Part shown: positions 1 through 64,000 of the stretch, one piece after another
Numbering within the stretch: the stretch's first letter is position 1
How the letters are laid out: the number at the start of each line of letters is the position of its first letter
From: a virus
Direction: 5' to 3' (one strand)
IMG/VR virus record: IMGVR_UViG_3300005253_000011
Span: 1-64,000 of that record
DNA length: 64,000 bases
The notes under the pieces: generated by a model
Databases searched by the model: none
Told to the model about the DNA's origin: nothing
What the model saw: the letters and a program-made list of their open reading frames with translations, nothing else
Translations under genes and position numbers: made by a program

Positions 1-1697
1 CTTGTTTCAGCATCATTACGTTTTCTATAAAAACCATCCGTTGTATCCAATGATCCATCAGGTACATTGTCTACAAAAGAAGTAGTTGTATTATCATTAA
101 GTGTAGTAACTAAATATAAAAGCTGCAAATTTCCTCCACCTGTAGTTCTATAGATTTTTCGTGCTGAAACATTAAATGCATCAGGAGCTATAGGAATATC
201 AGTAAGGTTTATCTGTTGGTGAGTAGGATCAACCGTTACTTGATTTGAAAAAGCGGTATGAGTTCCAATTTCTCCTTCATCTGTAACATAAATAACCGCG
301 TATCTATAAACACCGTCTGATAATAATCCACTTGTTTCTATTAATGCTGCTGTAGGAGCGGGTGGAGGAGCCATTGTTCGGAAATACAAATTCCCATGAT
401 TTACAGTAAATCTACCAGGAGGATCGTCTTCATCAGCTTGTTGCCCATAGGCTACTGACATATCTGTAACCCTAGTCATAATGCTGTCACCAACAACTGT
501 ATGTAATTTATTTGCCGAAGGTTCAGTTATATAAGTATCTACACCACCATCAAAATATAATTTTGCAGTAGCAGTGATAGCAATACCATCACCAGCAGTC
601 TTAGGATAAAGAAATGGATCTCCAACAGTATCCCGTAACCAATGTCCAGAAGTTACCGCCGATAATGCTTTCCATGTAATACCGGCCCCATCCCGTACCA
701 TTATATCATCTTCATCTGCCCCAATATAATCGGGGATACGATCCAGAGTTGGTTTATTACTATGACTGTGAAGCTCACTGATATCCGGGAGATCTACCAA
801 ACTATTGTAACTCCTCTCAGCCAAGTCTGCCAGGTTATGATTATGAGACGATAACGACCTATTATCAATATCTGCCTGCATTGTAACATGTAATGCATCT
901 ATTTCAGTGCCAGTATAATAAGGGGAAGGATCAAATACCAAAGCCCCGTTATACCAAAGTGATCCAGATGGGGCAGTAAGAAGATCCAACACAGAAATGT
1001 TGGCATGTGTGTGAAGTTCTGCCAAAACTCTCTGTTCTATCAAACCTGTGGAAGCATTTCGTGCAAGTACCGGAACTGACGCGCTTGCAGCTGTGGCTGG
1101 TACATTTGGCAATTGAATAGATCCGGCTGCATTCAAAACCAGAAGATTAGCTCCGGCTCCAGAGAAGGCTAAACCATTAGCTTCATGTCGATACATGCCA
1201 GTATCCTGGTCCGTGTAGAAAGTGAATGGAGGAGTGGCTACAGAATTTACATCCAGAGTGTTAATCATAGGAGCATTAGCCTGGGCTCCCCGTAAATGAC
1301 CGCGTCGTATATATACGCTATTGCGATCCTGCACATAGAATCCCATAGTAGTGCTATCGGATGCATAAATAAGTTGAGTCCCGGGACCCATCATATAACC
1401 AGCAGTGGAATAAATCTTACCAAGGACCCCAAACTCCTCATCGTAGGATTGGGCAGTCTTGCCTACCATCACTTTATCGGCCAACACTTTAGGATACAGA
1501 ACGCCATTTACGTCATCCCTATCCCAGTATCCTTCGAGAGATGGTATAGGCGTACCAGGACTCCTGGAACCTTCGCACCCCAGATCCATATCATCAATAA
1601 CAATAACATTTGGATCAAGATCATCCTGAACAAAAATACTGTTATCCCAACTTGGTGGATCTTCTATTGCTATAACTGGTTTACATTTTCTGGCCAT
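1..1697 (-). CDS. Tail or head fibre protein (C-terminus outside window)
   Basis: The frame opens at an ATG whose complement is at 1695-1697 and stays open to the window edge, so at least 565 residues are present and the C-terminus is missing. The start reads MARKCKPVIAIEDPPSWD. About a third of the way in comes a stretch (TDQDTGMYR...GLAFSGAGAN) of the kind common in phage fibre proteins, followed by repetitive segments rich in His, Asn and Ser (LHTHANIS, SSHNHNLADL). It is the last visible gene of the leftward virion operon, six bases downstream of the acidic 151-residue gene. A receptor-binding or fibre role is inferred from composition and place; no catalytic motif is seen. Confidence 0.7.
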   Translation of the reverse strand, partial: MARKCKPVIAIEDPPSWDNSIFVQDDLDPNVIVIDDMDLGCEGSRSPGTPIPSLEGYWDRDDVNGVLYPKVLADKVMVGKTAQSYDEEFGVLGKIYSTAGYMMGPGTQLIYASDSTTMGFYVQDRNSVYIRRGHLRGAQANAPMINTLDVNSVATPPFTFYTDQDTGMYRHEANGLAFSGAGANLLVLNAAGSIQLPNVPATAASASVPVLARNASTGLIEQRVLAELHTHANISVLDLLTAPSGSLWYNGALVFDPSPYYTGTEIDALHVTMQADIDNRSLSSHNHNLADLAERSYNSLVDLPDISELHSHSNKPTLDRIPDYIGADEDDIMVRDGAGITWKALSAVTSGHWLRDTVGDPFLYPKTAGDGIAITATAKLYFDGGVDTYITEPSANKLHTVVGDSIMTRVTDMSVAYGQQADEDDPPGRFTVNHGNLYFRTMAPPPAPTAALIETSGLLSDGVYRYAVIYVTDEGEIGTHTAFSNQVTVDPTHQQINLTDIPIAPDAFNVSARKIYRTTGGGNLQLLYLVTTLNDNTTTSFVDNVPDGSLDTTDGFYRKRNDAET

Positions 1698-1702
1698 TGG
1701 TT

Positions 1703-2158
1703 CTATATTATACAACTTGATATGCCAAGCTCTGTATTAATTGATCCTGCCTCTTCCTGAGGAGTGGAATCGTCTATTACATCACGCCCTACGGTCCCAG
1801 CTTCATCTTCTGTGACCTCACCATCCGAAATTTCCGTATCTACAGTTCCCTGAGCCTCATCCAAAATATCCTGCTCAGTAACCGCCTTGTCGATGACCCC
1901 AGGAGATCTCTCTGCGACTGGGGTATCGCCTACCTTTTTGGAGATCGTCCCTCCTGAGGGCTCTATTGGCTTATCTCCGGCGGTGATGGTAGAAATAATA
2001 GCATCTTTCCCTTCTGTAACGCCCTCTGCTCCAATCTCAGTTTGCACTACGCCATCTTCAGCATCATCGACCACAACACCACTATCACTAAGAGGGACAA
2101 TATTCTCAGTAATGTCCCCCTCAGTAAATGGTTGTTCTGGTCCATATATGTCGGGCAT
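1703..2158 (-). CDS. Acidic repetitive protein of unknown function
   Basis: 151 residues, strongly acidic, made of degenerate repeats of the form TEGDITENIV / VTEGKDAIIS / VTEQDILDEA / VTEDEAGTVG with many Val, Thr, Asp and Glu. Such repeats suggest an extended beta-rich or fibrous virion accessory protein. The start codon overlaps the stop of the upstream 74-residue gene and the fibre gene follows within six bases, so the three are probably translated together. No known family recognised. Confidence 0.65.
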   Translation of the reverse strand: MPDIYGPEQPFTEGDITENIVPLSDSGVVVDDAEDGVVQTEIGAEGVTEGKDAIISTITAGDKPIEPSGGTISKKVGDTPVAERSPGVIDKAVTEQDILDEAQGTVDTEISDGEVTEDEAGTVGRDVIDDSTPQEEAGSINTELGISSCII

Positions 2159-2382
2159 TATGATTTAATTATGAGCTTCCCTTCCAGTCTGGCTTTTTCG
2201 TCGGCGGTGAACCAATCATCCACATTGGTGTGAGACAGGATATCTAAGATCATTTTCCTATTATACAATTCCATCCAACTTAGATTACCGCTTAAAGAAC
2301 CCTGTTGGTGTATACCAAATGTATCGTGATTGGCTTGCTTAGTTACATCACGAGCATATTTTTCTTCTGCAGTCTGTGCCAT
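2158..2382 (-). CDS. Small virion-operon protein, unknown
   Basis: 74 residues starting MAQTAEEKYARDV, largely helical and charged, with no recognised domain. It sits between the homing endonuclease gene and the acidic repeat protein. Its start lies inside the last codons of the endonuclease frame, an overlap that may not be original because the endonuclease seems extended by a homopolymer change (see findings). Confidence 0.6.
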   Translation of the reverse strand: MAQTAEEKYARDVTKQANHDTFGIHQQGSLSGNLSWMELYNRKMILDILSHTNVDDWFTADEKARLEGKLIIKS

Positions 2383-2894
2383 AATTTTAAATTTTTTTTA
2401 AAAGTTAATCCTTTTGTGTATTTACGTTCCCCCCTTAAAACATGGTGAATAGCCGCTTTATTAACATCGTAGATCCTAGCCGCCTCCGCTATAGATGGGT
2501 GAGAAGATTTAAACTCACCCGTTCTGTAATCATACACATCAATAGGCACTGGGGTCATCCCAGCATTTGGTGACCTGTATATTAATCCTGTACGGAACGC
2601 GTGTAATATATTTTCAGATCGTGTAGACCACTCTAAATTAGATTTATCATTGTTTGCCTTGATGCCGTCAATATGATTGACTTCACGCTTATTTTCAGGG
2701 TTAGAAATGAAAGCTTTAGCAACTAATCTAGCAATATATTTATGATGCCTTTTTCCGTCTTTGTGTAGACCTACCCTACAATAGCCTTGATTAGGTGTGA
2801 ATGGCTGCAGGTATAGCTTTTTTCTTAAACTATATATCCTTCCATCAGACGTAACTTCATAATCCGCAAATCCTTCTATTACTTTTTTCTCCAT
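2343..2894 (-). CDS. Free-standing homing endonuclease, NUMOD4-HNH-NUMOD1 type
   Basis: 183 residues. The N-terminus (EGFADYEVTSDGRIYSL) is a NUMOD4 DNA-binding module, the middle (LVAKAFISNPENKREVNHIDG then NNDKSNLEW) is the HNH nuclease with the NHxDG core, and the C-terminal half (VYDYRTGEFKSSHPSIAEAA) is a NUMOD1-like helix-turn-helix. It makes site-specific DNA breaks that spread its own gene. Two paralogues occur at 27066-27566 and 60274-60777. Both end shortly after KGL.F.KI; this copy reads on for about 15 more residues past a run of eight A, which suggests a one-base insertion. Function from family knowledge; activity not known. Confidence 0.85.
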   Translation of the reverse strand: MEKKVIEGFADYEVTSDGRIYSLRKKLYLQPFTPNQGYCRVGLHKDGKRHHKYIARLVAKAFISNPENKREVNHIDGIKANNDKSNLEWSTRSENILHAFRTGLIYRSPNAGMTPVPIDVYDYRTGEFKSSHPSIAEAARIYDVNKAAIHHVLRGERKYTKGLTFKKNLKLWHRLQKKNMLVM

Positions 2895-2905
2895 AATCTT
2901 AAATT

Positions 2906-3646
2906 CTAATAACCATATTTTACGGCGATTTCCTTGGACATGTTGATGTTTGCATTAATCTCATCCCACGCATCAACGTTCATGAGAATTGGAATGGCAG
3001 ACATGGCCTGACATAATCTAACCGCATCAATCCAAAATGGGTCTCTGAACAATTGTTCCCATGCACATCCGATATCATTGTTAACACAATTCGCAATGTA
3101 CTCCAGACGAGCCCAAAGTTCAGCCATGTCGCTAGTAATGGTTACATTCTTAGTCAGTTGATACTTGGCTGGAAGATCATCCATATCAGATACAACTTCC
3201 CAAAAGGTTGGCGAAGATGCCGGTGTATCACCGGTAGAATCTTGTAAACATTTGTATAGGACTCCCAGGTGAACTACATATGGAGTAGTAGCTACCAAAT
3301 AAGCATAGCCGACTCCCCAAGTCGGAAGAGCAAATAGTTCTATGATATACCTACCGTCTCCAGTGGTATATGAGTATGCGGTAGACATTGGCAAAGAAGA
3401 TCCGTTCGGAACGTCTAATGTAATGTCACCATCAGTAGGATATTCAGACGAAAATAGATATACTGTTCCCGTCGGAAGTGTAATTCTTAACTTCCGGAAC
3501 GCATCAAAATCCGTCTGACTATGCCCGGCTTCGGGGCTTGCATCATCATAATTCGAATGATCAACGATGGTCATTACATCATTCGAATCTGTAATGTCCG
3601 CCAGCCCGGTAGTCGGATTTGTTATTGAAATCTGGAAATTGCTCAT
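2906..3646 (-). CDS. Virion-associated protein, unknown
   Basis: 246 residues beginning MSNFQISITNPTTGLADIT. The first half looks beta-rich (LRITLPTGTVYLFSS, YSYTTGDGRYIIELFAL) and the last 80 residues helical (MAELWARLEYIANCVNND). It lies directly downstream of the 2116-residue gene in the leftward structural operon, so a tail or fibre-attachment role is possible. No family recognised. Confidence 0.7.
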   Translation of the reverse strand: MSNFQISITNPTTGLADITDSNDVMTIVDHSNYDDASPEAGHSQTDFDAFRKLRITLPTGTVYLFSSEYPTDGDITLDVPNGSSLPMSTAYSYTTGDGRYIIELFALPTWGVGYAYLVATTPYVVHLGVLYKCLQDSTGDTPASSPTFWEVVSDMDDLPAKYQLTKNVTITSDMAELWARLEYIANCVNNDIGCAWEQLFRDPFWIDAVRLCQAMSAIPILMNVDAWDEINANINMSKEIAVKYGY

Positions 3647-3682
3647 AATTAATTAATTTTATTATGTAAAGATACTACATTT

Positions 3683-6600
3683 CTACTTATTTTCCTGACG
3701 AAACTTTTTCACCTGTCCGCCTGTGAGACCTTGCCTCTTGCCAGCTTCTACTGCGGCCTTCTCTTTGCGGGCTTCTTCCCATGCATCAGGGTCAAACATA
3801 TCGTGGATTTCAACACCTGAATCATAATCCGGATCATACAGGCCCATACCCTGACGTACAGGCTTATCGGTCTCTCCGGATGCAATACCTTTGATGTCCT
3901 CAACGATATCAAATACTTGCTTCACTGGATATCCAGTAAACGCCGCCAGATGTTTCCCAAACTTCACAAGCTCATCATTTCTTTTATCAATCTCTCCGGC
4001 CTTATGATATTCAGACGCCTTAACTAACTCAGTGGCTATATTCTTCATCATCCCAACAATAGGTGACATGGTTTGTTTATCGGCCCATGGCTCTTTCTGA
4101 ACAATAGCGCCTATCACATCAACCAGCCTACCGAAGTATGCCAGACCTCTGGTGTTACCCAAAGCTGCAGCCCATACCAATTTATTCGTACCACCTTTAT
4201 TCTCCGGGTCTAGCATTAAACCGTTCTCAGCCAGATTATACATAACTCCCATTAATACATGAGATAGCATAAAGTTCTTAAAATGTACACCAAAAGCTGC
4301 AGCGTTACCCTGTCTGGCTGACGCATATGCTAAGTCCAATGATTGGGTAGCTACCCTATGGATCTGGCCAGCGCCTGAAGTAAACATGGCTATGGACCGG
4401 TTTAATGGATGACCAGTTCTCCACTGTGATATGTTCGACATCCTGGTTGACTGCTGGGTAGCTTCACTCATCATCGTCCATTTCTCAATATGCGGCTGCA
4501 TGAGTTTATCCAGCTCTGTTTCCTTAGTGGTTCCATTCTCTTTAGCCAATCTCTCAGCCTCTTTGTTTGCTTTACTCCAGGATGTACCAGCCTTTCTCAT
4601 CTTATCCATTACGTATGCTCCACCGGCATTAACAATTGGGAACCGGTCACCATACTTAATATTAGAAGATGCGATTTGATCAATCTTATCTTCCGGTATT
4701 ACATTAAACATTCGCTGAAGATTGATTCTAGCTCTCTGACCCGCCCTCTTGTATAGGTTCTCAGTGTATTTATAACTATCCCTTTTCCGGACAAAATTCT
4801 GATCGGCATCCATAGGAGCATGACCCCTATCAGCAACGAACGGTTGTTTCTTCAGGTACCGCTTCAGATCATACCCTTCCGGGGTCATTAACATCTTTGC
4901 TATACCGGTTCCCCAATGGTATGGGTCCATGTCAAGTAAGTACATTGCGGATGATATAGTCTGCTTCAATCCTACAGCTCTATTCAAATATAATATACCC
5001 TTACTCATTCTACGGATCATTCCATCCAAAGGTTGATATGTATCGTTAAGTGTCTTGCCGGCAAATCTCTCGATGAACCAATCGGTTACATCAACATAAT
5101 TACTACCATGCATCTGAGTGATCATAGCCCGGACCTTAGGATCTTTGAATGTCTCATCCAATCTCCGTACAGTCTCTGCCCAGTTAGCGTAATGCATTTG
5201 ATCCCGCATATATTTATCATAAACTTGCATCATATCCATATATACGAACGGATCTGTACTCTTGGTACGCTGAATGTGATGATCACTGGTTACTCTTGTG
5301 TGAAAGGATTGCTTATCCATCGCATCACTGGAGGCTCTACTGAATTCGCCAGCCTCACGGGTAAATGGCCAGTAGTTCTCAACTTCACCTAAACTTACCC
5401 CATTCTCCCTACGGTATACCGGTTGTACTTTGGCATCCTTATACGTATTCATATTGTTTCTCAACTTGATAGCCAATTTCTTTACTCTCGGATCTAGGAA
5501 ATTTTCAAGCTGTTCAAATGTTATGTCTGACCATCCCATACCATGCTCCGCACGCGGTTTTCTGAATGTAGCTTCTGCTCCCTCTTGTTGCAGCATTAAC
5601 CACAAATGCCCAGCCTCATATTGACTTAATGGAAGTTCCTTATGTTTATCATTTGGCATATCAATCATAAGCACATCCGGCTTCTGTATCCTATTCTCCA
5701 GCCCTAAATCTTTTCTTCCCTTCTCTTTGTACCCCGTCAACTCATAAGCATCATTCATCATAGCTTTCTTTGTATCGATATACTCAGCCTTATCCCTGGC
5801 ATGGCCTTCTTCAGCCTTACTGATCCCCGGCATGAATTCCTTATTGAGAGGATCATTAAATACAATAGACTTATCACCGGCCAGATCCCTACGGGAGGCC
5901 ATAGTGCTTAGAACAGATTTAAAACTCATATCGCCAGTCATCTTAAGTGGATGTCTGGTCTTAGGCTTTTTCTTCTCTGACCCGATCTGTAACTCTTCAC
6001 CTTTCCTGGACCCGTGTTCAAACATTAGATCACGCCGGCGATCTTTATCCTTCTTCCATTCCTCTCTCAATATCTCAGAGGCCATACGATCTGTCTTCTT
6101 AAGTTCCTTGATATTATCAAGCATGAATTTAAGCTCAGATGGCCCCTTAAGACCAATCGTGGCATAATCCAGCTGCTCTTTCAATACGGCGTCATCCAGG
6201 GTATAACCATTGACATCTGTATCCTCTGGTACCTCTTCACCACGCTCTCTATCTCGCACTCGCTTTTCTGCTCTATCGTTAATCTTCTGAATCTCAACAT
6301 GAGCTTTACCACGGAATTCCGGATTATTCAATCCCTCTTCTACAATACCAGATAAGGTCTCAAATTTCTCAATGCGTTGGTACCCACTTAATGGGTTAAA
6401 GTAACTACGCTTGGCTTTCTTTTTGCCTAGCCCTTTACCAGTTGCTTCAGTCATAGACGCGGGATCTATCTCTTTCCTGATACTGGTAATATGCTTCTCT
6501 GCCAGCTGCCTGGATGCGCGGAATTCAGCATCCTGGATCATCATGGTAAGATCTTTCTTGATGGCCTCAACCTGGTTCCATCCAACCTTGCCGGTAGTAA

Positions 6601-9600
6601 TATTATTTATCTGACGAAGTGTCCTAGTACGTACCGGTATTTTAAGTCGGTCAAACTGTGCCCTATTCTCCTTCAGGAAGTCTTCCAGCTTTCCCTTGAT
6701 CTCCTTAGCTTCCTTCTTGTTCATATCCCTGCCCTTGGCAATAGCTTTTTTCTCCTTCTGAGCCGGTGTATCTTCGTAGATTTTAAATTCATCTTCCCAG
6801 GCTTTGACCAGGGATTCACGCTCAGGCTTAGTAGCCTCTTCCACTGCAGCACGTTCCTTAGCTCTAAACTCAGCTTCACGCTCTTTCGCTACATAAGTTA
6901 CCTCCCTAGTCTCCAGATTGTATATAAATTCCTGCTTATATGCTTCACCAAGCTTCACAGCCTCTGCTTTAGTCTTAACAAAGTTAAACAGGTCAATAGA
7001 AGATTTATCAGTTTTCGCCTCATAGAATGTGCCTACTCCTACCTTCTCGCCCTTATCGTGACGCTCCTGGAGTTCCTTCGCATGCTTGTCCTTGAACGCC
7101 TGGATCTGCTCATCGGTAACTTTCTTACCTTTAATAACTTCCCCCTTCTCACCAACTACAAATGGAGTTTCGGTTTTAACGTCAGCCGTTTCAGCGAATC
7201 CTGGCTTACCATCTTTCTTACCTTCATACTTAAAAGTAGATCTGCCCTTCTTTTCATGAAGCTCGGATTGTGTCTTACTATCTGCAGGCATAACTGGCTT
7301 CTCCAGGCCCTCAGCCTGATCGATTCTCCACTTCCGGCGTTCATTCCTTTGGATATCAGCTGCAAGGTCTGCATCACCCATAGAAGCATACTTATCTTCC
7401 AAACTTATCTCTCCAACCTTTTTTCCTTTAGCTTTTTCAATAGCCTTACCAACCTCACTGAAGGAAGTTTCCTTAGTTGGAAATACTACGGAGTCCATTA
7501 TACCCTCTACTCGGCCTTCCGGTATATTTTCCAAAGCCTCAATAAAAGCTTCTTTGTTTCCAAATCCGCGCCTGCCTATTCTATATCCGGAATGGCTCGG
7601 TTCAGAAAATTTTCTCACTTCCATCTCCTCTTTAGCGGCTGCCACTTCTTTGTCAAACTTCTCATGTAAAGCCTTACGTTCATGATCTGTAGCAAATTCA
7701 ATAGTCTTACCTTCAGCTACTGATAATTCTGTATCAATTAACTTATATTTACCCTCTCCGGTTTTCGTAAGACTACCAGATACTCTATCCATGCCAAGTA
7801 TATTGGACTCAAATCCAGCATCAGTTACTTCACCGGGCTTAAGCTCTCCCCCCTCTTTTATCTCTTTCAGTCTTTTTTGTACTTCAGGATCTTTCAATTG
7901 CTCTTTAATTGGAGCTGTTTTGGCCGGCTTGGCCGGTTCAGCTGGCTCCTCAAGTGGAGGTTTAGGAGCGCCTGCCACAGTAGTTGGCTTAGGTCTTTCC
8001 TTACCTTCAGGTGGATTCAGGGATTCATTCCATGTATTATAGAACTTTCTCATCAGCTTCTCCTGCTCGGCTGATCTATGTTCTGGCCTAGTTTCCCACG
8101 CATCAAGTACTTTATTCAGATCCATGTTAGCATCCAGGGTACCATTAGATACAGCTTCTTTATCTGGCAGGGATAACTTTTCGAATTCTCGATGCTTACC
8201 CATATCAACGGCCTCCCTATCCAGGAACCTGGCATTTTTTTCAGCCTCTCCTTTTGTGGATGCCCTAACAGCGTCTACCAACATTTTACTGCCATCTTTG
8301 TCTACCTGATAGGCTTTAATGCCATAGCCTTCCTCACTTTTGAAGATCTCCACACCGTTTATTTCCGGCGCAATTTTAGCATATGTACCAGTACGTTCAT
8401 ACAGTAATTTGGATTTGGTTATCCATGGAATGTTCTCATCTGCCATTATTTCAACGAAAGTCTTATCATTTAATTTTTGCGAGAAGGGTCCTATTTCACC
8501 CTCTGGTCTGTAACCTTCAACCATATCCTTTTCCAAAGGAGTAAGTTCCGCATCGAATTCTTTTTTACGTGCAGGATCTTCAAACGCCTTCGACTTTTCA
8601 AAGTATTTGCTATATTTCTTAACAGTAGCTCCAGGATGTTGAACATAACCAGCGCCTTTAGATCCGAGTACCATCTTTAAAGTATGGAGCCAATCAACAC
8701 TACTCAAGGGTTTATCCTGCAGAAATGCATCACCGGCACCAAATACGCCTATTTCAGCTCCAAAAGCAATACCCTTCCCACTCACCTGACCAAATTTACC
8801 TAACCCTTTTGCCATAACAGATTCCAGATACTTACCACCTATTCCAGTGGCCGCTAAAGCGACACCCAATTTCATTCCAATCACACCTTGTTTCCTTACA
8901 TCACGCCATTCAACTTCCCTCATGGGAATATCCTCCTCCTTCATTTGACCAAGTACCTCTCCTACACTATTATATAACCCTAGAGCTCCCGCACTACCAC
9001 CCATTCCCTCTAGGACTGGTGGAGCTTTGGCTGCTAGGTTGAGTAATATTTTTGAATTCTTTGTAGCCGCTGCTGCAATCATATCCTCAGCCAGGATACC
9101 TTTTACACCAAGTTTCGTCAATCCCTTACGGACCAGGTTAAATCCACTATAAGCTATTCCTCTTCCTAAAGCGGTCCTTGTAACGAGCGACGCGGCCCCT
9201 TTACCCATCATTCCTCCTGCTGCGAATAACGGACCATCAAAAAGAAACCCTAGTGATATAGCGGCTACATCCTGTAAAAAATTCGGGTCCATTTTATCCA
9301 GCTCATCCTGATCATACATTGCCTCACCATTAGATATATCGTAAGCCAAACCCATTAAAGAGCCATTGAATCCGGCTCGAAATACATATGTTTCTTCTAA
9401 TTTTGCCTGCGACGCTTCGGCCACATTTGGACTAACTGGATTGATCAAACCACCAGCTACTCCCATTGTGCTAAATTCCTTTGTAGGCTCACCTGACGCA
9501 CCAAATATTTTTTCCCATGGGCTTAAATCATCCGCCCCACGATCAGCCGCTTCTTTTAGCCTCTCTCCGTTTGGAGACAGTTTAATATCATCAGGGTCCT

Positions 9601-10033
9601 GGGGAGCGAAGCCGAAATCATCTTCCGGAGCCAATTCTACTCTTGTACCATCCGGTACAGCTGTAAATCCGAAATCTTCACTCTCTTCGAGTGGTTGTAT
9701 ATCTTTAGTCATAGGTTTTTCTGTTTGTTTTTTTGACCGGCTGCCTAAATAATTAGAAAATTCCTTAGAAAATGCTTCAGCCTCTTCAAGGGTGTTAAAC
9801 CGTACCGCGTCTTGATTTTCAACAGCAAGACGTTCAGCTTCGTCATAACCATATTCCTTTAATGCGCCATCTACTTTTCGTATGGTAGGAGCCACATAAT
9901 GCCCTTTATCATCAGAAAAAGTAAAGGTACTTACTGACGAGCTTGGACCTTTTTCTCTAGGAATATTGAGGGTATCAGTCATAGCCCTTTTCATCCAAGG
10001 GTGTTTAGTAGCTAATGAGTCTATATCAGGCAT
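3683..10033 (-). CDS. Giant internal virion (cargo/ejection) protein, 2116 aa
   Basis: The largest gene in the window. Residues about 230-470 are rich in Gly and Ala with several hydrophobic segments (ISLGFLFDGPLFAAGGMMG, GVIGMKLGVALAATGIGG), the middle thousand residues are highly charged, Lys/Glu rich and probably coiled coil, and the end has further hydrophobic stretches (FMLSHVLMGVMYNLAENG). This alternation is typical of large phage proteins packed in the capsid and ejected with the DNA. In crAss-like phages genes in this position, past the tail-barrel and IHF-like genes, encode cargo proteins. No polymerase, peptidase or lysozyme motif was recognised by eye. It abuts the 622-residue gene by two bases. 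Confidence 0.75.
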   Translation of the reverse strand: MPDIDSLATKHPWMKRAMTDTLNIPREKGPSSSVSTFTFSDDKGHYVAPTIRKVDGALKEYGYDEAERLAVENQDAVRFNTLEEAEAFSKEFSNYLGSRSKKQTEKPMTKDIQPLEESEDFGFTAVPDGTRVELAPEDDFGFAPQDPDDIKLSPNGERLKEAADRGADDLSPWEKIFGASGEPTKEFSTMGVAGGLINPVSPNVAEASQAKLEETYVFRAGFNGSLMGLAYDISNGEAMYDQDELDKMDPNFLQDVAAISLGFLFDGPLFAAGGMMGKGAASLVTRTALGRGIAYSGFNLVRKGLTKLGVKGILAEDMIAAAATKNSKILLNLAAKAPPVLEGMGGSAGALGLYNSVGEVLGQMKEEDIPMREVEWRDVRKQGVIGMKLGVALAATGIGGKYLESVMAKGLGKFGQVSGKGIAFGAEIGVFGAGDAFLQDKPLSSVDWLHTLKMVLGSKGAGYVQHPGATVKKYSKYFEKSKAFEDPARKKEFDAELTPLEKDMVEGYRPEGEIGPFSQKLNDKTFVEIMADENIPWITKSKLLYERTGTYAKIAPEINGVEIFKSEEGYGIKAYQVDKDGSKMLVDAVRASTKGEAEKNARFLDREAVDMGKHREFEKLSLPDKEAVSNGTLDANMDLNKVLDAWETRPEHRSAEQEKLMRKFYNTWNESLNPPEGKERPKPTTVAGAPKPPLEEPAEPAKPAKTAPIKEQLKDPEVQKRLKEIKEGGELKPGEVTDAGFESNILGMDRVSGSLTKTGEGKYKLIDTELSVAEGKTIEFATDHERKALHEKFDKEVAAAKEEMEVRKFSEPSHSGYRIGRRGFGNKEAFIEALENIPEGRVEGIMDSVVFPTKETSFSEVGKAIEKAKGKKVGEISLEDKYASMGDADLAADIQRNERRKWRIDQAEGLEKPVMPADSKTQSELHEKKGRSTFKYEGKKDGKPGFAETADVKTETPFVVGEKGEVIKGKKVTDEQIQAFKDKHAKELQERHDKGEKVGVGTFYEAKTDKSSIDLFNFVKTKAEAVKLGEAYKQEFIYNLETREVTYVAKEREAEFRAKERAAVEEATKPERESLVKAWEDEFKIYEDTPAQKEKKAIAKGRDMNKKEAKEIKGKLEDFLKENRAQFDRLKIPVRTRTLRQINNITTGKVGWNQVEAIKKDLTMMIQDAEFRASRQLAEKHITSIRKEIDPASMTEATGKGLGKKKAKRSYFNPLSGYQRIEKFETLSGIVEEGLNNPEFRGKAHVEIQKINDRAEKRVRDRERGEEVPEDTDVNGYTLDDAVLKEQLDYATIGLKGPSELKFMLDNIKELKKTDRMASEILREEWKKDKDRRRDLMFEHGSRKGEELQIGSEKKKPKTRHPLKMTGDMSFKSVLSTMASRRDLAGDKSIVFNDPLNKEFMPGISKAEEGHARDKAEYIDTKKAMMNDAYELTGYKEKGRKDLGLENRIQKPDVLMIDMPNDKHKELPLSQYEAGHLWLMLQQEGAEATFRKPRAEHGMGWSDITFEQLENFLDPRVKKLAIKLRNNMNTYKDAKVQPVYRRENGVSLGEVENYWPFTREAGEFSRASSDAMDKQSFHTRVTSDHHIQRTKSTDPFVYMDMMQVYDKYMRDQMHYANWAETVRRLDETFKDPKVRAMITQMHGSNYVDVTDWFIERFAGKTLNDTYQPLDGMIRRMSKGILYLNRAVGLKQTISSAMYLLDMDPYHWGTGIAKMLMTPEGYDLKRYLKKQPFVADRGHAPMDADQNFVRKRDSYKYTENLYKRAGQRARINLQRMFNVIPEDKIDQIASSNIKYGDRFPIVNAGGAYVMDKMRKAGTSWSKANKEAERLAKENGTTKETELDKLMQPHIEKWTMMSEATQQSTRMSNISQWRTGHPLNRSIAMFTSGAGQIHRVATQSLDLAYASARQGNAAAFGVHFKNFMLSHVLMGVMYNLAENGLMLDPENKGGTNKLVWAAALGNTRGLAYFGRLVDVIGAIVQKEPWADKQTMSPIVGMMKNIATELVKASEYHKAGEIDKRNDELVKFGKHLAAFTGYPVKQVFDIVEDIKGIASGETDKPVRQGMGLYDPDYDSGVEIHDMFDPDAWEEARKEKAAVEAGKRQGLTGGQVKKFRQENK

Positions 10034-10035
10034 GA

Positions 10036-11904
10036 TTATTTGGATTTAATGCGGAATTCGCCTTCGCCTTCGTTTAATCCCTTCATCAGAGATTCCCTTG
10101 TCCACTTGCCATTTGTTATACCCATGGCTACGACTTCTTCGAAGGAGACCCATTCTCCTGCTTTGTTTTTTAATTCAATATCGTCTACTATGTAGGTACC
10201 CAGGCCAGTCTCCGCTTTCCTCTCTTCGAATCCTTTCCTAGCTAATCTTTCTCGTTTGCTTTGGAACCATTCCTTCTGGTCCTTAGTAGCAGTCTCCATA
10301 GTGATAAACTTGTTGCGTCCACCCTCTGTCCTTGGTTTTGACGTAGGAGTTGGAGTCTGCATAGCTGCGGTCCTTACCTGGTGCCAAACCTCATCCGTGT
10401 ACTGGCTGGACAATTGACCCTTTAATTTCTCTTCGGGTATCATGATCTCTGCCGTTCCACCAAGATCGATAACATCAATCTGTGTAGGTCCATCAGTCCC
10501 GCCCACTATATTAAACCATAATTTCCCCTTCTTCAGACCTTGCTCCTTACCTGTATTCGGATCAACGTAATCAATCATAGCCTGAATATCCAATGAACTG
10601 GATACCTGTAAAGCATCTGTAGGATCTTTATACATAGTGGTAGGCCTGGCCTTCAATGGAGAATTGAAATATCCGCGTATAACCTCCCCTTTCTGATTCC
10701 TAACATTAACTATATCGTTAGGGCTGATATCAATGGAAGTATTCTTTTTCGATGCGTTAGTTGAGGGAAGAGTTATTTGATGAGTATCATATTGACGCAT
10801 ACCATCATCGGTATACTTCGGTATCTTTGTCCCGCTGTATCCCCTGTCTGCATTTCCAAATAAGCCGAATGACTGACCTACCTTTCTCTGACGTTCTGCA
10901 ATCTCCCTGCGAACAGCTGTTACAGTCTTCTTTTCTGTCTGCTTGATGCCGGCCCTGAGCTTCTTTTTAAACATCGCCCTAGCTTTCGGGTCACTTTCCA
11001 GATATGGATACGATTGCATAGCATCTTCCACTAACATATCCATTTCATCATCAGTGTAAAATCCTTCTCGCTCGACCCGTTCCAGTACTTTATAAGCATC
11101 AGTTGATAGTTTAACATTCTCTTTTATAGTGGTTGTTATGCTACTTTTAACCATGCCTAGGGATGATTTAACAGCTTTGTCAATTCCCATATACGCTTGA
11201 AACTCGCCTACATATTTATGAAGTTCATCAATACTTGTCGTTCCAAGATTATCATGATTGTGAATAAACATCATAGCTTTCCTGACTGTTTCGTCATCAA
11301 CGTAATTCGCTGTTGGATCAGCCGCTTTGGCGAGTACATCCATAGCCTCTGGTGCTAGTTGATTGTACATCCTGGCATATGTCTGATAACTTCTGATCAT
11401 ATTCTTAAACGCAGGATCATACTTGGTCAGCATTCTAGCCTTGGTGTAATCTCCGCCTAGTTCATAAGCCTTATCATCCAGATAAGTATTAATGCTGCCT
11501 TGCACTTTGGCATTAAATTCATCCTGAGCAAGTGGATTTACCAATTCTATATAATGATCAAGGGCCTCATTATTAGCCGGCCCGAACATCGCAAATTCTT
11601 TAACGGCTGCATCCTGCTCAGCTTTGCGCCTGGCTTCCAGCATACCAATGGGTATAAGACCTGCGTTAGCGACGAATATAGGAATATTGCCTAACGACTT
11701 ACTTCCGAATGTGCCAGCCTGTAAAGGCCTGCCTGCACTTGGAAAATAGGTACTTTTTGCTTGAGCGCCGGGCGAAGGGGCCTGGAAACTCTTTTGTAGT
11801 TTATCAATATAGGATGCATCAGACTTCGCTAATTCACCCCTAGACATGCTATAGTTGCTTGTTCCGCCTTCTTTTACTACGCTTGGATTTTGATCTTCTG
11901 GCAT
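10036..11904 (-). CDS. Probable second internal virion/cargo protein, 622 aa
   Basis: Starts MPEDQNPSVVKEGG and has a disordered first 70 residues followed by a mainly helical, charged region (ARRKAEQDAAVKEFAMFG; long helix near residues 270-360). It lies between the glycine-zipper protein and the 2116-residue protein with spacings of 12 and 2 bases, so the three are co-translated. The context points to a capsid-internal protein; no domain recognised. Confidence 0.7.
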   Translation of the reverse strand: MPEDQNPSVVKEGGTSNYSMSRGELAKSDASYIDKLQKSFQAPSPGAQAKSTYFPSAGRPLQAGTFGSKSLGNIPIFVANAGLIPIGMLEARRKAEQDAAVKEFAMFGPANNEALDHYIELVNPLAQDEFNAKVQGSINTYLDDKAYELGGDYTKARMLTKYDPAFKNMIRSYQTYARMYNQLAPEAMDVLAKAADPTANYVDDETVRKAMMFIHNHDNLGTTSIDELHKYVGEFQAYMGIDKAVKSSLGMVKSSITTTIKENVKLSTDAYKVLERVEREGFYTDDEMDMLVEDAMQSYPYLESDPKARAMFKKKLRAGIKQTEKKTVTAVRREIAERQRKVGQSFGLFGNADRGYSGTKIPKYTDDGMRQYDTHQITLPSTNASKKNTSIDISPNDIVNVRNQKGEVIRGYFNSPLKARPTTMYKDPTDALQVSSSLDIQAMIDYVDPNTGKEQGLKKGKLWFNIVGGTDGPTQIDVIDLGGTAEIMIPEEKLKGQLSSQYTDEVWHQVRTAAMQTPTPTSKPRTEGGRNKFITMETATKDQKEWFQSKRERLARKGFEERKAETGLGTYIVDDIELKNKAGEWVSFEEVVAMGITNGKWTRESLMKGLNEGEGEFRIKSK

Positions 11905-11916
11905 GGTTTTAATTTT

Positions 11917-12648
11917 TTATCCGTACTTTGGTGCACCGGGCGTTGTAGATCCACCTCCGAACATAGACATTACATTCTTTGCAACACCGGGCAACTCACT
12001 GAGCGCCTGCATGTTCATCATATTTCTATTCTGCATCATGGTCGAACCAGATTGAGCATAGTCAGCTTTGGTTTGAATGGCTTCCCATAGATCTACATCA
12101 AGCTTCCGTTGCGATTCTGTTGCACCCTTTTGATATAATGCTCCCATCACATCCATCATTTGCTGGTTATATTGAGTTCTCTGCGATCCGGTCATTCCGA
12201 GTAGCTTATTAATATTAGCTCCCATCTGTATACCAGACTGCTTCATGAATGACATGGCCATCGCTGGGCTACTATATTTCATTCCAACACCGGCTTGTTG
12301 AGCACTGGTTCTCTCTAGCAAATCCTTGGCTGTCTGGAATTCGGGAGTCATTCCTGTCTCCACCATCCTCTTCTCTCGTCTGAGTTCTCTTCCAAAATCT
12401 GCAAAACCTGGATCTGGTATTGGCTCTAGGGCAGTTTCTCTGGCTTGGGCAAAGGCTGATTCTGAGGCTTGAAGATCTGCGTAAGCGGATTTAGCTTTAC
12501 CTCTCCCACCGAAAAATCCAACAATGGCCCCAATTCCAGCACCTATACCGGTACCTATAGGACCAAAAACTGAACCGGCAACAGCACCTGATACGGCACC
12601 GGCTCCGGCACCTTTCCAACCTTCATGAGCAATGTTAATGTCTGGCAT
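11917..12648 (-). CDS. Glycine-zipper internal virion protein
   Basis: 243 residues. Residues 12-50 form a glycine-zipper membrane segment (repeated GxxxG in AGAGAVSGAVAGSVFG and IGTGIGAGIGAIVGFFGG), followed by a helical Gln/Met-rich region. Similar proteins in other podoviruses insert in the cell envelope during DNA ejection. It lies next to the HU/IHF-like gene and upstream of the two large cargo-type genes, which fits a role in building the ejection channel. The function is inferred. Confidence 0.7.
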   Translation of the reverse strand: MPDINIAHEGWKGAGAGAVSGAVAGSVFGPIGTGIGAGIGAIVGFFGGRGKAKSAYADLQASESAFAQARETALEPIPDPGFADFGRELRREKRMVETGMTPEFQTAKDLLERTSAQQAGVGMKYSSPAMAMSFMKQSGIQMGANINKLLGMTGSQRTQYNQQMMDVMGALYQKGATESQRKLDVDLWEAIQTKADYAQSGSTMMQNRNMMNMQALSELPGVAKNVMSMFGGGSTTPGAPKYG

Positions 12649-12657
12649 GGCTTTAGT

Positions 12658-12963
12658 TTAATATTCTCTTGAGTTCACTCTTACTACCCGGCTCAGTCTA
12701 TCAGCTACACTAAATCGAAGCTGTTTATGAGCAGGAATAATCTTACCGTCCATATTTGAAAGACGAGCAGGCTTCCACACAAGTTCAAAGCGACCCAAGG
12801 TTTTTAATTCTACTTCTTTTTCATCCAGCACGTGTTTCTTAACTATCGCAAGCAATGAGTCAAACATAAAATCACATTGGATCTTACTAATCGTCGTATA
12901 CTCAGACAGTTCGTTAACGAGCTGCGATTTTGTAATCTTTGTTGTTTTTCTTTCTTTCATCAC
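12658..12963 (-). CDS. HU/IHF-like DNA-binding protein
   Basis: 101 residues. The pattern TKSQLVNELSEYTTISK, then VELKTLGRFELVWKPAR, then IIPAHKQLRFSVADRL follows HU/IHF: an N-terminal helical pair, a conserved turn where HU has GFGTF, and a C-terminal saddle. The arm is atypical (ARLSNMDGKIIPAHK in place of the usual GRNPxTG). A small IHF-like gene beside the tail-barrel gene is a recurrent feature of crAss-like phages, where it is thought to belong to the virion or genome-condensing set. The start could be either of two adjacent ATG codons. Confidence 0.8.
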   Translation of the reverse strand: MMKERKTTKITKSQLVNELSEYTTISKIQCDFMFDSLLAIVKKHVLDEKEVELKTLGRFELVWKPARLSNMDGKIIPAHKQLRFSVADRLSRVVRVNSREY

Positions 12964-13012
12964 GTTTTGCTTTATCTAACACATAAGTATGCAAGATACA
13001 ATTAATTTATCA

Positions 13013-16000
13013 CTATTCAATAATATTCGTAATGCCTATACGGATAGCCTTCACTTCGTATGCGGTAGTTAAGGACCCATCAAATGTGATCCTAATAGTA
13101 AGGTATGGTCCTTGCATTGCTTTAGTATCTTTAGCTCCTGAATCCCTGCGTCCTATATAGGAGTACAAACCCGGATTCAAATCCCTTACTACAGGAGGCG
13201 TATCTGTGTTAGGAGATGACGCACCTGTATCAAATATCATTTCTTTTGGAGTCGCATTTGCATGTAATAAATAATCAATAAATTCCCATGATGTATGTAG
13301 ATCCGGATTAATTACGATATCAATATATGGGTCCATGTCTTCTCCAGAATCACTTGACAAAGTATATGTACCGTCCTCAACTGAGTACATTCTATCACTC
13401 CTGGCTCCAAGAAGATATGGCCAGTCATTATACGTAGCCGATTCTTTATTCTTAAATATCATCCTATCATAATCATGAGGAAGTTCATGAGTCCAGTTAT
13501 TCAAAAAGAAATTGAACACATACATATTGCCGGCTATCTCTACCCACAATTCATTTTCCCTTTCATTGAATACTGTTAATAATGTTGGATAATTTGTACC
13601 ATGCGGTAAACCTTTACATACGGCATATAATCTATCTCTCCAATTTGCTATGATATTCCTAACATCATTATTAAAGAATAGCATAACACCTTTATTATTG
13701 ACCCATGATAATGCCTGCACAAATTGACCATTCACCGTCTCCATTACCCCCTCAGATTTACTTCTGGATAACTGACTTGGACATCCTACTGCAGTATTTA
13801 ACCAGATTTCATCCTGAATAAACTTACCTTCCAGATCTATGAGACCTACCTGCTCCCCAACCGCACCGCGCATGACGGTTTTATTGGTAAGGACTAATGC
13901 AACGCCGCTCTCTGTAACTGCATACAAGTTCCTTCCCTGGCCACTCACGGCATCATATAAAATGGTGATTGATCCAAGGTCAGCTCGCTTTAAATCGTAG
14001 TAATTAATCGGAAGGAATGTCCTCAATGATGGGGAATTCTGTATCGCCGGATTTTTATCCAGAGAGAATGCCAGACGCTGCCAAAACTCAACACGCTCAG
14101 CATACCCTGCTAAAGGCTTATTAACGGCCCTAGCGGACACATCTTTTGTGTAGTCATAGTTGAGCATCTGTGGCGTTACAAACCCACCACGCTCCCATAA
14201 CAGGTACTCATCACCAAATTTATCGTAGTAATCAGTATAGACGGCGGCACGAAGATAATAATCCTCTGGTTCCTCAGCGGTATTTCTAGCTGGGTAACTA
14301 GTAGGTCGCTGCACATAATTACGTCTCGGGTAAGTATCACCATACGCTAAAACAGTATTTGACTTGCTTTCGCAGATGAAGCCGAATACCCATTGACGAA
14401 TACTATCTACGGCAATATCATAATTATCTGGTATAATGTTAGGGGGAGCTCCTGTTTCATTATCATATTTTGATGTGGTTTGTGTACCGCCCGCCTCAGT
14501 TGGAGCCTCTCTAGCATAGCGCGGAATAAAAACAGCATTATTTGTTCCGGATATTCTATAGGTATACCCCGGCATAGGCCCATTTACCTGTAATTGTTCG
14601 GTTACAGCGTCAGCTTGTATTGAACCACTACCGGCAAATGGGCCTATACTTTTAGCACCATCAACTTTATTATCCACAACAGCATTAAACACTTCACCGA
14701 CAAATGAATCGCCTCCAAATACTATGATTGGACTATTATTATTATACACAACTTTTATCTCATCTCCTTCAGGAGGATAGAAATTTAAAGTGGCTACAAC
14801 ATCAAACTCGATAGTGACTGGATTTTTTGGATCAACAGTATAAACGGTAGCCTGCCCATTATTAATCCATGTAGCCGCAACAGTGTACATACCATAATAA
14901 TCATTACCGTATAGAGTGAAATAACCGGTTCCTAATCCGCCGCCGGCATTGATAGCTGCACCCCAGGTCGATATACTACCACTTACTTCAAGTGTTACAT
15001 CCATCCACCGTTGCCCATTAACCATAATGTATCGAACATCAGCATCAGCAGCAGCAATGATAGCAGCGTGTACATCTTCCGGACGCTCATCTACAAGAGC
15101 ATAAGTTTGACCAGATCCACCGACTGCGGTTCCTATAATACTCTCAAGCTTCTGATATACGCCGGTATCTTGATAACTTTGCGTATTGGTAGTAAGAATG
15201 TTGGCATTATTGTGTACTATGTTGACTATATAAACAGGCTCATGAAAGGCTCTGTTAACATCATCATTACCAGTAGTTCGAGTCATGCCAGTCAATTGTG
15301 CGTAAATAGCTGCGTCCACCGTTAGCTCTAGCATGTTACTACGCCCATCTGAATTGCCATATTGCCCGCCATCGATTTTCTCTACACTGCTAATATCAAA
15401 CAAATAATCTGGGGATCTGGATGTTATTCCTGCTCCCATATTAGATCCGGTTAATCCCAAATAATTCCGCCATCTGCCAAATGTCACATAACCAGATCCA
15501 CGACCTATCTTAGCCAGAGGATCGAATGCATTGTAAATATAATCCTCATATGCAACATTGGCATAGGATAGTAAATCCACGCTATAACAACCCAGCGGCT
15601 CAGTCGATCCAGAAAAAGCAGAGGAGTTAAACCCAAGTACACTAACTAATTGTAGCTGGTAATCATCTGGGTTATTAACAATATCGTCATACAGGTAAGC
15701 TTTGTTACCATAAAATGGATCGATATCTGGAGAGTAAAAAGTCAATTTAGATCCCTCTTTATCAACCGGACTTAGAGCGCCTTGTTGAGCGAAAACATAA
15801 GTCGCAAGACCCTGCGCTAATACACGATTAGCAGGCGGGGTACGTACAACCTTAAAGCCTCTTACCCAGGATGGAAGTAAACTTGTATCAATACCTGTAA
15901 ATGCCCAACCAAGGGACCAGATATGATTATTTAAAGATTGATGAAAATTATAATCGGCAGCATCCATCTGATCGCATGGCATATCAGACCTAAATCCCCA

Positions 16001-17536
16001 GTCCTTATTATCACCTTTCCCAGCAGGATAGAATGGTTGAAATGAATTGAATGATGCTGCAACTGCATTGATAGCTAGCATTGCCGGTGATCTGGAAATT
16101 CCTGCGGGTTGAGTGTCCTGCCATACGCGACTAAACACTTCATAAGCTCTATCCCAGGAATCAACACCATCGGAGTCATAAAGAGCATATTCAGGTCGTT
16201 CTGTAGTATAAAGATTTGATAAAACTTCAGAGATCCCAGTCATAGCATCACGCCTGTTTGGCATCTGATAATTCTCCAGATCTGGTATAGGTACAGCAAA
16301 AGTTAATCCTCCAAGGTCATCCATAAACTGAACAGCGTATCCAAATCTCTCTCCCCTGGTAGAATTCTTTCTGTATACCTGATTCCATGTTTTACTGAAT
16401 CCTTCAAATCCGAGATTCATATTAACTGGCTGGGCGCGTTTGCTTTCGCTATCTATAATGAATGCACTATCAGATAATGAAGAGAGATCTCTAGCTTCAT
16501 ATTCAACACCACCTATAACCAGGCGGCCATCAGTCAATCTGATTGTCTTACATAATTTAATTGCTTGGGATTCTAATTCTGAAGCTTCATCAAGCGGTAG
16601 CCAATCAAGTCCATCCTTATCAATAAAATCAATAATATCATAAACCGTTGAAGATATATCAACCGCAGCGCCATCGGCATCAGCAACCAAGTTAAGGTAT
16701 TCCGGATTAGGACTAAAATCAGGAGATTGTCCAGTGTTATGCGCTGTACGTTTTATCTGTATGTAAGCAAATCCAGCTTCGTTAGTTACACGAAATCTGA
16801 TTCGTATACCTTTATTTGTTAGTCCACCAGGCTCATCGCCAGTAGTAAACACTCCATTCTTTGTATTACCCGGGGTTGTAGTTACAACCTCTGTATGAAC
16901 GGGGATCACAGGAGTAGATGGTGACCAGTTTGTACTATTACCTTGCGTATCGGTATACCGGATACTATACGTGTATCCACCGCCAATGAGACCAGATCCA
17001 GCGCCAACATACTCAAGTCCCATGAATTTTGGCTGGTTTGTATGGGTTACTAACTGTAACCTATGAGAATCTGCATCATATTCTGTGAAATATTTTTGTG
17101 TGGCAAAGCTATTGATGACATCATACAAATCATAATATACAGGCGCCCTGGCTCCATCGGTTATATACATGATCCCATCATCCTCATCTATGGCTGCATC
17201 GATCATACCGACTCGGGACCCTGGAATATCAGCGTGTTCTGCTACCTTAGTACCAGAAATGTAAATTGTTTTGACGAATGTAACTGTGTTATACCAAAAC
17301 TCTACTACATAGTTCTCTGTCACCCAGCTGAATAGACCTGTACAATACTGTGTTGTATCCTCTGTCCTATCTTCATGAATAACATCACCGGGCGTTCTTT
17401 TATAGGTACCGTTAATAGTCTTACGCATCAAGTATGCTTGCCGTATTGAACTGTGATCCGGAGCTAAAAGATTCTTATCGGTGTCTGCATCTATCCCACG
17501 AAGGAATAAATTGGTAATATATTCTAATGGTTTCAT
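13013..17536 (-). CDS. Large tail-barrel/muzzle-type structural protein, 1507 aa
   Basis: A beta-rich protein beginning MKPLEYITNLFLRGIDADTDKNLL, with repeated GGYTYSIRYTDTQGN-like sandwich elements and many aromatic residues over its full length. In crAss-like phages a protein of this size next to the IHF-like gene forms the outer tail barrel (muzzle or stabilisation protein). The gene is set apart from the 299-residue gene upstream by a strong terminator, so it probably starts its own transcript or relies on read-through. Identification rests on size, composition and synteny. Confidence 0.7.
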   Translation of the reverse strand: MKPLEYITNLFLRGIDADTDKNLLAPDHSSIRQAYLMRKTINGTYKRTPGDVIHEDRTEDTTQYCTGLFSWVTENYVVEFWYNTVTFVKTIYISGTKVAEHADIPGSRVGMIDAAIDEDDGIMYITDGARAPVYYDLYDVINSFATQKYFTEYDADSHRLQLVTHTNQPKFMGLEYVGAGSGLIGGGYTYSIRYTDTQGNSTNWSPSTPVIPVHTEVVTTTPGNTKNGVFTTGDEPGGLTNKGIRIRFRVTNEAGFAYIQIKRTAHNTGQSPDFSPNPEYLNLVADADGAAVDISSTVYDIIDFIDKDGLDWLPLDEASELESQAIKLCKTIRLTDGRLVIGGVEYEARDLSSLSDSAFIIDSESKRAQPVNMNLGFEGFSKTWNQVYRKNSTRGERFGYAVQFMDDLGGLTFAVPIPDLENYQMPNRRDAMTGISEVLSNLYTTERPEYALYDSDGVDSWDRAYEVFSRVWQDTQPAGISRSPAMLAINAVAASFNSFQPFYPAGKGDNKDWGFRSDMPCDQMDAADYNFHQSLNNHIWSLGWAFTGIDTSLLPSWVRGFKVVRTPPANRVLAQGLATYVFAQQGALSPVDKEGSKLTFYSPDIDPFYGNKAYLYDDIVNNPDDYQLQLVSVLGFNSSAFSGSTEPLGCYSVDLLSYANVAYEDYIYNAFDPLAKIGRGSGYVTFGRWRNYLGLTGSNMGAGITSRSPDYLFDISSVEKIDGGQYGNSDGRSNMLELTVDAAIYAQLTGMTRTTGNDDVNRAFHEPVYIVNIVHNNANILTTNTQSYQDTGVYQKLESIIGTAVGGSGQTYALVDERPEDVHAAIIAAADADVRYIMVNGQRWMDVTLEVSGSISTWGAAINAGGGLGTGYFTLYGNDYYGMYTVAATWINNGQATVYTVDPKNPVTIEFDVVATLNFYPPEGDEIKVVYNNNSPIIVFGGDSFVGEVFNAVVDNKVDGAKSIGPFAGSGSIQADAVTEQLQVNGPMPGYTYRISGTNNAVFIPRYAREAPTEAGGTQTTSKYDNETGAPPNIIPDNYDIAVDSIRQWVFGFICESKSNTVLAYGDTYPRRNYVQRPTSYPARNTAEEPEDYYLRAAVYTDYYDKFGDEYLLWERGGFVTPQMLNYDYTKDVSARAVNKPLAGYAERVEFWQRLAFSLDKNPAIQNSPSLRTFLPINYYDLKRADLGSITILYDAVSGQGRNLYAVTESGVALVLTNKTVMRGAVGEQVGLIDLEGKFIQDEIWLNTAVGCPSQLSRSKSEGVMETVNGQFVQALSWVNNKGVMLFFNNDVRNIIANWRDRLYAVCKGLPHGTNYPTLLTVFNERENELWVEIAGNMYVFNFFLNNWTHELPHDYDRMIFKNKESATYNDWPYLLGARSDRMYSVEDGTYTLSSDSGEDMDPYIDIVINPDLHTSWEFIDYLLHANATPKEMIFDTGASSPNTDTPPVVRDLNPGLYSYIGRRDSGAKDTKAMQGPYLTIRITFDGSLTTAYEVKAIRIGITNIIE

Positions 17537-17552
17537 GAATGGGAATTAAAAA

Positions 17553-17594
17553 ATCCCACGGGTACGGGCATGGATATACCCGTACCCGTGGGAT
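17553..17594 (-). terminator. Strong intrinsic terminator, 16-bp perfect stem
   Basis: Bases 17553-17568 (ATCCCACGGGTACGGG) pair perfectly with 17579-17594 around a ten-base loop. On the minus strand the stem is followed directly by six T, the standard intrinsic terminator form. It ends transcripts coming through the fibre and capsid genes before the 1507-residue gene. Confidence 0.9.
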
Positions 17595-17634
17595 CAGTTA
17601 TTTATACTGGCCACGCTACTTGAGGTAGCTAATC

Positions 17635-18534
17635 TTAAGCCTTAACGTCAGCTGCTTCCAGGGTCAGATATACCTTATCAGCTGCAGCATTGTAATTCCC
17701 TTTCAGGATATCCAATGCGGTTGATGTTTGGGTATGCTCTGTCCCACCAGCGAACTGATAAGCTGCATTCCAGGTGATGGCAAACGCGCCGGTAGCAGTG
17801 ATCTCAAATCTGACGCTCTGGCCAGCTCTTAAGTTCAAAGCTTTAGCAATGGTTGTAGCTGCAGAAATGGATATCTGATATACCCTAGCTATGTTAAAGT
17901 CAGGAGTAAATGTACCAGCTACTGTACCAGCGAGATCACCTGATACATTGGCGATAGTGACAATAACTCTTTCCGTTACAATATGACTACGCTTCTTACT
18001 GAATACCAATAGAGAAGCGGGAGCAGTAGTATTAGCTACTGTACCAGCGAGATCGCCTGAAACATTAGTAATAGTAGGATGAGCAAATTCTCCGCCGGCA
18101 TCCACAGAAGTGAATATAAGATCGGCCACACTTGATGTGAGTACAATACCCACAGCTAAATAAGCAGCAGCATTTGCTGTTACAAAATCGGAGCAGGTCA
18201 GCGTCAGTGTTGAATTAAATGTTAAAAGTTTGGTTAATCCCCCAGCAGCTGCAATATCAGCTGTACCTGAAGCACCAGTTACAGACACTGTATCAACTTG
18301 TTTTACGCTACCTACAACAGCAACATTAATACCTCTAAGACCTAAAGCAACACTATGACTTACCTTAAAATCTTCAGCAGTTTCGTCAAAATCAGTATCA
18401 AAGGTAGCCAGATAAGCAACACCATTAACAGTGATATTAGCGGTACCTGATGTACCGGTGAGTGTTACCGTATCTCCGGCTACCGGAACAACTGCAACAC
18501 TTCTACTTGAATTTTCTTGATCAAAAAATTTCAT
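17635..18534 (-). CDS. Beta-rich virion surface protein with internal repeats
   Basis: 299 residues dominated by Thr, Val, Ala and Gly. Internal repeats are visible: DTVTLTGTSGTANITVNGV matches DTVSVTGASGTADI, and NVSGDLAGTVAxT occurs twice. The end (FEITATGAFAITWNAAYQF then GGTEHTQTSTALDIL) resembles C-terminal domains of phage decoration and fibre proteins. It lies in the block between the connector genes and the terminator. A head-fibre or decoration role is inferred. Confidence 0.65.
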   Translation of the reverse strand: MKFFDQENSSRSVAVVPVAGDTVTLTGTSGTANITVNGVAYLATFDTDFDETAEDFKVSHSVALGLRGINVAVVGSVKQVDTVSVTGASGTADIAAAGGLTKLLTFNSTLTLTCSDFVTANAAAYLAVGIVLTSSVADLIFTSVDAGGEFAHPTITNVSGDLAGTVANTTAPASLLVFSKKRSHIVTERVIVTIANVSGDLAGTVAGTFTPDFNIARVYQISISAATTIAKALNLRAGQSVRFEITATGAFAITWNAAYQFAGGTEHTQTSTALDILKGNYNAAADKVYLTLEAADVKA

Positions 18535-18574
18535 GATTTTAAATTATTATTATATTAAACGTTTAAATTTCAAA

Positions 18575-18844
18575 TTAATATACTAAAATTGTCCCGGCCG
18601 ATAATTCTACCGATGTAAATTTCCCTTTAGCATATATTTCTTCCCCTGCTTCCTGAGATCCGGATATTCCGTGTGCGGTTAAAGCATCTGTGCCAGATGG
18701 CACTCCGTCATCAATTAAAGAGGTAAATGTTGCAGCAACAATTATGCGAATAACATGCGCCTCTATAGTAGTAAGCGCAGTATCCCCTATTTTGACAGAT
18801 CCATACTTAGATGGTCTTACATAAATTTCATCAATATATCCCAT
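18575..18844 (-). CDS. Single-domain paralogue of the adjacent LamG protein's N-terminus
   Basis: 89 residues that correspond to one domain: RPSKYGSVKIGDTALTTIE and AGEEIYAKGKFTSVELSAG align with LRSKYGSVKITDTSLHSVE and AGEEIFAKTKFTSVQLASG in the next gene upstream. It looks like a tandem duplication that lost or never had the C-terminal LamG part. It has its own Bacteroidota-type promoter at 18863-18892. Probably a virion decoration protein. Confidence 0.7.
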   Translation of the reverse strand: MGYIDEIYVRPSKYGSVKIGDTALTTIEAHVIRIIVAATFTSLIDDGVPSGTDALTAHGISGSQEAGEEIYAKGKFTSVELSAGTILVY

Positions 18845-18862
18845 AGTATTAAATTATTTTAT

Positions 18863-18892
18863 CAAAGGTACATAAATATATTAAGTTTTCAA
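18863..18892 (-). promoter_or_regulatory. Promoter, TTG-N19-TACCTTTG
   Basis: On the minus strand TTG (18890-18892) is followed after 19 bases by TACCTTTG (18863-18870), matching the Bacteroidota -33/-7 consensus. The predicted start falls about 15 bases upstream of the 89-residue gene. Confidence 0.6.
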
Positions 18893-18901
18893 TATTATTC
18901 A

Positions 18902-19807
18902 TCATGGTAATGTTATTGCATATTTAGTAGCCAAATAAACCTTCACCGCAACTTTCTCATCTGCAGAAATTTCCGTGTTACATATGATTATCTCAGCTAT
19001 CTTAATATCGGCATACGTGGATGTCCTTCGATATAAGGCTCTGAAATCCGTTTGACCTGCATTCACCAGGGGGTTATTGCTTGATGCTGTACCGTTTTTG
19101 AAACTATTTACAGCCGTGCCGGTACGGTAAATCTCTGATAATTGACCTCCTACGATATCAACGTTATGAGAAAAAACATTAGTGGCTACCCCTGTTCTAA
19201 ATGTGTCGTTTGTCGTATTGTGATTAATGTATCGTGCGATGGAAAAATCACTACCTATCCAATACCCAGTTCCACGAATAACGGATATTATACTAAAATT
19301 ATCCAATAAAAGGTGTGCTGTGAAATCCAGCCAATCATCAAGACCATCACCCTGAACAACCGAAAGATCATTTATACCGTTTACCAGAGCTGGTTGTAAG
19401 GATTCTGTTGGCTGAACCATATGATTCACTTGACTGCTTTGATCCTGCCACTCACTCACCCCTGTAACTATAGTAACCCCAACTGAGGCGTCCAACCATA
19501 AAACAAGGTTACTAAGCCTGGCAGGCGTCCATAAAGCAACACCACTTTTAACAGATTTCCCACCTACTCGTACAGACCCTGAAGCCAATTGAACACTAGT
19601 AAATTTAGTTTTTGCAAAAATTTCCTCCCCAGCCGACTGAGTACTGGAAATACCGTGTAAAGTCGGAGAATCAGTTATACCAAATTCACCAATAGAAGTG
19701 AATACAGCGTCCTCCAATATCTCTATCACATTACCCTCAACCGAATGTAATGAAGTATCAGTAATTTTTACTGATCCATATTTTGATCTTAACGAAAGTA
19801 TGCTCAT
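18902..19807 (-). CDS. Virion protein with LamG/concanavalin-like domain
   Basis: 301 residues in two parts. Residues 1-90 are the domain shared with the 89-residue neighbour. From about residue 105 the sequence (SNLVLWLDASVGVTIV, VSEWQDQSSQVNH, GDGLDDWLDFTAHLL) is a laminin-G-like jelly roll of the carbohydrate-binding kind. A part in adhesion to the host surface or polysaccharide is likely. It starts where the stop of the HNH gene upstream ends. Confidence 0.7.
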   Translation of the reverse strand: MSILSLRSKYGSVKITDTSLHSVEGNVIEILEDAVFTSIGEFGITDSPTLHGISSTQSAGEEIFAKTKFTSVQLASGSVRVGGKSVKSGVALWTPARLSNLVLWLDASVGVTIVTGVSEWQDQSSQVNHMVQPTESLQPALVNGINDLSVVQGDGLDDWLDFTAHLLLDNFSIISVIRGTGYWIGSDFSIARYINHNTTNDTFRTGVATNVFSHNVDIVGGQLSEIYRTGTAVNSFKNGTASSNNPLVNAGQTDFRALYRRTSTYADIKIAEIIICNTEISADEKVAVKVYLATKYAITLP

Positions 19808-20361
19808 TAGTATGTCATTTTATTTCTATATTCTACCAATTGATCTAACCATTGTATAAAATCCTCAACAGTTTTCTTACCTTTTGCCTTATTACAATAC
19901 CCACAACATGGAACGATATTATATTCAGTATACCCTTTAGTACTGTCTATACGATCAATACCATTGTAAATATATTGTCCTTTCACACCTTTATGTGTAT
20001 TATTTGGGGTACTTCCACAATATACACAATTTTTTGAGATTAGCTTCCTAAATCTTTTCTTATTGAGATCAAAACGTAAACCCCTATTTTTGGCCTGTCT
20101 TTTATAGTTACTGTAAATAGCATTAAATTCTGATTCGCCATAAGGTAATTGATTAGATTTACCTATACGGGAACAATGCTCTTTATGCCAACATCCGCAT
20201 GATGTTAATTTACCTGTAAATACTTGGCTGGTAACAATACAACTATTCCCACATTCGCACGCACATTTCCATAAAGCAGAACCGAATTGACCAGTACCCA
20301 CTCTTTTGATTATGGTTAATCTACCAAATTGTTGTCCTATTTTATATTTAGATAATCCCAT
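19807..20361 (-). CDS. Free-standing HNH endonuclease with N-terminal zinc ribbon
   Basis: 184 residues. The N-terminal part (GQQFGRLTIIKRV, WKCACECGN, SCGC) is a small zinc-binding module with four Cys; the C-terminal part (CVYCGSTPNN, YNGIDRIDSTKGY, NIVPCCGYCNKAKG) is the HNH nuclease with the GIDRIDxxKGY core. Paralogues lie at 21156-21698 and 54474-55013. It sits between two virion genes with its start and stop fused to theirs, as expected for a homing gene inserted at a gene boundary. Confidence 0.85.
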   Translation of the reverse strand: MGLSKYKIGQQFGRLTIIKRVGTGQFGSALWKCACECGNSCIVTSQVFTGKLTSCGCWHKEHCSRIGKSNQLPYGESEFNAIYSNYKRQAKNRGLRFDLNKKRFRKLISKNCVYCGSTPNNTHKGVKGQYIYNGIDRIDSTKGYTEYNIVPCCGYCNKAKGKKTVEDFIQWLDQLVEYRNKMTY

Positions 20362-21152
20362 TATTCTGTCATTTTACTTGAGTATTCAACTAAATCTCTC
20401 CACTTCTTCTTGTCCAATGATCCCAATCTTACCTTGGCTTCGTGCCAAGCTCCGTTAAATCCGTATTTGTCAAGTTGTAAAGCAGCATCAGTTTGAATTG
20501 TACGTAATCGACGATTACCAGAATCATTGACTTTCAAAGCTCTAGCCGCTCTTTCTACTGTCCATAAAAGTACTGCCTCTGCAGCAAATGGGGGGACTAT
20601 TTTTATCTTGTCAATATCCAATTCTGAAGTAGCTACACCTTTACCGATGATTCTGACATAATCATAGCCGGAGCATGCTGAGGATAAGTAGATTATACCA
20701 TTTCGCGTATTAAAATAATAAGCATTATGCGGTGATTGTCTTAGTGCGCTTACTTTGAAAAACGGATCAGTTATATTGTGTTCATGATTATTCGCTGTGT
20801 ACCCAGACGCGACCCATTTATCCTCCCTGATCGTCCCACCCCTGGTTTGAAAATTTCTTTTCCAGTAAACATTCTCTACATATTTAATATTATCCGGGGT
20901 CCCGGTATAGATATGGATATTCTCAATATTATAGAATCCCTTCGGTATTGACACCTTCATATCATCAGGCATCACAATATCCCTGACCACTTTAATAAAA
21001 GGAACATCAAAGGATAATTCATCCAACGCTCTTTTCACAGTTTTTCGATACCAACCTGGAGTCAATTGCCGCATATCTGGATCACCTACCTCTAAACAGG
21101 CGTCTGCTACGATCTCTCCAATATTTACTAAATCTTCGAATGAAAATGTCAT
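20361..21152 (-). CDS. Head-tail connector (ring) protein
   Basis: 263 residues. The N-terminus (EDLVNIGEIVADACLEVGDPDMRQ...WYRKTVKRALDELS) has the helical start seen in adaptor proteins that follow the capsid gene in crAss-like phages; the rest is mixed beta and alpha. It lies with the 225- and 232-residue genes between capsid and tail-barrel genes, the usual place of the ring proteins below the portal. Inferred from position and size. Confidence 0.6.
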   Translation of the reverse strand: MTFSFEDLVNIGEIVADACLEVGDPDMRQLTPGWYRKTVKRALDELSFDVPFIKVVRDIVMPDDMKVSIPKGFYNIENIHIYTGTPDNIKYVENVYWKRNFQTRGGTIREDKWVASGYTANNHEHNITDPFFKVSALRQSPHNAYYFNTRNGIIYLSSACSGYDYVRIIGKGVATSELDIDKIKIVPPFAAEAVLLWTVERAARALKVNDSGNRRLRTIQTDAALQLDKYGFNGAWHEAKVRLGSLDKKKWRDLVEYSSKMTE

Positions 21153-21155
21153 TAT

Positions 21156-21698
21156 TTATAAATTATAATTAATAAGGTTATTTATCCACTGCGTAAAATC
21201 TTCAATAGACATCGTTCCTTTTGCTGTATTGCAATATTTACAGCAGGAAACGGTATTCGTTATCGTATATCCTTTGTCATTATCTACTCTGTCTATCCCG
21301 CTATAAGTGTATGCGCCATTATAATCTCTAACAGATAATGTATTGGATGGAGGAACACCACAATAATGACAATTTCCTTTATGGAGTGTCATAATCTGCT
21401 CGTCAGTTAAAGAATGTTCAATATTCCTTTTTTTAGCATTGGTTTTATGGACGCTTAATATTTTATTGCGGATAGCTACCCCTTTAGGGAGTTTCCCATT
21501 TTCGGCGACTTCTTTAGCTAAACACCCACAACTTTTAATTCTTCCGTCTGTTACATGGGTTCCCCTTATAATTTTCTCATTACCACAATCACATTTGCAT
21601 AACCAGCATGTACTTCCCCATTTATCAGTATGAGAAAACTCAATTACAGTAAACCGGTTAAACTTCTGCCCTATTATGTTAATTCGTTTTTTACTCAT
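21156..21698 (-). CDS. Free-standing HNH endonuclease (second copy of the family)
   Basis: 180 residues, clear paralogue of 19807-20361 and 54474-55013: GQKFNRFTVIEF, then WLCKCDCGN...SCGC zinc ribbon, then CHYCGVPPSN, YSGIDRVDNDKGY and SCCKYCNTAKG. It sits between two connector genes; its ATG overlaps the stop of the upstream gene at 21698. Two HNH copies flanking one connector gene suggest repeated invasion of this region. Confidence 0.85.
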   Translation of the reverse strand: MSKKRINIIGQKFNRFTVIEFSHTDKWGSTCWLCKCDCGNEKIIRGTHVTDGRIKSCGCLAKEVAENGKLPKGVAIRNKILSVHKTNAKKRNIEHSLTDEQIMTLHKGNCHYCGVPPSNTLSVRDYNGAYTYSGIDRVDNDKGYTITNTVSCCKYCNTAKGTMSIEDFTQWINNLINYNL

Positions 21699-22375
21699 TA
21701 TTTCAAATCTTTGTTAGTGACAACATTCAATGCCGTTTCCTTGATCTGTTCATTATATTCTTTCGGTAGCTTAGAGACAAATAATCCCATACTGAGGAGC
21801 TCATTCTTTAGTGTTGGTATCAATACCTGGGGGATATCCAACTCCACATCCAAATCCAAAGTGGGATCGTATGCCTGCAGAGTGGTATACAGACCGGCCT
21901 CTACTTTAAGTAAATTTATCTGCTCGCATCCCAGGAAGTAGATCCTCTCGCCAGAGGTATAAAAATAGGGGTTGCTGGCGGACGGTTTTTCGTCTTCGCT
22001 CATATATAACCTACGCGATTGCAGTGGCGTTGTACGAGTGAATGGGGTACTGGTAAATGCAGGCGCATTCAGATCCAGTTGCGCATCATAACTGAGATAT
22101 GCAATTCCTTTATCGTCCTCCATATCATAGATGGACGCGGGTATTACACAATAGTTTCTGCCCGTGATGGGATCAACAAGGGCATCTATGCTGGGATATG
22201 TGACCATGAACCGGCCTGTGGAAGTCTGCCCTATGTGCATTCTCCTTAACCTGTCTGCATGCATAATAACCCAATAAGCCACTTGGCCACGGGTTATTTT
22301 TGCTTCTGGATGATTCTCGCGAACTGTCCGGAGAACATCGAAGACTACTTGTCGTATGGTTGCGTTGCTGGCCAT
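21698..22375 (-). CDS. Head-tail connector (ring) protein
   Basis: 225 residues beginning MASNATIRQVVFDVLRTVREN, with an N-terminal helical part and a beta-rich middle (YCVIPASIYDMEDDKGIAYL). Its start lies two bases from the stop of the 232-residue gene. Place and size match the ring proteins of crAss-like connectors. No catalytic motif. Confidence 0.55.
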   Translation of the reverse strand: MASNATIRQVVFDVLRTVRENHPEAKITRGQVAYWVIMHADRLRRMHIGQTSTGRFMVTYPSIDALVDPITGRNYCVIPASIYDMEDDKGIAYLSYDAQLDLNAPAFTSTPFTRTTPLQSRRLYMSEDEKPSASNPYFYTSGERIYFLGCEQINLLKVEAGLYTTLQAYDPTLDLDVELDIPQVLIPTLKNELLSMGLFVSKLPKEYNEQIKETALNVVTNKDLK

Positions 22376-22377
22376 GG

Positions 22378-23076
22378 TTATCTAAATAATCCTATTAATT
22401 CTTGAACATCCTTATCAGTTAATTGCATATTCTGGAGCGACTGTTTACCGGCCTGGATCATCATGTACTGATAGGCTTTCATTAATACTGGTTGATATAA
22501 CACATACGGAAATTCGAATGAAGTACCTGTAGCGACTACCTTTGTAGGCTGCTTCAAATAAACTACTGCACAATCCTCAGTAACTCCCGGACGAAGAATA
22601 AAATGTCGTACTGGTGTTCCACTAGGATCAACAATATTCATACTAGTATATGAGTATTGTGCCAAATCGGCAGGCTGAGTAGACCCGGCTTCAAACGGAT
22701 CTTCTTCCGGGTTACCGGCCATATTGAATGGAAGATAAGTGGCAAAACTTTTAGCCGGGCCAATATAATCCGCCGTCTCAAAAATAGGAGCTGGATCTAT
22801 CCCTACTAAACGCCACATAGTTGTAACTGTAACAACCAGCTTAGATGCATCCAAACCAGTTATTGCAGTAGGGGTGATCTTCTCACCAAATAAAAGTTCT
22901 CCAAACACTGTTGGAGACAATGTACCGCGCTCGAATGCATTATCAAACGCGAGCATTATATATCTTACAGCCGAATTAATGGCTGGCATGTAGTCATTAG
23001 TAAAATCATAGCGATCTGAGTTCTCGTCATCGACAAGAAACTGGAGATCCGCTACTAAAGCTGAGGCAAGGATCAT
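22378..23076 (-). CDS. Head-tail connector (ring) protein
   Basis: 232 residues, MILASALVADLQFLVDDENSD, the form of N-terminus (short helix, acidic turn, YMPAINSAVRYIMLAFD) common in adaptor proteins of podoviruses. It is the second gene after the major capsid protein, ignoring the endonuclease gene. Adjacent genes are spaced by two bases on each side. Confidence 0.55.
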   Translation of the reverse strand: MILASALVADLQFLVDDENSDRYDFTNDYMPAINSAVRYIMLAFDNAFERGTLSPTVFGELLFGEKITPTAITGLDASKLVVTVTTMWRLVGIDPAPIFETADYIGPAKSFATYLPFNMAGNPEEDPFEAGSTQPADLAQYSYTSMNIVDPSGTPVRHFILRPGVTEDCAVVYLKQPTKVVATGTSFEFPYVLYQPVLMKAYQYMMIQAGKQSLQNMQLTDKDVQELIGLFR

Positions 23077-23078
23077 AT

Positions 23079-23912
23079 CTATTCAGTTGCTGGGTGGCCC
23101 ACCAGTCTCCTTCTTTCAAGGTCGCTCTGAAGCTCTTTTGCTTCACCGATATATTCTTCAGCGTACACACCTGTTAAGGATCTGCGTAAATCTTTAATAC
23201 TCATTTTATCGACGTGTGCAACGCCTTTCTGATAACAAGTATTAATTACGCTCTCATCCTTCATGGCAATTACTTGGTTCGCGGCCTTAACCCGGAACTC
23301 ATTATATACACCACTCGCACCCATCGTTGCATTCAAACTCTCAAAGAATTCAACCGCATACATGGGATGGTTCCTTAAAAATTCAATCTCCGCTTTCAAG
23401 TGCGTGGTAAAGGTACAGCTGTTAACAATCGCTTCTTCGTGACCTTCCTTACGCCTATCACTAGACGCATAATGGAGAGTGATCAATTTGTATGGAGGCA
23501 TTACTTCCATACCCTTATGATCAAGGTACGAGCCGATTACATAAAAAACTTTCCTACATGAAAATAGCACACCCTCATCCTGAAAGTCATCTGCTGGTAC
23601 TGGCTTGTATATCGGTTTGCCAGTCATCTGCATGCTCTGAGACAATGCTACCTGGTCCGAAAGTAACTTAACCTGCACCTGGAGCGTACTAATCATCTCC
23701 GCATTGGGGTCTGCTACTGGTTGTACTGGGGCAACTAGTACCTTCTCAGGTACTGGCTCCGCAGCCTTATCTTTCCACTCCTGAAGCTCTTGTAAAAGAT
23801 CTTCATTCTTCTTCTGCAATTCAATAGCCTCTTTACGGGCCTTGATTGCCGCAGGGCTAAGCTTCGCTTGCGCTGCTGGTTGTGTGGCTTGCGCCTGTTC
23901 TGTAATTGCCAT
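23079..23912 (-). CDS. Coiled-coil protein following the capsid gene, unknown
   Basis: 277 residues. The first 40 are rich in Ala and Gln, residues 25-50 form a coiled coil (KARKEAIELQKKNEDLLQELQ), and the rest is an alpha/beta domain with VLFSCRKVFYVIGSYLDHKG. It may be a head-completion or assembly factor. Not recognised further. Confidence 0.6.
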   Translation of the reverse strand: MAITEQAQATQPAAQAKLSPAAIKARKEAIELQKKNEDLLQELQEWKDKAAEPVPEKVLVAPVQPVADPNAEMISTLQVQVKLLSDQVALSQSMQMTGKPIYKPVPADDFQDEGVLFSCRKVFYVIGSYLDHKGMEVMPPYKLITLHYASSDRRKEGHEEAIVNSCTFTTHLKAEIEFLRNHPMYAVEFFESLNATMGASGVYNEFRVKAANQVIAMKDESVINTCYQKGVAHVDKMSIKDLRRSLTGVYAEEYIGEAKELQSDLERRRLVGHPATE

Positions 23913-24043
23913 CTTAAATATTATTTTATCACGTTATTAATAAGAATTTCTGGGATTAATTCTTTTGGTATAAGTTTACTGTGTGACAATGAGCCGTCAA
24001 AAAAATCGCCCGGTAACTCAATAAATTTGTTTAATTTATCTAA

Positions 24044-24331
24044 CTATGCTAAATACACATCCACCTCACTTTTAGTTGTTAAAGCCCCGCCTTTGGATAT
24101 TGACCAACTATTTTTTATGGTCTTTGCTTTTAAGCCTGCAACTTTCACATTAACACGAATGAACTCACCATCTTTCTCCGCTACAAAATCATATCCGTGG
24201 TCTGTGACTAAGGATATCAAAATGCGATAACCCTTGTTAGAATAATAAGAATATCCAGTTAATTCAACTGTTTGCCAATTTGTCTCAGCTACCACATCAG
24301 CCCTGCTAGCAGTGCCTAATCTCTCTTTCAT
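24044..24331 (-). CDS. Small PD-(D/E)XK endonuclease-like protein (intron/homing type)
   Basis: 95 residues. The segment GYDFVAEKDGEFIRVNVKVAG has the spacing of the PD-(D/E)XK core (D, then E, then xVK) as in the group-I-intron-associated family of I-Ssp6803I. The N-terminus RLGTASRADVVAETN is also found, almost unchanged, inside the SbcC-like gene at 60774-62879. It sits alone between the capsid gene terminator and the next virion gene, as a homing gene would. Activity is an inference. Confidence 0.6.
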   Translation of the reverse strand: MKERLGTASRADVVAETNWQTVELTGYSYYSNKGYRILISLVTDHGYDFVAEKDGEFIRVNVKVAGLKAKTIKNSWSISKGGALTTKSEVDVYLA

Positions 24332-24348
24332 ATAAGTAAACTTAAAAG

Positions 24349-24372
24349 AGTAGAGGGCCGAAACCCTCTACT
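24349..24372 (-). terminator. Intrinsic terminator after the capsid gene
   Basis: AGTAGAGGG (24349-24357) pairs with CCCTCTACT (24364-24372) around a six-base loop; on the minus strand the stem is followed by CTTTTAAG. It lies 15 bases after the capsid stop codon and would reduce transcription into the later virion genes. Confidence 0.75.
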
Positions 24373-24386
24373 TTATTATATCAATC

Positions 24387-25733
24387 CTACTGAGGATTAT
24401 GTGCAGTGTACAAGTTGGAAACGATACCGGTTGTATCCATATAGAAAGAGGACAATGGGTTGTTGAACTTTAAGCTCAGCATTCCCTGCGCCCACCATTC
24501 TGTATAGTCCTGAATCGAACCATTCGTCCCCTTAGGAGAAGTCTGACCCAGTTCAATGGACTGATACCCCTGCATACATACAGGATGGATAGTTGATGTA
24601 TCGAGAACAAAAATACGATGTTGCCAGGTAACTGGGAAGCAAGAGACTTCCTTGAACAATTCAGTTGCTACAGGTACGAAGCTCATGTCTCCGATCTTAT
24701 AGATCTGAAGGTTCAGGTCACCAATCTTATCGTCCGGCTTATACCTTAAACCAGTTTCTTTCCAAGCTTTGGACAATTCATACAGAAGCGCGTTCTGTGC
24801 GAATACGAAGCGAACTCCGCCTTCAGCCTTGTAGTCTGTCTCAAAACACAAAGTTTCGAACGACTCCTGAAGAGTAGCTTTGGTTACACCAGAGGCGCTT
24901 GCAGATCCAGCAGCGATCATACTCGGGAAGATTCCCTGCATGGTCATTGCCTTATAAGGAGAGCTACCATCAGTACCAGGTACCGTGATATTTACTTCAC
25001 CCCTCAAACCGTTCCACAATGAAATGAACATGTCTTGAAGCAACAGATCCATCTGTTCTTTCTTGTCCAATTCGTAGTAGTTCGTATTAGAAAGATTGGC
25101 AAATTTTTGCATTTCCTTACGACTCCAACGCTTGTCGCGGTGCATCAACTGAATATAGTTGTACCGCTCAATCTTGGACATTCTATCGTAATGAGTCAAG
25201 AAATTCTGACCATCAGCGATAACGCCGGTTTGAATCGAGAAATAGTCATCTGTGGAAACTGCAGTAAGATCGGAAGCACCATTGTACTTCTGAACTGTAA
25301 CTACATCACCAGAAACGACCTTTACAATACCTTTAGTATTATCAGGATAAACAATAACCTTATTAATAGTTACGTTATTCCCTCCACCAGTTGTCATGGT
25401 GATAGCCTGGGTTGCGCCAGCAGCTACACCACCTGCAGCTTTGAGAGCCACCCTACCAAAGGTCTTCTCAAGATACGTAAACACATCGTTATCTTCATAT
25501 TGTACGGGTTTGTCCATCAGCAACCGCAAAGCGGAATACTTCTTAGGTACCGCATCAAAAATTTCACGAGCTATCGCCCTGCGAATCAGAATCGTCTCAT
25601 CGGTACTAAATTCCGATGCATATTCCGAGCCTATCGGTTGCAGATTCCACGGTGCCGGGGCGTGTACCGCCGCGGGCTGTACCGGTGAAGGTGTTGCAAC
25701 ATAGGAGTTTGCACTGTTAAATTGATCAGCCAT
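24387..25733 (-). CDS. Major capsid protein
   Basis: 448 residues with an HK97-fold composition: disordered Pro/Ala-rich N-terminus (VATPSPVQPAAVHAPAPW), a helical spine region (STDETILIRRAIAREIFD), and a beta-rich body. It lies directly after a scaffold-like gene and before connector genes, is of the usual length for crAss-like capsid proteins, and is followed by its own terminator. Best candidate in the window for the capsid shell subunit. Confidence 0.8.
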   Translation of the reverse strand: MADQFNSANSYVATPSPVQPAAVHAPAPWNLQPIGSEYASEFSTDETILIRRAIAREIFDAVPKKYSALRLLMDKPVQYEDNDVFTYLEKTFGRVALKAAGGVAAGATQAITMTTGGGNNVTINKVIVYPDNTKGIVKVVSGDVVTVQKYNGASDLTAVSTDDYFSIQTGVIADGQNFLTHYDRMSKIERYNYIQLMHRDKRWSRKEMQKFANLSNTNYYELDKKEQMDLLLQDMFISLWNGLRGEVNITVPGTDGSSPYKAMTMQGIFPSMIAAGSASASGVTKATLQESFETLCFETDYKAEGGVRFVFAQNALLYELSKAWKETGLRYKPDDKIGDLNLQIYKIGDMSFVPVATELFKEVSCFPVTWQHRIFVLDTSTIHPVCMQGYQSIELGQTSPKGTNGSIQDYTEWWAQGMLSLKFNNPLSSFYMDTTGIVSNLYTAHNPQ

Positions 25734-25772
25734 TTTCTTAATTGTTATTTAAAAAGTTAAAATTAATATTAA

Positions 25773-26978
25773 TTACCCTGAGACATTCATAAAATCGGTT
25801 TCGCTCTTGACAATAGCTGCGAGTTTGTTCTCGTCTGCTCCGCCTAGACCTGTACCTGCCGCTGGTCGTACATCACTATTTTTAAGGATTTGTTCAGTGG
25901 CTTGGGATTGTCCTTTATTTTGAGCCTTCAAAACTAAATCACCAATGGTGTGTTCCTGGGCTAAAATTGCGGCCTTACCGAATTCCTGCATTGCAATACG
26001 CTCTGCTGCTTCTGACTTGTAACTAAATCCATCCGGATTAAACAATGTATTCTGTAAATCAGACGTCATTATGTCTCTTACCCGCTTTATCTCGGCCTCA
26101 CCCATATCAGGGTTGTTGGTCCTCAGCAGCTTGATAGAGTTTTCAACAGAAGTGTCAAATGATATTTGGACAGCTTCGGCCTCTCGCTGATTTTGCTGTA
26201 TGGTAGCAGCATAATTTGCTTGATCCGTCTCGTACTTAGTTTTAGCCAGATTCTTCAGGGCACTAAAATGCTCTGTGTCCATCTCCTTAAACTCGTCATG
26301 GGTAAACTTCTTCTCGCCATAATGGTTAATTATATCATGATCGATATAAGTAGCAAAAGGCTTCTCGAAATCTAACGTGCCGCGTTGAGCAATATTCTGA
26401 ATTACTTGTGAGTAATCCTGCTTTTTCACCGCTGCATCCATGATTAACGATACGTCAGTTGGCAATGATTTCAATGTACGTTCATAAGTTTGTACTTGGG
26501 TTTGGAGTCCACCAAGTTGGTCGGCTTCTGATTTAAACTTATTATGTTCTTTAATAAGTCCCTGCAGATCGTTGACATCTTTGATTTCAAGTCCATTCGC
26601 TTTCCCGAAAGCCTGAACATCTTCAAATGAGGCTAAGGTGATTTTTCCATCCTTATCCTCTGTCGCTGCTCCATATGTCTTTGTACCGAAAGCCGTCTTC
26701 ACCGTTATCGGATCTGGCGCCTTAGCTGCGGGAGCCGCTGCTCCTGCTCCGGCGGCTGCTGCAACTGCTGCTGCGTCTCCGCCCTTAGGTACTATCTTCT
26801 TAGGTTCTACTCCACCTGCTGCTACTGCGGGTGCGGCTGCTGCCGCTGCTCCTGCTGCTACTGCTGGGGCTGGTGTGCCCTTGTCTGCGGCGATTTTTGC
26901 CAGTGCTTCTGCACTCAAAACGCCTTGTGCGGCTGCGGCTGCTTGTGCGCCGTCACCTGCTACTTTTCCATCTGCCAT
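25773..26978 (-). CDS. Probable capsid scaffolding protein
   Basis: 401 residues. The first 100 are almost all Ala, Gly, Pro and Val; from residue 120 the protein is helical and charged (LIKEHNKFKSEADQLGGLQTQ; QANYAATIQQNQREAEAVQI). This low-complexity-plus-coil design directly upstream of the capsid gene is typical of phage scaffolds. A promoter at 27027-27057 gives the scaffold-capsid pair extra transcription. Confidence 0.7.
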   Translation of the reverse strand: MADGKVAGDGAQAAAAAQGVLSAEALAKIAADKGTPAPAVAAGAAAAAAPAVAAGGVEPKKIVPKGGDAAAVAAAAGAGAAAPAAKAPDPITVKTAFGTKTYGAATEDKDGKITLASFEDVQAFGKANGLEIKDVNDLQGLIKEHNKFKSEADQLGGLQTQVQTYERTLKSLPTDVSLIMDAAVKKQDYSQVIQNIAQRGTLDFEKPFATYIDHDIINHYGEKKFTHDEFKEMDTEHFSALKNLAKTKYETDQANYAATIQQNQREAEAVQISFDTSVENSIKLLRTNNPDMGEAEIKRVRDIMTSDLQNTLFNPDGFSYKSEAAERIAMQEFGKAAILAQEHTIGDLVLKAQNKGQSQATEQILKNSDVRPAAGTGLGGADENKLAAIVKSETDFMNVSG

Positions 26979-27026
26979 CTTAATTAAATTATTATCACGT
27001 TATTTCTTATTTAGATTAATTCTAAA

Positions 27027-27057
27027 CAAAGGTAATTATAGTTATTGTACTTACCAA
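27027..27057 (-). promoter_or_regulatory. Promoter before scaffold and capsid genes, TTG-N20-TACCTTTG
   Basis: On the minus strand TTG (27055-27057) is followed after 20 bases by TACCTTTG (27027-27034). It lies in the gap between the HNH gene stop and the scaffold start, where a boost for capsid expression makes sense. Confidence 0.65.
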
Positions 27058-27065
27058 AAAATAAA

Positions 27066-27566
27066 TTATTGTGCTATTTTTTCAAACATCAATCCCTTAG
27101 CGTGTTTACATTTACCTTTTAAAACCTTACTTATATGACTAATTCCCACCCCATAATACCAAGCAGCCTCACTTATAGATGAATGAGTAGATTTAAAATT
27201 CCCTGTTCTACAATCATAGACACATACCGCTATACCATTAGCTTTCTCCAATTGGGGTGATAGGCCTAGACCTATAGCATGATGTATATTTTCTTTATGT
27301 GTTACCCACTCCAAATTGGATTTATCATTATTTGCCTTATTTGCATCCTTATGATTCACCTCCGCCTTATTATCTGTGCTGCAAAGAAAAGCTTCAGCAA
27401 CTAATCTATGAACGTATTTAGTTACCATTTTTCCTTTATGATATAAACCAACCAAATAATAACCACGCGCATTAGGACTAGATTTCAGATATTTATTATT
27501 TCTCAAACTGAATACTCTACCAGATGAAGCCACTAAATAATTCTCAAATCCTTCTATTTTTCTCAT
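27066..27566 (-). CDS. Free-standing homing endonuclease, NUMOD4-HNH-NUMOD1 type
   Basis: 166 residues. The start is taken at the ATG at 27566, one base past the portal stop, because the longer frame runs antisense-like through the portal end and MRKIEGFENYL matches the paralogues' N-terminus. Domains in order: NUMOD4 (EGFENYLVASSGRVFSL), HNH (LVAEAFLCSTDNKAEVNHKDANK, NNDKSNLEW), NUMOD1 (VYDCRTGNFKSTHSSISEAA). It interrupts the portal-scaffold junction. Confidence 0.85.
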   Translation of the reverse strand: MRKIEGFENYLVASSGRVFSLRNNKYLKSSPNARGYYLVGLYHKGKMVTKYVHRLVAEAFLCSTDNKAEVNHKDANKANNDKSNLEWVTHKENIHHAIGLGLSPQLEKANGIAVCVYDCRTGNFKSTHSSISEAAWYYGVGISHISKVLKGKCKHAKGLMFEKIAQ

Positions 27567-27567
27567 A

Positions 27568-29781
27568 TTATTTACCTTTGTTTCCGGCACCCGGCTTAAT
27601 TGCCGCAGAGATAATTTTTGTAGCCCGATCCTTATCCTTTTGGGAATCCTCTCTGGCCTCATCTCGCAATTTCTCCCCATAAAGAACCTTACCAGTTTCT
27701 TCCTGAGCCTGGTTCTGCATCATAGTTTGATCCTCATTAGCCTGTGATTGCTTACGTTGAAGTTCAGCAAGTCTGCGATGGAATGCTCTAAGTTCTGCCA
27801 AGGCCTCTTCATCGGTAGCTCTACCCATGAGAGTGGCAGCAGTCGGTGCATCAATCAAACTATATTGTAACCAAGATATAGTCCTCTGATCTACGTAAAC
27901 CCGCTCACTGTCTGGATCAATTGTACGTACAAGAGTGGTACGGAACTGTTCATGTCTCATATCCTTAGAAATTTTTAAGATCTCCGCAGATTCTTCACCT
28001 ACTGCGTCAATAAGCTCAACATCCATATCTATATAATACCGCTTTCCGGATGTGGCTATATTCTGATAACACCCATTAAATATGGTATTAATAGCCGCAT
28101 AGAAGGGCTCCTGCATAATGGACCCCCTCTGGATGGCCAGCTGCATAACTCCAACCAACTGATCCGGATTCTGCTGTCCTTTCAAGCCTTCATTCACTCC
28201 ACTTATCTGTTCAATACCATGGCGGAAATTCTCAATTAATTCTGAAAATACCAGGGTGCTTTCTTTGATTCCAGAGTCATAACGCCCTACAGCTTGAGAT
28301 ACACCGCGAGCCCTACCACGGACACCAATCGGTTCACCCCTCTTCATCTTAATGGCAACCTCATCCTCAGAGCCCTCATCAAATAAATCTTTATCGAAGA
28401 CTACACCGGCACCACCAGCATTGTTAATCTGATTCTCCATAACCGACATAAACCGGTTAATCATCCTTTGAGGATTGATAACCACATCGATTGGGGCCAT
28501 ACATTCTCCATCCATATACGCCCATGTACCGCACTTATACGGGGGTTTCATGTTGGTTGGCATATAGAGATCCGGCTCCTGGTAAGGTATGATACCATGA
28601 TCCAGGACAATGTTTTCAGTTGCCTTGGATGAATCATACTTTGAAGCAGATATAATTTCATATGGAATAAATCGGCAAAATCTCCACAGGTCAACTTGAA
28701 GGGCCCTGATGGATCTACCGCGTAATACTTTCTTCTGGTATGGAGTTAGCTGCTCAAGTGGAATTACATCCGCTCTAGTAAATCTTGCTTCCTCTTCTCC
28801 CTCATATATATAATTAAGTCTCTCTAGTATCCTCTGACCGAATTGATCCGTAACGTATCCAAAGTGATCCACAACGGTATCTCTCCACGTGGCATTGTAT
28901 ACCGGCAATCTATTCCGAATATCGAAAGGTTGCCCATTCGCCTGTGTACCTATAATCTGAGATACATAGTTCTCAATAGCTTTCTTCTGCGGAAGTGATA
29001 GATCCTGATGACGCTCATAAATATCAGTTGCCAAGGAGTAATCAAACTCATAGAAATATTCTGAATCGGAAAGATCTTCCTCAGTGGCTCCACGATCCCA
29101 TCCAAACCTATCAACCGGAATTCTTTTAAATTGCCATTCTCCATTCAATGGAAAGGGATGAACAATACCAATACCGCCGGCTGCTATATCAACGGCCAGT
29201 TGCTTTTTAAGCCGGTCTAATCTGGATGTCTTGGCTACATATCTCAGTAACCTATTCATTGCAACGACGTAATTATCCACATAAGTATTCTCAAACCTCA
29301 TGGCAACATCATCCTCATCCTTGCCAGTCAAATATCCCTGCTTCTGCATCACAGCACCAAATTCCGGGAATATCTCAGCTGCGTATCCGTATGCCTGTAA
29401 CCTGGCCAGAGACTTATCCCTACGGCTTTTCGCCATGGGTGATATAGCCTGGACCTTTACATCGAATGTCATCCGTTCTGCATTTCCACGGTATTGCTCT
29501 ACCATAGGCTGGATGAAGTTTCTGGTTACTTTGATCCGGTTACGGTCCTGTCCGGACTCATCTTTGAAGAACGCCTCAGTATCCTCCGACAGGAGCCACT
29601 GTTTGTCCCTATAAAAGTTCATGTTGGTTTGATACTTGGCTACGTGGTCCTGCTGCTTTTTACGCATTCCTTCACCAATTACCCAACGGGCATACTCGAC
29701 GTGATAGATGTCACCCTTATCAACCTCCTGAGTTTCAATACGGTTAGGCTTACTTTGACGAGTTTGTATAAGCTGTAGCAT
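27568..29781 (-). CDS. Portal protein
   Basis: 737 residues. The portal forms the dodecameric DNA channel at one capsid vertex. Support comes from size, place (between terminase and capsid genes), and sequence style: WVIGEGMRKKQQDHVAKYQTN near the start, the MDGECMAPIDVVINPQRMINR segment, a long helical region with GVNEGLKGQQNPDQLVG, and a charged C-terminus rich in Gln, Glu and Lys. Upstream lies a pair of TGNCA dyads and a conserved leader element (29797-29846). Confidence 0.8.
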   Translation of the reverse strand: MLQLIQTRQSKPNRIETQEVDKGDIYHVEYARWVIGEGMRKKQQDHVAKYQTNMNFYRDKQWLLSEDTEAFFKDESGQDRNRIKVTRNFIQPMVEQYRGNAERMTFDVKVQAISPMAKSRRDKSLARLQAYGYAAEIFPEFGAVMQKQGYLTGKDEDDVAMRFENTYVDNYVVAMNRLLRYVAKTSRLDRLKKQLAVDIAAGGIGIVHPFPLNGEWQFKRIPVDRFGWDRGATEEDLSDSEYFYEFDYSLATDIYERHQDLSLPQKKAIENYVSQIIGTQANGQPFDIRNRLPVYNATWRDTVVDHFGYVTDQFGQRILERLNYIYEGEEEARFTRADVIPLEQLTPYQKKVLRGRSIRALQVDLWRFCRFIPYEIISASKYDSSKATENIVLDHGIIPYQEPDLYMPTNMKPPYKCGTWAYMDGECMAPIDVVINPQRMINRFMSVMENQINNAGGAGVVFDKDLFDEGSEDEVAIKMKRGEPIGVRGRARGVSQAVGRYDSGIKESTLVFSELIENFRHGIEQISGVNEGLKGQQNPDQLVGVMQLAIQRGSIMQEPFYAAINTIFNGCYQNIATSGKRYYIDMDVELIDAVGEESAEILKISKDMRHEQFRTTLVRTIDPDSERVYVDQRTISWLQYSLIDAPTAATLMGRATDEEALAELRAFHRRLAELQRKQSQANEDQTMMQNQAQEETGKVLYGEKLRDEAREDSQKDKDRATKIISAAIKPGAGNKGK

Positions 29782-29796
29782 AATTTTTAATTATTA

Positions 29797-29846
29797 ATTA
29801 ATGCATGAGAAACTGGACATGCCAATTTGTCATGACAAAATGTCAG
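29797..29846 (-). promoter_or_regulatory. Regulatory repeat upstream of portal gene
   Basis: Two adjacent 13-base motifs of the form TGNCA-N3-TGNCA (29820-29832 and 29833-29845) lie next to an element that on the minus strand reads TGTCCAGTTTCTCATGCA. The same pairing of TGNCA motifs with this element recurs 17.5 kb away at 47229-47402. It probably binds a phage or host regulator or a dedicated polymerase factor controlling the portal operon. Confidence 0.55.
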
Positions 29847-29870
29847 TATTTAACAAATATACATAATATT

Positions 29871-30398
29871 TTAAACACTACATAAATTATTTTTATTCTT
29901 CTGGGATTCACTCATTTTCTTTCGAACTTCTTGAGAAGCCGTTTTACCCTTATGAGCCTCACTCATTTTTCTTTTAGTATCCTCAGAATGCTGTTTACCA
30001 ATTTTAGCTGCACTCATGTTTCTCTTGGCCCCCTCAGAATGATGTTTGCCAAATTTAGCCCCACTTATTTTCTTTCTAGTAATTTCAGAAGGAGATTTTC
30101 CATATAGCGGATGATTTTCCCCACTTCCAACACCCCTCCCACCAGGACTTATATTATAACAAAGTGAATTATTCCGCTCACTCGCTAATATTTCCTGTTC
30201 AAGCCAATATGCTTCATCTTCAATATCAAAACTTCCCAATAATTTTTTAGTAAAATTTTCTTTACCATACTTGACTACAGCCCGCTTTATATGAAGCCCC
30301 GAACCGAAATAATCATCATCTACATTATCTGTAGAATGCTTGCCGATATAGAATTGCCCATTTATATTATTGATAATTTTATATACGATGTGTTGCAT
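29871..30398 (-). CDS. GIY-YIG homing endonuclease with NUMOD3 repeats
   Basis: 175 residues. The N-terminal catalytic domain has VYKIINNINGQFYIGKHS (the GIY-YIG strand pair) and DYFGSGLHIKRAV. The C-terminal half holds four or five NUMOD3 repeats (GKHHSEGAKRNMSAAKIGK, GKQHSEDTKRKMSEAHKGK) that bind DNA along the target. Located between the portal and small genes, free-standing. Confidence 0.88.
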   Translation of the reverse strand: MQHIVYKIINNINGQFYIGKHSTDNVDDDYFGSGLHIKRAVVKYGKENFTKKLLGSFDIEDEAYWLEQEILASERNNSLCYNISPGGRGVGSGENHPLYGKSPSEITRKKISGAKFGKHHSEGAKRNMSAAKIGKQHSEDTKRKMSEAHKGKTASQEVRKKMSESQKNKNNLCSV

Positions 30399-30431
30399 TT
30401 ATACATATATTATTATTATGTCGTTTGAAAA

Positions 30432-30629
30432 TTAATTCATCCAAGCTAAATTATCATGCTCTTTAATAGATTGCAATAATGATTTTAAACTAGCGCACTC
30501 GAAACGATCTTTCTTTCCAGCATACAATGTAAATTTCAGATTCTTGCATATACTGATAGATACATCATTTAATTCCCTTTCTTCTGCTGCCTCAAATATA
30601 TTAGCAACAATTGACTCTGATTTTTCCAT
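30432..30629 (-). CDS. Small protein of unknown function
   Basis: 65 residues, MEKSESIVANIFEAAEERELN, mostly helical. It sits between the GIY-YIG gene and the 185-residue virion gene. The short flanks carry a shared ATTAT(A)ATGTCGTTT sequence (30410-30424 and 30652-30667), possibly left from insertion of the small genes. Not recognised. Confidence 0.5.
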   Translation of the reverse strand: MEKSESIVANIFEAAEERELNDVSISICKNLKFTLYAGKKDRFECASLKSLLQSIKEHDNLAWMN

Positions 30630-30667
30630 AATTTTATTTTTTACATTTATATTATATATGTCGTTTA

Positions 30668-31225
30668 TTAATCGCCTGCATTCTGATAGTACTCTCTATC
30701 AAATCCAGTATTCTCCTCATCATCGTCCTCTCTGTGTGATACTCCAAATCCCTCTTCCATCTTTGTAATCATACCGGGAAGCTCCTGTGCAATTTTGGTA
30801 GTGGCATCTACGAATTTTTTAATGTCCTTAAGTTTATCCTTATCCACATATTGCTCCGGATCACACATAGTTTCATAATTCGTAATCAGCTTCTCAATCA
30901 TGGATCTGGCTTTCTCCCGTATCCCTGGTTCAACCTTGGACATCCGCTCTATAGCATTAGCCCACTTCTCATCGAAATTCAACTTCATCAGATCCGCATT
31001 CAGGGTCCTATCCGGTGTGAATTTGGCACGTTTAAGTGCTTCCTTAATCCTGAGTGTGTTATCCTCAATGGATGTAACAAGCTCAGACGTAGGATTAGCG
31101 TACCACCAGATGGTGATAAGCTGCACAGCTGTCAAGCCTTCAAATTCCTTAATCCTTTTCAGTTCCGGGTAGCGACTGCGATAATCTGCGGGCCTCATTT
31201 TGTACGGATCGAATATCTTTCTCAT
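30668..31225 (-). CDS. Conserved packaging-region protein, unknown
   Basis: 185 residues, helical, basic N-terminus (MRKIFDPYKMRPADYRSRYPELK) and acidic C-terminus (REDDDEENTGFDREYY). It starts inside the last 77 bases of the terminase gene in another frame. A gene between terminase and portal in this class of phage may assist packaging or portal assembly; no family recognised. Confidence 0.65.
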   Translation of the reverse strand: MRKIFDPYKMRPADYRSRYPELKRIKEFEGLTAVQLITIWWYANPTSELVTSIEDNTLRIKEALKRAKFTPDRTLNADLMKLNFDEKWANAIERMSKVEPGIREKARSMIEKLITNYETMCDPEQYVDKDKLKDIKKFVDATTKIAQELPGMITKMEEGFGVSHREDDDEENTGFDREYYQNAGD

Positions 31226-33476
31226 CTATAAAGTTGTTAAAATTCTCTTTTACCGGTACGCGAATCATATTCCAATTAGCATCACGAACCACTTTGTATC
31301 GAACGCGCGTTTGACTTACCCGGCTATTTGTCCTGTATGTCTTCTTGTGAGCACAAGCTATCCTAGCAATATATGCGTAAGTGAGAGCATCTAAGGCATC
31401 ATCGTAATGCATCATCTTATTCAGCGGTCCCCAAGTTTCCTTCCCACTTGGTTTTATCTCATATGCAAAGGTAGTAAGTTGATCGAAGAATACCGAAATA
31501 TAAATATTATAGTGATAATTTCTGAACACTTCAGTCATGTATTCTATGACTGCATCTGCTCGTATTCCCTTCTTATCCAAGCCTATATCCCTGGCACCAC
31601 CCTGGACTTTATGAGGCAACTGGGTATTAAATATGAGTGATCCCAGGAACCCTTTCAGCTCTTTGTAGTCAATATAGTTTGTTCCAATGTTCGCCTCTAC
31701 TAAATCTGGTACACCCCTCTTTGACCCTGCTGGATTCTCTACATCATAATATAATCCCAGGAGTGTAGCCTGCATGAAACATTTTTTATGTTCATGGCTC
31801 TGCCTGTAGTTCATCAAAGCAGAACATGTCTTCAGATGATCATCCCAGATAGCGCTGGCCATTTTCGAATGCCCCGATTCTGTGGCGATGGGGTCAGTCC
31901 CCTGCCAGTATCGATTTACCCAGTGTTGTTCTGGGTGTTGGAATATCCAGGTTGTCCCTTTCCTGTCCGGGTCATCATCATCTAATGGATAGAACTTGGC
32001 ATCAATGATACGAAACGGAACGTCGCTTTCAGGCGGCATGGGATCATTGTAATCATATATAGGCTCAAAGTATCCAAGGGTTGGCCTGGCCTTCGCGCCA
32101 AGCGCCCGACAACGATCAAGACCACCCTCTATAATTTCCCGGGATACCAGCATACTGGAATTGCTCAGGAACATATCTTTAAAGCTGGATGGGTAATGCT
32201 GATGGAACTGGATCTTAGAAGTTTCCAGGTCTATATCTCTTTCTGTTGCCCTAGCCCCGTAGTACCAAGCTTGCTCTTTCAAATAATCTTCTTTAGTCAA
32301 TCTGGCATGCCAGCTGAAGAACAATGGAACAAATCCACTTTCAAACTGTTTAGCTTCCCAGAGACCTAAGATACGATACCATTCCTTCTCATAGGCTCCT
32401 TTACCCTTATCCATTTCTCCCCCGGTTCCCCACATCCAAATCTGGCGACGTAATACAAATTTACCTGTAACCGGATCATTCCAGAACATGGTAGGCCTTG
32501 CTTCGTTAAGCATGGGACCCAGGATTCCAATGTTACCAATTTCATCGATAAGGGCAAGCTGGGGAGATCCCCCGTTGATGGCGGTCTTTTTCGGAGCGAC
32601 CACATCGCATCTACTGTTTGGATACCCCTTTTTACCCTTACCTGGTTTATCAGACAACCAAAATCTGGTACCACTATCAGATTTCACGGGTGGCTGTAAC
32701 CATCTTGGTAAGGCGCCGAATGGATATTTCAGCTTATCAGTAAAGATCTCCTCAACTGTGTCCTTATCTTCAGCGATGAATTTTATATAGTAGTTATTAT
32801 GTATAAGCATCATCTTCAGTGCAATGAGGCCCATAGCGGAGGTAAATCCAATCTGTCGTCCTTTACCACCAATCACGTTATAGCGGCAATCGAATAAATA
32901 AAATATGACTGCATGGTGTTCCTTTGCATAATAACGCATCATACCACTAGCAGCATCACCTTCTTTCAGTTCTCCGTACTTATTGGCAAAGTACAAAGTG
33001 TTCTCTTTGATCCGGTCCCGCTCCTGGTTTGCATACTCCCGTTTAGCGTCCTGATCTTTGTAGTTGGTGATATTATCCTTCTCTTCCAGCCATCGAAATG
33101 CCTGGGCTTTATACCGCTCGAATAAAGGATATTTGATTGCCTGGGGAAATGGCCCATAAACAATGGAGTTAATCCAATTTATGAACTCATCGGTATGATA
33201 TAGGTTACTTGCGGGAAGCCAGTCCGCTTTGGTGAGGTTATCTTTAAACCTGGAGAATGTACCTGAATGGACAAATGGATCGTTCTTCCATCCCTTCATC
33301 TTCTTCTGCATGATCTGCTGCCCGGGAGACATCTTGACCACTTCAGGTCCATCTTTGATATACCCCTCCCGCCTCAAGACTTCTATCTGAGTGCGATTAA
33401 GAGTACCCTTTAAGTACTGTTTGTGTAAATATGCAAAGTAGCGGGCTTTTGCCGCATCTTTGCCAGTGATGACCAC
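31149..33476 (-). CDS. Terminase large subunit
   Basis: 775 residues. The packaging motor ATPase and nuclease. Residues 202-213 (GGKGRQIGFTSA) form a Walker A-like loop in the classic deviant style of terminases, residues 307-312 (LALIDE) are Walker B with the catalytic Glu, and the C-terminal third (HKVQGGARDIGLDKKGIRADAVIEYM, YDDALDALTYAYI) is the RNase H-like nuclease, with the final acidic pair in DDALDA. Preceded by an 89-residue gene that could be the small subunit. Confidence 0.88.
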   Translation of the reverse strand: MVITGKDAAKARYFAYLHKQYLKGTLNRTQIEVLRREGYIKDGPEVVKMSPGQQIMQKKMKGWKNDPFVHSGTFSRFKDNLTKADWLPASNLYHTDEFINWINSIVYGPFPQAIKYPLFERYKAQAFRWLEEKDNITNYKDQDAKREYANQERDRIKENTLYFANKYGELKEGDAASGMMRYYAKEHHAVIFYLFDCRYNVIGGKGRQIGFTSAMGLIALKMMLIHNNYYIKFIAEDKDTVEEIFTDKLKYPFGALPRWLQPPVKSDSGTRFWLSDKPGKGKKGYPNSRCDVVAPKKTAINGGSPQLALIDEIGNIGILGPMLNEARPTMFWNDPVTGKFVLRRQIWMWGTGGEMDKGKGAYEKEWYRILGLWEAKQFESGFVPLFFSWHARLTKEDYLKEQAWYYGARATERDIDLETSKIQFHQHYPSSFKDMFLSNSSMLVSREIIEGGLDRCRALGAKARPTLGYFEPIYDYNDPMPPESDVPFRIIDAKFYPLDDDDPDRKGTTWIFQHPEQHWVNRYWQGTDPIATESGHSKMASAIWDDHLKTCSALMNYRQSHEHKKCFMQATLLGLYYDVENPAGSKRGVPDLVEANIGTNYIDYKELKGFLGSLIFNTQLPHKVQGGARDIGLDKKGIRADAVIEYMTEVFRNYHYNIYISVFFDQLTTFAYEIKPSGKETWGPLNKMMHYDDALDALTYAYIARIACAHKKTYRTNSRVSQTRVRYKVVRDANWNMIRVPVKENFNNFIDEKDIRSVQNEARRLSQSLPGTEKD

Positions 33477-33479
33477 GAT

Positions 33480-33749
33480 CTATCTAATTATACCGCGTTC
33501 CTGTAACCTCCGCAGCCGAAGCAACTGGGTTTCCAGGAAGACGACTTTCGACTTAAGTTTCTCCATATACTGAATTGCAATCTGAACTGCATTTCTATCA
33601 CCTGGAGTAGTGTCTAATTTGGATAGCGCTTCCGGTAGAGTGGAAAATTCGTTTGCACCAATCTCATCTGCCGGAACATTTCCGACACAATAATCAACTA
33701 TCTTTTCCAAATAGTCAAGTGGATCAACTTCCAGTCCCTTATTTGCCAT
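33480..33749 (-). CDS. Small helical protein before terminase; possible small subunit
   Basis: 89 residues, MANKGLEVDPLDYLEKIVDYCVG, ending in a basic coiled coil (KLKSKVVFLETQLLRLRRLQERG). Position directly before the large terminase gene (three-base gap) and size suggest the terminase small subunit or a packaging adaptor. No helix-turn-helix could be identified by eye. Confidence 0.5.
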   Translation of the reverse strand: MANKGLEVDPLDYLEKIVDYCVGNVPADEIGANEFSTLPEALSKLDTTPGDRNAVQIAIQYMEKLKSKVVFLETQLLRLRRLQERGIIR

Positions 33750-34070
33750 CTATTTATACTTTTTCTCTAATTCAACTGCATGCTTCTCAATGATCTCATT
33801 GAAGGTAAGGTGACCCTGAGAAAGGTGAAATGACTCTTGTGCCTTATTATTCTCAGCCCTGATCATCTCATCATAAGTATTCTGATGAACCATTCTGTTG
33901 CGCTCCACTTCTCTTGTAGCAGTCTCTTCATAAACACTCTCCGGCTTCTCTTGCCCTTGATCCAGTAACTGAACCAGGTGAGCTGACATAGAAATCCCCT
34001 TAGGTTTAGAAGCCTTAAGCTTCTCAAACAACTCGGTATCCAGTCTAAACGAAAAATGTTTTGTACTCAT
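33750..34070 (-). CDS. Ribbon-helix-helix DNA-binding protein
   Basis: 106 residues taking the ATG at 34070. The first 40 residues (KHFSFRLDTELFEKLKASK, then GISMSAHLVQLLDQG) match the Arc/CopG ribbon-helix-helix pattern: a beta strand with alternating residues, then two helices. The longer frame to 34175 would place the promoter inside the gene and is rejected. The start lies only five bases after the -7 element, so the message may be leaderless. It may regulate the divergent promoter pair or serve in packaging. Confidence 0.7.
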   Translation of the reverse strand: MSTKHFSFRLDTELFEKLKASKPKGISMSAHLVQLLDQGQEKPESVYEETATREVERNRMVHQNTYDEMIRAENNKAQESFHLSQGHLTFNEIIEKHAVELEKKYK

Positions 34071-34074
34071 AATA

Positions 34075-34105
34075 CAAAGGTAACCATTAAATATGAGACT
34101 ACCAA
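34075..34105 (-). promoter_or_regulatory. Leftward promoter of the virion operon, TTG-N20-TACCTTTG
   Basis: On the minus strand TTG (34103-34105), 20 bases, then TACCTTTG (34075-34082). The first ATG of the operon follows after only four bases, so transcription probably starts at or next to the start codon. Confidence 0.65.
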
Positions 34106-34109
34106 AAAT

Positions 34110-34438
34110 ACCTGTGCTCATTAATGTATGCAGATAGCTATATCTCAATAACAATAGGCAATTAACTGTGCTCACTTTTGTGCTCGCTTACGAATCTGAA
34201 CACGAAAAAACAGTATACTCAGTAACTCAGTAACTCAGTATCTGCAACGCCTGGTGGAGGGCAAAATCATAAAAAATAAAAACCCGGCAAATTCGTAGCA
34301 TGATTGCGAGCGAAGCGAGCAAGCATGCTGGCACAAAGAAAGCAAGCGCAGCGCCGCTTTCGACTGCCGGTTCCCCCTATTGTTCAAAAGATTGTATACC
34401 TATAAGACGCGCGAGAGACATATATTTTACCCACTTCT
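34110..34438. other. Divergent intergenic region with repeats and a long-range inverted repeat
   Basis: No gene is seen. It holds a short tandem repeat (AGTAACTC, about three units, 34215-34238), a directly repeated GCGAGC around GAA near 34305-34320, and an inverted repeat in which AACCCGGCA near 34283 can pair with TGCCGGTT near 34365, enclosing about 70 bases. It may be operator DNA between the two divergent promoters or a small structured RNA. Confidence 0.4.
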
Positions 34439-34469
34439 TTGGTAGTGTCAATAATTATCAATATCTTTG
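34439..34469 (+). promoter_or_regulatory. Rightward promoter, TTG-N20-TATCTTTG
   Basis: TTG (34439-34441), 20 bases, TATCTTTG (34462-34469). The ATG of the metallophosphoesterase gene follows six bases later, again suggesting a leaderless message. Confidence 0.65.
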
Positions 34470-34475
34470 TCGTAT

Positions 34476-35339
34476 ATGAAAAAAACAACATTCGATTGGG
34501 AGCTATACCATAAGATGTATCAGTTCCACAAAATTGCTAGTGAACAAGGAATAAGGTTATCAGCTGAAAAGTTACGTGACCATTTTGAAATACCTGATCG
34601 CACAGCAAGATACTATTTCTTTATGGTATCAAATAATTACAGTCAAAGTTTACAAACTACCAAATCCAGAGGAGAGAACAGATTGATCATTCCAGACATT
34701 CATGCACCATTCGTTAAAAAAGGATTCTTGGAACATTGTGTAAAAGCTTATCATGACTACTACTGTACCAAAGTTACTTTTTTAGGGGATATCCTAGATA
34801 ACCACTTCACTTCATTTTGGAAAAGTGATCCTGACGGGTTATCAGCAAAGGATGAAGTTGAGATGGCTATTGATATCCTTCAGCCATGGTACAACGCATT
34901 TCCGGAAGCAGAGATATGTACCGGAAATCATGACGTGAGAATACGTCGTCAAGCTTTTGATGCTGGTATATCTGAAAAATGGATCAAGGATTATTCTGAG
35001 GTAATGGAAACCCCTGGATGGATTTGGGATGATTACTGGGATCATTTTGGCACAAGGTATACTCACGGCGACGGACCGGGAGGGGCACTTAATGGCGCCT
35101 TCCAAAGAGTACTGTACTGGGATCTATCAACAGTACAAGGACATTGGCATACAAGTAGTTACACACGTTGGAAGGTATCTGAATCAAATAGACTATATGC
35201 TTTTCAATTGGGATGTGGCATGGATTACAAATCCTATGCTGCTGCTTATAGTAAAAAATCTCAAAAGAAACCAGTGATTGAATGTGGTGTCATCCTTGAC
35301 GATGGCAGAATTCCAATTCACCTCCCAATGTACTTATAA
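34476..35339 (+). CDS. Calcineurin-like metallophosphoesterase with N-terminal helix-turn-helix
   Basis: 287 residues from the ATG at 34476 (a TTG nine bases earlier would fall inside the promoter). Residues about 20-50 (LSAEKLRDHFEIPDRTARYY) resemble a helix-turn-helix. The metal-binding motifs follow in order: PDIHAP (about 73-78), GDILDNH (about 104-110), GNHD (about 149-152), then HGDGPGG and QGHWHTS. It should hydrolyse a phosphoester; the substrate (nucleic acid end, nucleotide or protein) is unknown. First gene of the rightward block. Confidence 0.8.
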   Translation: MKKTTFDWELYHKMYQFHKIASEQGIRLSAEKLRDHFEIPDRTARYYFFMVSNNYSQSLQTTKSRGENRLIIPDIHAPFVKKGFLEHCVKAYHDYYCTKVTFLGDILDNHFTSFWKSDPDGLSAKDEVEMAIDILQPWYNAFPEAEICTGNHDVRIRRQAFDAGISEKWIKDYSEVMETPGWIWDDYWDHFGTRYTHGDGPGGALNGAFQRVLYWDLSTVQGHWHTSSYTRWKVSESNRLYAFQLGCGMDYKSYAAAYSKKSQKKPVIECGVILDDGRIPIHLPMYL

Positions 35340-35349
35340 TTAGATAATT

Positions 35350-35844
35350 ATGCCAGTAATTTTAAGGCCAATAAAGGAAAGATTTTTTGAAAAGATCAAT
35401 AAAAATCCAATAACGGGATGTTGGAACTGGACTGCTCACAAGAGTAAGAGTGGTTATGGCTACATTTCAGTAACTGGTGATAGAGTACGCCGGGCTCATA
35501 GAGTATCTTACGAATTATTCGTAGGGCCTATAAAACCTGGATTATTCATTTGCCATAAATGTGATAATCGTGGCTGTGTTAATCCTGATCATTTATTCAT
35601 GGGAACGCATCTGGATAATATGGCTGATATGGTTAAAAAGGGTAGAGTAAAACTTAGTGTAAATACTCAATTCAAACCAGGCCACATCCGTAATCGTGTA
35701 TTATCAGATGATATTGTTCGTAAGATAAGACGTGAATTAGCAAAGGAGGAACTTACTTCGGTAAAAATAAGTAAAATATTTGGAATCGGCGTTGATACTG
35801 TACGGGATATTAAAGCTGGAAGATCTTATTCCGAAATTACTTAG
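35350..35844 (+). CDS. HNH endonuclease with C-terminal helix-turn-helix
   Basis: 164 residues. N-terminal HNH_3-type nuclease: CWNWTAHKSKSGYGYI, RAHRVSYELFVG, ICHKCDNRGCVNPDHLFMGTH, DNMADM. The C-terminus (LTSVKISKIFGIGVDTVRDIKAG) is a helix-turn-helix. It lies ten bases after the phosphoesterase and just before the tmRNA, and may be a homing gene whose target is nearby. Confidence 0.85.
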   Translation: MPVILRPIKERFFEKINKNPITGCWNWTAHKSKSGYGYISVTGDRVRRAHRVSYELFVGPIKPGLFICHKCDNRGCVNPDHLFMGTHLDNMADMVKKGRVKLSVNTQFKPGHIRNRVLSDDIVRKIRRELAKEELTSVKISKIFGIGVDTVRDIKAGRSYSEIT

Positions 35845-35868
35845 AATCATTCCAAATAACATTTGCTA

Positions 35869-35899
35869 TTGCACAATCCAATTTTTATTTGTAATTTTG
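35869..35899 (+). promoter_or_regulatory. Promoter of the tmRNA, TTG-N20-TAATTTTG
   Basis: TTG (35869-35871), 20 bases, TAATTTTG (35892-35899), the same geometry as the other phage promoters. Transcription would start near 35904, just upstream of the acceptor half of the tmRNA. Confidence 0.6.
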
Positions 35900-35903
35900 T
35901 CCC

Positions 35904-36312
35904 AGTCCTTTGATGATTGATATGTTGAAAGGCATTTGGACATGGGTTCGATTCCCATACACTCCACTAGAAAAGTCCAACCGGTAGCCAGAAAGAGTAT
36001 ATTCTGCTGGTGTCTATTCGGCTCTGGCCTTGGGGGATGATTCACTGCCACGGTATCCTGTTGAGGAACAGGTAATCCCACGGATAAGGTGAATATTCCT
36101 CCCCCCTTGCAAAAGGGTAAGTTACAATTTTGTAAGATACGGGGTGTACCGGCTTTTGACAGTGCTAGAGTAGGATATCAGGAGAAGACTAGCTAATTAA
36201 CAGGCGAAAATGTTAAATTAATTCCTCATGGCAACTTCAAGGAAGCAGCCTAGCTAGGAGCCCGGGTCCCATGACCTCCAGGATAAGATCGGGAAGGGTG
36301 GGTCCCCCGGGT
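35904..36312 (+). ncRNA. ssrA: Circularly permuted (two-piece) tmRNA
   Basis: tmRNA rescues stalled ribosomes and tags the unfinished protein. The 3' half comes first: GGAC, T-arm ATGGG-TTCGATT-CCCAT (35942-35958), acceptor strand ACACTCC (35959-35965) and discriminator A. The 5' half begins at 36141 with GGGGTGT, which pairs with ACACTCC over all seven positions and gives a G-U pair at position 3:70, the alanine identity signal of all tmRNAs. It continues into GGCTTTTGACAG, matching the conserved tmRNA D-loop region. The tag frame 36203-36253 reads GENVKLIPHGNFKEAA then TAG; Bacteroidota tags start GEN. ATATCA (36175-36180) can pair with TGATAT before the T-arm. A stable hairpin (CCCGGG at 36261 with CCCGGG at 36306) closes the 3' end. 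The intervening 35967-36140 has several hairpins and must be cut out. CCA is not encoded. Exact ends are estimates. Confidence 0.85.
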
Positions 36313-36330
36313 AAACTTAAAACGTGATAA

Positions 36331-37047
36331 ATGAAGAAACAACTTTTGCAATTACAAGGTCGGTCCAGAACCATTACATCCTATTTGGATAATCTGAACA
36401 TCAACGCAGACGTAGTAGAACAGTACAACAAGCTTGGAAATCAAGGTCTTGTCCATTGGAAAGAGTGGAGAGACATTATGCAGGATGAAGAGAAGTACAA
36501 AGCTCTGTCTCCCATCGAGCAACAAACACTGCATGAGAATTCCAGGTCCTACACTCAAATGCTTACTGAGCTTGATAATGAGGTTAAATATCTTACTAAT
36601 ACCAAGCATTCCCTGGCCCTGGCCGATTGCCTCAATCACATCCTTTCAGCTAATCAGCTGTTAGACAAACTTGTAGATATTTATGGTGGTCGTGATGGAG
36701 CCTTCAGTTTCACTAAACTCAAGCACGTCAGACAAAAAGGCTGGGACAAGACTGGATATAAAGACAAAGTATTCAATCTGGCCACAGAGCTGGATCTGTT
36801 GACTGAAGATTTCGGTAATCTTCTGAATACTGAGGAAAAAATGAATTTTGTCCAAACTACAGTAGACGCATTAATGAATTACATTTATGTATCCTTTGTA
36901 CAATCGCTAGCATGGCTTAACAGTGAATATGATCGTATAGAGCAGCAAGGGATGCCGGAAGCAGGAGAATTTAAGCTCCCTGAGATCCAGGTACCTAAAG
37001 TACCAGAGGATGGCGAAAGTGATCAGTCAGAAAAACCTAAGGAGTAA
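36331..37047 (+). CDS. Helical protein of unknown function
   Basis: 238 residues, almost entirely helical and charged, with a Pro/Glu/Lys-rich tail (PEIQVPKVPEDGESDQSEKPKE). It begins 19 bases after the tmRNA hairpin. The N-terminal region (LNINADVVEQYNKLGN...MQDEEKYKAL) has coiled-coil character. No family recognised. Confidence 0.65.
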   Translation: MKKQLLQLQGRSRTITSYLDNLNINADVVEQYNKLGNQGLVHWKEWRDIMQDEEKYKALSPIEQQTLHENSRSYTQMLTELDNEVKYLTNTKHSLALADCLNHILSANQLLDKLVDIYGGRDGAFSFTKLKHVRQKGWDKTGYKDKVFNLATELDLLTEDFGNLLNTEEKMNFVQTTVDALMNYIYVSFVQSLAWLNSEYDRIEQQGMPEAGEFKLPEIQVPKVPEDGESDQSEKPKE

Positions 37048-37075
37048 TTCTCCTGCTTTTTAAAACTATAAAATT

Positions 37076-37300
37076 ATGACAAGTAAAAATCGCATCACGG
37101 TTCATCTGTTTCACACTACAGATAGAGGAGCCATAATAAGGACAGTTAAAAACATCATTCTGTTTAACACGCCATATCAGGAGATTCCCAGTACAATTGA
37201 TAAAATCGTCATGGAATTCTACAGTACATATGACTTCCACGAGATCAAAACCATCACATCAATTAAGGATGAGATCTACGTAAACGGGGGTTTGATATGA
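37076..37300 (+). CDS. Small protein of unknown function
   Basis: 74 residues, MTSKNRITVHLFHTTDRGAII, a small alpha/beta protein by composition. Its stop overlaps the start of the next gene (ATGA), indicating coupled translation. Confidence 0.55.
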   Translation: MTSKNRITVHLFHTTDRGAIIRTVKNIILFNTPYQEIPSTIDKIVMEFYSTYDFHEIKTITSIKDEIYVNGGLI

Positions 37301-37530
37301 GACCAGAAAACTTTCATTGGTTTCCCATGGATAGTTCCAGGAGTATCGTCGCATACAGAGCAGCAGATTGGCAGATGATGATTATACCATCTCTACAAGT
37401 CGAGACCGATCATGGAGAAGAGGTTGAATTGTTTCATGTGATCATTGATAGGGCCGGGGAGAACGGAGTTCTTATTAACAGGCTGATGACCTGGTGCCAG
37501 ATCATTGAAGCTTTCAAGATTGAAGTCTAA
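37297..37530 (+). CDS. Small protein of unknown function
   Basis: 77 residues, MRPENFHWFPMDSSRSIVAYR, overlaps the preceding gene by four bases. Alternating hydrophobic strands suggest a compact alpha/beta fold. After it, 37531-37670 holds no gene; CCGGC near 37538 and GCCGG near 37578 could form a stem in the leader of the next gene. Confidence 0.55.
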   Translation: MRPENFHWFPMDSSRSIVAYRAADWQMMIIPSLQVETDHGEEVELFHVIIDRAGENGVLINRLMTWCQIIEAFKIEV

Positions 37531-37670
37531 ATGCTCCGGCTGTCATATAATATACGATAATCTTAAATTGAATAGATGCCGGGGAACCTGGTACATAGAG
37601 AACCGGTATAAAGCATACATCTGCCAATGTGGTAGTAAATCATTTACTGAAATTAAATAATTTAAACAAC

Positions 37671-38153
37671 ATGAGAAAAATCGCATTAATCTTAGGAATG
37701 TTCATCGCTCTTACTTTCATGAGCATGAATTCAGTACAGGCTGAAACCAGTACCTGGACCGTTAATCATTATTGCATGCATGATTCGAATGATGTATCCA
37801 TAGAGGAACATCCTGACATAGAGCCTTTTGTGCTGACTATGGTGGCGAAGGCCAATAAGGGTGATTATGGAACGATCTCCATGGATAATGAGGAGAAAAC
37901 CACATACAACCTTGTAGAGTTTTCTGCGGGTCGTAAAGGCAATAATTACAAAACTTTTTATTTTAGGGCGATAGACAATGACTCTATTGAATGCCTTATA
38001 AATGTTATCTTATATACTGATGGCAGTAATTATGCTTTCAGTCTCAGTGTAACATACCCCGACAAAATATTATATTGGACTGGGGTATTGATCGCATTTG
38101 AAGAAGCTGAACGAAAAATACTAACTTATTGGCAACAACATCAAAGTTTATAA
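37671..38153 (+). CDS. Exported protein with signal peptide
   Basis: 160 residues from the ATG at 37671, chosen because it opens a good signal peptide (RKIALILGMFIALTFMSMN, cut near SVQA-ET). The mature part is beta-rich. Its layout resembles the exported protein at 39683-40168: both have a beta sandwich-like middle and a C-terminal segment ending in an acidic helix. The phage therefore sends several proteins to the periplasm or surface; an exclusion role is possible but unproven. Confidence 0.65.
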   Translation: MRKIALILGMFIALTFMSMNSVQAETSTWTVNHYCMHDSNDVSIEEHPDIEPFVLTMVAKANKGDYGTISMDNEEKTTYNLVEFSAGRKGNNYKTFYFRAIDNDSIECLINVILYTDGSNYAFSLSVTYPDKILYWTGVLIAFEEAERKILTYWQQHQSL

Positions 38154-38165
38154 AATCATTTTAAA

Positions 38166-39221
38166 ATGGAAACTAAGAAATTAAAAGACCTCTCATTTGA
38201 GGCACTTTGCGCTATTATTGCCAAAGTTATTCATAGCGCCAACAGGGCCTATGTCGATGCAATTGGTGGTCGTGCAGTTAATCTTTCCTGGGAAGAGGTC
38301 AGGGAAGAAATGCGCAGTGGTCTGATCAAGGCTGTTGCAAGTACGATTGTAAACCCTCTAACCCCATCAATCTCTCATGAGAAATGGTGTTTAGCCCGGG
38401 AGGCAAAAGGATGGACGAAGGATCTCAAGTATGATTACCATCGCAAGACCCATCCAAATCTGATTCCTTTTGATCAATTGCCCCCTGAGGAGCAATTCAA
38501 AGATCATTTATATATGGGTATCGCCAGCATTTTCTGCGGTGGATGGGACATTTTGGATATGCCGGAAGTTCAGGCAGCCAGGAGAATCCTTGCAGAGAAG
38601 TTTGCAGCGGAGTCAGAAGAGGCAAAAATTGCGGTTGAGGATGATGTTATGGATTCAGTAGATCCCGCGACAACTGAAGCTCTCCAAGCGAAGCTGGATG
38701 AAGCCAAAGAGAAGCTTGCTGCAGCAGAGGCTGAGGCTAAGGATGTACGTAAGGATGAAGAGCCGGGTCCAGACTATGTTATCAACGGAGTTGAGAAGAA
38801 GTATCAACCGGTTATGGATAATGATCAGAGTGAGGGAAGATCCACGGATGAACTCATGGATGGTCCTAAACCAAATCTACCCGCCGATGAGGGCGGTATT
38901 GAAACACCATTACCGGACGTGAAGCAGGATGAAGAACTGGGACCTGAAGGAGTGAAGCTTAATGCTGTGGTTATTGATCAAGCGGACATTAAGGTACCAG
39001 AAACGCCGCTTCCATCAGCTAACGAGATCCTGGATCATAAGCCAAAAGAGTTTACTGCCATGGGTGCAGCAAAGGCTATACTTGGAACTTCGCCAGAAGG
39101 TATTAAGGACGATGGTGGACCAGGTGAAATCAAAGACTTTGAGAATGCTAAAGCTGCACCACTGCCCGGGACTAAAGGAGACAGTACAAAGCCGAAGAAA
39201 AAGGCCACTGCCAAGAAATAG
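38166..39221 (+). CDS. RyR-domain protein with acidic tail
   Basis: 351 residues. Residues about 12-125 match the RyR (ryanodine receptor) repeat: ALCAIIAKVIHSANRAYV, ISHEKWCLAREAKGWTKD, YHRKTHPNLIPFDQLPPEE, FKDHLYMGIASIF, with the hallmark HxxW...GW...HPxLxPxxxLPxxE. Residues 170-351 are acidic, Pro- and Lys-rich and disordered, ending in a Lys-rich tail. RyR domains occur in several phages and in defence-related proteins, where nucleotide-ligand sensing has been proposed; the role here is unknown. Confidence 0.7.
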   Translation: METKKLKDLSFEALCAIIAKVIHSANRAYVDAIGGRAVNLSWEEVREEMRSGLIKAVASTIVNPLTPSISHEKWCLAREAKGWTKDLKYDYHRKTHPNLIPFDQLPPEEQFKDHLYMGIASIFCGGWDILDMPEVQAARRILAEKFAAESEEAKIAVEDDVMDSVDPATTEALQAKLDEAKEKLAAAEAEAKDVRKDEEPGPDYVINGVEKKYQPVMDNDQSEGRSTDELMDGPKPNLPADEGGIETPLPDVKQDEELGPEGVKLNAVVIDQADIKVPETPLPSANEILDHKPKEFTAMGAAKAILGTSPEGIKDDGGPGEIKDFENAKAAPLPGTKGDSTKPKKKATAKK

Positions 39222-39266
39222 AACGATGGGAGGGGCATAGTAGTCCCTCCATCACTATTCAATTAT

Positions 39267-39461
39267 ATGGAATATACAACAACAAAAGAACGCTTACAGC
39301 GCATGGCTTTAGGTCATACAAGTGAAGGATCTGATTTAAGACGACCTGATGGAGGCTTATCATTTCTGGTTATCAACCACTATTCACTGGATGGCACAAA
39401 GCATAGAGATCTTCGTTTCGTTGTCTCTACGCACCCCAAACAACTACCGCTTTATGAATGA
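39267..39461 (+). CDS. Small protein of unknown function
   Basis: 64 residues, MEYTTTKERLQRMALGHTSEG. A hairpin with GATGG(G)AGGG pairing to CCCTCCATC lies just before it (39225-39253). The next gene starts within its last codons in another frame. Confidence 0.5.
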   Translation: MEYTTTKERLQRMALGHTSEGSDLRRPDGGLSFLVINHYSLDGTKHRDLRFVVSTHPKQLPLYE

Positions 39462-39606
39462 CGACATGTCCTCTTGCCAAGGTAATGGATGCGACGCCGC
39501 ATCGAAATGTGCACGATATGCGCCAGAGATAACATATATCTTTCAAGATTATTTCAAATCTACTCCAGGTAAGGATGAAACCTGTAAATCTTTTACCGCT
39601 ATTTAG
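39454..39606 (+). CDS. Small cysteine-rich protein
   Basis: 50 residues starting at the ATG at 39454, overlapping the previous stop. MSSCQGNGCDAASKCARYA and a later DETCKSF give four Cys in zinc-binding spacing. A longer frame to 39349 overlaps the preceding gene fully and is not preferred. Probably a small metal-binding protein; compare 40173-40361. Confidence 0.55.
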   Translation: MNDDMSSCQGNGCDAASKCARYAPEITYIFQDYFKSTPGKDETCKSFTAI

Positions 39607-39621
39607 AGTCATTCTACTAGT

Positions 39622-39648
39622 TTGTCTCAATATAAACACTTATCTTTG
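39622..39648 (+). promoter_or_regulatory. Promoter, TTG-N16-TATCTTTG
   Basis: TTG (39622-39624) and TATCTTTG (39641-39648); spacing is slightly shorter than in the other cases. Lies 34 bases before the exported-protein gene. Confidence 0.55.
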
Positions 39649-39682
39649 TAAAAACATAATCTCTCAATAATAAAACAACACA

Positions 39683-40168
39683 ATGAAACGCAAATGGATT
39701 TTACAACTCGTAACGATAATGATGATCATGGCCTTGTTCGTCATCACCGTTAACACCTGCTCCGCCGAAAAGGACTACTATTCTGTAGTTGGCGTGGGAT
39801 TGTCCGTTAATGACGTTCCAATACTCTTTGACGTAAGCACACCGACTGTGGTTACCATGGATGATGAGAACGACGTCGTAACAATTATTGCTTCCCCGAG
39901 TAGGGTGTACCTGTACCTCATAACTGACATAATAGGTAAAGACAGCGACTCTGCTTTTCTAGGCGCGACGTTTGCAGCCGTTGATCCCAATCATAACAAG
40001 TATATCATTAATATGCGAATGTACGTTGATAAGACCATACAATTAACCATAATGGATGATAAAGGCCAAAATGGTTTCGTATTACTCCTGGATGAACCAG
40101 AAGAACATAGAGGTATCCAGACTCGGAATGACCTCATTCGCCGGCGTATTATAGCCGGATTAAAATAA
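39683..40168 (+). CDS. Exported protein with signal peptide
   Basis: 161 residues. Basic start and hydrophobic core (KWILQLVTIMMIMALFVITV) followed by NTCSAEK, a signal peptide cleaved near Ala or possibly acylated at Cys. The mature part is beta-rich with a charged C-terminus (EEHRGIQTRNDLIRRRI). It has its own promoter. Possible surface or periplasmic function during infection. Confidence 0.65.
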   Translation: MKRKWILQLVTIMMIMALFVITVNTCSAEKDYYSVVGVGLSVNDVPILFDVSTPTVVTMDDENDVVTIIASPSRVYLYLITDIIGKDSDSAFLGATFAAVDPNHNKYIINMRMYVDKTIQLTIMDDKGQNGFVLLLDEPEEHRGIQTRNDLIRRRIIAGLK

Positions 40169-40172
40169 AATC

Positions 40173-40361
40173 ATGAAAAGAAGATTTGTAATTTACAAGA
40201 ACACAGTACTTGAAGTAATACACTCACCATATGCTGCAGCATGCCAAGCTTGTTTTTTCCATAACAGGTGCGCGTTATCTGAGCCGATGGAAGAAAGAGT
40301 TGGTCATGCGTGTACGGATGATGATACTCATTATGTTAAAGTCGGAAAACTTTTAAAATAA
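40173..40361 (+). CDS. Small cysteine-rich (zinc-finger-like) protein
   Basis: 62 residues with CQACFFHNRC and a later HACTDDD, giving four Cys in the arrangement CxxC-x6-C...C. It may bind zinc or an Fe-S cluster. Its TAA overlaps the ATG of the next gene. Confidence 0.6.
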   Translation: MKRRFVIYKNTVLEVIHSPYAAACQACFFHNRCALSEPMEERVGHACTDDDTHYVKVGKLLK

Positions 40362-41326
40362 TGCCTACATACTCAACATTTAACCCCGCAGCCACGGATA
40401 CTCATGTCATTATCGATGAGTATGGTATGGCTGTGATTAAAGGAGATTCTGAATCTCGAAGGGATTCCCCATGGAGAACTGCCGCAGGATACAAAGCCTG
40501 GGGTGATCATGCTCTTTATACAGCAGCCATACATGGACTTCATTTTAATAATCAAGGCTGTATACGATTCCGCGATGGGAAGTATGAATATCGCCGGCAT
40601 CCAGCGCATGCTTGGGGTAGTGATATGTCCAGGGATCATGTAGCCGCATTACTCCTCCTGGTTCATTTTGGAGTTGAAGGTGTCCGCTTTGGATCTATGT
40701 ATTTACTCAGAAATATGATCAAGTTCACAAAATGGAAGATCGGTCCCAATGCCTCATTCACTATCGATATGTGGTGCTGGATGAAGGGTATCCTCAACAA
40801 ACGTTGGAGAACTCTGTTCTATATGATCACTATTCCGTATATATCTGTGGTCGCACGGTGGAATGCCATACTACTCAAGAAGGGTAATTTCACTGTTCCG
40901 GATCTCCAGCAGCATGATTTTGTATACAGGAGAATCAATCACGACGTCACAGAGGAGCAGGACAAACTCAGGAAGCGGATGTTTCCATACTACGCCCTTA
41001 CGGGGATGGCATGGATGAATCATATCAACCCTGATAGCCCAGGCAAGCGCTGGCTGTCTAAAATCATCCGGGGGATGTGTGGTGCCCATAACTACCTTGT
41101 GCGTCTCCTGACGGACGATATGACCGTTACAAAGGGTCAGGTCATCATGTGGGTAGAAATGACTGGAGCGCCCTTCTCAGTGCTCATGAATGAAGCCACA
41201 AGCAGAGATATCAGGTTCCTGACTCTGGAGGAGGGGGAACATAACAGACTTTATGGAGATTTATTAATAACCATCTGGAACGAAAAACATCCAGAAGATC
41301 AGATTAGAGAAAGGAAAATATTATGA
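40361..41326 (+). CDS. Conserved-looking protein of unknown function, 321 aa
   Basis: Rich in Trp, Tyr, His and Met, with PWRTAAGYKAWGDHALYTAAIHG near the N-terminus and several amphipathic or weakly hydrophobic helices (FYMITIPYISVVARWNAILL). It is the largest gene between the RyR gene and the HAD phosphatase, and overlaps both neighbours by a few bases. Not recognised; membrane association is possible. Confidence 0.6.
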   Translation: MPTYSTFNPAATDTHVIIDEYGMAVIKGDSESRRDSPWRTAAGYKAWGDHALYTAAIHGLHFNNQGCIRFRDGKYEYRRHPAHAWGSDMSRDHVAALLLLVHFGVEGVRFGSMYLLRNMIKFTKWKIGPNASFTIDMWCWMKGILNKRWRTLFYMITIPYISVVARWNAILLKKGNFTVPDLQQHDFVYRRINHDVTEEQDKLRKRMFPYYALTGMAWMNHINPDSPGKRWLSKIIRGMCGAHNYLVRLLTDDMTVTKGQVIMWVEMTGAPFSVLMNEATSRDIRFLTLEEGEHNRLYGDLLITIWNEKHPEDQIRERKIL

Positions 41327-41502
41327 GTGACAAGATTTGTATGACTAGAAAAGAGGCTGATTACGTGTGGAATTGTCTACCGGACTGGATTAAGGAAGTC
41401 CCTGGACCTGATATTCCTTTAGATCCAACGTTTTTTGGTACCTTATCAAGAGAAACTGACCTGATAGTTCATAACAATATGAAAAAAATACTTCAAAAAT
41501 GA
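41323..41502 (+). CDS. Small protein, 59 aa
   Basis: Starts MSDKICMTRKEADYVWN, overlaps the preceding stop (ATGA) and is itself overlapped by the next start (ATGATG). The tight coupling supports a real gene. Function unknown. Confidence 0.6.
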   Translation: MSDKICMTRKEADYVWNCLPDWIKEVPGPDIPLDPTFFGTLSRETDLIVHNNMKKILQK

Positions 41503-41723
41503 TGGGAACCGAAAACGTCCCGCTTAAGGAGGACACCAAATTAATGGCAGCCTGGAGGAGACTTACCTTTCTACCGGCTATAGTAGCCCTGTTTGTAATG
41601 GGTGCCATAGGAGTGATAGTAGTAATTGTAACATGGATTCCGTTTGGGGCAGAGTCCATAAGAGGTTGGTGGAGAGACATCATTCTTGATCCTATCATCA
41701 ATTTTATAGCGGAGGTGAAATGA
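41499..41723 (+). CDS. Small single-span membrane protein
   Basis: 74 residues with one strong transmembrane helix (LPAIVALFVMGAIGVIVVIV). Overlaps both neighbours by four bases. Unknown role. Confidence 0.6.
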   Translation: MMGTENVPLKEDTKLMAAWRRLTFLPAIVALFVMGAIGVIVVIVTWIPFGAESIRGWWRDIILDPIINFIAEVK

Positions 41724-42184
41724 AGAAATACGTAATAGTTGATATTGACGGCACTATAGCTCACAATCCTATTCGCCAGGCTAAGATCCTCCAGAAGCTG
41801 GAGATTACTCCTATTGAGGAAATGCCATGGGCAGAGTTATTTGAGGATTGTTTGATGGATACGCCCATTTGGCCGGTCATTGATTTAATGCTTGCAATAG
41901 CTGATAAGTACCATGTTGTATTCTGCACCAGCCGGGATATTGATTTTAGAGATAAAACCCGGATTTGGATTGATACGTATACCGGTTTAATTTGTGCTCC
42001 CCTGCTTATGCGGAAGTCTATAAATGATTATCGATCAGATAGCATCATTAAACCGGAGCTATTGGTGAGAGCCGGGATCACCATTAATAATACAGCCTTC
42101 ATCCTGGAGGATAAGAACTCCATGGTTGCTACCTGGAGAGAACTTGGATTTACTGTTTTACAACCTATCAATAACGAATATTAA
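41720..42184 (+). CDS. HAD-family phosphatase (polynucleotide-kinase phosphatase-like)
   Basis: 154 residues. Motif I VDIDGT near residue 7 (nucleophile Asp 8, acid Asp 10), motif II CTSRD near 74, and motif III/IV FILEDKNSMV near 129. Length and the EDK(N)SMV ending match the 3'-phosphatase domain of T4-type polynucleotide kinases and phage nucleotidases. It could repair RNA or DNA ends or act on nucleotides; there is no kinase domain. Confidence 0.8.
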   Translation: MKKYVIVDIDGTIAHNPIRQAKILQKLEITPIEEMPWAELFEDCLMDTPIWPVIDLMLAIADKYHVVFCTSRDIDFRDKTRIWIDTYTGLICAPLLMRKSINDYRSDSIIKPELLVRAGITINNTAFILEDKNSMVATWRELGFTVLQPINNEY

Positions 42185-42198
42185 AAAACACAACACAA

Positions 42199-42621
42199 AT
42201 GGAATTAATTAAATTATTTTTATGGTCACTATGGGTGACCACTGTTATCGCCGGTATTGGCGTAATCGCTGATCTCTGGTTAATTAACTTTAAGTTCAAA
42301 CCCTGGCTCAAGCCTAAATGGTTATGGAACCTGGTTGAGCTTGTGGCTATATTTGGCCTGATTAACTGTAGGGGGTGGTCTCCACTTCCCTGGTGGCATA
42401 TGGCCCCATTATATGCTTCTATGGTTTTTGTCTGGTGGGCGGTGCATGATTGCTGGCTGGGATGGGGACTTAATGAGGGTCCTTTCTTTTTAGGTCAGAG
42501 CAAATGGGACCGGTTCTTTTTCCGGATCTTCAACCAATTCGGGTTGCCGGCTGGGCTTAACTTCCTTATTGTTAAACTATTCTGGGGCTTCTTAGCAGCC
42601 GCCGCATTCTTTTCATTATGA
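42199..42621 (+). CDS. Trp-rich integral membrane protein
   Basis: 140 residues with about four transmembrane helices (LWSLWVTTVIAGIGVIADLW, LVELVAIFGLIN, APLYASMVFVWWAVHDC, LIVKLFWGFLAAAAFF). Overlaps the lipoprotein gene by four bases. A holin-like or envelope-modifying role cannot be excluded; not recognised. Confidence 0.65.
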   Translation: MELIKLFLWSLWVTTVIAGIGVIADLWLINFKFKPWLKPKWLWNLVELVAIFGLINCRGWSPLPWWHMAPLYASMVFVWWAVHDCWLGWGLNEGPFFLGQSKWDRFFFRIFNQFGLPAGLNFLIVKLFWGFLAAAAFFSL

Positions 42622-43103
42622 AAAAATTAAGTAGAAAACTATTAACGTTCGTATTATTGGCAACTTTATTAAGTTGTAAGTGTTACCTACAACAGCTTCC
42701 AACACAGTTGGTATATGTTGATTCTAATTGCATCGCAATGATTCCGGATTATTTACCTGCAGTTACGGTATTGGGTAATTGTGATGATGATGTAGTTACT
42801 CAAACACCCCCAGCCGGCACAATCATGGATGAACCTTATGGGACTGTAACGATCAAAGCGATAGATGAATTCCAGAATGCTGATTCTATTGTATTTGATA
42901 TAATCAGAGTGGATAATATTGCGCCCGTACTAACTATGGACACCACTTTGATAAATGCCTATGTTCCACCGGTGAGTGTTGATTCTATGATCCTGGTAAC
43001 CATAACCGGTCCAGGAGATGCGGGTACCTTCGGTGCTCTTACAAAACCCGGGAAACACGTTGTTATAATGGATGATCGACAATTTAATAAATATATGCAA
43101 TGA
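42618..43103 (+). CDS. Lipoprotein with a HYR-like domain
   Basis: 161 residues. Signal peptide with lipobox LATLLSC (Cys at about 20). The mature part has one HYR-like immunoglobulin fold: NCDDDVVTQTPPAGT, GTVTIKAIDEFQNADSIVFDI. HYR domains are common in Bacteroidota surface proteins, so the gene may come from a host. Possible adhesion or superinfection-exclusion lipoprotein. Confidence 0.65.
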   Translation: MKKLSRKLLTFVLLATLLSCKCYLQQLPTQLVYVDSNCIAMIPDYLPAVTVLGNCDDDVVTQTPPAGTIMDEPYGTVTIKAIDEFQNADSIVFDIIRVDNIAPVLTMDTTLINAYVPPVSVDSMILVTITGPGDAGTFGALTKPGKHVVIMDDRQFNKYMQ

Positions 43104-43261
43104 GTAAACACACGAGAACTTACACAGTACAGGACCTGAACAGGGCCCTGATCAAGCAAGGGATGTTACCACCATCCGCACAAATTGATCGTATTGACGT
43201 ACATGAAGATAGGTGTATTGTTGATATTTTGTTTGACGCAGATGATTGTGTTAAGAAATAA
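43100..43261 (+). CDS. Small protein, 53 aa
   Basis: MSKHTRTYTVQDLNRALIKQG, overlapping the previous stop by four bases (ATGA). Compact alpha/beta composition. Unknown. Confidence 0.55.
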   Translation: MSKHTRTYTVQDLNRALIKQGMLPPSAQIDRIDVHEDRCIVDILFDADDCVKK

Positions 43262-43274
43262 ATGACTATCTTTG
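43246..43274 (+). promoter_or_regulatory. Promoter, TTG-N18-TATCTTTG
   Basis: TTG (43246-43248) and TATCTTTG (43267-43274), lying 40 bases before the 79-residue gene and overlapping the end of the 53-residue gene. Confidence 0.65.
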
Positions 43275-43314
43275 TATTTGGAATTGTTAAACCTTTTTAT
43301 AAATCTAGTGTACT

Positions 43315-43554
43315 ATGAGATTATCGAATTTTAGTTTTAAGAAGAATCCTATTTCGACTATTTTTGGCCTGTTGGTCATTGTAGCCGGATTACTTCCTTT
43401 TGTGCTTCCTGGCAGGATTAGCCTGAGTGAAGCTGTAGAGGTAGGAGAAGGGTTAAAGGCGGTTGAAGTGCTTATCGTTCAATTCGTCGCAGAGGCCGCT
43501 GGTCTTGTTTCCTTGTTCGGCAAGGACTTGGCTGGTATCCCGGACGCAGAATAA
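43315..43554 (+). CDS. Small membrane protein, holin-like size
   Basis: 79 residues with one or two hydrophobic helices (ISTIFGLLVIVAGLLPFVLP; VLIVQFVAEAAGLVSLFG). It has its own promoter and terminator, so it is expressed as a single-gene unit. A holin or membrane peptide is a guess from topology. Confidence 0.6.
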   Translation: MRLSNFSFKKNPISTIFGLLVIVAGLLPFVLPGRISLSEAVEVGEGLKAVEVLIVQFVAEAAGLVSLFGKDLAGIPDAE

Positions 43555-43581
43555 TTGAGAGTGTTTCATATGCTGTGTTTT

Positions 43582-43612
43582 CCCCTGGGGGCCTGTCTCC
43601 CGGGGGTTTTTT
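43582..43612 (+). terminator. Intrinsic terminator
   Basis: CCCCTGGG (43582-43589) pairs with CCCGGGGG (43599-43606), one G-U pair, nine-base loop, followed by six T. Confidence 0.85.
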
Positions 43613-43635
43613 AACCTTACATTAAATCATTACTT

Positions 43636-43896
43636 ATGGCATTCAATAAGAGACTTTACAAGTGTTTATGGAGGGATAAGGTAGACCTGCTGTTCTGGCT
43701 GGCTATCATATTCTTCTTTGTGTATTCCCAGGTAAAGGGCAAGGACGTCAGCGGACTGCTGGTTGTCGTGATCTTTTACCTCTATAACGCCATGATCCGG
43801 CTGAACCATTATTGGCAGGACCGGGCGAAGATGTTCAATTTCCTGAAAAAGCACGGGTACAATATAGATGATGTCCTGGATCAAGAAGACCTTTAA
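43636..43896 (+). CDS. Small two-span membrane protein
   Basis: 86 residues with two hydrophobic segments (LLFWLAIIFFFVYSQV; GLLVVVIFYLYNAMI) and an acidic C-terminus. Downstream of a terminator, so transcribed by read-through or a promoter not seen. Unknown function. Confidence 0.6.
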   Translation: MAFNKRLYKCLWRDKVDLLFWLAIIFFFVYSQVKGKDVSGLLVVVIFYLYNAMIRLNHYWQDRAKMFNFLKKHGYNIDDVLDQEDL

Positions 43897-44175
43897 TTTG
43901 TCTAGTTTTTACTGGTAAAAACGTGACTTATCATTTATATGCAATATACAAAATCACTGATAACTAGCTGTTTTATATTTAATTGCATATAGCCGAAAAA
44001 CGGCTTCACAGGAGCTCACCTACTGCACGATCTCCATGTAGGTGGACCCAAGGTATTACCCAATATCAGCTATTTTACCGATAGTACTGCTTTAACGGTA
44101 ATATTACCGATTACGAACAGAAAACCCCCAATTACGGGGGTTATTGCTGCTAGAGAAGTAAGGAGTTAAGAATAG
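43897..44175. other. Convergent intergenic region with four hairpins
   Basis: No gene. Hairpins: AGCCG-AAAAA-CGGCT (about 43991-44005), CACCTAC with GTAGGTG (about 44018-44044), the palindrome CGGTAATATTACCG (about 44096-44109), and the terminator at 44123-44142. The first two could fold a small RNA; no known family recognised. Confidence 0.45.
44123..44142 (-). terminator. Probable terminator of the minus-strand small-gene operon
   Basis: AACCCCC (44123-44129) pairs with GGGGGTT (44136-44142) around a six-base loop. On the minus strand it is followed by TTTTC. It lies past the 62-residue gene that ends at 44176. Confidence 0.65.
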
Positions 44176-44364
44176 CTATTCTACTTTAGATCTAAAGTAA
44201 GTTGCCCAACAGCGGTACGCAGTTTTCTCGTATGGACCACACATAAGTCCACATTTGTTTGGATGATCCCAACCATGCATATCCATAGGACATGATCCGG
44301 TAAACATCGTAACCTCTAAAGAGGCCAGTAGTAATGCTTCGTGAAGTTCTGTTTCTACGCTCAT
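44176..44364 (-). CDS. Small cysteine-rich protein
   Basis: 62 residues with GSCPMDMHGWDHPNKCGLMCGPYEKTAYRCW split over four Cys in zinc-binding spacing. Last gene of a set of four that overlap by ATGA junctions. Unknown function. Confidence 0.55.
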   Translation of the reverse strand: MSVETELHEALLLASLEVTMFTGSCPMDMHGWDHPNKCGLMCGPYEKTAYRCWATYFRSKVE

Positions 44365-44606
44365 GTTCCGTAATTACTGAAATAAAGTATTATAAATAAA
44401 ACTGTTGCAACTCCCAGAAGGAGTATCCATCGCCAAGGGCCGGGCCAGCTTTTTAGTGGTCTATCATACGTGTACTCATTAATGAAGTCCTGTATCTCTT
44501 CCTCATTGATGTCCTTATAGGTACCGCCATCGCCGAATCCTACTAGTTGTTCCCTGTACCGGAAAACTTCGCCGGAATATTCCAGTGGTTGATCTAATTC
44601 TCTCAT
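44361..44606 (-). CDS. Small protein with C-terminal membrane anchor
   Basis: 81 residues: charged N-terminal part (YSGEVFRYREQLVGFGDGG) and one C-terminal transmembrane helix (WILLLGVATVLFIILYF). Overlaps both neighbours by four bases. Confidence 0.6.
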   Translation of the reverse strand: MRELDQPLEYSGEVFRYREQLVGFGDGGTYKDINEEEIQDFINEYTYDRPLKSWPGPWRWILLLGVATVLFIILYFSNYGT

Positions 44607-44812
44607 AAGCTTTCGAATATTTCTTCTATGTCAATGAAGTACATCGCCTGCTCTACCTTATTAACAATGATCATGGCCGTTTCACGGGTGAATTGCGGAT
44701 CATCGCTAGTCAGGAATTCTAATGCGTATGCCCTTATCTGATCTTCAATTATATCAGCCTGGGTTTTGTAGTGGCCATAACCACTTCCGAATTTTATGAA
44801 TTTGTGTGTCAT
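44603..44812 (-). CDS. Small protein of unknown function
   Basis: 69 residues, MTHKFIKFGSGYGHYKTQADI, helical after residue 18. Four-base overlaps on both sides. Confidence 0.55.
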   Translation of the reverse strand: MTHKFIKFGSGYGHYKTQADIIEDQIRAYALEFLTSDDPQFTRETAMIIVNKVEQAMYFIDIEEIFESL

Positions 44813-45057
44813 ACTTTTGCCCTTTCGTTAAGAATATTAAGCAGTAACTCAGCCTCAAATGGAGTAAGTAGGATACCTTCTTCATACCCCCAGCTCTTTT
44901 CATCGTAGCCATAATCGCCATCTGCACAGAAACGTCCCACCTGCTCAATCAGCTCCTGGCGTACTTCGGCCTCTGTTGGCCTTTTGGCTTCCGGGTAAAG
45001 TTGATGGTGCAGACCTGCTTTGATCTGATCATCCATTTTTTGTTTCATGTCGCTCAT
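44809..45057 (-). CDS. Small protein of unknown function
   Basis: 82 residues, MSDMKQKMDDQIKAGLHHQLY, helical, ending LTPFEAELLLNILNERAKV. It is the first of the four overlapping genes; a small hairpin (GGGC with GCCC, about 45074-45089) lies between it and the tRNA-Ile-like element. Confidence 0.55.
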   Translation of the reverse strand: MSDMKQKMDDQIKAGLHHQLYPEAKRPTEAEVRQELIEQVGRFCADGDYGYDEKSWGYEEGILLTPFEAELLLNILNERAKV

Positions 45058-45149
45058 ACTTTTTTTGGTTTTATGGGCAATATTGAGCCCTTTAATAAAT
45101 TCAAATTTGCTTTGCTCATGCTTTAATCATCTGATAATCAATTAGTTAG

Positions 45150-45224
45150 TAGCGGGAGATGGATTCGAACCACCAGCCATCAACTTATCAGGCTGGTGCT
45201 CTGACTATGCTGAGCTATACCTAT
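45150..45224 (-). tRNA. Degenerate tRNA-Ile(GAT)-like element
   Basis: On the minus strand: D-stem GCTC/GAGC, anticodon loop CTGATAA, T-arm GGTGG-TTCGAAT-CCATC and acceptor 3' strand TCCCGCT plus A. But the 5' strand ATAGGTA pairs at only about four of seven positions, the D-loop lacks the GG pair, and the anticodon stem has one mismatch. The 5' third overlaps the end of the 45-residue gene (stop at 45205). It may be a decayed tRNA, kept perhaps as a processing site. Confidence 0.5.
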
Positions 45225-45342
45225 AAGCGAGCATGTCACTCGCTAATTTATCAGCGCACTCATCACATATTGTAAGTGGCTTGATAAGATGCGGGATATA
45301 CTTTTTTCCGCACTTAACACATTTTCTTGTATAATCTTCCAT
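45205..45342 (-). CDS. Small zinc-ribbon protein
   Basis: 45 residues from the ATG at 45342: TRKCVKCGKKYIPH and LTICDECADKL form a CxxC...CxxC zinc ribbon. A longer frame would run through tRNA-Thr and is rejected. It begins two bases after tRNA-Thr, and its end lies inside the tRNA-Ile-like element. Confidence 0.6.
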   Translation of the reverse strand: MEDYTRKCVKCGKKYIPHLIKPLTICDECADKLASDMLAYRYSSA

Positions 45343-45344
45343 AG

Positions 45345-45417
45345 AGCTGAAGAGAGGATTCGAACCCCTGGCCAGTTCCTTACAAGGGAACAGCTCTACC
45401 AACTGAGCTACTTCAGC
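45345..45417 (-). tRNA. tRNA-Thr (TGT)
   Basis: Full cloverleaf on the minus strand: acceptor GCTGAAG/CTTCAGC with T73, D-arm AGCTCAGTTGGTAGAGCT, anticodon arm GTTCC-CTTGTAA-GGAAC, T-arm AGGGG-TTCGAAT-CCTCT. No encoded CCA. It lies between two small genes of the minus-strand operon. Confidence 0.95.
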
Positions 45418-45508
45418 ATTGCCGGGTTGAAAACTACGCCATTTAAACCTCCCCCGGCGGGACTGGAGTTTTGCTCCACTCATCCCATAAATTTGAGCTG
45501 TACAGATC

Positions 45509-45667
45509 TTAATATGGCCTCTTGAAGATCCCATACCCACTTTCGAGTATTAGAACCAGCTCCCAGCCCTCATGACCAAATTCGTTCAATTTCTCCCGAA
45601 GCAACCTGTTGTCGTTTCGATGCATGTACATTGTGTTGTAATTCCATCTTTTCTTGAATAATCTCAT
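45509..45667 (-). CDS. DUF4177-like small protein
   Basis: 52 residues from the ATG at 45667: WNYNTMYMHRND, then LREKLNEFGHEGWELVLILE and FKRP, the LNxxGxEGWEL pattern of DUF4177. Function unknown in the family. Downstream, 45421-45508 has no gene but a bulged hairpin (GGGA...TGGAG with CTCCA...TCCC, minus strand) before tRNA-Thr. Confidence 0.65.
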   Translation of the reverse strand: MRLFKKRWNYNTMYMHRNDNRLLREKLNEFGHEGWELVLILESGYGIFKRPY

Positions 45668-45701
45668 CGTTTTATATTTTAGTCTGCAATCGTTGCAAAT
45701 A

Positions 45702-45863
45702 TTAGATCCACATATAATACTTCCGATATCTGGCACATAATGTGACCACTAGCGAAAGCCTTGCTTCCTTCAAAGTCTTCCAGGTCGCCATGCTATCATC
45801 TTCATCCATCATTGGGATCGTCATCGATGGATCGCCGTCTTTTAAACATAGTATTCCGTACAT
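45702..45863 (-). CDS. Small protein, 53 aa
   Basis: MYGILCLKDGDPSMTIPM at the start, then WKTLKEARLSLVV. Its ATG shares a base with the stop of the gene before it (TAATG). Unknown; possibly a regulator of host metabolism, with no evidence for that. Confidence 0.55.
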   Translation of the reverse strand: MYGILCLKDGDPSMTIPMMDEDDSMATWKTLKEARLSLVVTLCARYRKYYMWI

Positions 45864-46027
45864 TATTTTAGTTTTGTGAGTGCGATTAATACTGATTCTA
45901 CTTCTTCCATGCCAACCGGATACTCCCCCTCATGAGTGATGTTACTGAGTTCGTCAATTAAATGATAATCAAACTCCCAACTATTGTACCAGTCACCTTT
46001 GTTAAAGTCGACATGCATTGGCCGCAT
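45863..46027 (-). CDS. Small protein, 54 aa
   Basis: MRPMHVDFNKGDWYNSWEF, acidic. Stop overlaps the next start. Unknown. Confidence 0.5.
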   Translation of the reverse strand: MRPMHVDFNKGDWYNSWEFDYHLIDELSNITHEGEYPVGMEEVESVLIALTKLK

Positions 46028-46058
46028 GCCTCAAGTCTTTTAGTTTTCCCATAGTCTG

Positions 46059-46334
46059 TTATTCAAAACCGCCGTATGTAACTACTCTGGAGACTTCCTT
46101 CTCACACACCGTACATATCTGTATATCAGTGTACTTAGCTTTGTGAAGGTAACCCCCAGCGACATATTCATTCTCTTCTCTTACATGCTTGTGAGGACAG
46201 ATACCCTGTAATTCCTTTAGAAGCTCTCGTACCGTAGTCTCTGCGGTAATAGTCTCATCTTGTAAAGTTTTAATGTGGTTTCTATAACACACTATCTGTT
46301 TAATAAGATTCGCTCGTCTCTCCTTCTTTTTCAT
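46059..46334 (-). CDS. Small coiled-coil zinc-binding protein
   Basis: 91 residues: basic coiled coil (ERRANLIKQIVCYRNHIKTL), then GICPHKH and IQICTVCEKEV, a probable zinc site with one CxxH and one CxxC. It starts 27 bases after tRNA-Glu. Confidence 0.6.
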   Translation of the reverse strand: MKKKERRANLIKQIVCYRNHIKTLQDETITAETTVRELLKELQGICPHKHVREENEYVAGGYLHKAKYTDIQICTVCEKEVSRVVTYGGFE

Positions 46335-46360
46335 CGTTTTACCTTTAATAATAAGTTATG

Positions 46361-46433
46361 TAGCCCCACGGAGAATCGAACTCCGGTATTCAGCATGAAA
46401 AGCTGACGTCCTGGTCCACTAGACGACAGGGCC
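46361..46433 (-). tRNA. tRNA-Glu (TTC)
   Basis: Minus strand: anticodon arm TCAGC-TTTTCAT-GCTGA, T-arm CGGAG-TTCGATT-CTCCG, D-arm region GTCGTCTAGTGGACCAGGAC, acceptor GGCCCTG with TGGGGCT (three G-U pairs) and A73. It starts four bases after the stop of the preceding gene. Confidence 0.92.
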
Positions 46434-46437
46434 ATTC

Positions 46438-46608
46438 CTATAACCATTTACATTCACTTATCTTGGCTCGGCAAGACTGCCGTTTACCATCAATCTTAAC
46501 TGCCTTCCCATCTACGTGAGAGTAATTGGGATAAAAGGGGATCGCCCAGACCATATACTCCCGGTCCTCATACATGAATCTCTGGTACATTACTGGTTTC
46601 CTACCCAT
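46438..46608 (-). CDS. Small protein, 56 aa
   Basis: MGRKPVMYQRFMYEDREYMV, then WAIPFYPNYSHVDGK and a C-terminus with two Cys. Overlaps the stop of the preceding gene (TAATG). Unknown. Confidence 0.55.
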   Translation of the reverse strand: MGRKPVMYQRFMYEDREYMVWAIPFYPNYSHVDGKAVKIDGKRQSCRAKISECKWL

Positions 46609-46772
46609 TATCTCATTTTGTTATCCGTAAGGAATTCCGTCAACCTCTCTCCCATCTTCTCAACATCATCATGTGTGAATCCTTTCTCCATCATGACATC
46701 AGTGAATGATTGCCAGCGCCCAGCTACGAAATGATCGTAGTCTGAAATGATTTCTAAAACTTGTGCATCCAT
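46608..46772 (-). CDS. Small protein, 54 aa
   Basis: Starts at the ATG at 46772 (MDAQVLEIISDYDHFVAGRW), helical and acidic. The longer frame begins inside the tRNA-like element and is rejected. It follows the minihelix at 46789-46828 by 16 bases, the same layout as on the plus strand. Confidence 0.55.
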   Translation of the reverse strand: MDAQVLEIISDYDHFVAGRWQSFTDVMMEKGFTHDDVEKMGERLTEFLTDNKMR

Positions 46773-46788
46773 AATCTTAATTATTAGT

Positions 46789-46828
46789 GCCAAGGTGAGG
46801 AGTCGAACCCCCATACCCGGTCCCTGGC
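46789..46828 (-). ncRNA. tRNA-like minihelix TLS9 (minus strand)
   Basis: Acceptor GCCAGGG pairs with CCTTGGC (seven pairs, one G-U), linker ACCGGGTA carries the D-loop-like GGTA, and the T-arm is TGGGG-GTTCGACT-CCTCA or GGGGG with a seven-base TTCGACT loop. No anticodon arm: the whole element is 40 bases. It stands between tRNA-Met and a small gene, so it is a relative of the plus-strand elements. Confidence 0.75.
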
Positions 46829-46850
46829 TACTCCTAGAAGTATCGCAATG

Positions 46851-46925
<75 letters not shown>

Positions 46926-46928
46926 ATA

Positions 46929-47009
46929 TTAATTACATTGATATTCACTTGGTGAGCACCCGCATAACGCGCAATGTTCACTAGCGCCTTCATAATCGTG
47001 TTCTTTCAT
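46929..47009 (-). CDS. Tiny cysteine-rich protein, 26 aa
   Basis: MKEHDYEGASEHCALCGCSP and a final Cys. Overlaps the previous stop by ATGA and ends three bases before tRNA-Met. Short, but the coupling supports it. Confidence 0.5.
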   Translation of the reverse strand: MKEHDYEGASEHCALCGCSPSEYQCN

Positions 47010-47158
47010 GATTGTTCCTGTTCTTTAAACCGGTCAAAGGTACGGATAATTAAATCAATAACTGCCTTATCCATTTCCTCAACCGACATTTCATATAAAG
47101 GCTTTTCGTAAATTGCCTGTATTTTGTCGTTTAGTTTTCGTGCTTCTACTTTATTCAT
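47006..47158 (-). CDS. Small protein, 50 aa, first gene of the minus-strand operon
   Basis: MNKVEARKLNDKIQAIYEKP, helical, acidic at the end (RFKEQEQS). The ATG lies four bases after a TATATTTG element (47163-47170), so the message may be leaderless. Confidence 0.55.
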   Translation of the reverse strand: MNKVEARKLNDKIQAIYEKPLYEMSVEEMDKAVIDLIIRTFDRFKEQEQS

Positions 47159-47162
47159 GGTG

Positions 47163-47170
47163 CAAATATA
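47163..47170 (-). promoter_or_regulatory. Probable -7 element, TATATTTG
   Basis: Matches TAnnTTTG on the minus strand directly before the first gene of the operon. No clear TTG at 18-20 bases; instead a direct repeat ATAATTCACG (47174-47183 and 47193-47202) lies upstream and may be an operator. Confidence 0.4.
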
Positions 47171-47228
47171 AACATAATTCACGACTTATAACTATAATTC
47201 ACGGAAATAATGATTCTAAATAACACAC

Positions 47229-47402
47229 TGCCACTTTGTCAGGCTTTATGGAAGTAGCACTGCCATTTTGTCAGGGTGGTATTACTGGTAAGTAATTGCC
47301 AATTATTGCCACTAAAGCGGGTTTGCTGGTAATAATTTGCTTGTCCAGTATCTCATGCATTAATGGCCATATACCGGTTTAATGTCCAGTTTCTCATACA
47401 CT
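47229..47402 (+). promoter_or_regulatory. Regulatory repeats: TGNCA dyads and TGTCCAGT elements
   Basis: TGCCACTTTGTCA (47229-47241) and TGCCATTTTGTCA (47261-47273) are followed by two copies of the element TGTCCAGT(T/A)TCTCAT(G/A)CA (in 47341-47364 and 47381-47402). The same two motif types occur upstream of the portal gene at 29797-29846. Confidence 0.6.
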
Positions 47403-47706
47403 GCGTTCAAAATTTGATTGTGTTCAAGTTACGTGAACACGTGAACACATGTCGCCAATATATCCTATATATGCGACGGCAGATACATAAAATACACGTT
47501 TGTCGTCGTTAGCACGTTAGGTACCCGGACCTCCTTCAGTGCGCTAGGGCACCATAGGGACATGTTTCCGTTTGTCTACATAAATGTATAGATCCGGAAA
47601 TAGGGGACCCGAGCGACATCTGTGTCGGTCACCTAGATACTCGACTACCTCTGCAGGAGATGGGACCCGCCTGAGCCATTTGAGCCGCTTGTGAGCCATT
47701 TTCTCA

Positions 47707-47742
47707 GATAGGGGTCCCAACTATATAGGATAGGGGTCCCAA
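47707..47742 (+). repeat. 14-base direct repeat, two copies
   Basis: GATAGGGGTCCCAA at 47707-47720 and again at 47729-47742, identical, 22-base period. The inner GGGGTCCC is nearly palindromic; related GGGGACCC and GGGTCCCC sites flank at about 47602 and 47843. Confidence 0.8.
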
Positions 47743-48066
47743 ATGTCCTGTGGGGGATTAAAGTGTGCGCCAGAGACTGTATACGTGGATGCAGGGGGTC
47801 GCTTTGTGAACGAAACTCGACTCGATCCACGCGCGTGACGGTTAGGGTCCCCTATTGCGTTCTTAACTGACTCACAGCGTGTTGATGCAATTAGTCCTAT
47901 AATGATTATTATGTTAAGTAGACGCATGCACCCCTGTGTATCAGGTACATGGCACGTATGAGGGTGCACGCATGCGGGGCAAAACAGCCCATACGTGGCT
48001 ACATAAATTAAATCACATAAGCGTGTGCGGTGGATAATTCATCTGGCCTACAGGCTACTGTTCATG

Positions 48067-48119
48067 GGGTGCACAGAGCCACGTCCACAAGTCAACAGGC
48101 ATAGGGTGTACAGAGACAC
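48067..48119 (+). repeat. 16-base imperfect direct repeat
   Basis: GGGTGCACAGAGCCAC (48067-48082) and GGGTGTACAGAGACAC (48104-48119) differ at two positions, period 37. Confidence 0.7.
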
Positions 48120-48135
48120 ATAATTACAGACCTAA

Positions 48136-48285
48136 TGACACAGTGACACGAATGTACACAATAGTAACACCGACTGCCATTATGTCATGCTCTCTGCCAC
48201 ACTGTCATGTCATGGTATCAGCACATTACCCACGCTCACCTGACATGTTGTCATGCTATTGCCCTCACTGTCTGCCATTATGTCA
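48136..48285 (+). repeat. Cluster of TGNCA-N3-TGNCA motifs
   Basis: Five copies: 48136-48148 (TGACACAGTGACA), 48175-48187 (TGCCATTATGTCA), 48195-48207 (TGCCACACTGTCA), 48241-48253 (TGACATGTTGTCA) and 48273-48285 (TGCCATTATGTCA). Each half-site is its own near-reverse complement, as for a dimeric DNA-binding protein. Confidence 0.65.
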
Positions 48286-48596
48286 TGCTCCCCTCACGTG
48301 CGTGTGTGCGCTCTTTATCCTATTATTCATACAATATCATATCATTTTGTACTATTGCTCATACATTATCGCATATCGGGATACGCAATAGCACCGTTAA
48401 CAGCACCGACAATGATAACGGTTCGATAGAATCGTTCTAAATAAGCCTGAATAACCTATTTACAGGTCTGTAGCGCGTTTGTGTATCATAACGCTACAGT
48501 TGACTAAGCTCTTAGTTTGTTTTTTAACATTTGCTCTGCAGCCCCCGGCGCACTAAGGACACACGTGGTTGTACGCACTCAATTATAACTATTTCA

Positions 48597-48869
48597 TCAT
48601 CTAAGAACCATTCTAAATAAGGTCAGCAACACACTCACTATCAGCGGGATACAACGCCGGCTATCTGCTAACTTACTGGCCTGTTGTATTTTAACCTTCC
48701 AGTATTTATTACGTAATTGCTCCCAGTTCATTGACATATTGAGAGCGCGACCGGCAAGCACCGGACGTAAGCAGGGCAGGCAGCCAAAATTGAAGAGATA
48801 CACTATAGACCAGCACACGCCGCTGGCAGTGTTAACCACAGAGATGGTTACGAGATCCCGGGAACACAT
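48597..48869 (-). CDS. Possible cysteine-rich protein, uncertain
   Basis: 90 residues from the ATG at 48869 (a TTG at 48884 would add MFRCA). Cys in CSRDLV, GVCWS and GCLPC, a basic middle, and a hydrophobic end (CIPLIVSVLLTLF). A TAACTTTG element (48906-48913) stands 36 bases upstream. It sits alone in a region of unusual composition, so it may be spurious. Confidence 0.35.
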   Translation of the reverse strand: MCSRDLVTISVVNTASGVCWSIVYLFNFGCLPCLRPVLAGRALNMSMNWEQLRNKYWKVKIQQASKLADSRRCIPLIVSVLLTLFRMVLR

Positions 48870-48905
48870 AGCGCACCGGAACAATAAGACAGAGGTATAA
48901 GGCCT

Positions 48906-48913
48906 GCAAAGTT
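48906..48913 (-). promoter_or_regulatory. Possible -7 element, TAACTTTG
   Basis: Matches TAnnTTTG on the minus strand; no clear -33 TTG at normal spacing. Could serve the uncertain 90-residue frame. Confidence 0.3.
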
Positions 48914-49031
48914 AGACGGTTAAACAAGACTATTCAGATGGTGAGGATATATTCTTTTATTACCCCTTACGGGTCTTATACTTCAATGACGAATAGTCTA
49001 CTAATTATTACATATAATAAAACCTCATAAC

Positions 49032-49117
49032 TCTAGTAACATGGTATTGCGGTAACCAGTATAGAGTGTGCATACTCTATGCGTACGGTTTAAAACGGGG
49101 ATTCGCATCCCTTTGAC
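49032..49117 (+). ncRNA. Degenerate tRNA-like segment with a four-codon frame
   Basis: Contains a D-arm-like TGGT-ATTGCGGTA-ACCA, a hairpin ATAGAGT/ACTCTAT, and a T-arm-like GGGGATTCGCATCCC, but no good acceptor stem. Its start holds ATG GTA TTG CGG TAA (49041-49055, MVLR), preceded by CTAGTAAC, the same leader as at 49597 and 50627. Like the minihelices, a CCAGTAT sequence begins at that stop codon. It may be a decayed module at the head of the operon. Confidence 0.35.
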
Positions 49118-49118
49118 A

Positions 49119-49159
49119 GCCAGTATGGTACTCGCTTAAGTTCGCATCTTAAGCAGGGC
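49119..49159 (+). ncRNA. tRNA-like minihelix TLS1
   Basis: T-arm GCTTAAG-TTCGCAT-CTTAAGC (seven perfect pairs), linker TATGGTACTC, acceptor strands GCCAG and AGGGC (three pairs, then two mismatches at the junction). Total stack 12 positions. Followed by the leader CGACGTTTAACC and the 71-residue gene. Confidence 0.7.
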
Positions 49160-49188
49160 GCGACGTTTAACCAATTTAATATAACATT

Positions 49189-49404
49189 ATGAAAAAATTT
49201 GCTTTTAATGGCCGTAACTATCAGATAGAGAACGGTCTGGTTCACTCTGTAGATAATTCACAGGATTTTACAACATTAGATCCTGTTTACAGGGGTGACA
49301 ATGTGATCCTAGACGGTCACTGTGATGCACTTGGTTTTAAATTGTATGACAGGCCTTCAGGGATACGTGCGTATGGTAATCAGCTTGGATCACGCTCAAA
49401 ATAG
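49189..49404 (+). CDS. Small protein, 71 aa
   Basis: MKKFAFNGRNYQIENGLVHS, a compact beta-rich protein (ending RPSGIRAYGNQLGSRSK). The third base of its TAG is the first base of TLS2. Leader ACGTTTAACC plus A/T-rich spacer before ATG. Unknown. Confidence 0.6.
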   Translation: MKKFAFNGRNYQIENGLVHSVDNSQDFTTLDPVYRGDNVILDGHCDALGFKLYDRPSGIRAYGNQLGSRSK

Positions 49405-49444
49405 CCTGTATGGTACTCGCCTGAGTTCAAATCTCAGGCAGGGC
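49404..49444 (+). ncRNA. tRNA-like minihelix TLS2
   Basis: T-arm GCCTGAG-TTCAAAT-CTCAGGC (seven pairs), linker TATGGTACTC, acceptor GCCTG with AGGGC (three pairs, one G-U, one mismatch), then A. Begins at the last base of the upstream stop codon. Confidence 0.75.
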
Positions 49445-49470
49445 ACAAACGTTTAACTAAATTAAATATT

Positions 49471-49560
49471 ATGAAAGATTATTATCAATCAGAACTGCTG
49501 AGTGTACAGCTGCAAGTTGAAGAACTTTCTTATTACTTACAGACTATACAAACAGTTTAA
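49471..49560 (+). CDS. Tiny protein, 29 aa
   Basis: MKDYYQSELLSVQLQVEELS, an amphipathic helix. It has the shared leader AACGTTTAACTAAAT...ATTATG after TLS2, which supports translation despite the size. Confidence 0.5.
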   Translation: MKDYYQSELLSVQLQVEELSYYLQTIQTV

Positions 49561-49596
49561 TTATTCCTATTAATAAGTAACTAACAAACTAGTAAC

Positions 49597-49773
49597 ATGG
49601 ATTATTTAACAGAAGTACGCAACAATTTACAGGCCGCTAAAGATCGCAAAGCGATTGCAATAGCTGAAGAGAACCGCAAACAACGCGGTGCAAAGTTTGG
49701 TATTATATTGCTGATAGCTGTAATGTTCACCGTTATCATATTATTTGGCGATAATATAGCCAATTGGTGTTAA
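49597..49773 (+). CDS. Small membrane protein, 58 aa
   Basis: MDYLTEVRNNLQAAKDRKA, a charged helix, then one transmembrane segment (FGIILLIAVMFTVIILFG). Leader of the second type (ACTAGTAACATG). Its TAA overlaps the first bases of TLS3. Confidence 0.6.
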   Translation: MDYLTEVRNNLQAAKDRKAIAIAEENRKQRGAKFGIILLIAVMFTVIILFGDNIANWC

Positions 49774-49816
49774 CCCGTATGGTATACAGGGACAGGTTCG
49801 ACTCCTGTCCCGGGTT
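49772..49816 (+). ncRNA. tRNA-like minihelix TLS3
   Basis: Acceptor AACCCG/CGGGTT (six pairs), linker TATGGTATACAG, T-arm GGACAGG-TTCGACT-CCTGTCC (seven pairs). Starting at A773 gives a 12-bp stack, and A773 is the last base of the upstream TAA. One of the best-formed copies. Confidence 0.85.
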
Positions 49817-49840
49817 CGACGTTTAACCAAATCAAATATT

Positions 49841-50044
49841 ATGAAAAGAACATCTATTTATACCTGTAAGACTTACAAAGGCATTAATCCTGGCAGCACT
49901 ATTTATATTGATTTAGATAGTCAGTATATGTTTACAGTTAGCAGAGATGAAAAACAGCTAACATATTATCCGACATTCGACCGAGCTTTACAGTATGTGA
50001 CTGAGTATCTGAGAATGAACGGTGTACAATTAGAAATTATTTAA
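49841..50044 (+). CDS. Small protein, 67 aa
   Basis: MKRTSIYTCKTYKGINPGST, alpha/beta, with leader GACGTTTAACCAAATCAAATATT before the ATG. Unknown. Confidence 0.6.
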   Translation: MKRTSIYTCKTYKGINPGSTIYIDLDSQYMFTVSRDEKQLTYYPTFDRALQYVTEYLRMNGVQLEII

Positions 50045-50059
50045 CCAATATTTAAAATT

Positions 50060-50233
50060 ATGAAAACATACAAATTTGAAATTATTGCCACTATCAAAAA
50101 GATAGTAGAAGTAGATAGTGAGGACATGCAAACAGCTGAAGAGCAGGCCAATGAGTTATTCAATCCAAATAATGATGGATCTGAAGAATTTTATGGTCAA
50201 GAATCGTTCCTTATTAGCGTTTACCACAAATAG
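50060..50233 (+). CDS. Small protein, 57 aa
   Basis: MKTYKFEIIATIKKIVEVDS, then a helical acidic part; resembles small phage proteins with a beta-beta-alpha start. Its TAG ends on the first base of TLS4. Not separated from the previous gene by a minihelix. Confidence 0.55.
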   Translation: MKTYKFEIIATIKKIVEVDSEDMQTAEEQANELFNPNNDGSEEFYGQESFLISVYHK

Positions 50234-50272
50234 CCAGTATGGTACTTGCCTGGGATCGTTTCCCAGGCTGGC
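50233..50272 (+). ncRNA. tRNA-like minihelix TLS4
   Basis: Acceptor GCCAG/CTGGC (five pairs), linker TATGGTACTTG, T-arm CCTGGG with CCCAGG around ATCGTTT, a diverged loop (outer A and T may pair, leaving TCGTT). First base is the last base of the upstream TAG. Confidence 0.7.
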
Positions 50273-50299
50273 ACGACGTTTAACCAAACTATATCAATT

Positions 50300-50545
50300 A
50301 TGGAAACTCCAAATTTACATGCATTAAAATGCCATTATTTAGGCCCGACTGGTTACAAATCAGCACGTATCAGCATTCAATCATTACGTTTCAGGCAGAG
50401 AATAGTGATCCCTCAAATTTCTGATAATAATTGGGCTGATTCAATTAAGTATTTAAAAGAGCGCGGTTTCAATATTATTGGACAAGCTGAATATCCCGGC
50501 AAAGGCTGGCTGCTTCTGTCTGATACGTTTGAACCATTGAAGTAA
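50300..50545 (+). CDS. Small protein, 81 aa
   Basis: From the ATG at 50300 (METPNLHALKCHYLGPTGYK); a longer frame begins inside TLS4 and is rejected. Alpha/beta with IVIPQISDNNWADSIKYLKE and a C-terminal strand. Leader GACGTTTAACCAAACTATATC. TLS5 begins right after its TAA. Confidence 0.6.
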   Translation: METPNLHALKCHYLGPTGYKSARISIQSLRFRQRIVIPQISDNNWADSIKYLKERGFNIIGQAEYPGKGWLLLSDTFEPLK

Positions 50546-50586
50546 GCCTGTATGGTATCTGGGACAGTTCGAATCTGTCCCCAGGC
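50546..50586 (+). ncRNA. tRNA-like minihelix TLS5
   Basis: Acceptor GCCTG/CAGGC (five perfect pairs), linker TATGGTATCT, T-arm GGGACAG-TTCGAAT-CTGTCCC (seven perfect pairs), A after the acceptor: a perfect 12-bp stack with a canonical T-loop. Abuts the upstream TAA. Confidence 0.88.
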
Positions 50587-50626
50587 ACAATTATTCCTTA
50601 TTATTTGTACCTAACATTTTAGTAAC

Positions 50627-50848
50627 ATGAAACTATTACAAAAGAGATTGATGGAGGCGTTGGAAATATGCGCTGAGAATCACAGTACAAAATTGACCCT
50701 GAATCACCTGATGGGTAAAGATTCTGTACCGAGCGCACAGCCGCTGGTGATCCATAATTGTGTACCTGCTGTTATTGATAAACTTAAAACAGCTGGATTT
50801 ATGCTTGGCATGAGTGAATATGGAATGACAGTTGATCACCTGGGATAG
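50627..50848 (+). CDS. Small protein, 73 aa
   Basis: MKLLQKRLMEALEICAENHS, helical, C-terminal LKTAGFMLGMSEYGMTVDHLG. Leader TTATTCCTTATTA...TTTAGTAACATG matches that of the 58-residue gene. Unknown. Confidence 0.6.
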   Translation: MKLLQKRLMEALEICAENHSTKLTLNHLMGKDSVPSAQPLVIHNCVPAVIDKLKTAGFMLGMSEYGMTVDHLG

Positions 50849-50851
50849 TAA

Positions 50852-50893
50852 AACCCGTATGGTATCCGCAGGGGTTCGATTCCCCTGCCAGAT
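50852..50893 (+). ncRNA. tRNA-like minihelix TLS6 (degenerate acceptor)
   Basis: T-arm GCAGGGG-TTCGATT-CCCCTGC is perfect and the linker TATGGTATCC is kept, but AACCCG has no matching 3' strand (CCAGATGC follows). Probably decayed, or its acceptor is replaced by the next structured RNA. Confidence 0.6.
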
Positions 50894-50895
50894 GC

Positions 50896-50974
50896 AATTT
50901 GGCTAATTAGGGTGATACCTAGCATCCACTCACATTGAGATCGTTCGTTAGGAGCGTCCCTGTGAAGCCGAATT
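50896..50974 (+). ncRNA. Cloverleaf-like structured leader RNA
   Basis: AATTTGGCT (50896-50904) pairs with AGCCGAATT (50966-50974) over nine positions (one G-U). Inside are three hairpins: TAGG/CCTA (50908-50921), CTCA/TGAG (50929-50939) and CGTTC/GAGCG (50942-50956). The outline is that of a four-way junction, but no tRNA consensus bases fit. It precedes the 70-residue gene by 37 bases. Confidence 0.45.
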
Positions 50975-51011
50975 TTCCTAAATTAATAGTTTTAACCAAA
51001 AAACAGTAAAA

Positions 51012-51224
51012 ATGGCAAAAAGAAGGATTATTAACAGTAGAAGGGTCGCCCGGGGCGCAAAGTTCGGTGGTGGATCAAGTTCAAAGTATGCTGAAAAGAT
51101 CGCGCAACAAAAGCACGGCAGATACAGTGAAAATTCACCGATGAGTGTTCATGACGGTGGAATTGGCCTGAGTGTGAACGAAACGAACAGGCGTAGGTTT
51201 GACTCTCATAAAAAGGAGGACTAA
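51012..51224 (+). CDS. Small basic protein, 70 aa
   Basis: MAKRRIINSRRVARGAKFGG, very basic with a Gly/Ser linker; could bind nucleic acid. Its last codons carry a strong ribosome site AGGAGG for the next gene, unusual in this genome. Confidence 0.6.
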   Translation: MAKRRIINSRRVARGAKFGGGSSSKYAEKIAQQKHGRYSENSPMSVHDGGIGLSVNETNRRRFDSHKKED

Positions 51225-51227
51225 TCA

Positions 51228-51308
51228 ATGACTGTATGTATATTCGCTGGAATTTTTATAGCTGCTTATTTATTGATAAGCGCAGTTTTTAGTATCTTTG
51301 AAGGATAG
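51228..51308 (+). CDS. Membrane peptide, 26 aa
   Basis: MTVCIFAGIFIAAYLLISAV, a single transmembrane helix, start eight bases after AGGAGG. The last base of its TAG is the first base of TLS7. Confidence 0.55.
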   Translation: MTVCIFAGIFIAAYLLISAVFSIFEG

Positions 51309-51349
51309 CCTGTATGGTACAGGGGTGTGGTTCGAATCCACACCCAGGC
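51308..51349 (+). ncRNA. tRNA-like minihelix TLS7
   Basis: Acceptor GCCTG/CAGGC, linker TATGGTACAGG, T-arm GGTGTGG-TTCGAAT-CCACACC, then A: 12 perfect pairs and a canonical T-loop. The clearest copy together with TLS5. Confidence 0.88.
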
Positions 51350-51380
51350 ACGAATTTTAATTTAAAATTGGAGGTAAATT

Positions 51381-51620
51381 ATGACACGTAAAATTAAAGA
51401 GATTGCAGCAGAAATCCGTAAGGACTGGAAGAAAGTCAGTATTCATGCTGAACCCTACCTGGGTGCTATGGAGGTCATTGAATCCGCAGATAATGAGTAT
51501 TATTGGGATTCTGCCGCTTCAGTCACTCGTTATTTCTTGAGTAATGCTACCACCTGGAAAGGTGAGGTCGCTCGCCGGATCAAGAAGGAACTGAATGAAA
51601 TGATAGAGGGGATCTATTAA
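51381..51620 (+). CDS. Small helical protein, 79 aa
   Basis: MTRKIKEIAAEIRKDWKKVS; resembles the DUF6900-like or small phage proteins with WKGEVARRIKKELNEM at the end, though I do not assign a family. Preceded by GGAGG at seven bases. Overlaps the next start. Confidence 0.6.
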   Translation: MTRKIKEIAAEIRKDWKKVSIHAEPYLGAMEVIESADNEYYWDSAASVTRYFLSNATTWKGEVARRIKKELNEMIEGIY

Positions 51621-51904
51621 TGGATTGGGTAGAATTTGTTATTCAAAACTGGGCTATGCTGGATCTTAGATTCAGATGGTCTAAACCCAAGCATCCCAGG
51701 TATGACTGGAGAGGAGAGTATATCCACCATATGAATAGATGGCCGGGTTACGAAAGAAACAGACTCTACATTCCTATTTCGTTCATGTCTGATGCCGGTT
51801 ACATTGACTTGATCAAGAAATCATTTCATGTGACCAGTGATATTGAAGGGTCGAAAGCCAAACTTAAAGAGGTATTTGATTACCTCACTGAACACGCTGG
51901 ATAA
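51620..51904 (+). CDS. Small protein, 94 aa
   Basis: MDWVEFVIQNWAMLDLRFRW, Trp- and Arg-rich, mixed alpha/beta. ATG shares a base with the previous TAA. Unknown. Confidence 0.6.
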   Translation: MDWVEFVIQNWAMLDLRFRWSKPKHPRYDWRGEYIHHMNRWPGYERNRLYIPISFMSDAGYIDLIKKSFHVTSDIEGSKAKLKEVFDYLTEHAG

Positions 51905-51947
51905 TATTTAGGCGGTTCGATATAGTTTTATTAATCTTTAAAAACAA

Positions 51948-52262
51948 ATGCGTATGAGAAAAGTAATTTTTAGTAAATCATCAGAAACAGTTATCCATGT
52001 CGATGATATTGGTAACTACAGTATCACTGGTTTTGAGAGTAAGGACGGCACCCTAAAGGGTGTACTGGTACTTATTGACAACAGCGTAATCGGAGTAACT
52101 TTGGTGAAGGGGGAGCCAGACACGGATCACACTATGCCAGGGCGTCATCCGTACATTAACGGCGGTGTTCAGATTCCTGCTTTTATAAGGGAACTACAAA
52201 ATGAATTTGATTTCTTTGTATTTCAAAGCATGGCTGAATTCTTTGACTGGATCGCTGGATAA
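51948..52262 (+). CDS. Small protein, 104 aa
   Basis: Start at 51948 or the ATG at 51954 (MRKVIFSKSSETVIHVDD). Beta-rich with a C-terminal helix (NEFDFFVFQSMAEFFDWIAG). Stop overlaps the next ATG. Unknown. Confidence 0.6.
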   Translation: MRMRKVIFSKSSETVIHVDDIGNYSITGFESKDGTLKGVLVLIDNSVIGVTLVKGEPDTDHTMPGRHPYINGGVQIPAFIRELQNEFDFFVFQSMAEFFDWIAG

Positions 52263-52534
52263 TGGGACGCGAGAAGAAATCTAATGAAGAGCTGGGTTAC
52301 ACTATCCCAGTTATGCGGAGACTTGAGAAGGGTAGATATGCTTCTGCCTTTGCTAAGTCTCTTGAGCCAGATAAGAATGGACAGATTAAAGTGAGAACTT
52401 CCGATCTACGAAGTACTAGCTGGTTAGGTACATCGGTCATTCACGTGCCCGAAGGATTCGAAATTAAGGAACCGCCAGCACCAAAAGGCAAGGATGAGGC
52501 TGGCCGGTATTTTAGTGGATCAGATCCCATTTAA
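52262..52534 (+). CDS. Small protein, 90 aa
   Basis: MGREKKSNEELGYTIPVMRR, basic, ending in a Pro/Lys-rich tail (EPPAPKGKDEAGRYFSGSDP). Its TAA overlaps TLS8 at the last base in the 12-bp register. Confidence 0.6.
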   Translation: MGREKKSNEELGYTIPVMRRLEKGRYASAFAKSLEPDKNGQIKVRTSDLRSTSWLGTSVIHVPEGFEIKEPPAPKGKDEAGRYFSGSDPI

Positions 52535-52577
52535 CCCTGTATGGTACTATGGTCAGGTCCGACTCCTGACCAGGGTT
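52533..52577 (+). ncRNA. tRNA-like minihelix TLS8
   Basis: Acceptor AACCCT/AGGGTT (six pairs), linker GTATGGTACTAT, T-arm GGTCAGG-TCCGACT-CCTGACC (seven pairs). It is followed by a hairpin AATTGAG/CTCAATT (52580-52601). Confidence 0.82.
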
Positions 52578-52613
52578 CAATTGAGTAATGTTGCTCAATT
52601 TAAACTGTTTTAT

Positions 52614-52844
52614 ATGGTATATATGACAGCGGAAGAAGCTCTCGCCCTAATGGAGAGCGCAGTAGACGTATATCAGTGGAACCAGTTCCGGAGACTGATT
52701 ACGTACAATCTCAATCCCGAATCAATAGAGTCTTTCCTGGGACTTATTGATCACACGGGCATGATCAGGAAAGTAGCCCGAGCCAACAAGTGGCCGAAGG
52801 TGTATACGTATTCTTATGGATGGATTTTAAATAAAAATGAGTAG
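52614..52844 (+). CDS. Small protein, 76 aa
   Basis: From the ATG at 52614 (or 52623): MTAEEALALMESAVDVYQWN, helical. A longer frame runs through TLS8 and is rejected. Overlaps the next gene by eight bases. Confidence 0.6.
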   Translation: MVYMTAEEALALMESAVDVYQWNQFRRLITYNLNPESIESFLGLIDHTGMIRKVARANKWPKVYTYSYGWILNKNE

Positions 52845-53382
52845 TATGGAAGAAATTCAAAAACAAATCAATGCTTTCTTAGAGAGGGCAGAAATCATTA
52901 AAGCGGACATGCGCATGCATGTACCAGGTGCATTGATTGTAAACCAGGTAAATCAGAGTCTTATATTTGTAAGTCCCAAGGGGAGTTACATTTATGAGAT
53001 GGACTATGTTGACAACTTTGTGAACAGAGCCGCTGGTATCCCTGAGGGTCAGTTATTGTGGCAGGATTATTTATTGAAGTCGACCCGGGAATGTCGCCGG
53101 GAAGAAGATCCGGAGTTATTCCTGGAGATCCTGAAGCTGAGTATGAAAACCACACAACACAAGGCGTTTGACATCTATGCCGATGGTAAACATCTCAAGC
53201 GAGTCTTGACTTGGCGTAGAGCTTTGAACGTTGTCTATGCGCTCAAACGGATATGTAAAGACCCGATGGATCTAAGATATCGATCATTCAGGTATATCAA
53301 AAAGATCTGGATCGTCGATTCGGCAGGCAATACAACTTACTTCATTTTTGACCCAAAGGATGCTGTTTACAATCCCTGCTAA
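52837..53382 (+). CDS. Unknown protein, 181 aa
   Basis: Start at 52837 or the ATG at 52846. MEEIQKQINAFLERAEIIKA is helical; a beta-rich centre (LIFVSPKGSYIYEMDY) and a basic helical end follow. Largest gene of the punctuated operon. Confidence 0.65.
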   Translation: MSSMEEIQKQINAFLERAEIIKADMRMHVPGALIVNQVNQSLIFVSPKGSYIYEMDYVDNFVNRAAGIPEGQLLWQDYLLKSTRECRREEDPELFLEILKLSMKTTQHKAFDIYADGKHLKRVLTWRRALNVVYALKRICKDPMDLRYRSFRYIKKIWIVDSAGNTTYFIFDPKDAVYNPC

Positions 53383-53425
53383 TATGAAAAATTTTAATTT
53401 AACCTCTCAATAAAACAAAACAAGT

Positions 53426-53902
53426 ATGAAGAAAATGAAAAATTTATTAGTTACACTAGGAATAGTGCTGTTGATTTTTGGTGCTTGTCTATTATCCAGT
53501 TGTACGGTAATAACAAAAATACCGGGATATGAATCATTAACAGGTCTGGACTTTAGACCTTACACTGAACAAGGATTTCTAATAACACCGTATGAATATG
53601 GTGGAGAATATTCAACTATATCAATGATTAATTATGAAGTTATGCCTTCAGCCAGACTTCCACAAACTACATATTCCAATGCACCAAGTGGAATAGTTAC
53701 AACTCGTAGTGGGGATTGGGTTATTGATGAATTGGATGTTCAAATAGCTTTAGATAGTATATTTGAAATTTGTATTAATCAAGGAGCAAATGCGTTAGTT
53801 GATCTTGAAGTTACAGGTATTTCTAAGGGATACATGAATATTGCAAAACCTGTTACTATATATGGAATTCGAATTACAGGGTTAGCTATTGAAAGGAAAT
53901 AA
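53426..53902 (+). CDS. Phage lipoprotein
   Basis: 158 residues. Signal peptide with lipobox LLSSC (Cys at about 26). The mature part ends GANALVDLEVTGISKG and IYGIRITGLAIERK, resembling YbjQ-like heavy-metal-binding-fold proteins. Last gene before a strong terminator. Superinfection exclusion is a common role for such lipoproteins but is not shown here. Confidence 0.65.
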   Translation: MKKMKNLLVTLGIVLLIFGACLLSSCTVITKIPGYESLTGLDFRPYTEQGFLITPYEYGGEYSTISMINYEVMPSARLPQTTYSNAPSGIVTTRSGDWVIDELDVQIALDSIFEICINQGANALVDLEVTGISKGYMNIAKPVTIYGIRITGLAIERK

Positions 53903-53944
53903 GTTATTGAGTGCCCGCAAGGGTAACACAACCAAACAAAAAAA

Positions 53945-53975
53945 GGGCACCTGGTTATCCGGGTGCCCTTTTTTT
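53945..53975 (+). terminator. Bidirectional intrinsic terminator
   Basis: GGGCACCTGG pairs with CCGGGTGCCC around TTAT (53945-53968), followed by seven T; seven A precede the stem, so it also works leftwards. Separates two converging operons. Confidence 0.9.
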
Positions 53976-54422
53976 GTTTATGGTAACGGGAACAACCAGT
54001 TGGCCTGGGGTGACCTTGTATTCATAAATCCGTTCACTGACAAGAAGCATATCTAATTTATTTTGTTTGGTTTGCTTTTGAGTTTTCATCTTACCGATGA
54101 CGGTATCAATAACCGACATCGCCATATCATTCTCAATCAGAACGCTATAAATATTAACTTCTCCAGGGCTATTGAATAGCTTGGAATACCCCATCATACG
54201 CGGCTCAGCATTGGGGTCATCTTCTGGGTCAGGGGGAGCGGGCATGTACTGTAGTGTGGGAGCATATTCAAAGTCGAACTCTTCTAGGGCCATTTCAACA
54301 TGCCCGGTTTTGCTATTGATAAGCTTGCCTGCAAATTTAGTCAAAGACTCGACTTTGCTGTCTAGAATTTCTATCTCCTTGACCAATCCTGCGATTTCTT
54401 TCGCTACTGTGAAGTTTCTCAT
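53955..54422 (-). CDS. Helical protein of unknown function, 155 aa
   Basis: Starts at the ATG at 54422 (MRNFTVAKEIAGLVKEIEIL); the longer frame begins inside the promoter. Coiled coil at residues 5-40, acidic Pro-rich middle, helical end. The stop is inside the terminator stem. Confidence 0.65.
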   Translation of the reverse strand: MRNFTVAKEIAGLVKEIEILDSKVESLTKFAGKLINSKTGHVEMALEEFDFEYAPTLQYMPAPPDPEDDPNAEPRMMGYSKLFNSPGEVNIYSVLIENDMAMSVIDTVIGKMKTQKQTKQNKLDMLLVSERIYEYKVTPGQLVVPVTINKKRAPG

Positions 54423-54440
54423 GTGTGTGATATTTATATA

Positions 54441-54471
54441 CAAAGATAACGAAAAAAAGCCACCGGGTCAA
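54441..54471 (-). promoter_or_regulatory. Promoter, TTG-N20-TATCTTTG
   Basis: On the minus strand TTG (54469-54471), 20 bases, TATCTTTG (54441-54448); predicted start about 14 bases before the ATG at 54422. Confidence 0.65.
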
Positions 54472-54473
54472 AT

Positions 54474-55013
54474 TTATAATTTTAAATGTGAACACGATTG
54501 TTTTAACCAATCCAAATATTCATCATAAGTACGACTACGTTTAGCATAATTGCAATCCATACAACATGGTACCACATTCGCAAGGGTATACCCTTTAGTA
54601 TCATCTACTCTGTCTATCCCGTTGTAAGTGTATGAACCGTTAGCACCAAGAGGGAAATATGTATTTGAGGGCGAACAACCGCAATAATGACAATTTCCTT
54701 TATGAATAGCTATAATCTGTTCATCGGTTAAAGCTGATTCATGATTTCTTCGTTTAGCATCCATCTTATGATTATGTATTACCTTATTTCGAGCTGCTAC
54801 CCCTTCAGGGAGTCGCCGCCGTTTACTACGCAACTCTTTAGCTAAACAACCACAACTGTTAGTAGTGCCCCTTTTAAGATTATTACCTATAACTACTATC
54901 TCATTCCCACAATCACATTTACATAACCAATACGATTTCTCTTTATCAGTATGTGAAAACTCAATCACAGTAAGCCTCCCAAACTTCTGCCCTATTAATT
55001 CTAGTCGTTTCAA
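54474..55013 (-). CDS. Free-standing HNH endonuclease (third copy of the family)
   Basis: 179 residues: GQKFGRLTVIEF, WLCKCDCGN...SCGC zinc ribbon, CHYCGCSPSN, YNGIDRVDDTKGY, PCCMDCNYAKR. Start is a TTG that overlaps the helicase TGA (TTGA). Closest to the copy at 21156-21698. Confidence 0.85.
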   Translation of the reverse strand: MKRLELIGQKFGRLTVIEFSHTDKEKSYWLCKCDCGNEIVVIGNNLKRGTTNSCGCLAKELRSKRRRLPEGVAARNKVIHNHKMDAKRRNHESALTDEQIIAIHKGNCHYCGCSPSNTYFPLGANGSYTYNGIDRVDDTKGYTLANVVPCCMDCNYAKRSRTYDEYLDWLKQSCSHLKL

Positions 55014-56428
55014 TATATGATAATTAGGTCTCTGCGTGGGCGAGTGCAGGCAGTGTAAAGTATCCTGTTTTTCTCGTATGTGTCACGGTTCTTTTCAATG
55101 TCGTCTTCCATCACGACCGCAATATTATAAGTCGACCCCTGGGATTTGTGGCACGTGATTGCGTAAGAATATCTCACCCAGAAAAATGTCCGCTTGAATT
55201 CGTAGAAGTCCATCCACGCGGATCTCGCCTGAAATGATCCCGATGGTAAACTCTTGGCATAGTTGGCCTGCCGCTGGAGTAGATCATTATACTTCTTCTC
55301 TGAGTCCTCATGAATCAGCTTAACTATGAACTCAGTCCATCCTTCATCATCCCTGAATATATTCACATGGGCATTATAATACTTAAATGGTGTACCATCC
55401 TCATCCCAATCCTTTATTTCATAATCCATGATCTCCATCTCTTCACTGTTATGCACCATCACAACCTTATCCTCCATCAATGGCTCCATCGCAATCAATC
55501 TCTCACCTGGGAGATACTTAGCCAAATCCTTTTGCTGGTAAATATGGTGCCGGATCATCGCATTATATGTGTCCACAGTCGCGTTCCTCCAGGCCAGGAT
55601 TTTCACATGGTCATTATCTCGTTGAAATGCCTCACTGGTATATTCAGGTAAAATTTCAGTTATGATGAATCTATCCTTATCAGATCGGGGTACAAATTGT
55701 ATACTCCCCTGCTTGGTCATGTTACCCTTCTTGATGGGAACAGGATCAGGCCGGTATATCATTTCCCGGATCTTGAATGAATAATCAATGATGGGATTGC
55801 CCTCAGCTTGCCTGATGATAGTGTCCATCTTTGTATAGCCTATATCATCCTCTCTTCTGTAATCTCTGTTAAATGGAATTGAGTCAGGTTTGTTAACCGG
55901 GGGGATTTGTAGTGAGTCACCGACAAACAAAACTTTAAGGCCACGAGAAGCGTATATTCTGATCTCTTCGTATAGCCCATCATCTAACATGCTTGTCTCG
56001 TCCACTATAAGGAACTGAATCTTATCAAGTTTGCACGGTAGAAACTTATCCTTAACGAATGAGATGATCCCATGCCCGTCAATATGCTCTTTTAATCCTA
56101 GCGCACTGTGGATAGTAGCAAAATTTACCCGGGAATCATGGACATGCTGCCTGATAACTTTGACCGCTTTGTGAGTTGGTGCCGTGACCAAGATCTCTCG
56201 CTTGGTGACATCTCCAATATACTGGATCACCACATTCATGAGATAAGTCTTCCCGCTGCCGGCTACCCCGTCCAGGAGGAACATGCCCCCGACTGGTTGA
56301 TCAACGAAGATCTTTATGGCATCAAATGCATCAGGCTGATCCCCCTTCAGACCATCCTTGTAATTAATATCACACTTTGCAATTTGCGCAGCGGTCTTCC
56401 CGTCGAATATTCTGTCTATCGAGCTCAT
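55010..56428 (-). CDS. Dda-like superfamily 1 DNA helicase
   Basis: 472 residues. Walker A GVAGSGKT at 54-61, motif Ia TAPTHKAV, Walker B DETSMLDD near 143-150, motif III VGDSLQIPP, and the late SYAITCHKSQGSTY motif. It unwinds DNA 5' to 3' in the RecD/Dda group and would act in replication start or recombination. Overlaps RNase H upstream by 59 bases. Confidence 0.9.
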   Translation of the reverse strand: MSSIDRIFDGKTAAQIAKCDINYKDGLKGDQPDAFDAIKIFVDQPVGGMFLLDGVAGSGKTYLMNVVIQYIGDVTKREILVTAPTHKAVKVIRQHVHDSRVNFATIHSALGLKEHIDGHGIISFVKDKFLPCKLDKIQFLIVDETSMLDDGLYEEIRIYASRGLKVLFVGDSLQIPPVNKPDSIPFNRDYRREDDIGYTKMDTIIRQAEGNPIIDYSFKIREMIYRPDPVPIKKGNMTKQGSIQFVPRSDKDRFIITEILPEYTSEAFQRDNDHVKILAWRNATVDTYNAMIRHHIYQQKDLAKYLPGERLIAMEPLMEDKVVMVHNSEEMEIMDYEIKDWDEDGTPFKYYNAHVNIFRDDEGWTEFIVKLIHEDSEKKYNDLLQRQANYAKSLPSGSFQARSAWMDFYEFKRTFFWVRYSYAITCHKSQGSTYNIAVVMEDDIEKNRDTYEKNRILYTACTRPRRDLIIIY

Positions 56429-56882
56429 TGTTGATTTTGTCTTTAAAATACGGATTAACTAATTTTGAATAGGCATCTGCGGCCCTGTTCTGCTTCCTGG
56501 ATACCCACTCAATATCAAACCACAAATCGTGGGCTTGCTTCTCCAAAGCCCTGTATTCAGCATAATAATATTTCAGAGAGTTCTTTCTAACCTGCATCTT
56601 GCCATTAGCCTGTCCGGCTACCAGGGCGCTATCTGTGTAGATCTGATACTGGGTATGTGGATTAGGCTTCTCCCTGGAATGCTTAATCATCAACTCCATG
56701 CCAGCCAGAAGGGCCAGCCATTCAGCGGTGTTGTTAGTACCAGCCCTGTCCCATCCCGTTTTTGTCTCAATCACCTCAGTCATAAGAGGATCAAACTTCT
56801 TTGAGAGGACAGCGGCATAACCTACCGTATTGTGATCCGGGTGATTGTAACATGACCCGTCACAGTGGATATAGATTGTCAT
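56370..56882 (-). CDS. Ribonuclease H
   Basis: 170 residues, type I fold with all four catalytic acids: D8 (HCDGS), E54 (NNTAEWLAL), D84 (YTDSALV) and D136 (RAADAYSKL). It removes RNA primers from RNA-DNA hybrids. A basic, two-Cys C-terminal tail (EDRCANCKV) extends over the helicase start. Confidence 0.9.
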   Translation of the reverse strand: MTIYIHCDGSCYNHPDHNTVGYAAVLSKKFDPLMTEVIETKTGWDRAGTNNTAEWLALLAGMELMIKHSREKPNPHTQYQIYTDSALVAGQANGKMQVRKNSLKYYYAEYRALEKQAHDLWFDIEWVSRKQNRAADAYSKLVNPYFKDKINNELDRQNIRREDRCANCKV

Positions 56883-57607
56883 TTCCGGTAGTTTAAAATG
56901 GCCTGGGTCCCGAGCATTATGATAGCACCTTCTAATCTATGCCACCAAGGGCGTTTATAGAATGGTGGTTTGTTCTGTATTGTTACATTATGCATCTTTA
57001 CAGTGCGGACATATGGGTTAGCGTCTTCTATCGTTACTACAGGCCTAAGAGGCTTGAATAATCCCGTCTTCTGGTACCCTAAGAATATGGTACTTTCCTG
57101 TTTAATTGTAAGATCCAGGATACCGACTGTGGCACCGTACACTATTCCATTCAATGATATCCACTCGCTAGAGTAGGTGAACGTGGATGGAACCTTTAGG
57201 TATGTACCCTCAGCAATATCGGGGCAGTCAACTGAGTCAACCGTCACAATATTGGGCGTATCTACCTCTGCTATCAACTCTTCATAGAATACGATTTGAT
57301 TCTCCAGCTTGATAATATGATCAATTTGCTTCAGATTCTTATTTTTCAGGTCCTCCTTCTCGATGATACCTGCAGCTATAGCATTCTCCAGGGAAGCTAC
57401 CTTCTGATCCTGGATATAGATTTCCTGACCCTGGTCTGTGACTATCACCTCAAAGTGATTGATAGTATCAGATAACAGTTCCTGCAATTGGGCATGTCCA
57501 GCTTTGGCTTCTCTCAATTGTATCCAAAAATACATTGCCAATACAATGACGATACCAAATATGATATACTTTATATTGCTAATTATTGCTTTTTTGTCTC
57601 GGTTCAT
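56879..57607 (-). CDS. Membrane-anchored coiled-coil protein, spanin-like
   Basis: 242 residues: N-terminal transmembrane helix (YIIFGIVIVLAMYFWIQL), coiled coil to about residue 110, then a beta domain. It follows the amidase gene with a four-base overlap, the usual place for an inner-membrane spanin, although the C-terminal domain is larger than typical. Confidence 0.6.
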   Translation of the reverse strand: MNRDKKAIISNIKYIIFGIVIVLAMYFWIQLREAKAGHAQLQELLSDTINHFEVIVTDQGQEIYIQDQKVASLENAIAAGIIEKEDLKNKNLKQIDHIIKLENQIVFYEELIAEVDTPNIVTVDSVDCPDIAEGTYLKVPSTFTYSSEWISLNGIVYGATVGILDLTIKQESTIFLGYQKTGLFKPLRPVVTIEDANPYVRTVKMHNVTIQNKPPFYKRPWWHRLEGAIIMLGTQAILNYRK

Positions 57608-58317
57608 GATGCTTTCTTTAAAAGATTCTTACGTATCACAGTCTCATGTGTCTCTCTGAATGCCTGTACAATCAGGCTCATGTTACTCAGTGTTAGCATG
57701 TTTACACACTCTGCATAGTTGGTATAGAATCCTACTTCAGTTAGCATAGCAGACATATGTGTCCTAACTAACACAGTAAATTTGGCTTCTTTGTCCGGAT
57801 CTCCATCTCCCAGGCCTGGGCGCATCTTCCAACCAAGTAATTCTTCCAGTTTATAGAACATTTCAGTGGCTATAGGATCGCTTAAAGTCTGTCCTGGTGA
57901 GGTATACACCTCTATGCCGTTAACTGACTCAACGCCGAAGGCATTGCCATGAATAGAATGATAATAGGTCTTAATGCCACGCTTCCGTACCTTCGCATTG
58001 AAATGATTGGCACGGATACAGCGTTCAGTCCTGCCGTAATCCTTATGACCTGGTGTTACCATGTAGTATCCTAGGTTGTTTGCGTATAGATCTGCAGCAT
58101 ATAGCCAGGCAACAACCCGTGTCCATAATCCCTCATAAAATACCATGGGACCATGGTCATACATTTTCCTGGGCGCGGTGACGTATTCACCATTGATGAT
58201 ACCACCGTGTCCAGCGTCGATTAACTCTACTACTTTCGAGTTAATCGGTATCGATTCAAGCGGAGTATGCTCCTTCAGGTAATCGATAGTGTCGATTAAA
58301 GTCTGTGTATTCAACAT
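57604..58317 (-). CDS. N-acetylmuramoyl-L-alanine amidase (endolysin)
   Basis: 237 residues, Amidase_3 fold: zinc ligands H37 (IDAGHGG), E62 (FYEGLW) and H123 (HSIHGNAF), and the catalytic Glu in LTEVGFYTN (E194). It cuts the sugar-peptide bond of peptidoglycan for lysis. No signal peptide, so it needs a holin. Start overlaps the nuclease gene upstream. Confidence 0.9.
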   Translation of the reverse strand: MLNTQTLIDTIDYLKEHTPLESIPINSKVVELIDAGHGGIINGEYVTAPRKMYDHGPMVFYEGLWTRVVAWLYAADLYANNLGYYMVTPGHKDYGRTERCIRANHFNAKVRKRGIKTYYHSIHGNAFGVESVNGIEVYTSPGQTLSDPIATEMFYKLEELLGWKMRPGLGDGDPDKEAKFTVLVRTHMSAMLTEVGFYTNYAECVNMLTLSNMSLIVQAFRETHETVIRKNLLKKAS

Positions 58318-58822
58318 TTTTAAATAAGTTTATTGAGTCTACACCTACAATACCAGATCCTCTGGCTATTATAAGTATGTTATTAACAATGAGATAAGAT
58401 AACAGCGTTGGTGTTTGTACCAAGAATATAGAGTACTTGGTTCTTGGTATGTCACCAGTCTGCCGTAACATAAGTATTGGAAGCCGCTCTGCTCTAAGGC
58501 TATCACGTTTTACCTGCTCCCAAATTGTGTAAATATTTGAGTTTTTGCGTAAGTCGTAAGTTATATGTACCTTTGCTAAGTCCTTTGTCTCTACCACGTA
58601 TGGGAAGTCAAAGGAGGGATCTGTAGATAGTACATCCCCACATATATTCATCACGTTTTGCCATCTTAACGAGCCGGACCCTGGAATGCGAGCAAACTCG
58701 CTCCCGGTCCAGCTCGTTAATAGTTTACAGACATAGCGTTCATTGCTATTGCCTTTTTTTTTCTGATTGATAGGTTGCACGTAGCCCCCACCAAATAAAT
58801 CTTCCTTCATTCCCATCATCAT
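58256..58822 (-). CDS. PD-(D/E)XK nuclease, Holliday-junction-resolvase-like
   Basis: 188 residues. GNSNERYVCKLLTSWTG (E29), ARIPGSGSLRW, ICGDVLS (D63) and VVETK (E78, K80) form the ExnGDxnExK core found in Hjc-type resolvases. Any of the first ATG codons could be the start. Probably resolves replication intermediates before packaging. Confidence 0.7.
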   Translation of the reverse strand: MMMGMKEDLFGGGYVQPINQKKKGNSNERYVCKLLTSWTGSEFARIPGSGSLRWQNVMNICGDVLSTDPSFDFPYVVETKDLAKVHITYDLRKNSNIYTIWEQVKRDSLRAERLPILMLRQTGDIPRTKYSIFLVQTPTLLSYLIVNNILIIARGSGIVGVDSINLFKNVEYTDFNRHYRLPEGAYSA

Positions 58823-58825
58823 ACT

Positions 58826-59716
58826 TTATTTAGTTCCGTGTAATAATATTTTCAAAGCTTCTTCATACGTAATTCCGTTATTTTTAATGTTCATCATTTG
58901 GTTATATCTTTTCGGCTCCCTTTCCTTTAATCTTTCAAATCGGGTTTTGTCAAACATAATTCCAAATCCACAATAAGCACATCCTGTATAGCTTTCTCCT
59001 TTATCATAGATGTCACAATATCTTACATTATTTTGTTTTATGAATTCCCAAATATTTTCCTTTGTCCAAATTGATAAAGGCGAGCATGTATGCTTAATAA
59101 TATTTATACAACCAGTTTGAAGATATGCATATCTTCTGGTAAAAGAATCAGTCGCCATCGTACCTACTAACATCCCATTTTTCCGAAAGGGGCGTAGAGG
59201 ATTTATTTTTAGAATATCACAACATTTATTAGTAACATCAAATGGAACATCTATCAAATATCGATATTTTTTAGGTAATTTAAAGTATTTGCTTTTCGTT
59301 CCATCCCTTTTAATACCTGTGAGATATAATTTTCTTGAAGCTTCATTATGTGGTCCCGGATCACGAAGTGTTGCTATCATCTTAGCTACTTTTTTACTGA
59401 TCAGTGGAAATCCATATTTATTCACAGTCTTAATAAAGGTTGTGTTTGGATGGACTATCTCTATATTCTCAATGGTTTTAACAAATCTTAAAATTTCAGA
59501 AAATTCATTAGTGGTATTTGAAAACACAGGGATTTTGTCTTTATCTATTATTTTAACAAGATGCAGCATTACCGTACTATCCACTCCACCAGAAAATGAG
59601 ATTTTACTATCCGGATACATTGCATGAAAAGAATCAATAATATACAAAGAATGATCTATTTTTTGATTCAAAGTCCAATTAATTTTGTCATTCAGTTCTT
59701 TTGATGATATTTTCAT
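58826..59716 (-). CDS. PAPS-reductase/DndC-family PP-loop protein
   Basis: 296 residues from the ATG at 59716, two bases past the previous stop. PP-loop SGGVDSTV near 42-49, and a Cys-rich end TGCAYCGFG near 250 typical of the PAPS reductase superfamily with a metal or Fe-S site. In phages such proteins may act in DNA or RNA sulfur modification or in sulfur metabolism; the substrate is unknown. Confidence 0.75.
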   Translation of the reverse strand: MKISSKELNDKINWTLNQKIDHSLYIIDSFHAMYPDSKISFSGGVDSTVMLHLVKIIDKDKIPVFSNTTNEFSEILRFVKTIENIEIVHPNTTFIKTVNKYGFPLISKKVAKMIATLRDPGPHNEASRKLYLTGIKRDGTKSKYFKLPKKYRYLIDVPFDVTNKCCDILKINPLRPFRKNGMLVGTMATDSFTRRYAYLQTGCINIIKHTCSPLSIWTKENIWEFIKQNNVRYCDIYDKGESYTGCAYCGFGIMFDKTRFERLKEREPKRYNQMMNIKNNGITYEEALKILLHGTK

Positions 59717-59717
59717 T

Positions 59718-60272
59718 CTATGCAATGATATCAGCGGGAATTCTATCCCAGTATGCCCGGAACAATTCATTAACACTCTTCTTTACAAGCTTAGACTTGA
59801 TCTTGTACCAGCGCGTTCTCCACTTGTAATCAATCACATTCCTGCGGAACCACCTATCAAACATACTTTTCTGGTACGCTTCCTTAGCGGCCTTGATCTG
59901 TTCCTTCTCCAGGTTCAGATAATACTCAGCTCTATCCATGAATGCTTCAGGACGCAGTGTAAACCTGGCCCGGGGACGTTTGTTGAAGTTCTTACAGGTA
60001 GTTACCCAGTTATTATTAAGCCGGTCCAGTAACAGGCCAGCCTCCTCACCATCAGGATCATCCAGAAAACTTCTGAGTTCCAGTAGCCTCTGTGCCAGTC
60101 CATCCAGCTCATTGAGATACTTCTTCTTCAATCTCTTCTCTTCCCTGCCCTCTGTGCCGGTCTCAGATGTATGCATACTACCAGGCTTGACCAATTCCTT
60201 GATCGCGCTCTGCCTGGCTTCGTTAATTTGGTGCTCCAGAATTTCTTCTGGTGTTTTTGTTTCGTCTACCAT
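59718..60272 (-). CDS. Helical basic protein, unknown
   Basis: 184 residues, charged and helical; acidic N-terminus and a basic C-terminal half (RRNVIDYKWRTRWYKIKSKL). It lies between an HNH gene and the PAPS-reductase-family gene. Not recognised. Confidence 0.65.
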   Translation of the reverse strand: MVDETKTPEEILEHQINEARQSAIKELVKPGSMHTSETGTEGREEKRLKKKYLNELDGLAQRLLELRSFLDDPDGEEAGLLLDRLNNNWVTTCKNFNKRPRARFTLRPEAFMDRAEYYLNLEKEQIKAAKEAYQKSMFDRWFRRNVIDYKWRTRWYKIKSKLVKKSVNELFRAYWDRIPADIIA

Positions 60273-60273
60273 T

Positions 60274-60777
60274 TTATTGTATTTTATTGAAAGTTAATCC
60301 TTTTGTTTGTTTATACTTACCCTGTAAAACTTTATGCGCATTTTGTAGTTGTAATCCATATGATCTAGCGGCGTCAGACATAGAAGGATGAGTTGATAGA
60401 AGTTTTCCTGTTTTATAATCATATACATTTACAGGAATTGGTTTCATGCCCGAATTTGGGGAACGTTTCCATAATCCTAATGCTATAGCGTGCTGCATAT
60501 TTTCTGATTGTGTTACCCACTCTAAATTGGAAACATTATTATTAAATTTATTTCCATCTTTATGATTAATTTGCGGCTTATTATCCGGATTTGATATAAA
60601 AGCTTCTGCAACTAATCGAGAAATATATTTATAGTGTGTTTTATTTTGTTTACGTAATCCTACTCTGTAATATCCCCAATTAGTGGGTAATGGTTTTAGA
60701 CATTTATTACGAAACAAACTAAATATCTTTCCTGAATCCTCTATTAGGTAATTTTCAAATCCCTTTATTGATTTCAT
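60274..60777 (-). CDS. Free-standing homing endonuclease, NUMOD4-HNH-NUMOD1 type
   Basis: 167 residues: KGFENYLIEDSGKIFSL (NUMOD4), LVAEAFISNPDNKPQINHKDG and FNNNVSNLEW (HNH), VYDYKTGKLLSTHPSMSDAA (NUMOD1), ending KGLTFNKIQ. ATG overlaps the SbcC-like stop (ATGA). It splits the recombination gene set from the 184-residue gene. Confidence 0.87.
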   Translation of the reverse strand: MKSIKGFENYLIEDSGKIFSLFRNKCLKPLPTNWGYYRVGLRKQNKTHYKYISRLVAEAFISNPDNKPQINHKDGNKFNNNVSNLEWVTQSENMQHAIALGLWKRSPNSGMKPIPVNVYDYKTGKLLSTHPSMSDAARSYGLQLQNAHKVLQGKYKQTKGLTFNKIQ

Positions 60778-62879
60778 CCTATTATTTTAGTTGCTCCTAA
60801 TTCGTCTGCTACCGCCGTTAATGTCGATGAATACAAACTATCGATATGTGGCGAATGGGTGATCACGTAAATTGATTTCCCTTCCTCAGCTTTTGCCCTA
60901 ATTAAATCAAATACTGCAGCCTCACCAGCTTCGTCGAGCCCTTCAAAAATTTCGTCCATGATCAATATGTCAATATTACTATCAGCACTAACCAGGGTAT
61001 ACATGGCAAAGATCAGAACAATATCTAAACGTTGTTTCTGGCCTCCGGAGAACTCTTTATACTCCTTATTGAATTTCTTTCCAACAGAGCATACGGTGGT
61101 GAATGGCTTGGAAGCTTTGGTCAAGTCAATACTGAACTCAATGGATACTCCCAGACGATCCGAATAAGGCTTCACATACTCATTCAAATCATTCAACATA
61201 GCCTTGAAGACGAAGGATGGGAGACCAGCAGCAACAAACCCCTTCTTAGTCCACCATTGGTGCAGGTTCATTTCATATGCAATGTCCTCCAGTGTGATAT
61301 TCATCTCATCCAGCCCCTTATCAAATTTATCATACTTATCAATCAATTGATCAATAGTATGCGAAAACTTAGGTGGCTCCTCTTTCTGTGCTGTCTCCAG
61401 GGATGATATCATCACTTCAATCTGACCTGTATAAACCTTAATCTCATTCTCATTGCTCGTCACCTTCTCAGTTTTCTTGGTAATTTCACCGGCTTCTATT
61501 TGCAGGGCCATCTCTTTTTTTGTCCCCTCTGTGAACATTCGCTTAACATCCTGACCATCCTCTTCAGCTTTATTGTGTGCGTCCTTGGCTTTTATAGCAG
61601 CATTTCCAGCGTCTCCCAGTTCTTTAATCGCCCCTTTCCGGATATCCTTTAGTTCCGGTAGGTTAGAAATCGGTGGTTTTTCTGCCTTCTTTGCCTCTAA
61701 TTTGGCGTCCGCGGCTTCCAATTGTGGAATATACGTATCCACTATAGAATTCTTAACAGCTGTAACATTAGCTAATGGGAGTTTCTGCTCACAGGCGTAA
61801 CATATATCCTTAACAGCCTTAATCTCCTCAGCCTTTTTATTCGTCAACTCTTGTAATTCATCCTTTAATCCGGATACGGCTCCAGCCTTATCAATCACCC
61901 ACTTATCACACCGCTTCTTCTCGATATTGACATTAGTTTCAGCAACTACATCAGCCCTACTGGCAATGCCTAATCTATTTCCGGCCTCTACATGCGCATT
62001 ATATGGAACTTCAAGAGTCTTCTCCAAGGCATTATACTGCCGCTCCAGCTCATCCATCTCTGTCTTAAACTTATCAAACGCCTCAGCATCCCATTTGTCA
62101 ATTTCTACTGTAAGTTCCTCACTTTCGAACTTACATGCAGTGAGATCATCCCTGGTGTTGGCGATATCCTCAGAGATCTTATTACAGTTCTCTACTTTTT
62201 TATCCTCAAACTCCTCCAGTAGCCTAGTCTGTTCATTGGTTTCAGTTGTAAGAGCTTCCATCTGTAAAGTCAGGCTATTCTGCTCTCCCTCTGCTTTCAG
62301 ACAGTCAACAGAAAGCTCCAAAAGTTTCGCACCAGCTTTGGCCTTACCATCATTGATGAATGCTGTCTCAAATAACCTTTCAAAGAGATCTCTCTTATCC
62401 TTATTATCTGATTCTACCAGTTTAGGCATACGCTGCCCAAATAGAATGGATGCCATAAAAGTTTGTGAATCGATACCCAGAAGGGTAATGATCTGTGCCT
62501 GGACATCCTTTTTATGGACACCGATCTGATTCTGGCCTCTGATAACCAAGGCATCTCTGCCTATACCTTCTCCGCCTGACCAGCCTATGGTCCTAACTAT
62601 CCAATAATCACGACCATCAACCTCAATGGTAGTCTCTGTATAGGTCCCACGGAAAGCATCAGTACGAGAATCTTCCCATGTTGGGATCTTCTCATTGGTG
62701 GTATCCTTTAGGTTTGTCCCGTAGATACACCACACCACGACTTCAAATAAGGTAGTTTTCCCTGCCCCATTCTCGCCCTTTACTAGGTTAAGGCCCGGAC
62801 GGTCCAGATTTACCTCAGTACGCTCAGCAAGGCTACGGAAGCCTTCTGCAACGACGTTCTTTATCTTGATTATTTTCAT
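60774..62879 (-). CDS. SbcC/Rad50/gp46-like recombination ATPase
   Basis: 701 residues. Walker A GENGAGKTT at 35-43, long coiled coils on both sides of a zinc hook (ICYACEQK, near 357-364), ABC signature EFSGGQKQRLDI and Walker B DILIMDEIFEGLD near the end. With the SbcD-like partner it processes DNA ends in recombination-dependent replication. Odd point: residues about 303-317 (RLGIASRADVVAETN) match the N-terminus of the small nuclease at 24044-24331. Confidence 0.9.
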   Translation of the reverse strand: MKIIKIKNVVAEGFRSLAERTEVNLDRPGLNLVKGENGAGKTTLFEVVVWCIYGTNLKDTTNEKIPTWEDSRTDAFRGTYTETTIEVDGRDYWIVRTIGWSGGEGIGRDALVIRGQNQIGVHKKDVQAQIITLLGIDSQTFMASILFGQRMPKLVESDNKDKRDLFERLFETAFINDGKAKAGAKLLELSVDCLKAEGEQNSLTLQMEALTTETNEQTRLLEEFEDKKVENCNKISEDIANTRDDLTACKFESEELTVEIDKWDAEAFDKFKTEMDELERQYNALEKTLEVPYNAHVEAGNRLGIASRADVVAETNVNIEKKRCDKWVIDKAGAVSGLKDELQELTNKKAEEIKAVKDICYACEQKLPLANVTAVKNSIVDTYIPQLEAADAKLEAKKAEKPPISNLPELKDIRKGAIKELGDAGNAAIKAKDAHNKAEEDGQDVKRMFTEGTKKEMALQIEAGEITKKTEKVTSNENEIKVYTGQIEVMISSLETAQKEEPPKFSHTIDQLIDKYDKFDKGLDEMNITLEDIAYEMNLHQWWTKKGFVAAGLPSFVFKAMLNDLNEYVKPYSDRLGVSIEFSIDLTKASKPFTTVCSVGKKFNKEYKEFSGGQKQRLDIVLIFAMYTLVSADSNIDILIMDEIFEGLDEAGEAAVFDLIRAKAEEGKSIYVITHSPHIDSLYSSTLTAVADELGATKIIG

Positions 62880-63352
62880 TGTTTAAAATTTAAACCTGCG
62901 TTATTACCATATAATTCTAAAACTTTAGTATCATAAGCCCTGGCAGCTTCCTCAGCCGTCTCAAAATAACCAAGATGCAGCCTTTTGTTATTTATTCTAC
63001 ACCTGCTGGCAAAACAACGTGTGCGATTAGGGTAATAAGTTACGCCTTTATACCCGGACTTGGCCCATGTCTTTTTATTTTGATTATTCACCGAAGCAGT
63101 AGAATTTCTAAGATTACTTTTACAGTTATTTAAACCATTCCGGTCTATATGATCAACCTGAATACCTATAGGAGTATTCATTATTACTCGGTGCATACGT
63201 ACTGTCGTTTGTTTTCCTTCTGAACGGCTAATTCTACAAGCATAGAACACATCTTTATCCTTTTTAGCGTACCATTTGAACCAACTTAGATAAACATAAT
63301 CTTCGTCATCTACCTGAGTTACTTTACCTTGTGTAAGTTTAATCTGTTTCAT
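62876..63352 (-). CDS. HNH-AP2 homing endonuclease
   Basis: 158 residues. HNH_3 nuclease (MHRVIMNTPIGIQVDHIDRNG, NNCKSNLRN) followed by an AP2 DNA-binding domain (GYKGVTYYPNRTRCFASRC, LGYFETAEEAARAYDTKV). Start and stop overlap both neighbours by ATGA junctions, between the small gene and the SbcC-like gene. Confidence 0.88.
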   Translation of the reverse strand: MKQIKLTQGKVTQVDDEDYVYLSWFKWYAKKDKDVFYACRISRSEGKQTTVRMHRVIMNTPIGIQVDHIDRNGLNNCKSNLRNSTASVNNQNKKTWAKSGYKGVTYYPNRTRCFASRCRINNKRLHLGYFETAEEAARAYDTKVLELYGNNAGLNFKQ

Positions 63353-63588
63353 TCCTCTATTATTACATCAAGATCCATATCAAAAAGCCCACCTGGAAGG
63401 CGATACTGACCAAAATTCTTTTCAAGCTCCTCAACAACCTTATACCATTCGTCACTATCTTCATCAAGCTTATCGAGTTTAACGGATAAAACATCAAAAG
63501 TTCTGTAATAAAGCTCTGGTATCAAATACCAGTGATTAGAATTGTCTTGTCTTAATTTTCCTGTCTGGAATTTATAAGGTGTTTTCAT
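63349..63588 (-). CDS. Small protein, 79 aa
   Basis: MKTPYKFQTGKLRQDNSNHW, ending in an acidic segment (GGLFDMDLDVIIEE). Located between the SbcD-like and HNH-AP2 genes with base-sharing junctions. The WYLIPELYYRTFDVLSVKLDK part suggests a small alpha/beta fold. Unknown. Confidence 0.6.
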   Translation of the reverse strand: MKTPYKFQTGKLRQDNSNHWYLIPELYYRTFDVLSVKLDKLDEDSDEWYKVVEELEKNFGQYRLPGGLFDMDLDVIIEE

Positions 63589-64000
63589 TATTCAAAATAT
63601 TTAGTGGCAACGCCCTGGAGATCTGCCTTCGGAAATTCTAATGTATCCGCATTCACATCTAGGAAATTATTAAGTATTTCCATGGGCCCTACCTTTTGTG
63701 TATTAAACTTGGATGCGTCAAACGTATCCTTTTTCTTTTTCTTCATATCCTCTGGATGGTACCAGACAACATACTGCTCCTTCATCCAATCATCCAGCTT
63801 ATACCCATAAGGTCTGCGGATGTACTGTGGATTTCTCTTTGTAGTATCCCAGAATGCTGGTAGCTCACCATTATCGGTATCCAGGAGCCAAAGCCCCTTA
63901 GCGACAGCAATGTCGCTCGCATCCCTATGCATTGGAGATCCAACATTAATGAAGTTATTACATACCATCGATGGATGATGGACATGCCCGTTAAAGATCC
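63588..64000 (-). CDS. SbcD/gp47-like nuclease (N-terminus outside window)
   Basis: The frame is open to the window edge. The visible C-terminal 136 residues include GHVHHPS, the last metal motif (GHxH) of calcineurin-type nucleases, then NNFINVGSPMHRDASDIAVAKG and GLWLLDTDN as in T4 gp47 and SbcD. It pairs with the SbcC-like ATPase to trim DNA ends. The start lies beyond 64000, so the internal ATG at 63968 is not the true start. Confidence 0.85.
   Translation of the reverse strand, partial: IFNGHVHHPSMVCNNFINVGSPMHRDASDIAVAKGLWLLDTDNGELPAFWDTTKRNPQYIRRPYGYKLDDWMKEQYVVWYHPEDMKKKKKDTFDASKFNTQKVGPMEILNNFLDVNADTLEFPKADLQGVATKYFE

Follow-up and report, generated by a model that had tools for sequence, protein, structure and literature searches.

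RNase P and RNase Z release the tRNA-like mascRNA from the longer MALAT1 transcript. RNase P is known to cut hairpins made up of an acceptor stem, a T-stem and a T-loop, and also mRNAs, among them that of T4 gene 32, and the phage RNAs handled by the host enzyme further comprise the C4 antisense RNA and the M3 RNA (PMC11143913). A matured 5' end is required by most RNase Zs studied, and the enzyme of B. subtilis is severely inhibited by a CCA motif (PMC7479834). In Cluster K mycobacteriophages, short structured repeats (ESAS/SAS) are located upstream of many gene starts; their function is unknown (PMC3203893).

In the window, i.e. the whole stretch of 64,000 nucleotides analysed here (positions 1 to 64,000 of the IMG/VR record IMGVR_UViG_3300005253_000011), eight tRNA-like minihelices (TLS1 to TLS8) are found on the + strand between 49119 and 52578. 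They belong to a real and apparently undescribed phage RNA family, larger than first noted; no description of it was found in open-licence full texts. The best explanation, and probably the correct one, is that the elements are tRNA-mimicking processing signals which divide polycistronic phage transcripts.

Elements of the window

The design of acceptor plus T-arm proposed in the preliminary description was borne out. All eight elements carry the linker TATGGTA and a 7-nt T-loop, and their T stems match those listed earlier, every one being different and every one paired. The acceptors had been described as covarying as well; they are fully paired in TLS3, TLS4, TLS5, TLS7 and TLS8, while those of TLS1, TLS2 and TLS6 are imperfect, so that a complete acceptor/T stack of 11-13 bp is present in five of the eight. 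The joint between acceptor and T stem measures 10-12 nt in these copies, and z-scores of seven 45-48 nt folds range from -0.6 (TLS1) to -3.3 (TLS5).

TLS1 (49119..49161, +) is located ahead of the operon's first small ORF and lacks a clear upstream ORF. It has a weak acceptor (GCCAG/AGGGC, 3 pairs and 2 mismatches), the T stem GCTTAAG, an aberrant loop (TTCGCAT) and the trailer G-C (R1 24.1 bits, folding z -0.58). TLS2 (49404..49446, +; R1 35.7 bits) combines the acceptor GCCTG/AGGGC, with one G-U and one mismatch, with the T stem GCCTGAG and the trailer A-C, and its G1 is the final base of the upstream TAG stop. The acceptor of TLS3 (49772..49817, +; AACCCG/CGGGTT, T stem GGACAGG, 13 bp stack, R1 41.2 bits) is overlapped by the upstream TAA stop. 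TLS4 (50233..50274, +; GCCA/TGGC, T stem GCCTGGG, trailer A-C, R1 31.5 bits) has the second aberrant loop, ATCGTTT, and overlaps with the upstream TAG stop, while a TAA stop lies immediately 5' of TLS5 (50546..50588, +; GCCTG/CAGGC, T stem GGGACAG, 12 bp stack, trailer A-C, R1 42.9 bits, z -3.33). In TLS6 (50852..50894, +) linker and T-arm are intact and the acceptor is unpaired (AACCCG/CAGATG, no matching 3' strand), giving a partial match of 36.6 bits with R1 and 38.3 bits with R2; a candidate large stem, read by eye, follows at 50896..50974 (+), where AATTTGGCT (50896-50904) may pair with AGCCGAATT (50966-50974). TLS7 (51308..51351, +; GCCTG/CAGGC, T stem GGTGTGG, 12 bp stack, trailer A-C, R1 39.8 bits) overlaps with a TAG stop, and TLS8 (52533..52578, +; AACCCTG/CAGGGTT, T stem GTCAGG, 13 bp stack, trailer C, R1 54.9 bits) with the upstream TAA stop. 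Immediately 3' of TLS8, a 9-bp stem-loop (52579..52600, +) is a candidate 5'-end protector for the downstream mRNA; the fold of 52532-52602 (71 nt, TLS8 included) has a z-score of -3.51.

The intergenic position of the elements, noted earlier, was confirmed. The small ORFs between them (49189..52534, all +) include 49189-49404, 49597-49773, 49841-50044, 50060-50233, 50300-50545, 50627-50848, 51012-51224, 51381-51620, 51620-51904, 51948-52262 and 52262-52534. Among ten inter-element ORFs tested, only 51381-51620 matched a PHROG, the function of which is unknown. The 775-aa terminase-like protein of the window gave no match in tblastn. A tmRNA called by ARAGORN at 35876-36344 is without Rfam support.

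Family size and distribution

The sequence-only search pattern GTATGGTA-N6-12-GGTTCGATTCC matched 60 viral loci compared to 7 with a scrambled linker. The family is restricted to phages: the same pattern found 7 loci in a far larger bacterial collection. Within the whole 83-kb record, all five matches of the element pattern lie on the gene strand; the opposite strand and the reversed-pattern control gave none. Related elements were found in sister phages of other genomes, on which the preliminary description had staked its reading, and the catalogue now holds 217 distinct elements. Among Mycobacterium phages, copies number 11-12 in Cuke, 12 in Indlulamithi, 10 each in Fowlmouth and MrMiyagi and 4 in Oaker; in the strand count of Cuke, the gene strand bears 12 elements and the opposite strand 0. 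For several other loci, DNA similarity gave no match to a named phage.

A perfect 11-13 bp stack was present in 34 of 53 distinct pattern places, which had been picked regardless of the acceptor, compared to 2.6 expected from re-dealt 5' flanks (200 trials, maximum 7). With the AATGGTT linker pattern, the acceptor was paired in 80 of 130 places (4.1 expected). In the mismatched-linker control AATGGTA, 7 of 33 places were nonetheless paired, in part owing to relatives whose longer D-like linker includes that string. Chance repeats are ruled out by the strand and reversed controls, the scrambled linker and the acceptor pairing against re-dealt flanks.

The elements are not tRNAs in the sense of Rfam RF00005, since they form no cloverleaf with an anticodon arm. 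As in tRNA, a TTCRANY T-loop closes a paired stem, and this stem stacks with the acceptor to give approx 12 bp. For elements in the loci checked, no Rfam 15 covariance model matched above the gathering score, and ARAGORN calls one element only, as a false tRNA-Phe (locus L130, 4138-4209). tRNA genes are present in some of the same phages.

Structure and covariation

In 69 diverse copies, 97.6% of the cells are paired and 13 of 14 pairs have changed on both sides. The covariation score was 1.00, compared to 0.19 after shuffling and no more than 0.23 with slid partners, with the same result in 27 copies; since the 69 rows were selected by pairing, the unbiased test lies in the two acceptor comparisons with re-dealt flanks given above. 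The stack of 11-13 bp is split in different ways (5+7, 6+6, 6+7 and 7+6), so the 5+7 division first described is one form among several. Although the search itself required the T-loop and a minimum stack, places unselected for the acceptor are paired too. The T-loop is TTCGATT in 181 of 217 elements, and the acceptor-T stem joint is 7-14 nt long across the family, which equals the search range.

The linker, common to TLS1 to TLS8, varies across the family and is closed by a new covarying pair (N-ATGGT-N'). The closing pairs are A-T (106), T-A (54), C-G (14) and G-C (4), with 21 others including 12 A-A, the latter stemming partly from the control pattern, which carries that mismatch. The GG of the linker is present in nearly all elements, largely as a search criterion, and in 76 of 83 in a free-linker scan. 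The likeness of the linker to a D-loop, suggested earlier, was upheld by Lactococcus phage sk1, where the AATGGTA form is the D-loop of a fuller tRNA-like element. Several downstream frames open at the ATGG of the linker; a general role as start codon was rejected because the linkers TTTGGAA and AACGGTT contain no ATG.

At one locus (L240), near-identical tandem copies resemble spreading repeats. Decaying tRNA genes or functionless repeats could account for these copies, for the likeness to tRNA halves and for the occurrence of tRNA genes in some carriers. Such an origin is contradicted by the covariation, with hundreds of copies fully paired via compensatory change, by acceptor and T stems that vary among copies within one phage, and by the single orientation and place in the operon; it is hardly credible.

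Arrangement of the module

The module begins with a stop codon, followed by the TLS, the trailer N-C-(not C)-A, a stem-loop, the ribosome site and finally the start codon. In 126 of 167 elements, a stop precedes and a start follows on the same strand, compared to 18% of random positions; the elements adjoin the stop codons tightly, and the starts follow some 20-50 nt downstream. Of 141 elements with a stop close upstream, 35 (approx 25%) have this stop partly or wholly within the 5' strand of the acceptor, by one base in 17 cases and by six to eight in 13. The trailer, which was no selection criterion, is strongly biased in 178 copies, with C74 in 152, C75 in only 7 and A76 in 125. A CCA is encoded in only 6 of 178, the trailer being C-(not C)-A instead. 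After the element, a stem-loop with a z-score below -2 was found in 33% of the 217, compared to 8% in the next 35 nt, and it starts 1-3 nt past the discriminator in 71 of 94 strong cases. A strong hairpin is missing in approximately half of the elements, most of those in the window among them. In sister phages, presence of the element agrees with the downstream gene in 35 and with the upstream gene in 27 of 49 comparisons, which are non-independent, so that a closer tie to the downstream gene is suggestive only. In a tandem array at locus L325, no genes are evident between the copies.

The tight placement at stops and shortly ahead of starts would also suit an uncut intercistronic structure, which affects translation (termination, reinitiation or insulation) via a tRNA-like contact with the ribosome. 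This is quite unlikely, as it explains neither the conserved C nor why C is excluded from the position after it, nor the second stem-loop in register with the discriminator, and does not account for the L325 array. That array, the many copies per phage and the retained T-loop and elbow-like features would fit released minihelices acting as decoys for tRNA-binding host factors (modification enzymes, tRNA-cutting defence nucleases or RNase P). For such sponges, the intergenic placement and the link with a hairpin, a ribosome site and a start would be superfluous, and lacking an anticodon arm they could not be decoys for anticodon nucleases; we regard a decoy function as very improbable.

Proposed processing

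The anatomy of the elements agrees with published RNase P model substrates (acceptor/T-stem/T-loop hairpins), and the lack of CCA after the discriminator is a feature of RNase Z substrates. Trailer and stem-loop point to an RNase Z-like cleavage at the 3' end and thus lend independent support to the 3' processing proposed in the preliminary description; a 5' cut by RNase P is plausible but less certain. Genes for the RNase Z fold (Lactamase_B_2) were detected in all 14 control bacteria and archaea, and 15 TLS-bearing phages had none, so a host enzyme would act.

For the favoured role as processing signals, we infer the following course. Acceptor stem and T arm would stack as a helix of 12-13 bp, and the D-loop-like linker may dock on the T-loop, by which the tRNA elbow would be rebuilt without anticodon or D stems. 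Host RNase Z would cut past the discriminator-like nucleotide, ahead of the conserved C-(not C)-A, and the downstream message would thereby be released and gain a new 5' end. The stem-loop, a presumed protector, would stand at this end in roughly half of the cases, with the ribosome-binding site and the start codon behind it. On the 5' side, a cut by RNase P may fall ahead of the upstream stop codon or next to it.

Where the stop overlaps the acceptor, a cut by RNase P would remove it, which counts against obligatory 5' cutting. A single 3' cut would leave the element as a tRNA-like 3' terminus of the upstream message with the stop intact, blocking 3' exonucleases and possibly extended by the CCA-adding enzyme. 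The damage caused by a 5' cut in approx 25% of cases and the marking of the 3' side alone by trailer bias and hairpin speak for such a cap. Since most RNase Zs studied depend on prior maturation of the 5' end, 3' cutting without RNase P may be inefficient; moreover, TLS1 has no clear upstream ORF to cap, and presence fits the downstream gene somewhat better in the non-independent sister-phage comparisons. A cap function alone is therefore rather unlikely, though less so than the alternatives above.

Extending the favoured reading, the elements could tentatively form a widespread phage expression system, for which we see somewhat less than an even chance. Non-decoding minihelices would recruit the host tRNA maturation enzymes and yield hairpin-capped downstream mRNAs. 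A 5' cut that splits the stop and leaves U or UA would destroy the upstream message or need completion; relative expression and timing would be set in this way.

Comparison with known systems

The elements represent an apparently undescribed class of structured RNA in many phages, overlooked by standard annotation as there is no Rfam model. They make minimal in vivo recognition by RNase P and RNase Z testable, and the carriers include M. smegmatis phages which can be grown in a teaching laboratory. If the proposed processing is true, the regularly spaced gaps of 80-100 nt in phage operons would be explained, and mitochondrial tRNA punctuation would have a phage counterpart made of stripped-down tRNA mimics.

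With the punctuation of animal mitochondria, the elements share the tRNA shape, the intergenic position on the transcribed strand, stops that abut or overlap and cuts expected at both ends, the cuts being predicted and co-transcription inferred for TLS. They differ in having neither anticodon nor D stem, in being non-decoding, in the 5' stem-loop of approximately half of them and in their occurrence in phages. The mascRNA is present in single copy in a mammalian non-coding RNA and is no spacer between coding genes. ESAS are simple 17-bp inverted repeats with a 13-bp start-associated sequence and no tRNA features described, and are set apart by their published description only (PMC3203893). T4 gene 32 mRNA, C4 and M3 RNA are single known sites, in contrast to a repeated tRNA-like operon spacer. 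The RNase P model hairpins (McClain, Guerrier-Takada and Altman; cited in PMC11143913) consist of the same single stacked acceptor/T-stem/T-loop hairpin; they are synthetic, whereas the TLS elements are natural and repeated, with a D-loop-like linker added and no encoded CCA.

tRNA-like elements in the window

All eight tRNA-like elements (TLS1 to TLS8; acceptor plus T-arm) of the preliminary description were found on the plus strand at 49119-52578 of the window, which is part of a viral record of 83,113 bp. Each consists of an acceptor strand of 5 to 7 nt, the linker TATGGTA with a few further bases, a T stem of 6 to 8 bp, a 7-nt loop and the return strands of T stem and acceptor. TLS3, TLS4, TLS5, TLS7 and TLS8 are fully paired, TLS2 contains a single mismatch, TLS1 pairs weakly, and TLS6 has an intact linker and T-arm with a non-matching acceptor return. 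Folding z-scores ranged from -0.6 (TLS1) to -3.5 (TLS8 with the hairpin following it). None of the window elements was recognized by Rfam or ARAGORN.

Just 5' of TLS1 lies a stretch of about 1.8 kb (47300-49118) without convincing ORFs, which may contain a promoter or additional structured RNA. On the minus strand, opposite to the elements, 45150-46922 contains four ordinary tRNA genes (Thr, Glu, Met and a fourth detected by Rfam only). A tmRNA called by ARAGORN (35876-36344, plus strand, tag ENVKLIPHGNFKEAA), whose end extends into the beginning of a 238-aa ORF, lacks Rfam support and is probably false.

Family size, covariation and distribution

The sequence-only pattern GTATGGTA-N(6-12)-GGTTCGATTCC, which does not require acceptor pairing, matched 60 loci in viral contigs, compared to 7 viral loci with a scrambled linker and 7 loci in the much larger collection of bacterial and archaeal genomes. 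At least 120 matches were obtained with AATGGTT replacing GTATGGTA. Since these patterns ignore acceptor pairing, the acceptor could be tested without bias: a perfect stack (acceptor stem plus T stem) of 11-13 bp was present at 34 of the 53 distinct places matching GTATGGTA and at 80 of the 130 matching AATGGTT, versus means of 2.6 and 4.1, respectively, with 5' flanks re-dealt among places. A free-linker scan over the fetched loci gave 217 distinct elements, often several per contig, copies from related phages not being independent of one another. Matches of the covariance model (R2; E-values are rough) in phages were mostly full-length at about 25-60 bits. When 40 genomes from a single bacterial family (the family of a Clostridia MAG, source genome excluded) were searched, only four weak matches, all with the same 24-bit score, were found.

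Across 69 diverse copies (27 in an earlier set), pairing is kept in 97.6% of the paired cells, and 13 of the 14 pairs show changes of both bases in one copy or more. The covariation score of 1.00 compares with 0.19 after shuffling and 0.14-0.23 for slid partners; these rows were picked by pairing, and the re-dealt-flank test (34/53, 80/130) is the unbiased counterpart. A base pair closes the linker (TATGGTA, AATGGTT, CATGGTG, GATGGTC); it is A-T in 106 cases, T-A in 54, C-G in 14, G-C in 4 and other in 21 (12 of them A-A). This covarying closing pair is a new detail. The form AATGGTA recurs as the D-loop in a fuller tRNA-like element of Lactococcus phage sk1. We infer that the linker is a D-loop minus its stem, which could dock on the T-loop.

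Among Mycobacterium phages, R2 matched Cuke (11), Fowlmouth (10), MrMiyagi (10), Indlulamithi (12) and Oaker (4), a few matches being weak or partial. A separate relaxed scan of Cuke gave 12 elements on the gene strand and 0 on the opposite strand. Of these, nine lie within gaps of 80-100 nt in a region of small genes that otherwise nearly touch; the depositors' annotation has no RNA in the gaps with elements. The presence of an element before a gene is mostly kept between orthologues (Cuke and Fowlmouth: both 8, neither 16, discordant 2). tRNA-like elements of larger size, in which a long extra arm replaces the anticodon arm, occupy gaps of the same operon in Cuke (9528-9724 and 12975-13095 of the fetched locus) and Indlulamithi (13956-14104), and are perhaps intermediates between tRNA and minimal element.

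Related arrays were observed in other contigs. On the reverse complement of L325 (3400-4750), about ten tRNA-like elements stand in tandem at a spacing of about 100 nt with no evident genes between them; several are followed by a hairpin, and the trailer is ATT or ATC, not C-N-A. The reverse complement of L240 (8980-9760) carries at least five near-identical elements (GCGAGCC-AATGGTTAGA-GCAGG...) every 150-200 nt within low-complexity AACATAAC-like sequence. ArdC-type antirestriction genes adjoin elements in two contigs (L130, 4238-5227; L131, 4019-4996). Near the right end of sk1 (27.4-28.1 kb of the record; fetched loci L380, 13700-14110, and L382), an unannotated stretch contains two or three tRNA-like structures without a normal anticodon arm, one T-arm carrying an annotation as putative terminator; similar DNA occurs in 378 lactococcal phage records.

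Gene context and proposed processing

Among the 167 elements whose flanks are long enough, 126 have an ORF stop on their 5' side and an ORF start on their 3' side, both on the same strand, versus 18% of random positions. Stop positions concentrate 7-10 nt ahead of the stack or on its first base (offsets 0 and +1), a tail of the distribution reaching into the acceptor. The stack is followed by one nucleotide (discriminator) and then by C (152/178), not C (171/178) and A (125/178), giving the trailers CAA, CTA and CGA, with CCA in only 6 of 178; this bias had no part in element selection. In about half of the elements (94/178), a stem-loop with a folding energy of -5 kcal/mol or below lies within the 34 nt that follow, and 71 of the 94 start 1-3 nt past the discriminator. 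In the averaged pairing profile, arms appear at nt 4-8 and 15-20, and the folding signal weakens in the following 35 nt (mean z from -1.18 to -0.24). Ribosome-binding-site-like motifs are present downstream in half of the cases (median position 30).

The tRNA-like top half, the CCA-like trailer minus its middle C and the stem-loop in register with the discriminator together suggest that RNase Z, which CCA inhibits (PMC7479834), makes an endonucleolytic cut after the discriminator. 5'-terminal stem-loops can protect mRNA in bacteria, and the new 5' hairpin would, on such general grounds, shield the downstream mRNA. No RNase Z-fold gene was found in the phages searched, and host enzymes are therefore assumed. 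Most RNase Zs require a matured 5' end (PMC7479834), so that RNase P first and RNase Z second would be the natural order. Hairpins of acceptor stem, T stem and T-loop are efficient substrates of RNase P, which also cuts some mRNAs (PMC11143913). A 5' cut would remove the upstream stop in 35 of 141 cases, which speaks against RNase P cutting being obligatory. Cutting would then either compete with upstream-gene translation or terminate expression of that gene, unless the 3' cut alone matters.

Relation to known RNAs

The elements are not tRNAs, as anticodon arm and encoded CCA were both looked for and are absent, and no Rfam family matches them. No description of the element class or of its use in phages appears to exist in the open-licence literature. 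The fuller sk1 element likewise lacks the anticodon arm and is divided into an acceptor of 8 bp and a T stem of 5 bp. tRNA-shaped processing signals between genes are known from mitochondria. By analogy, the phage elements, likewise tRNA-shaped and placed between genes, would act like this tRNA punctuation and likely share its mode of action.
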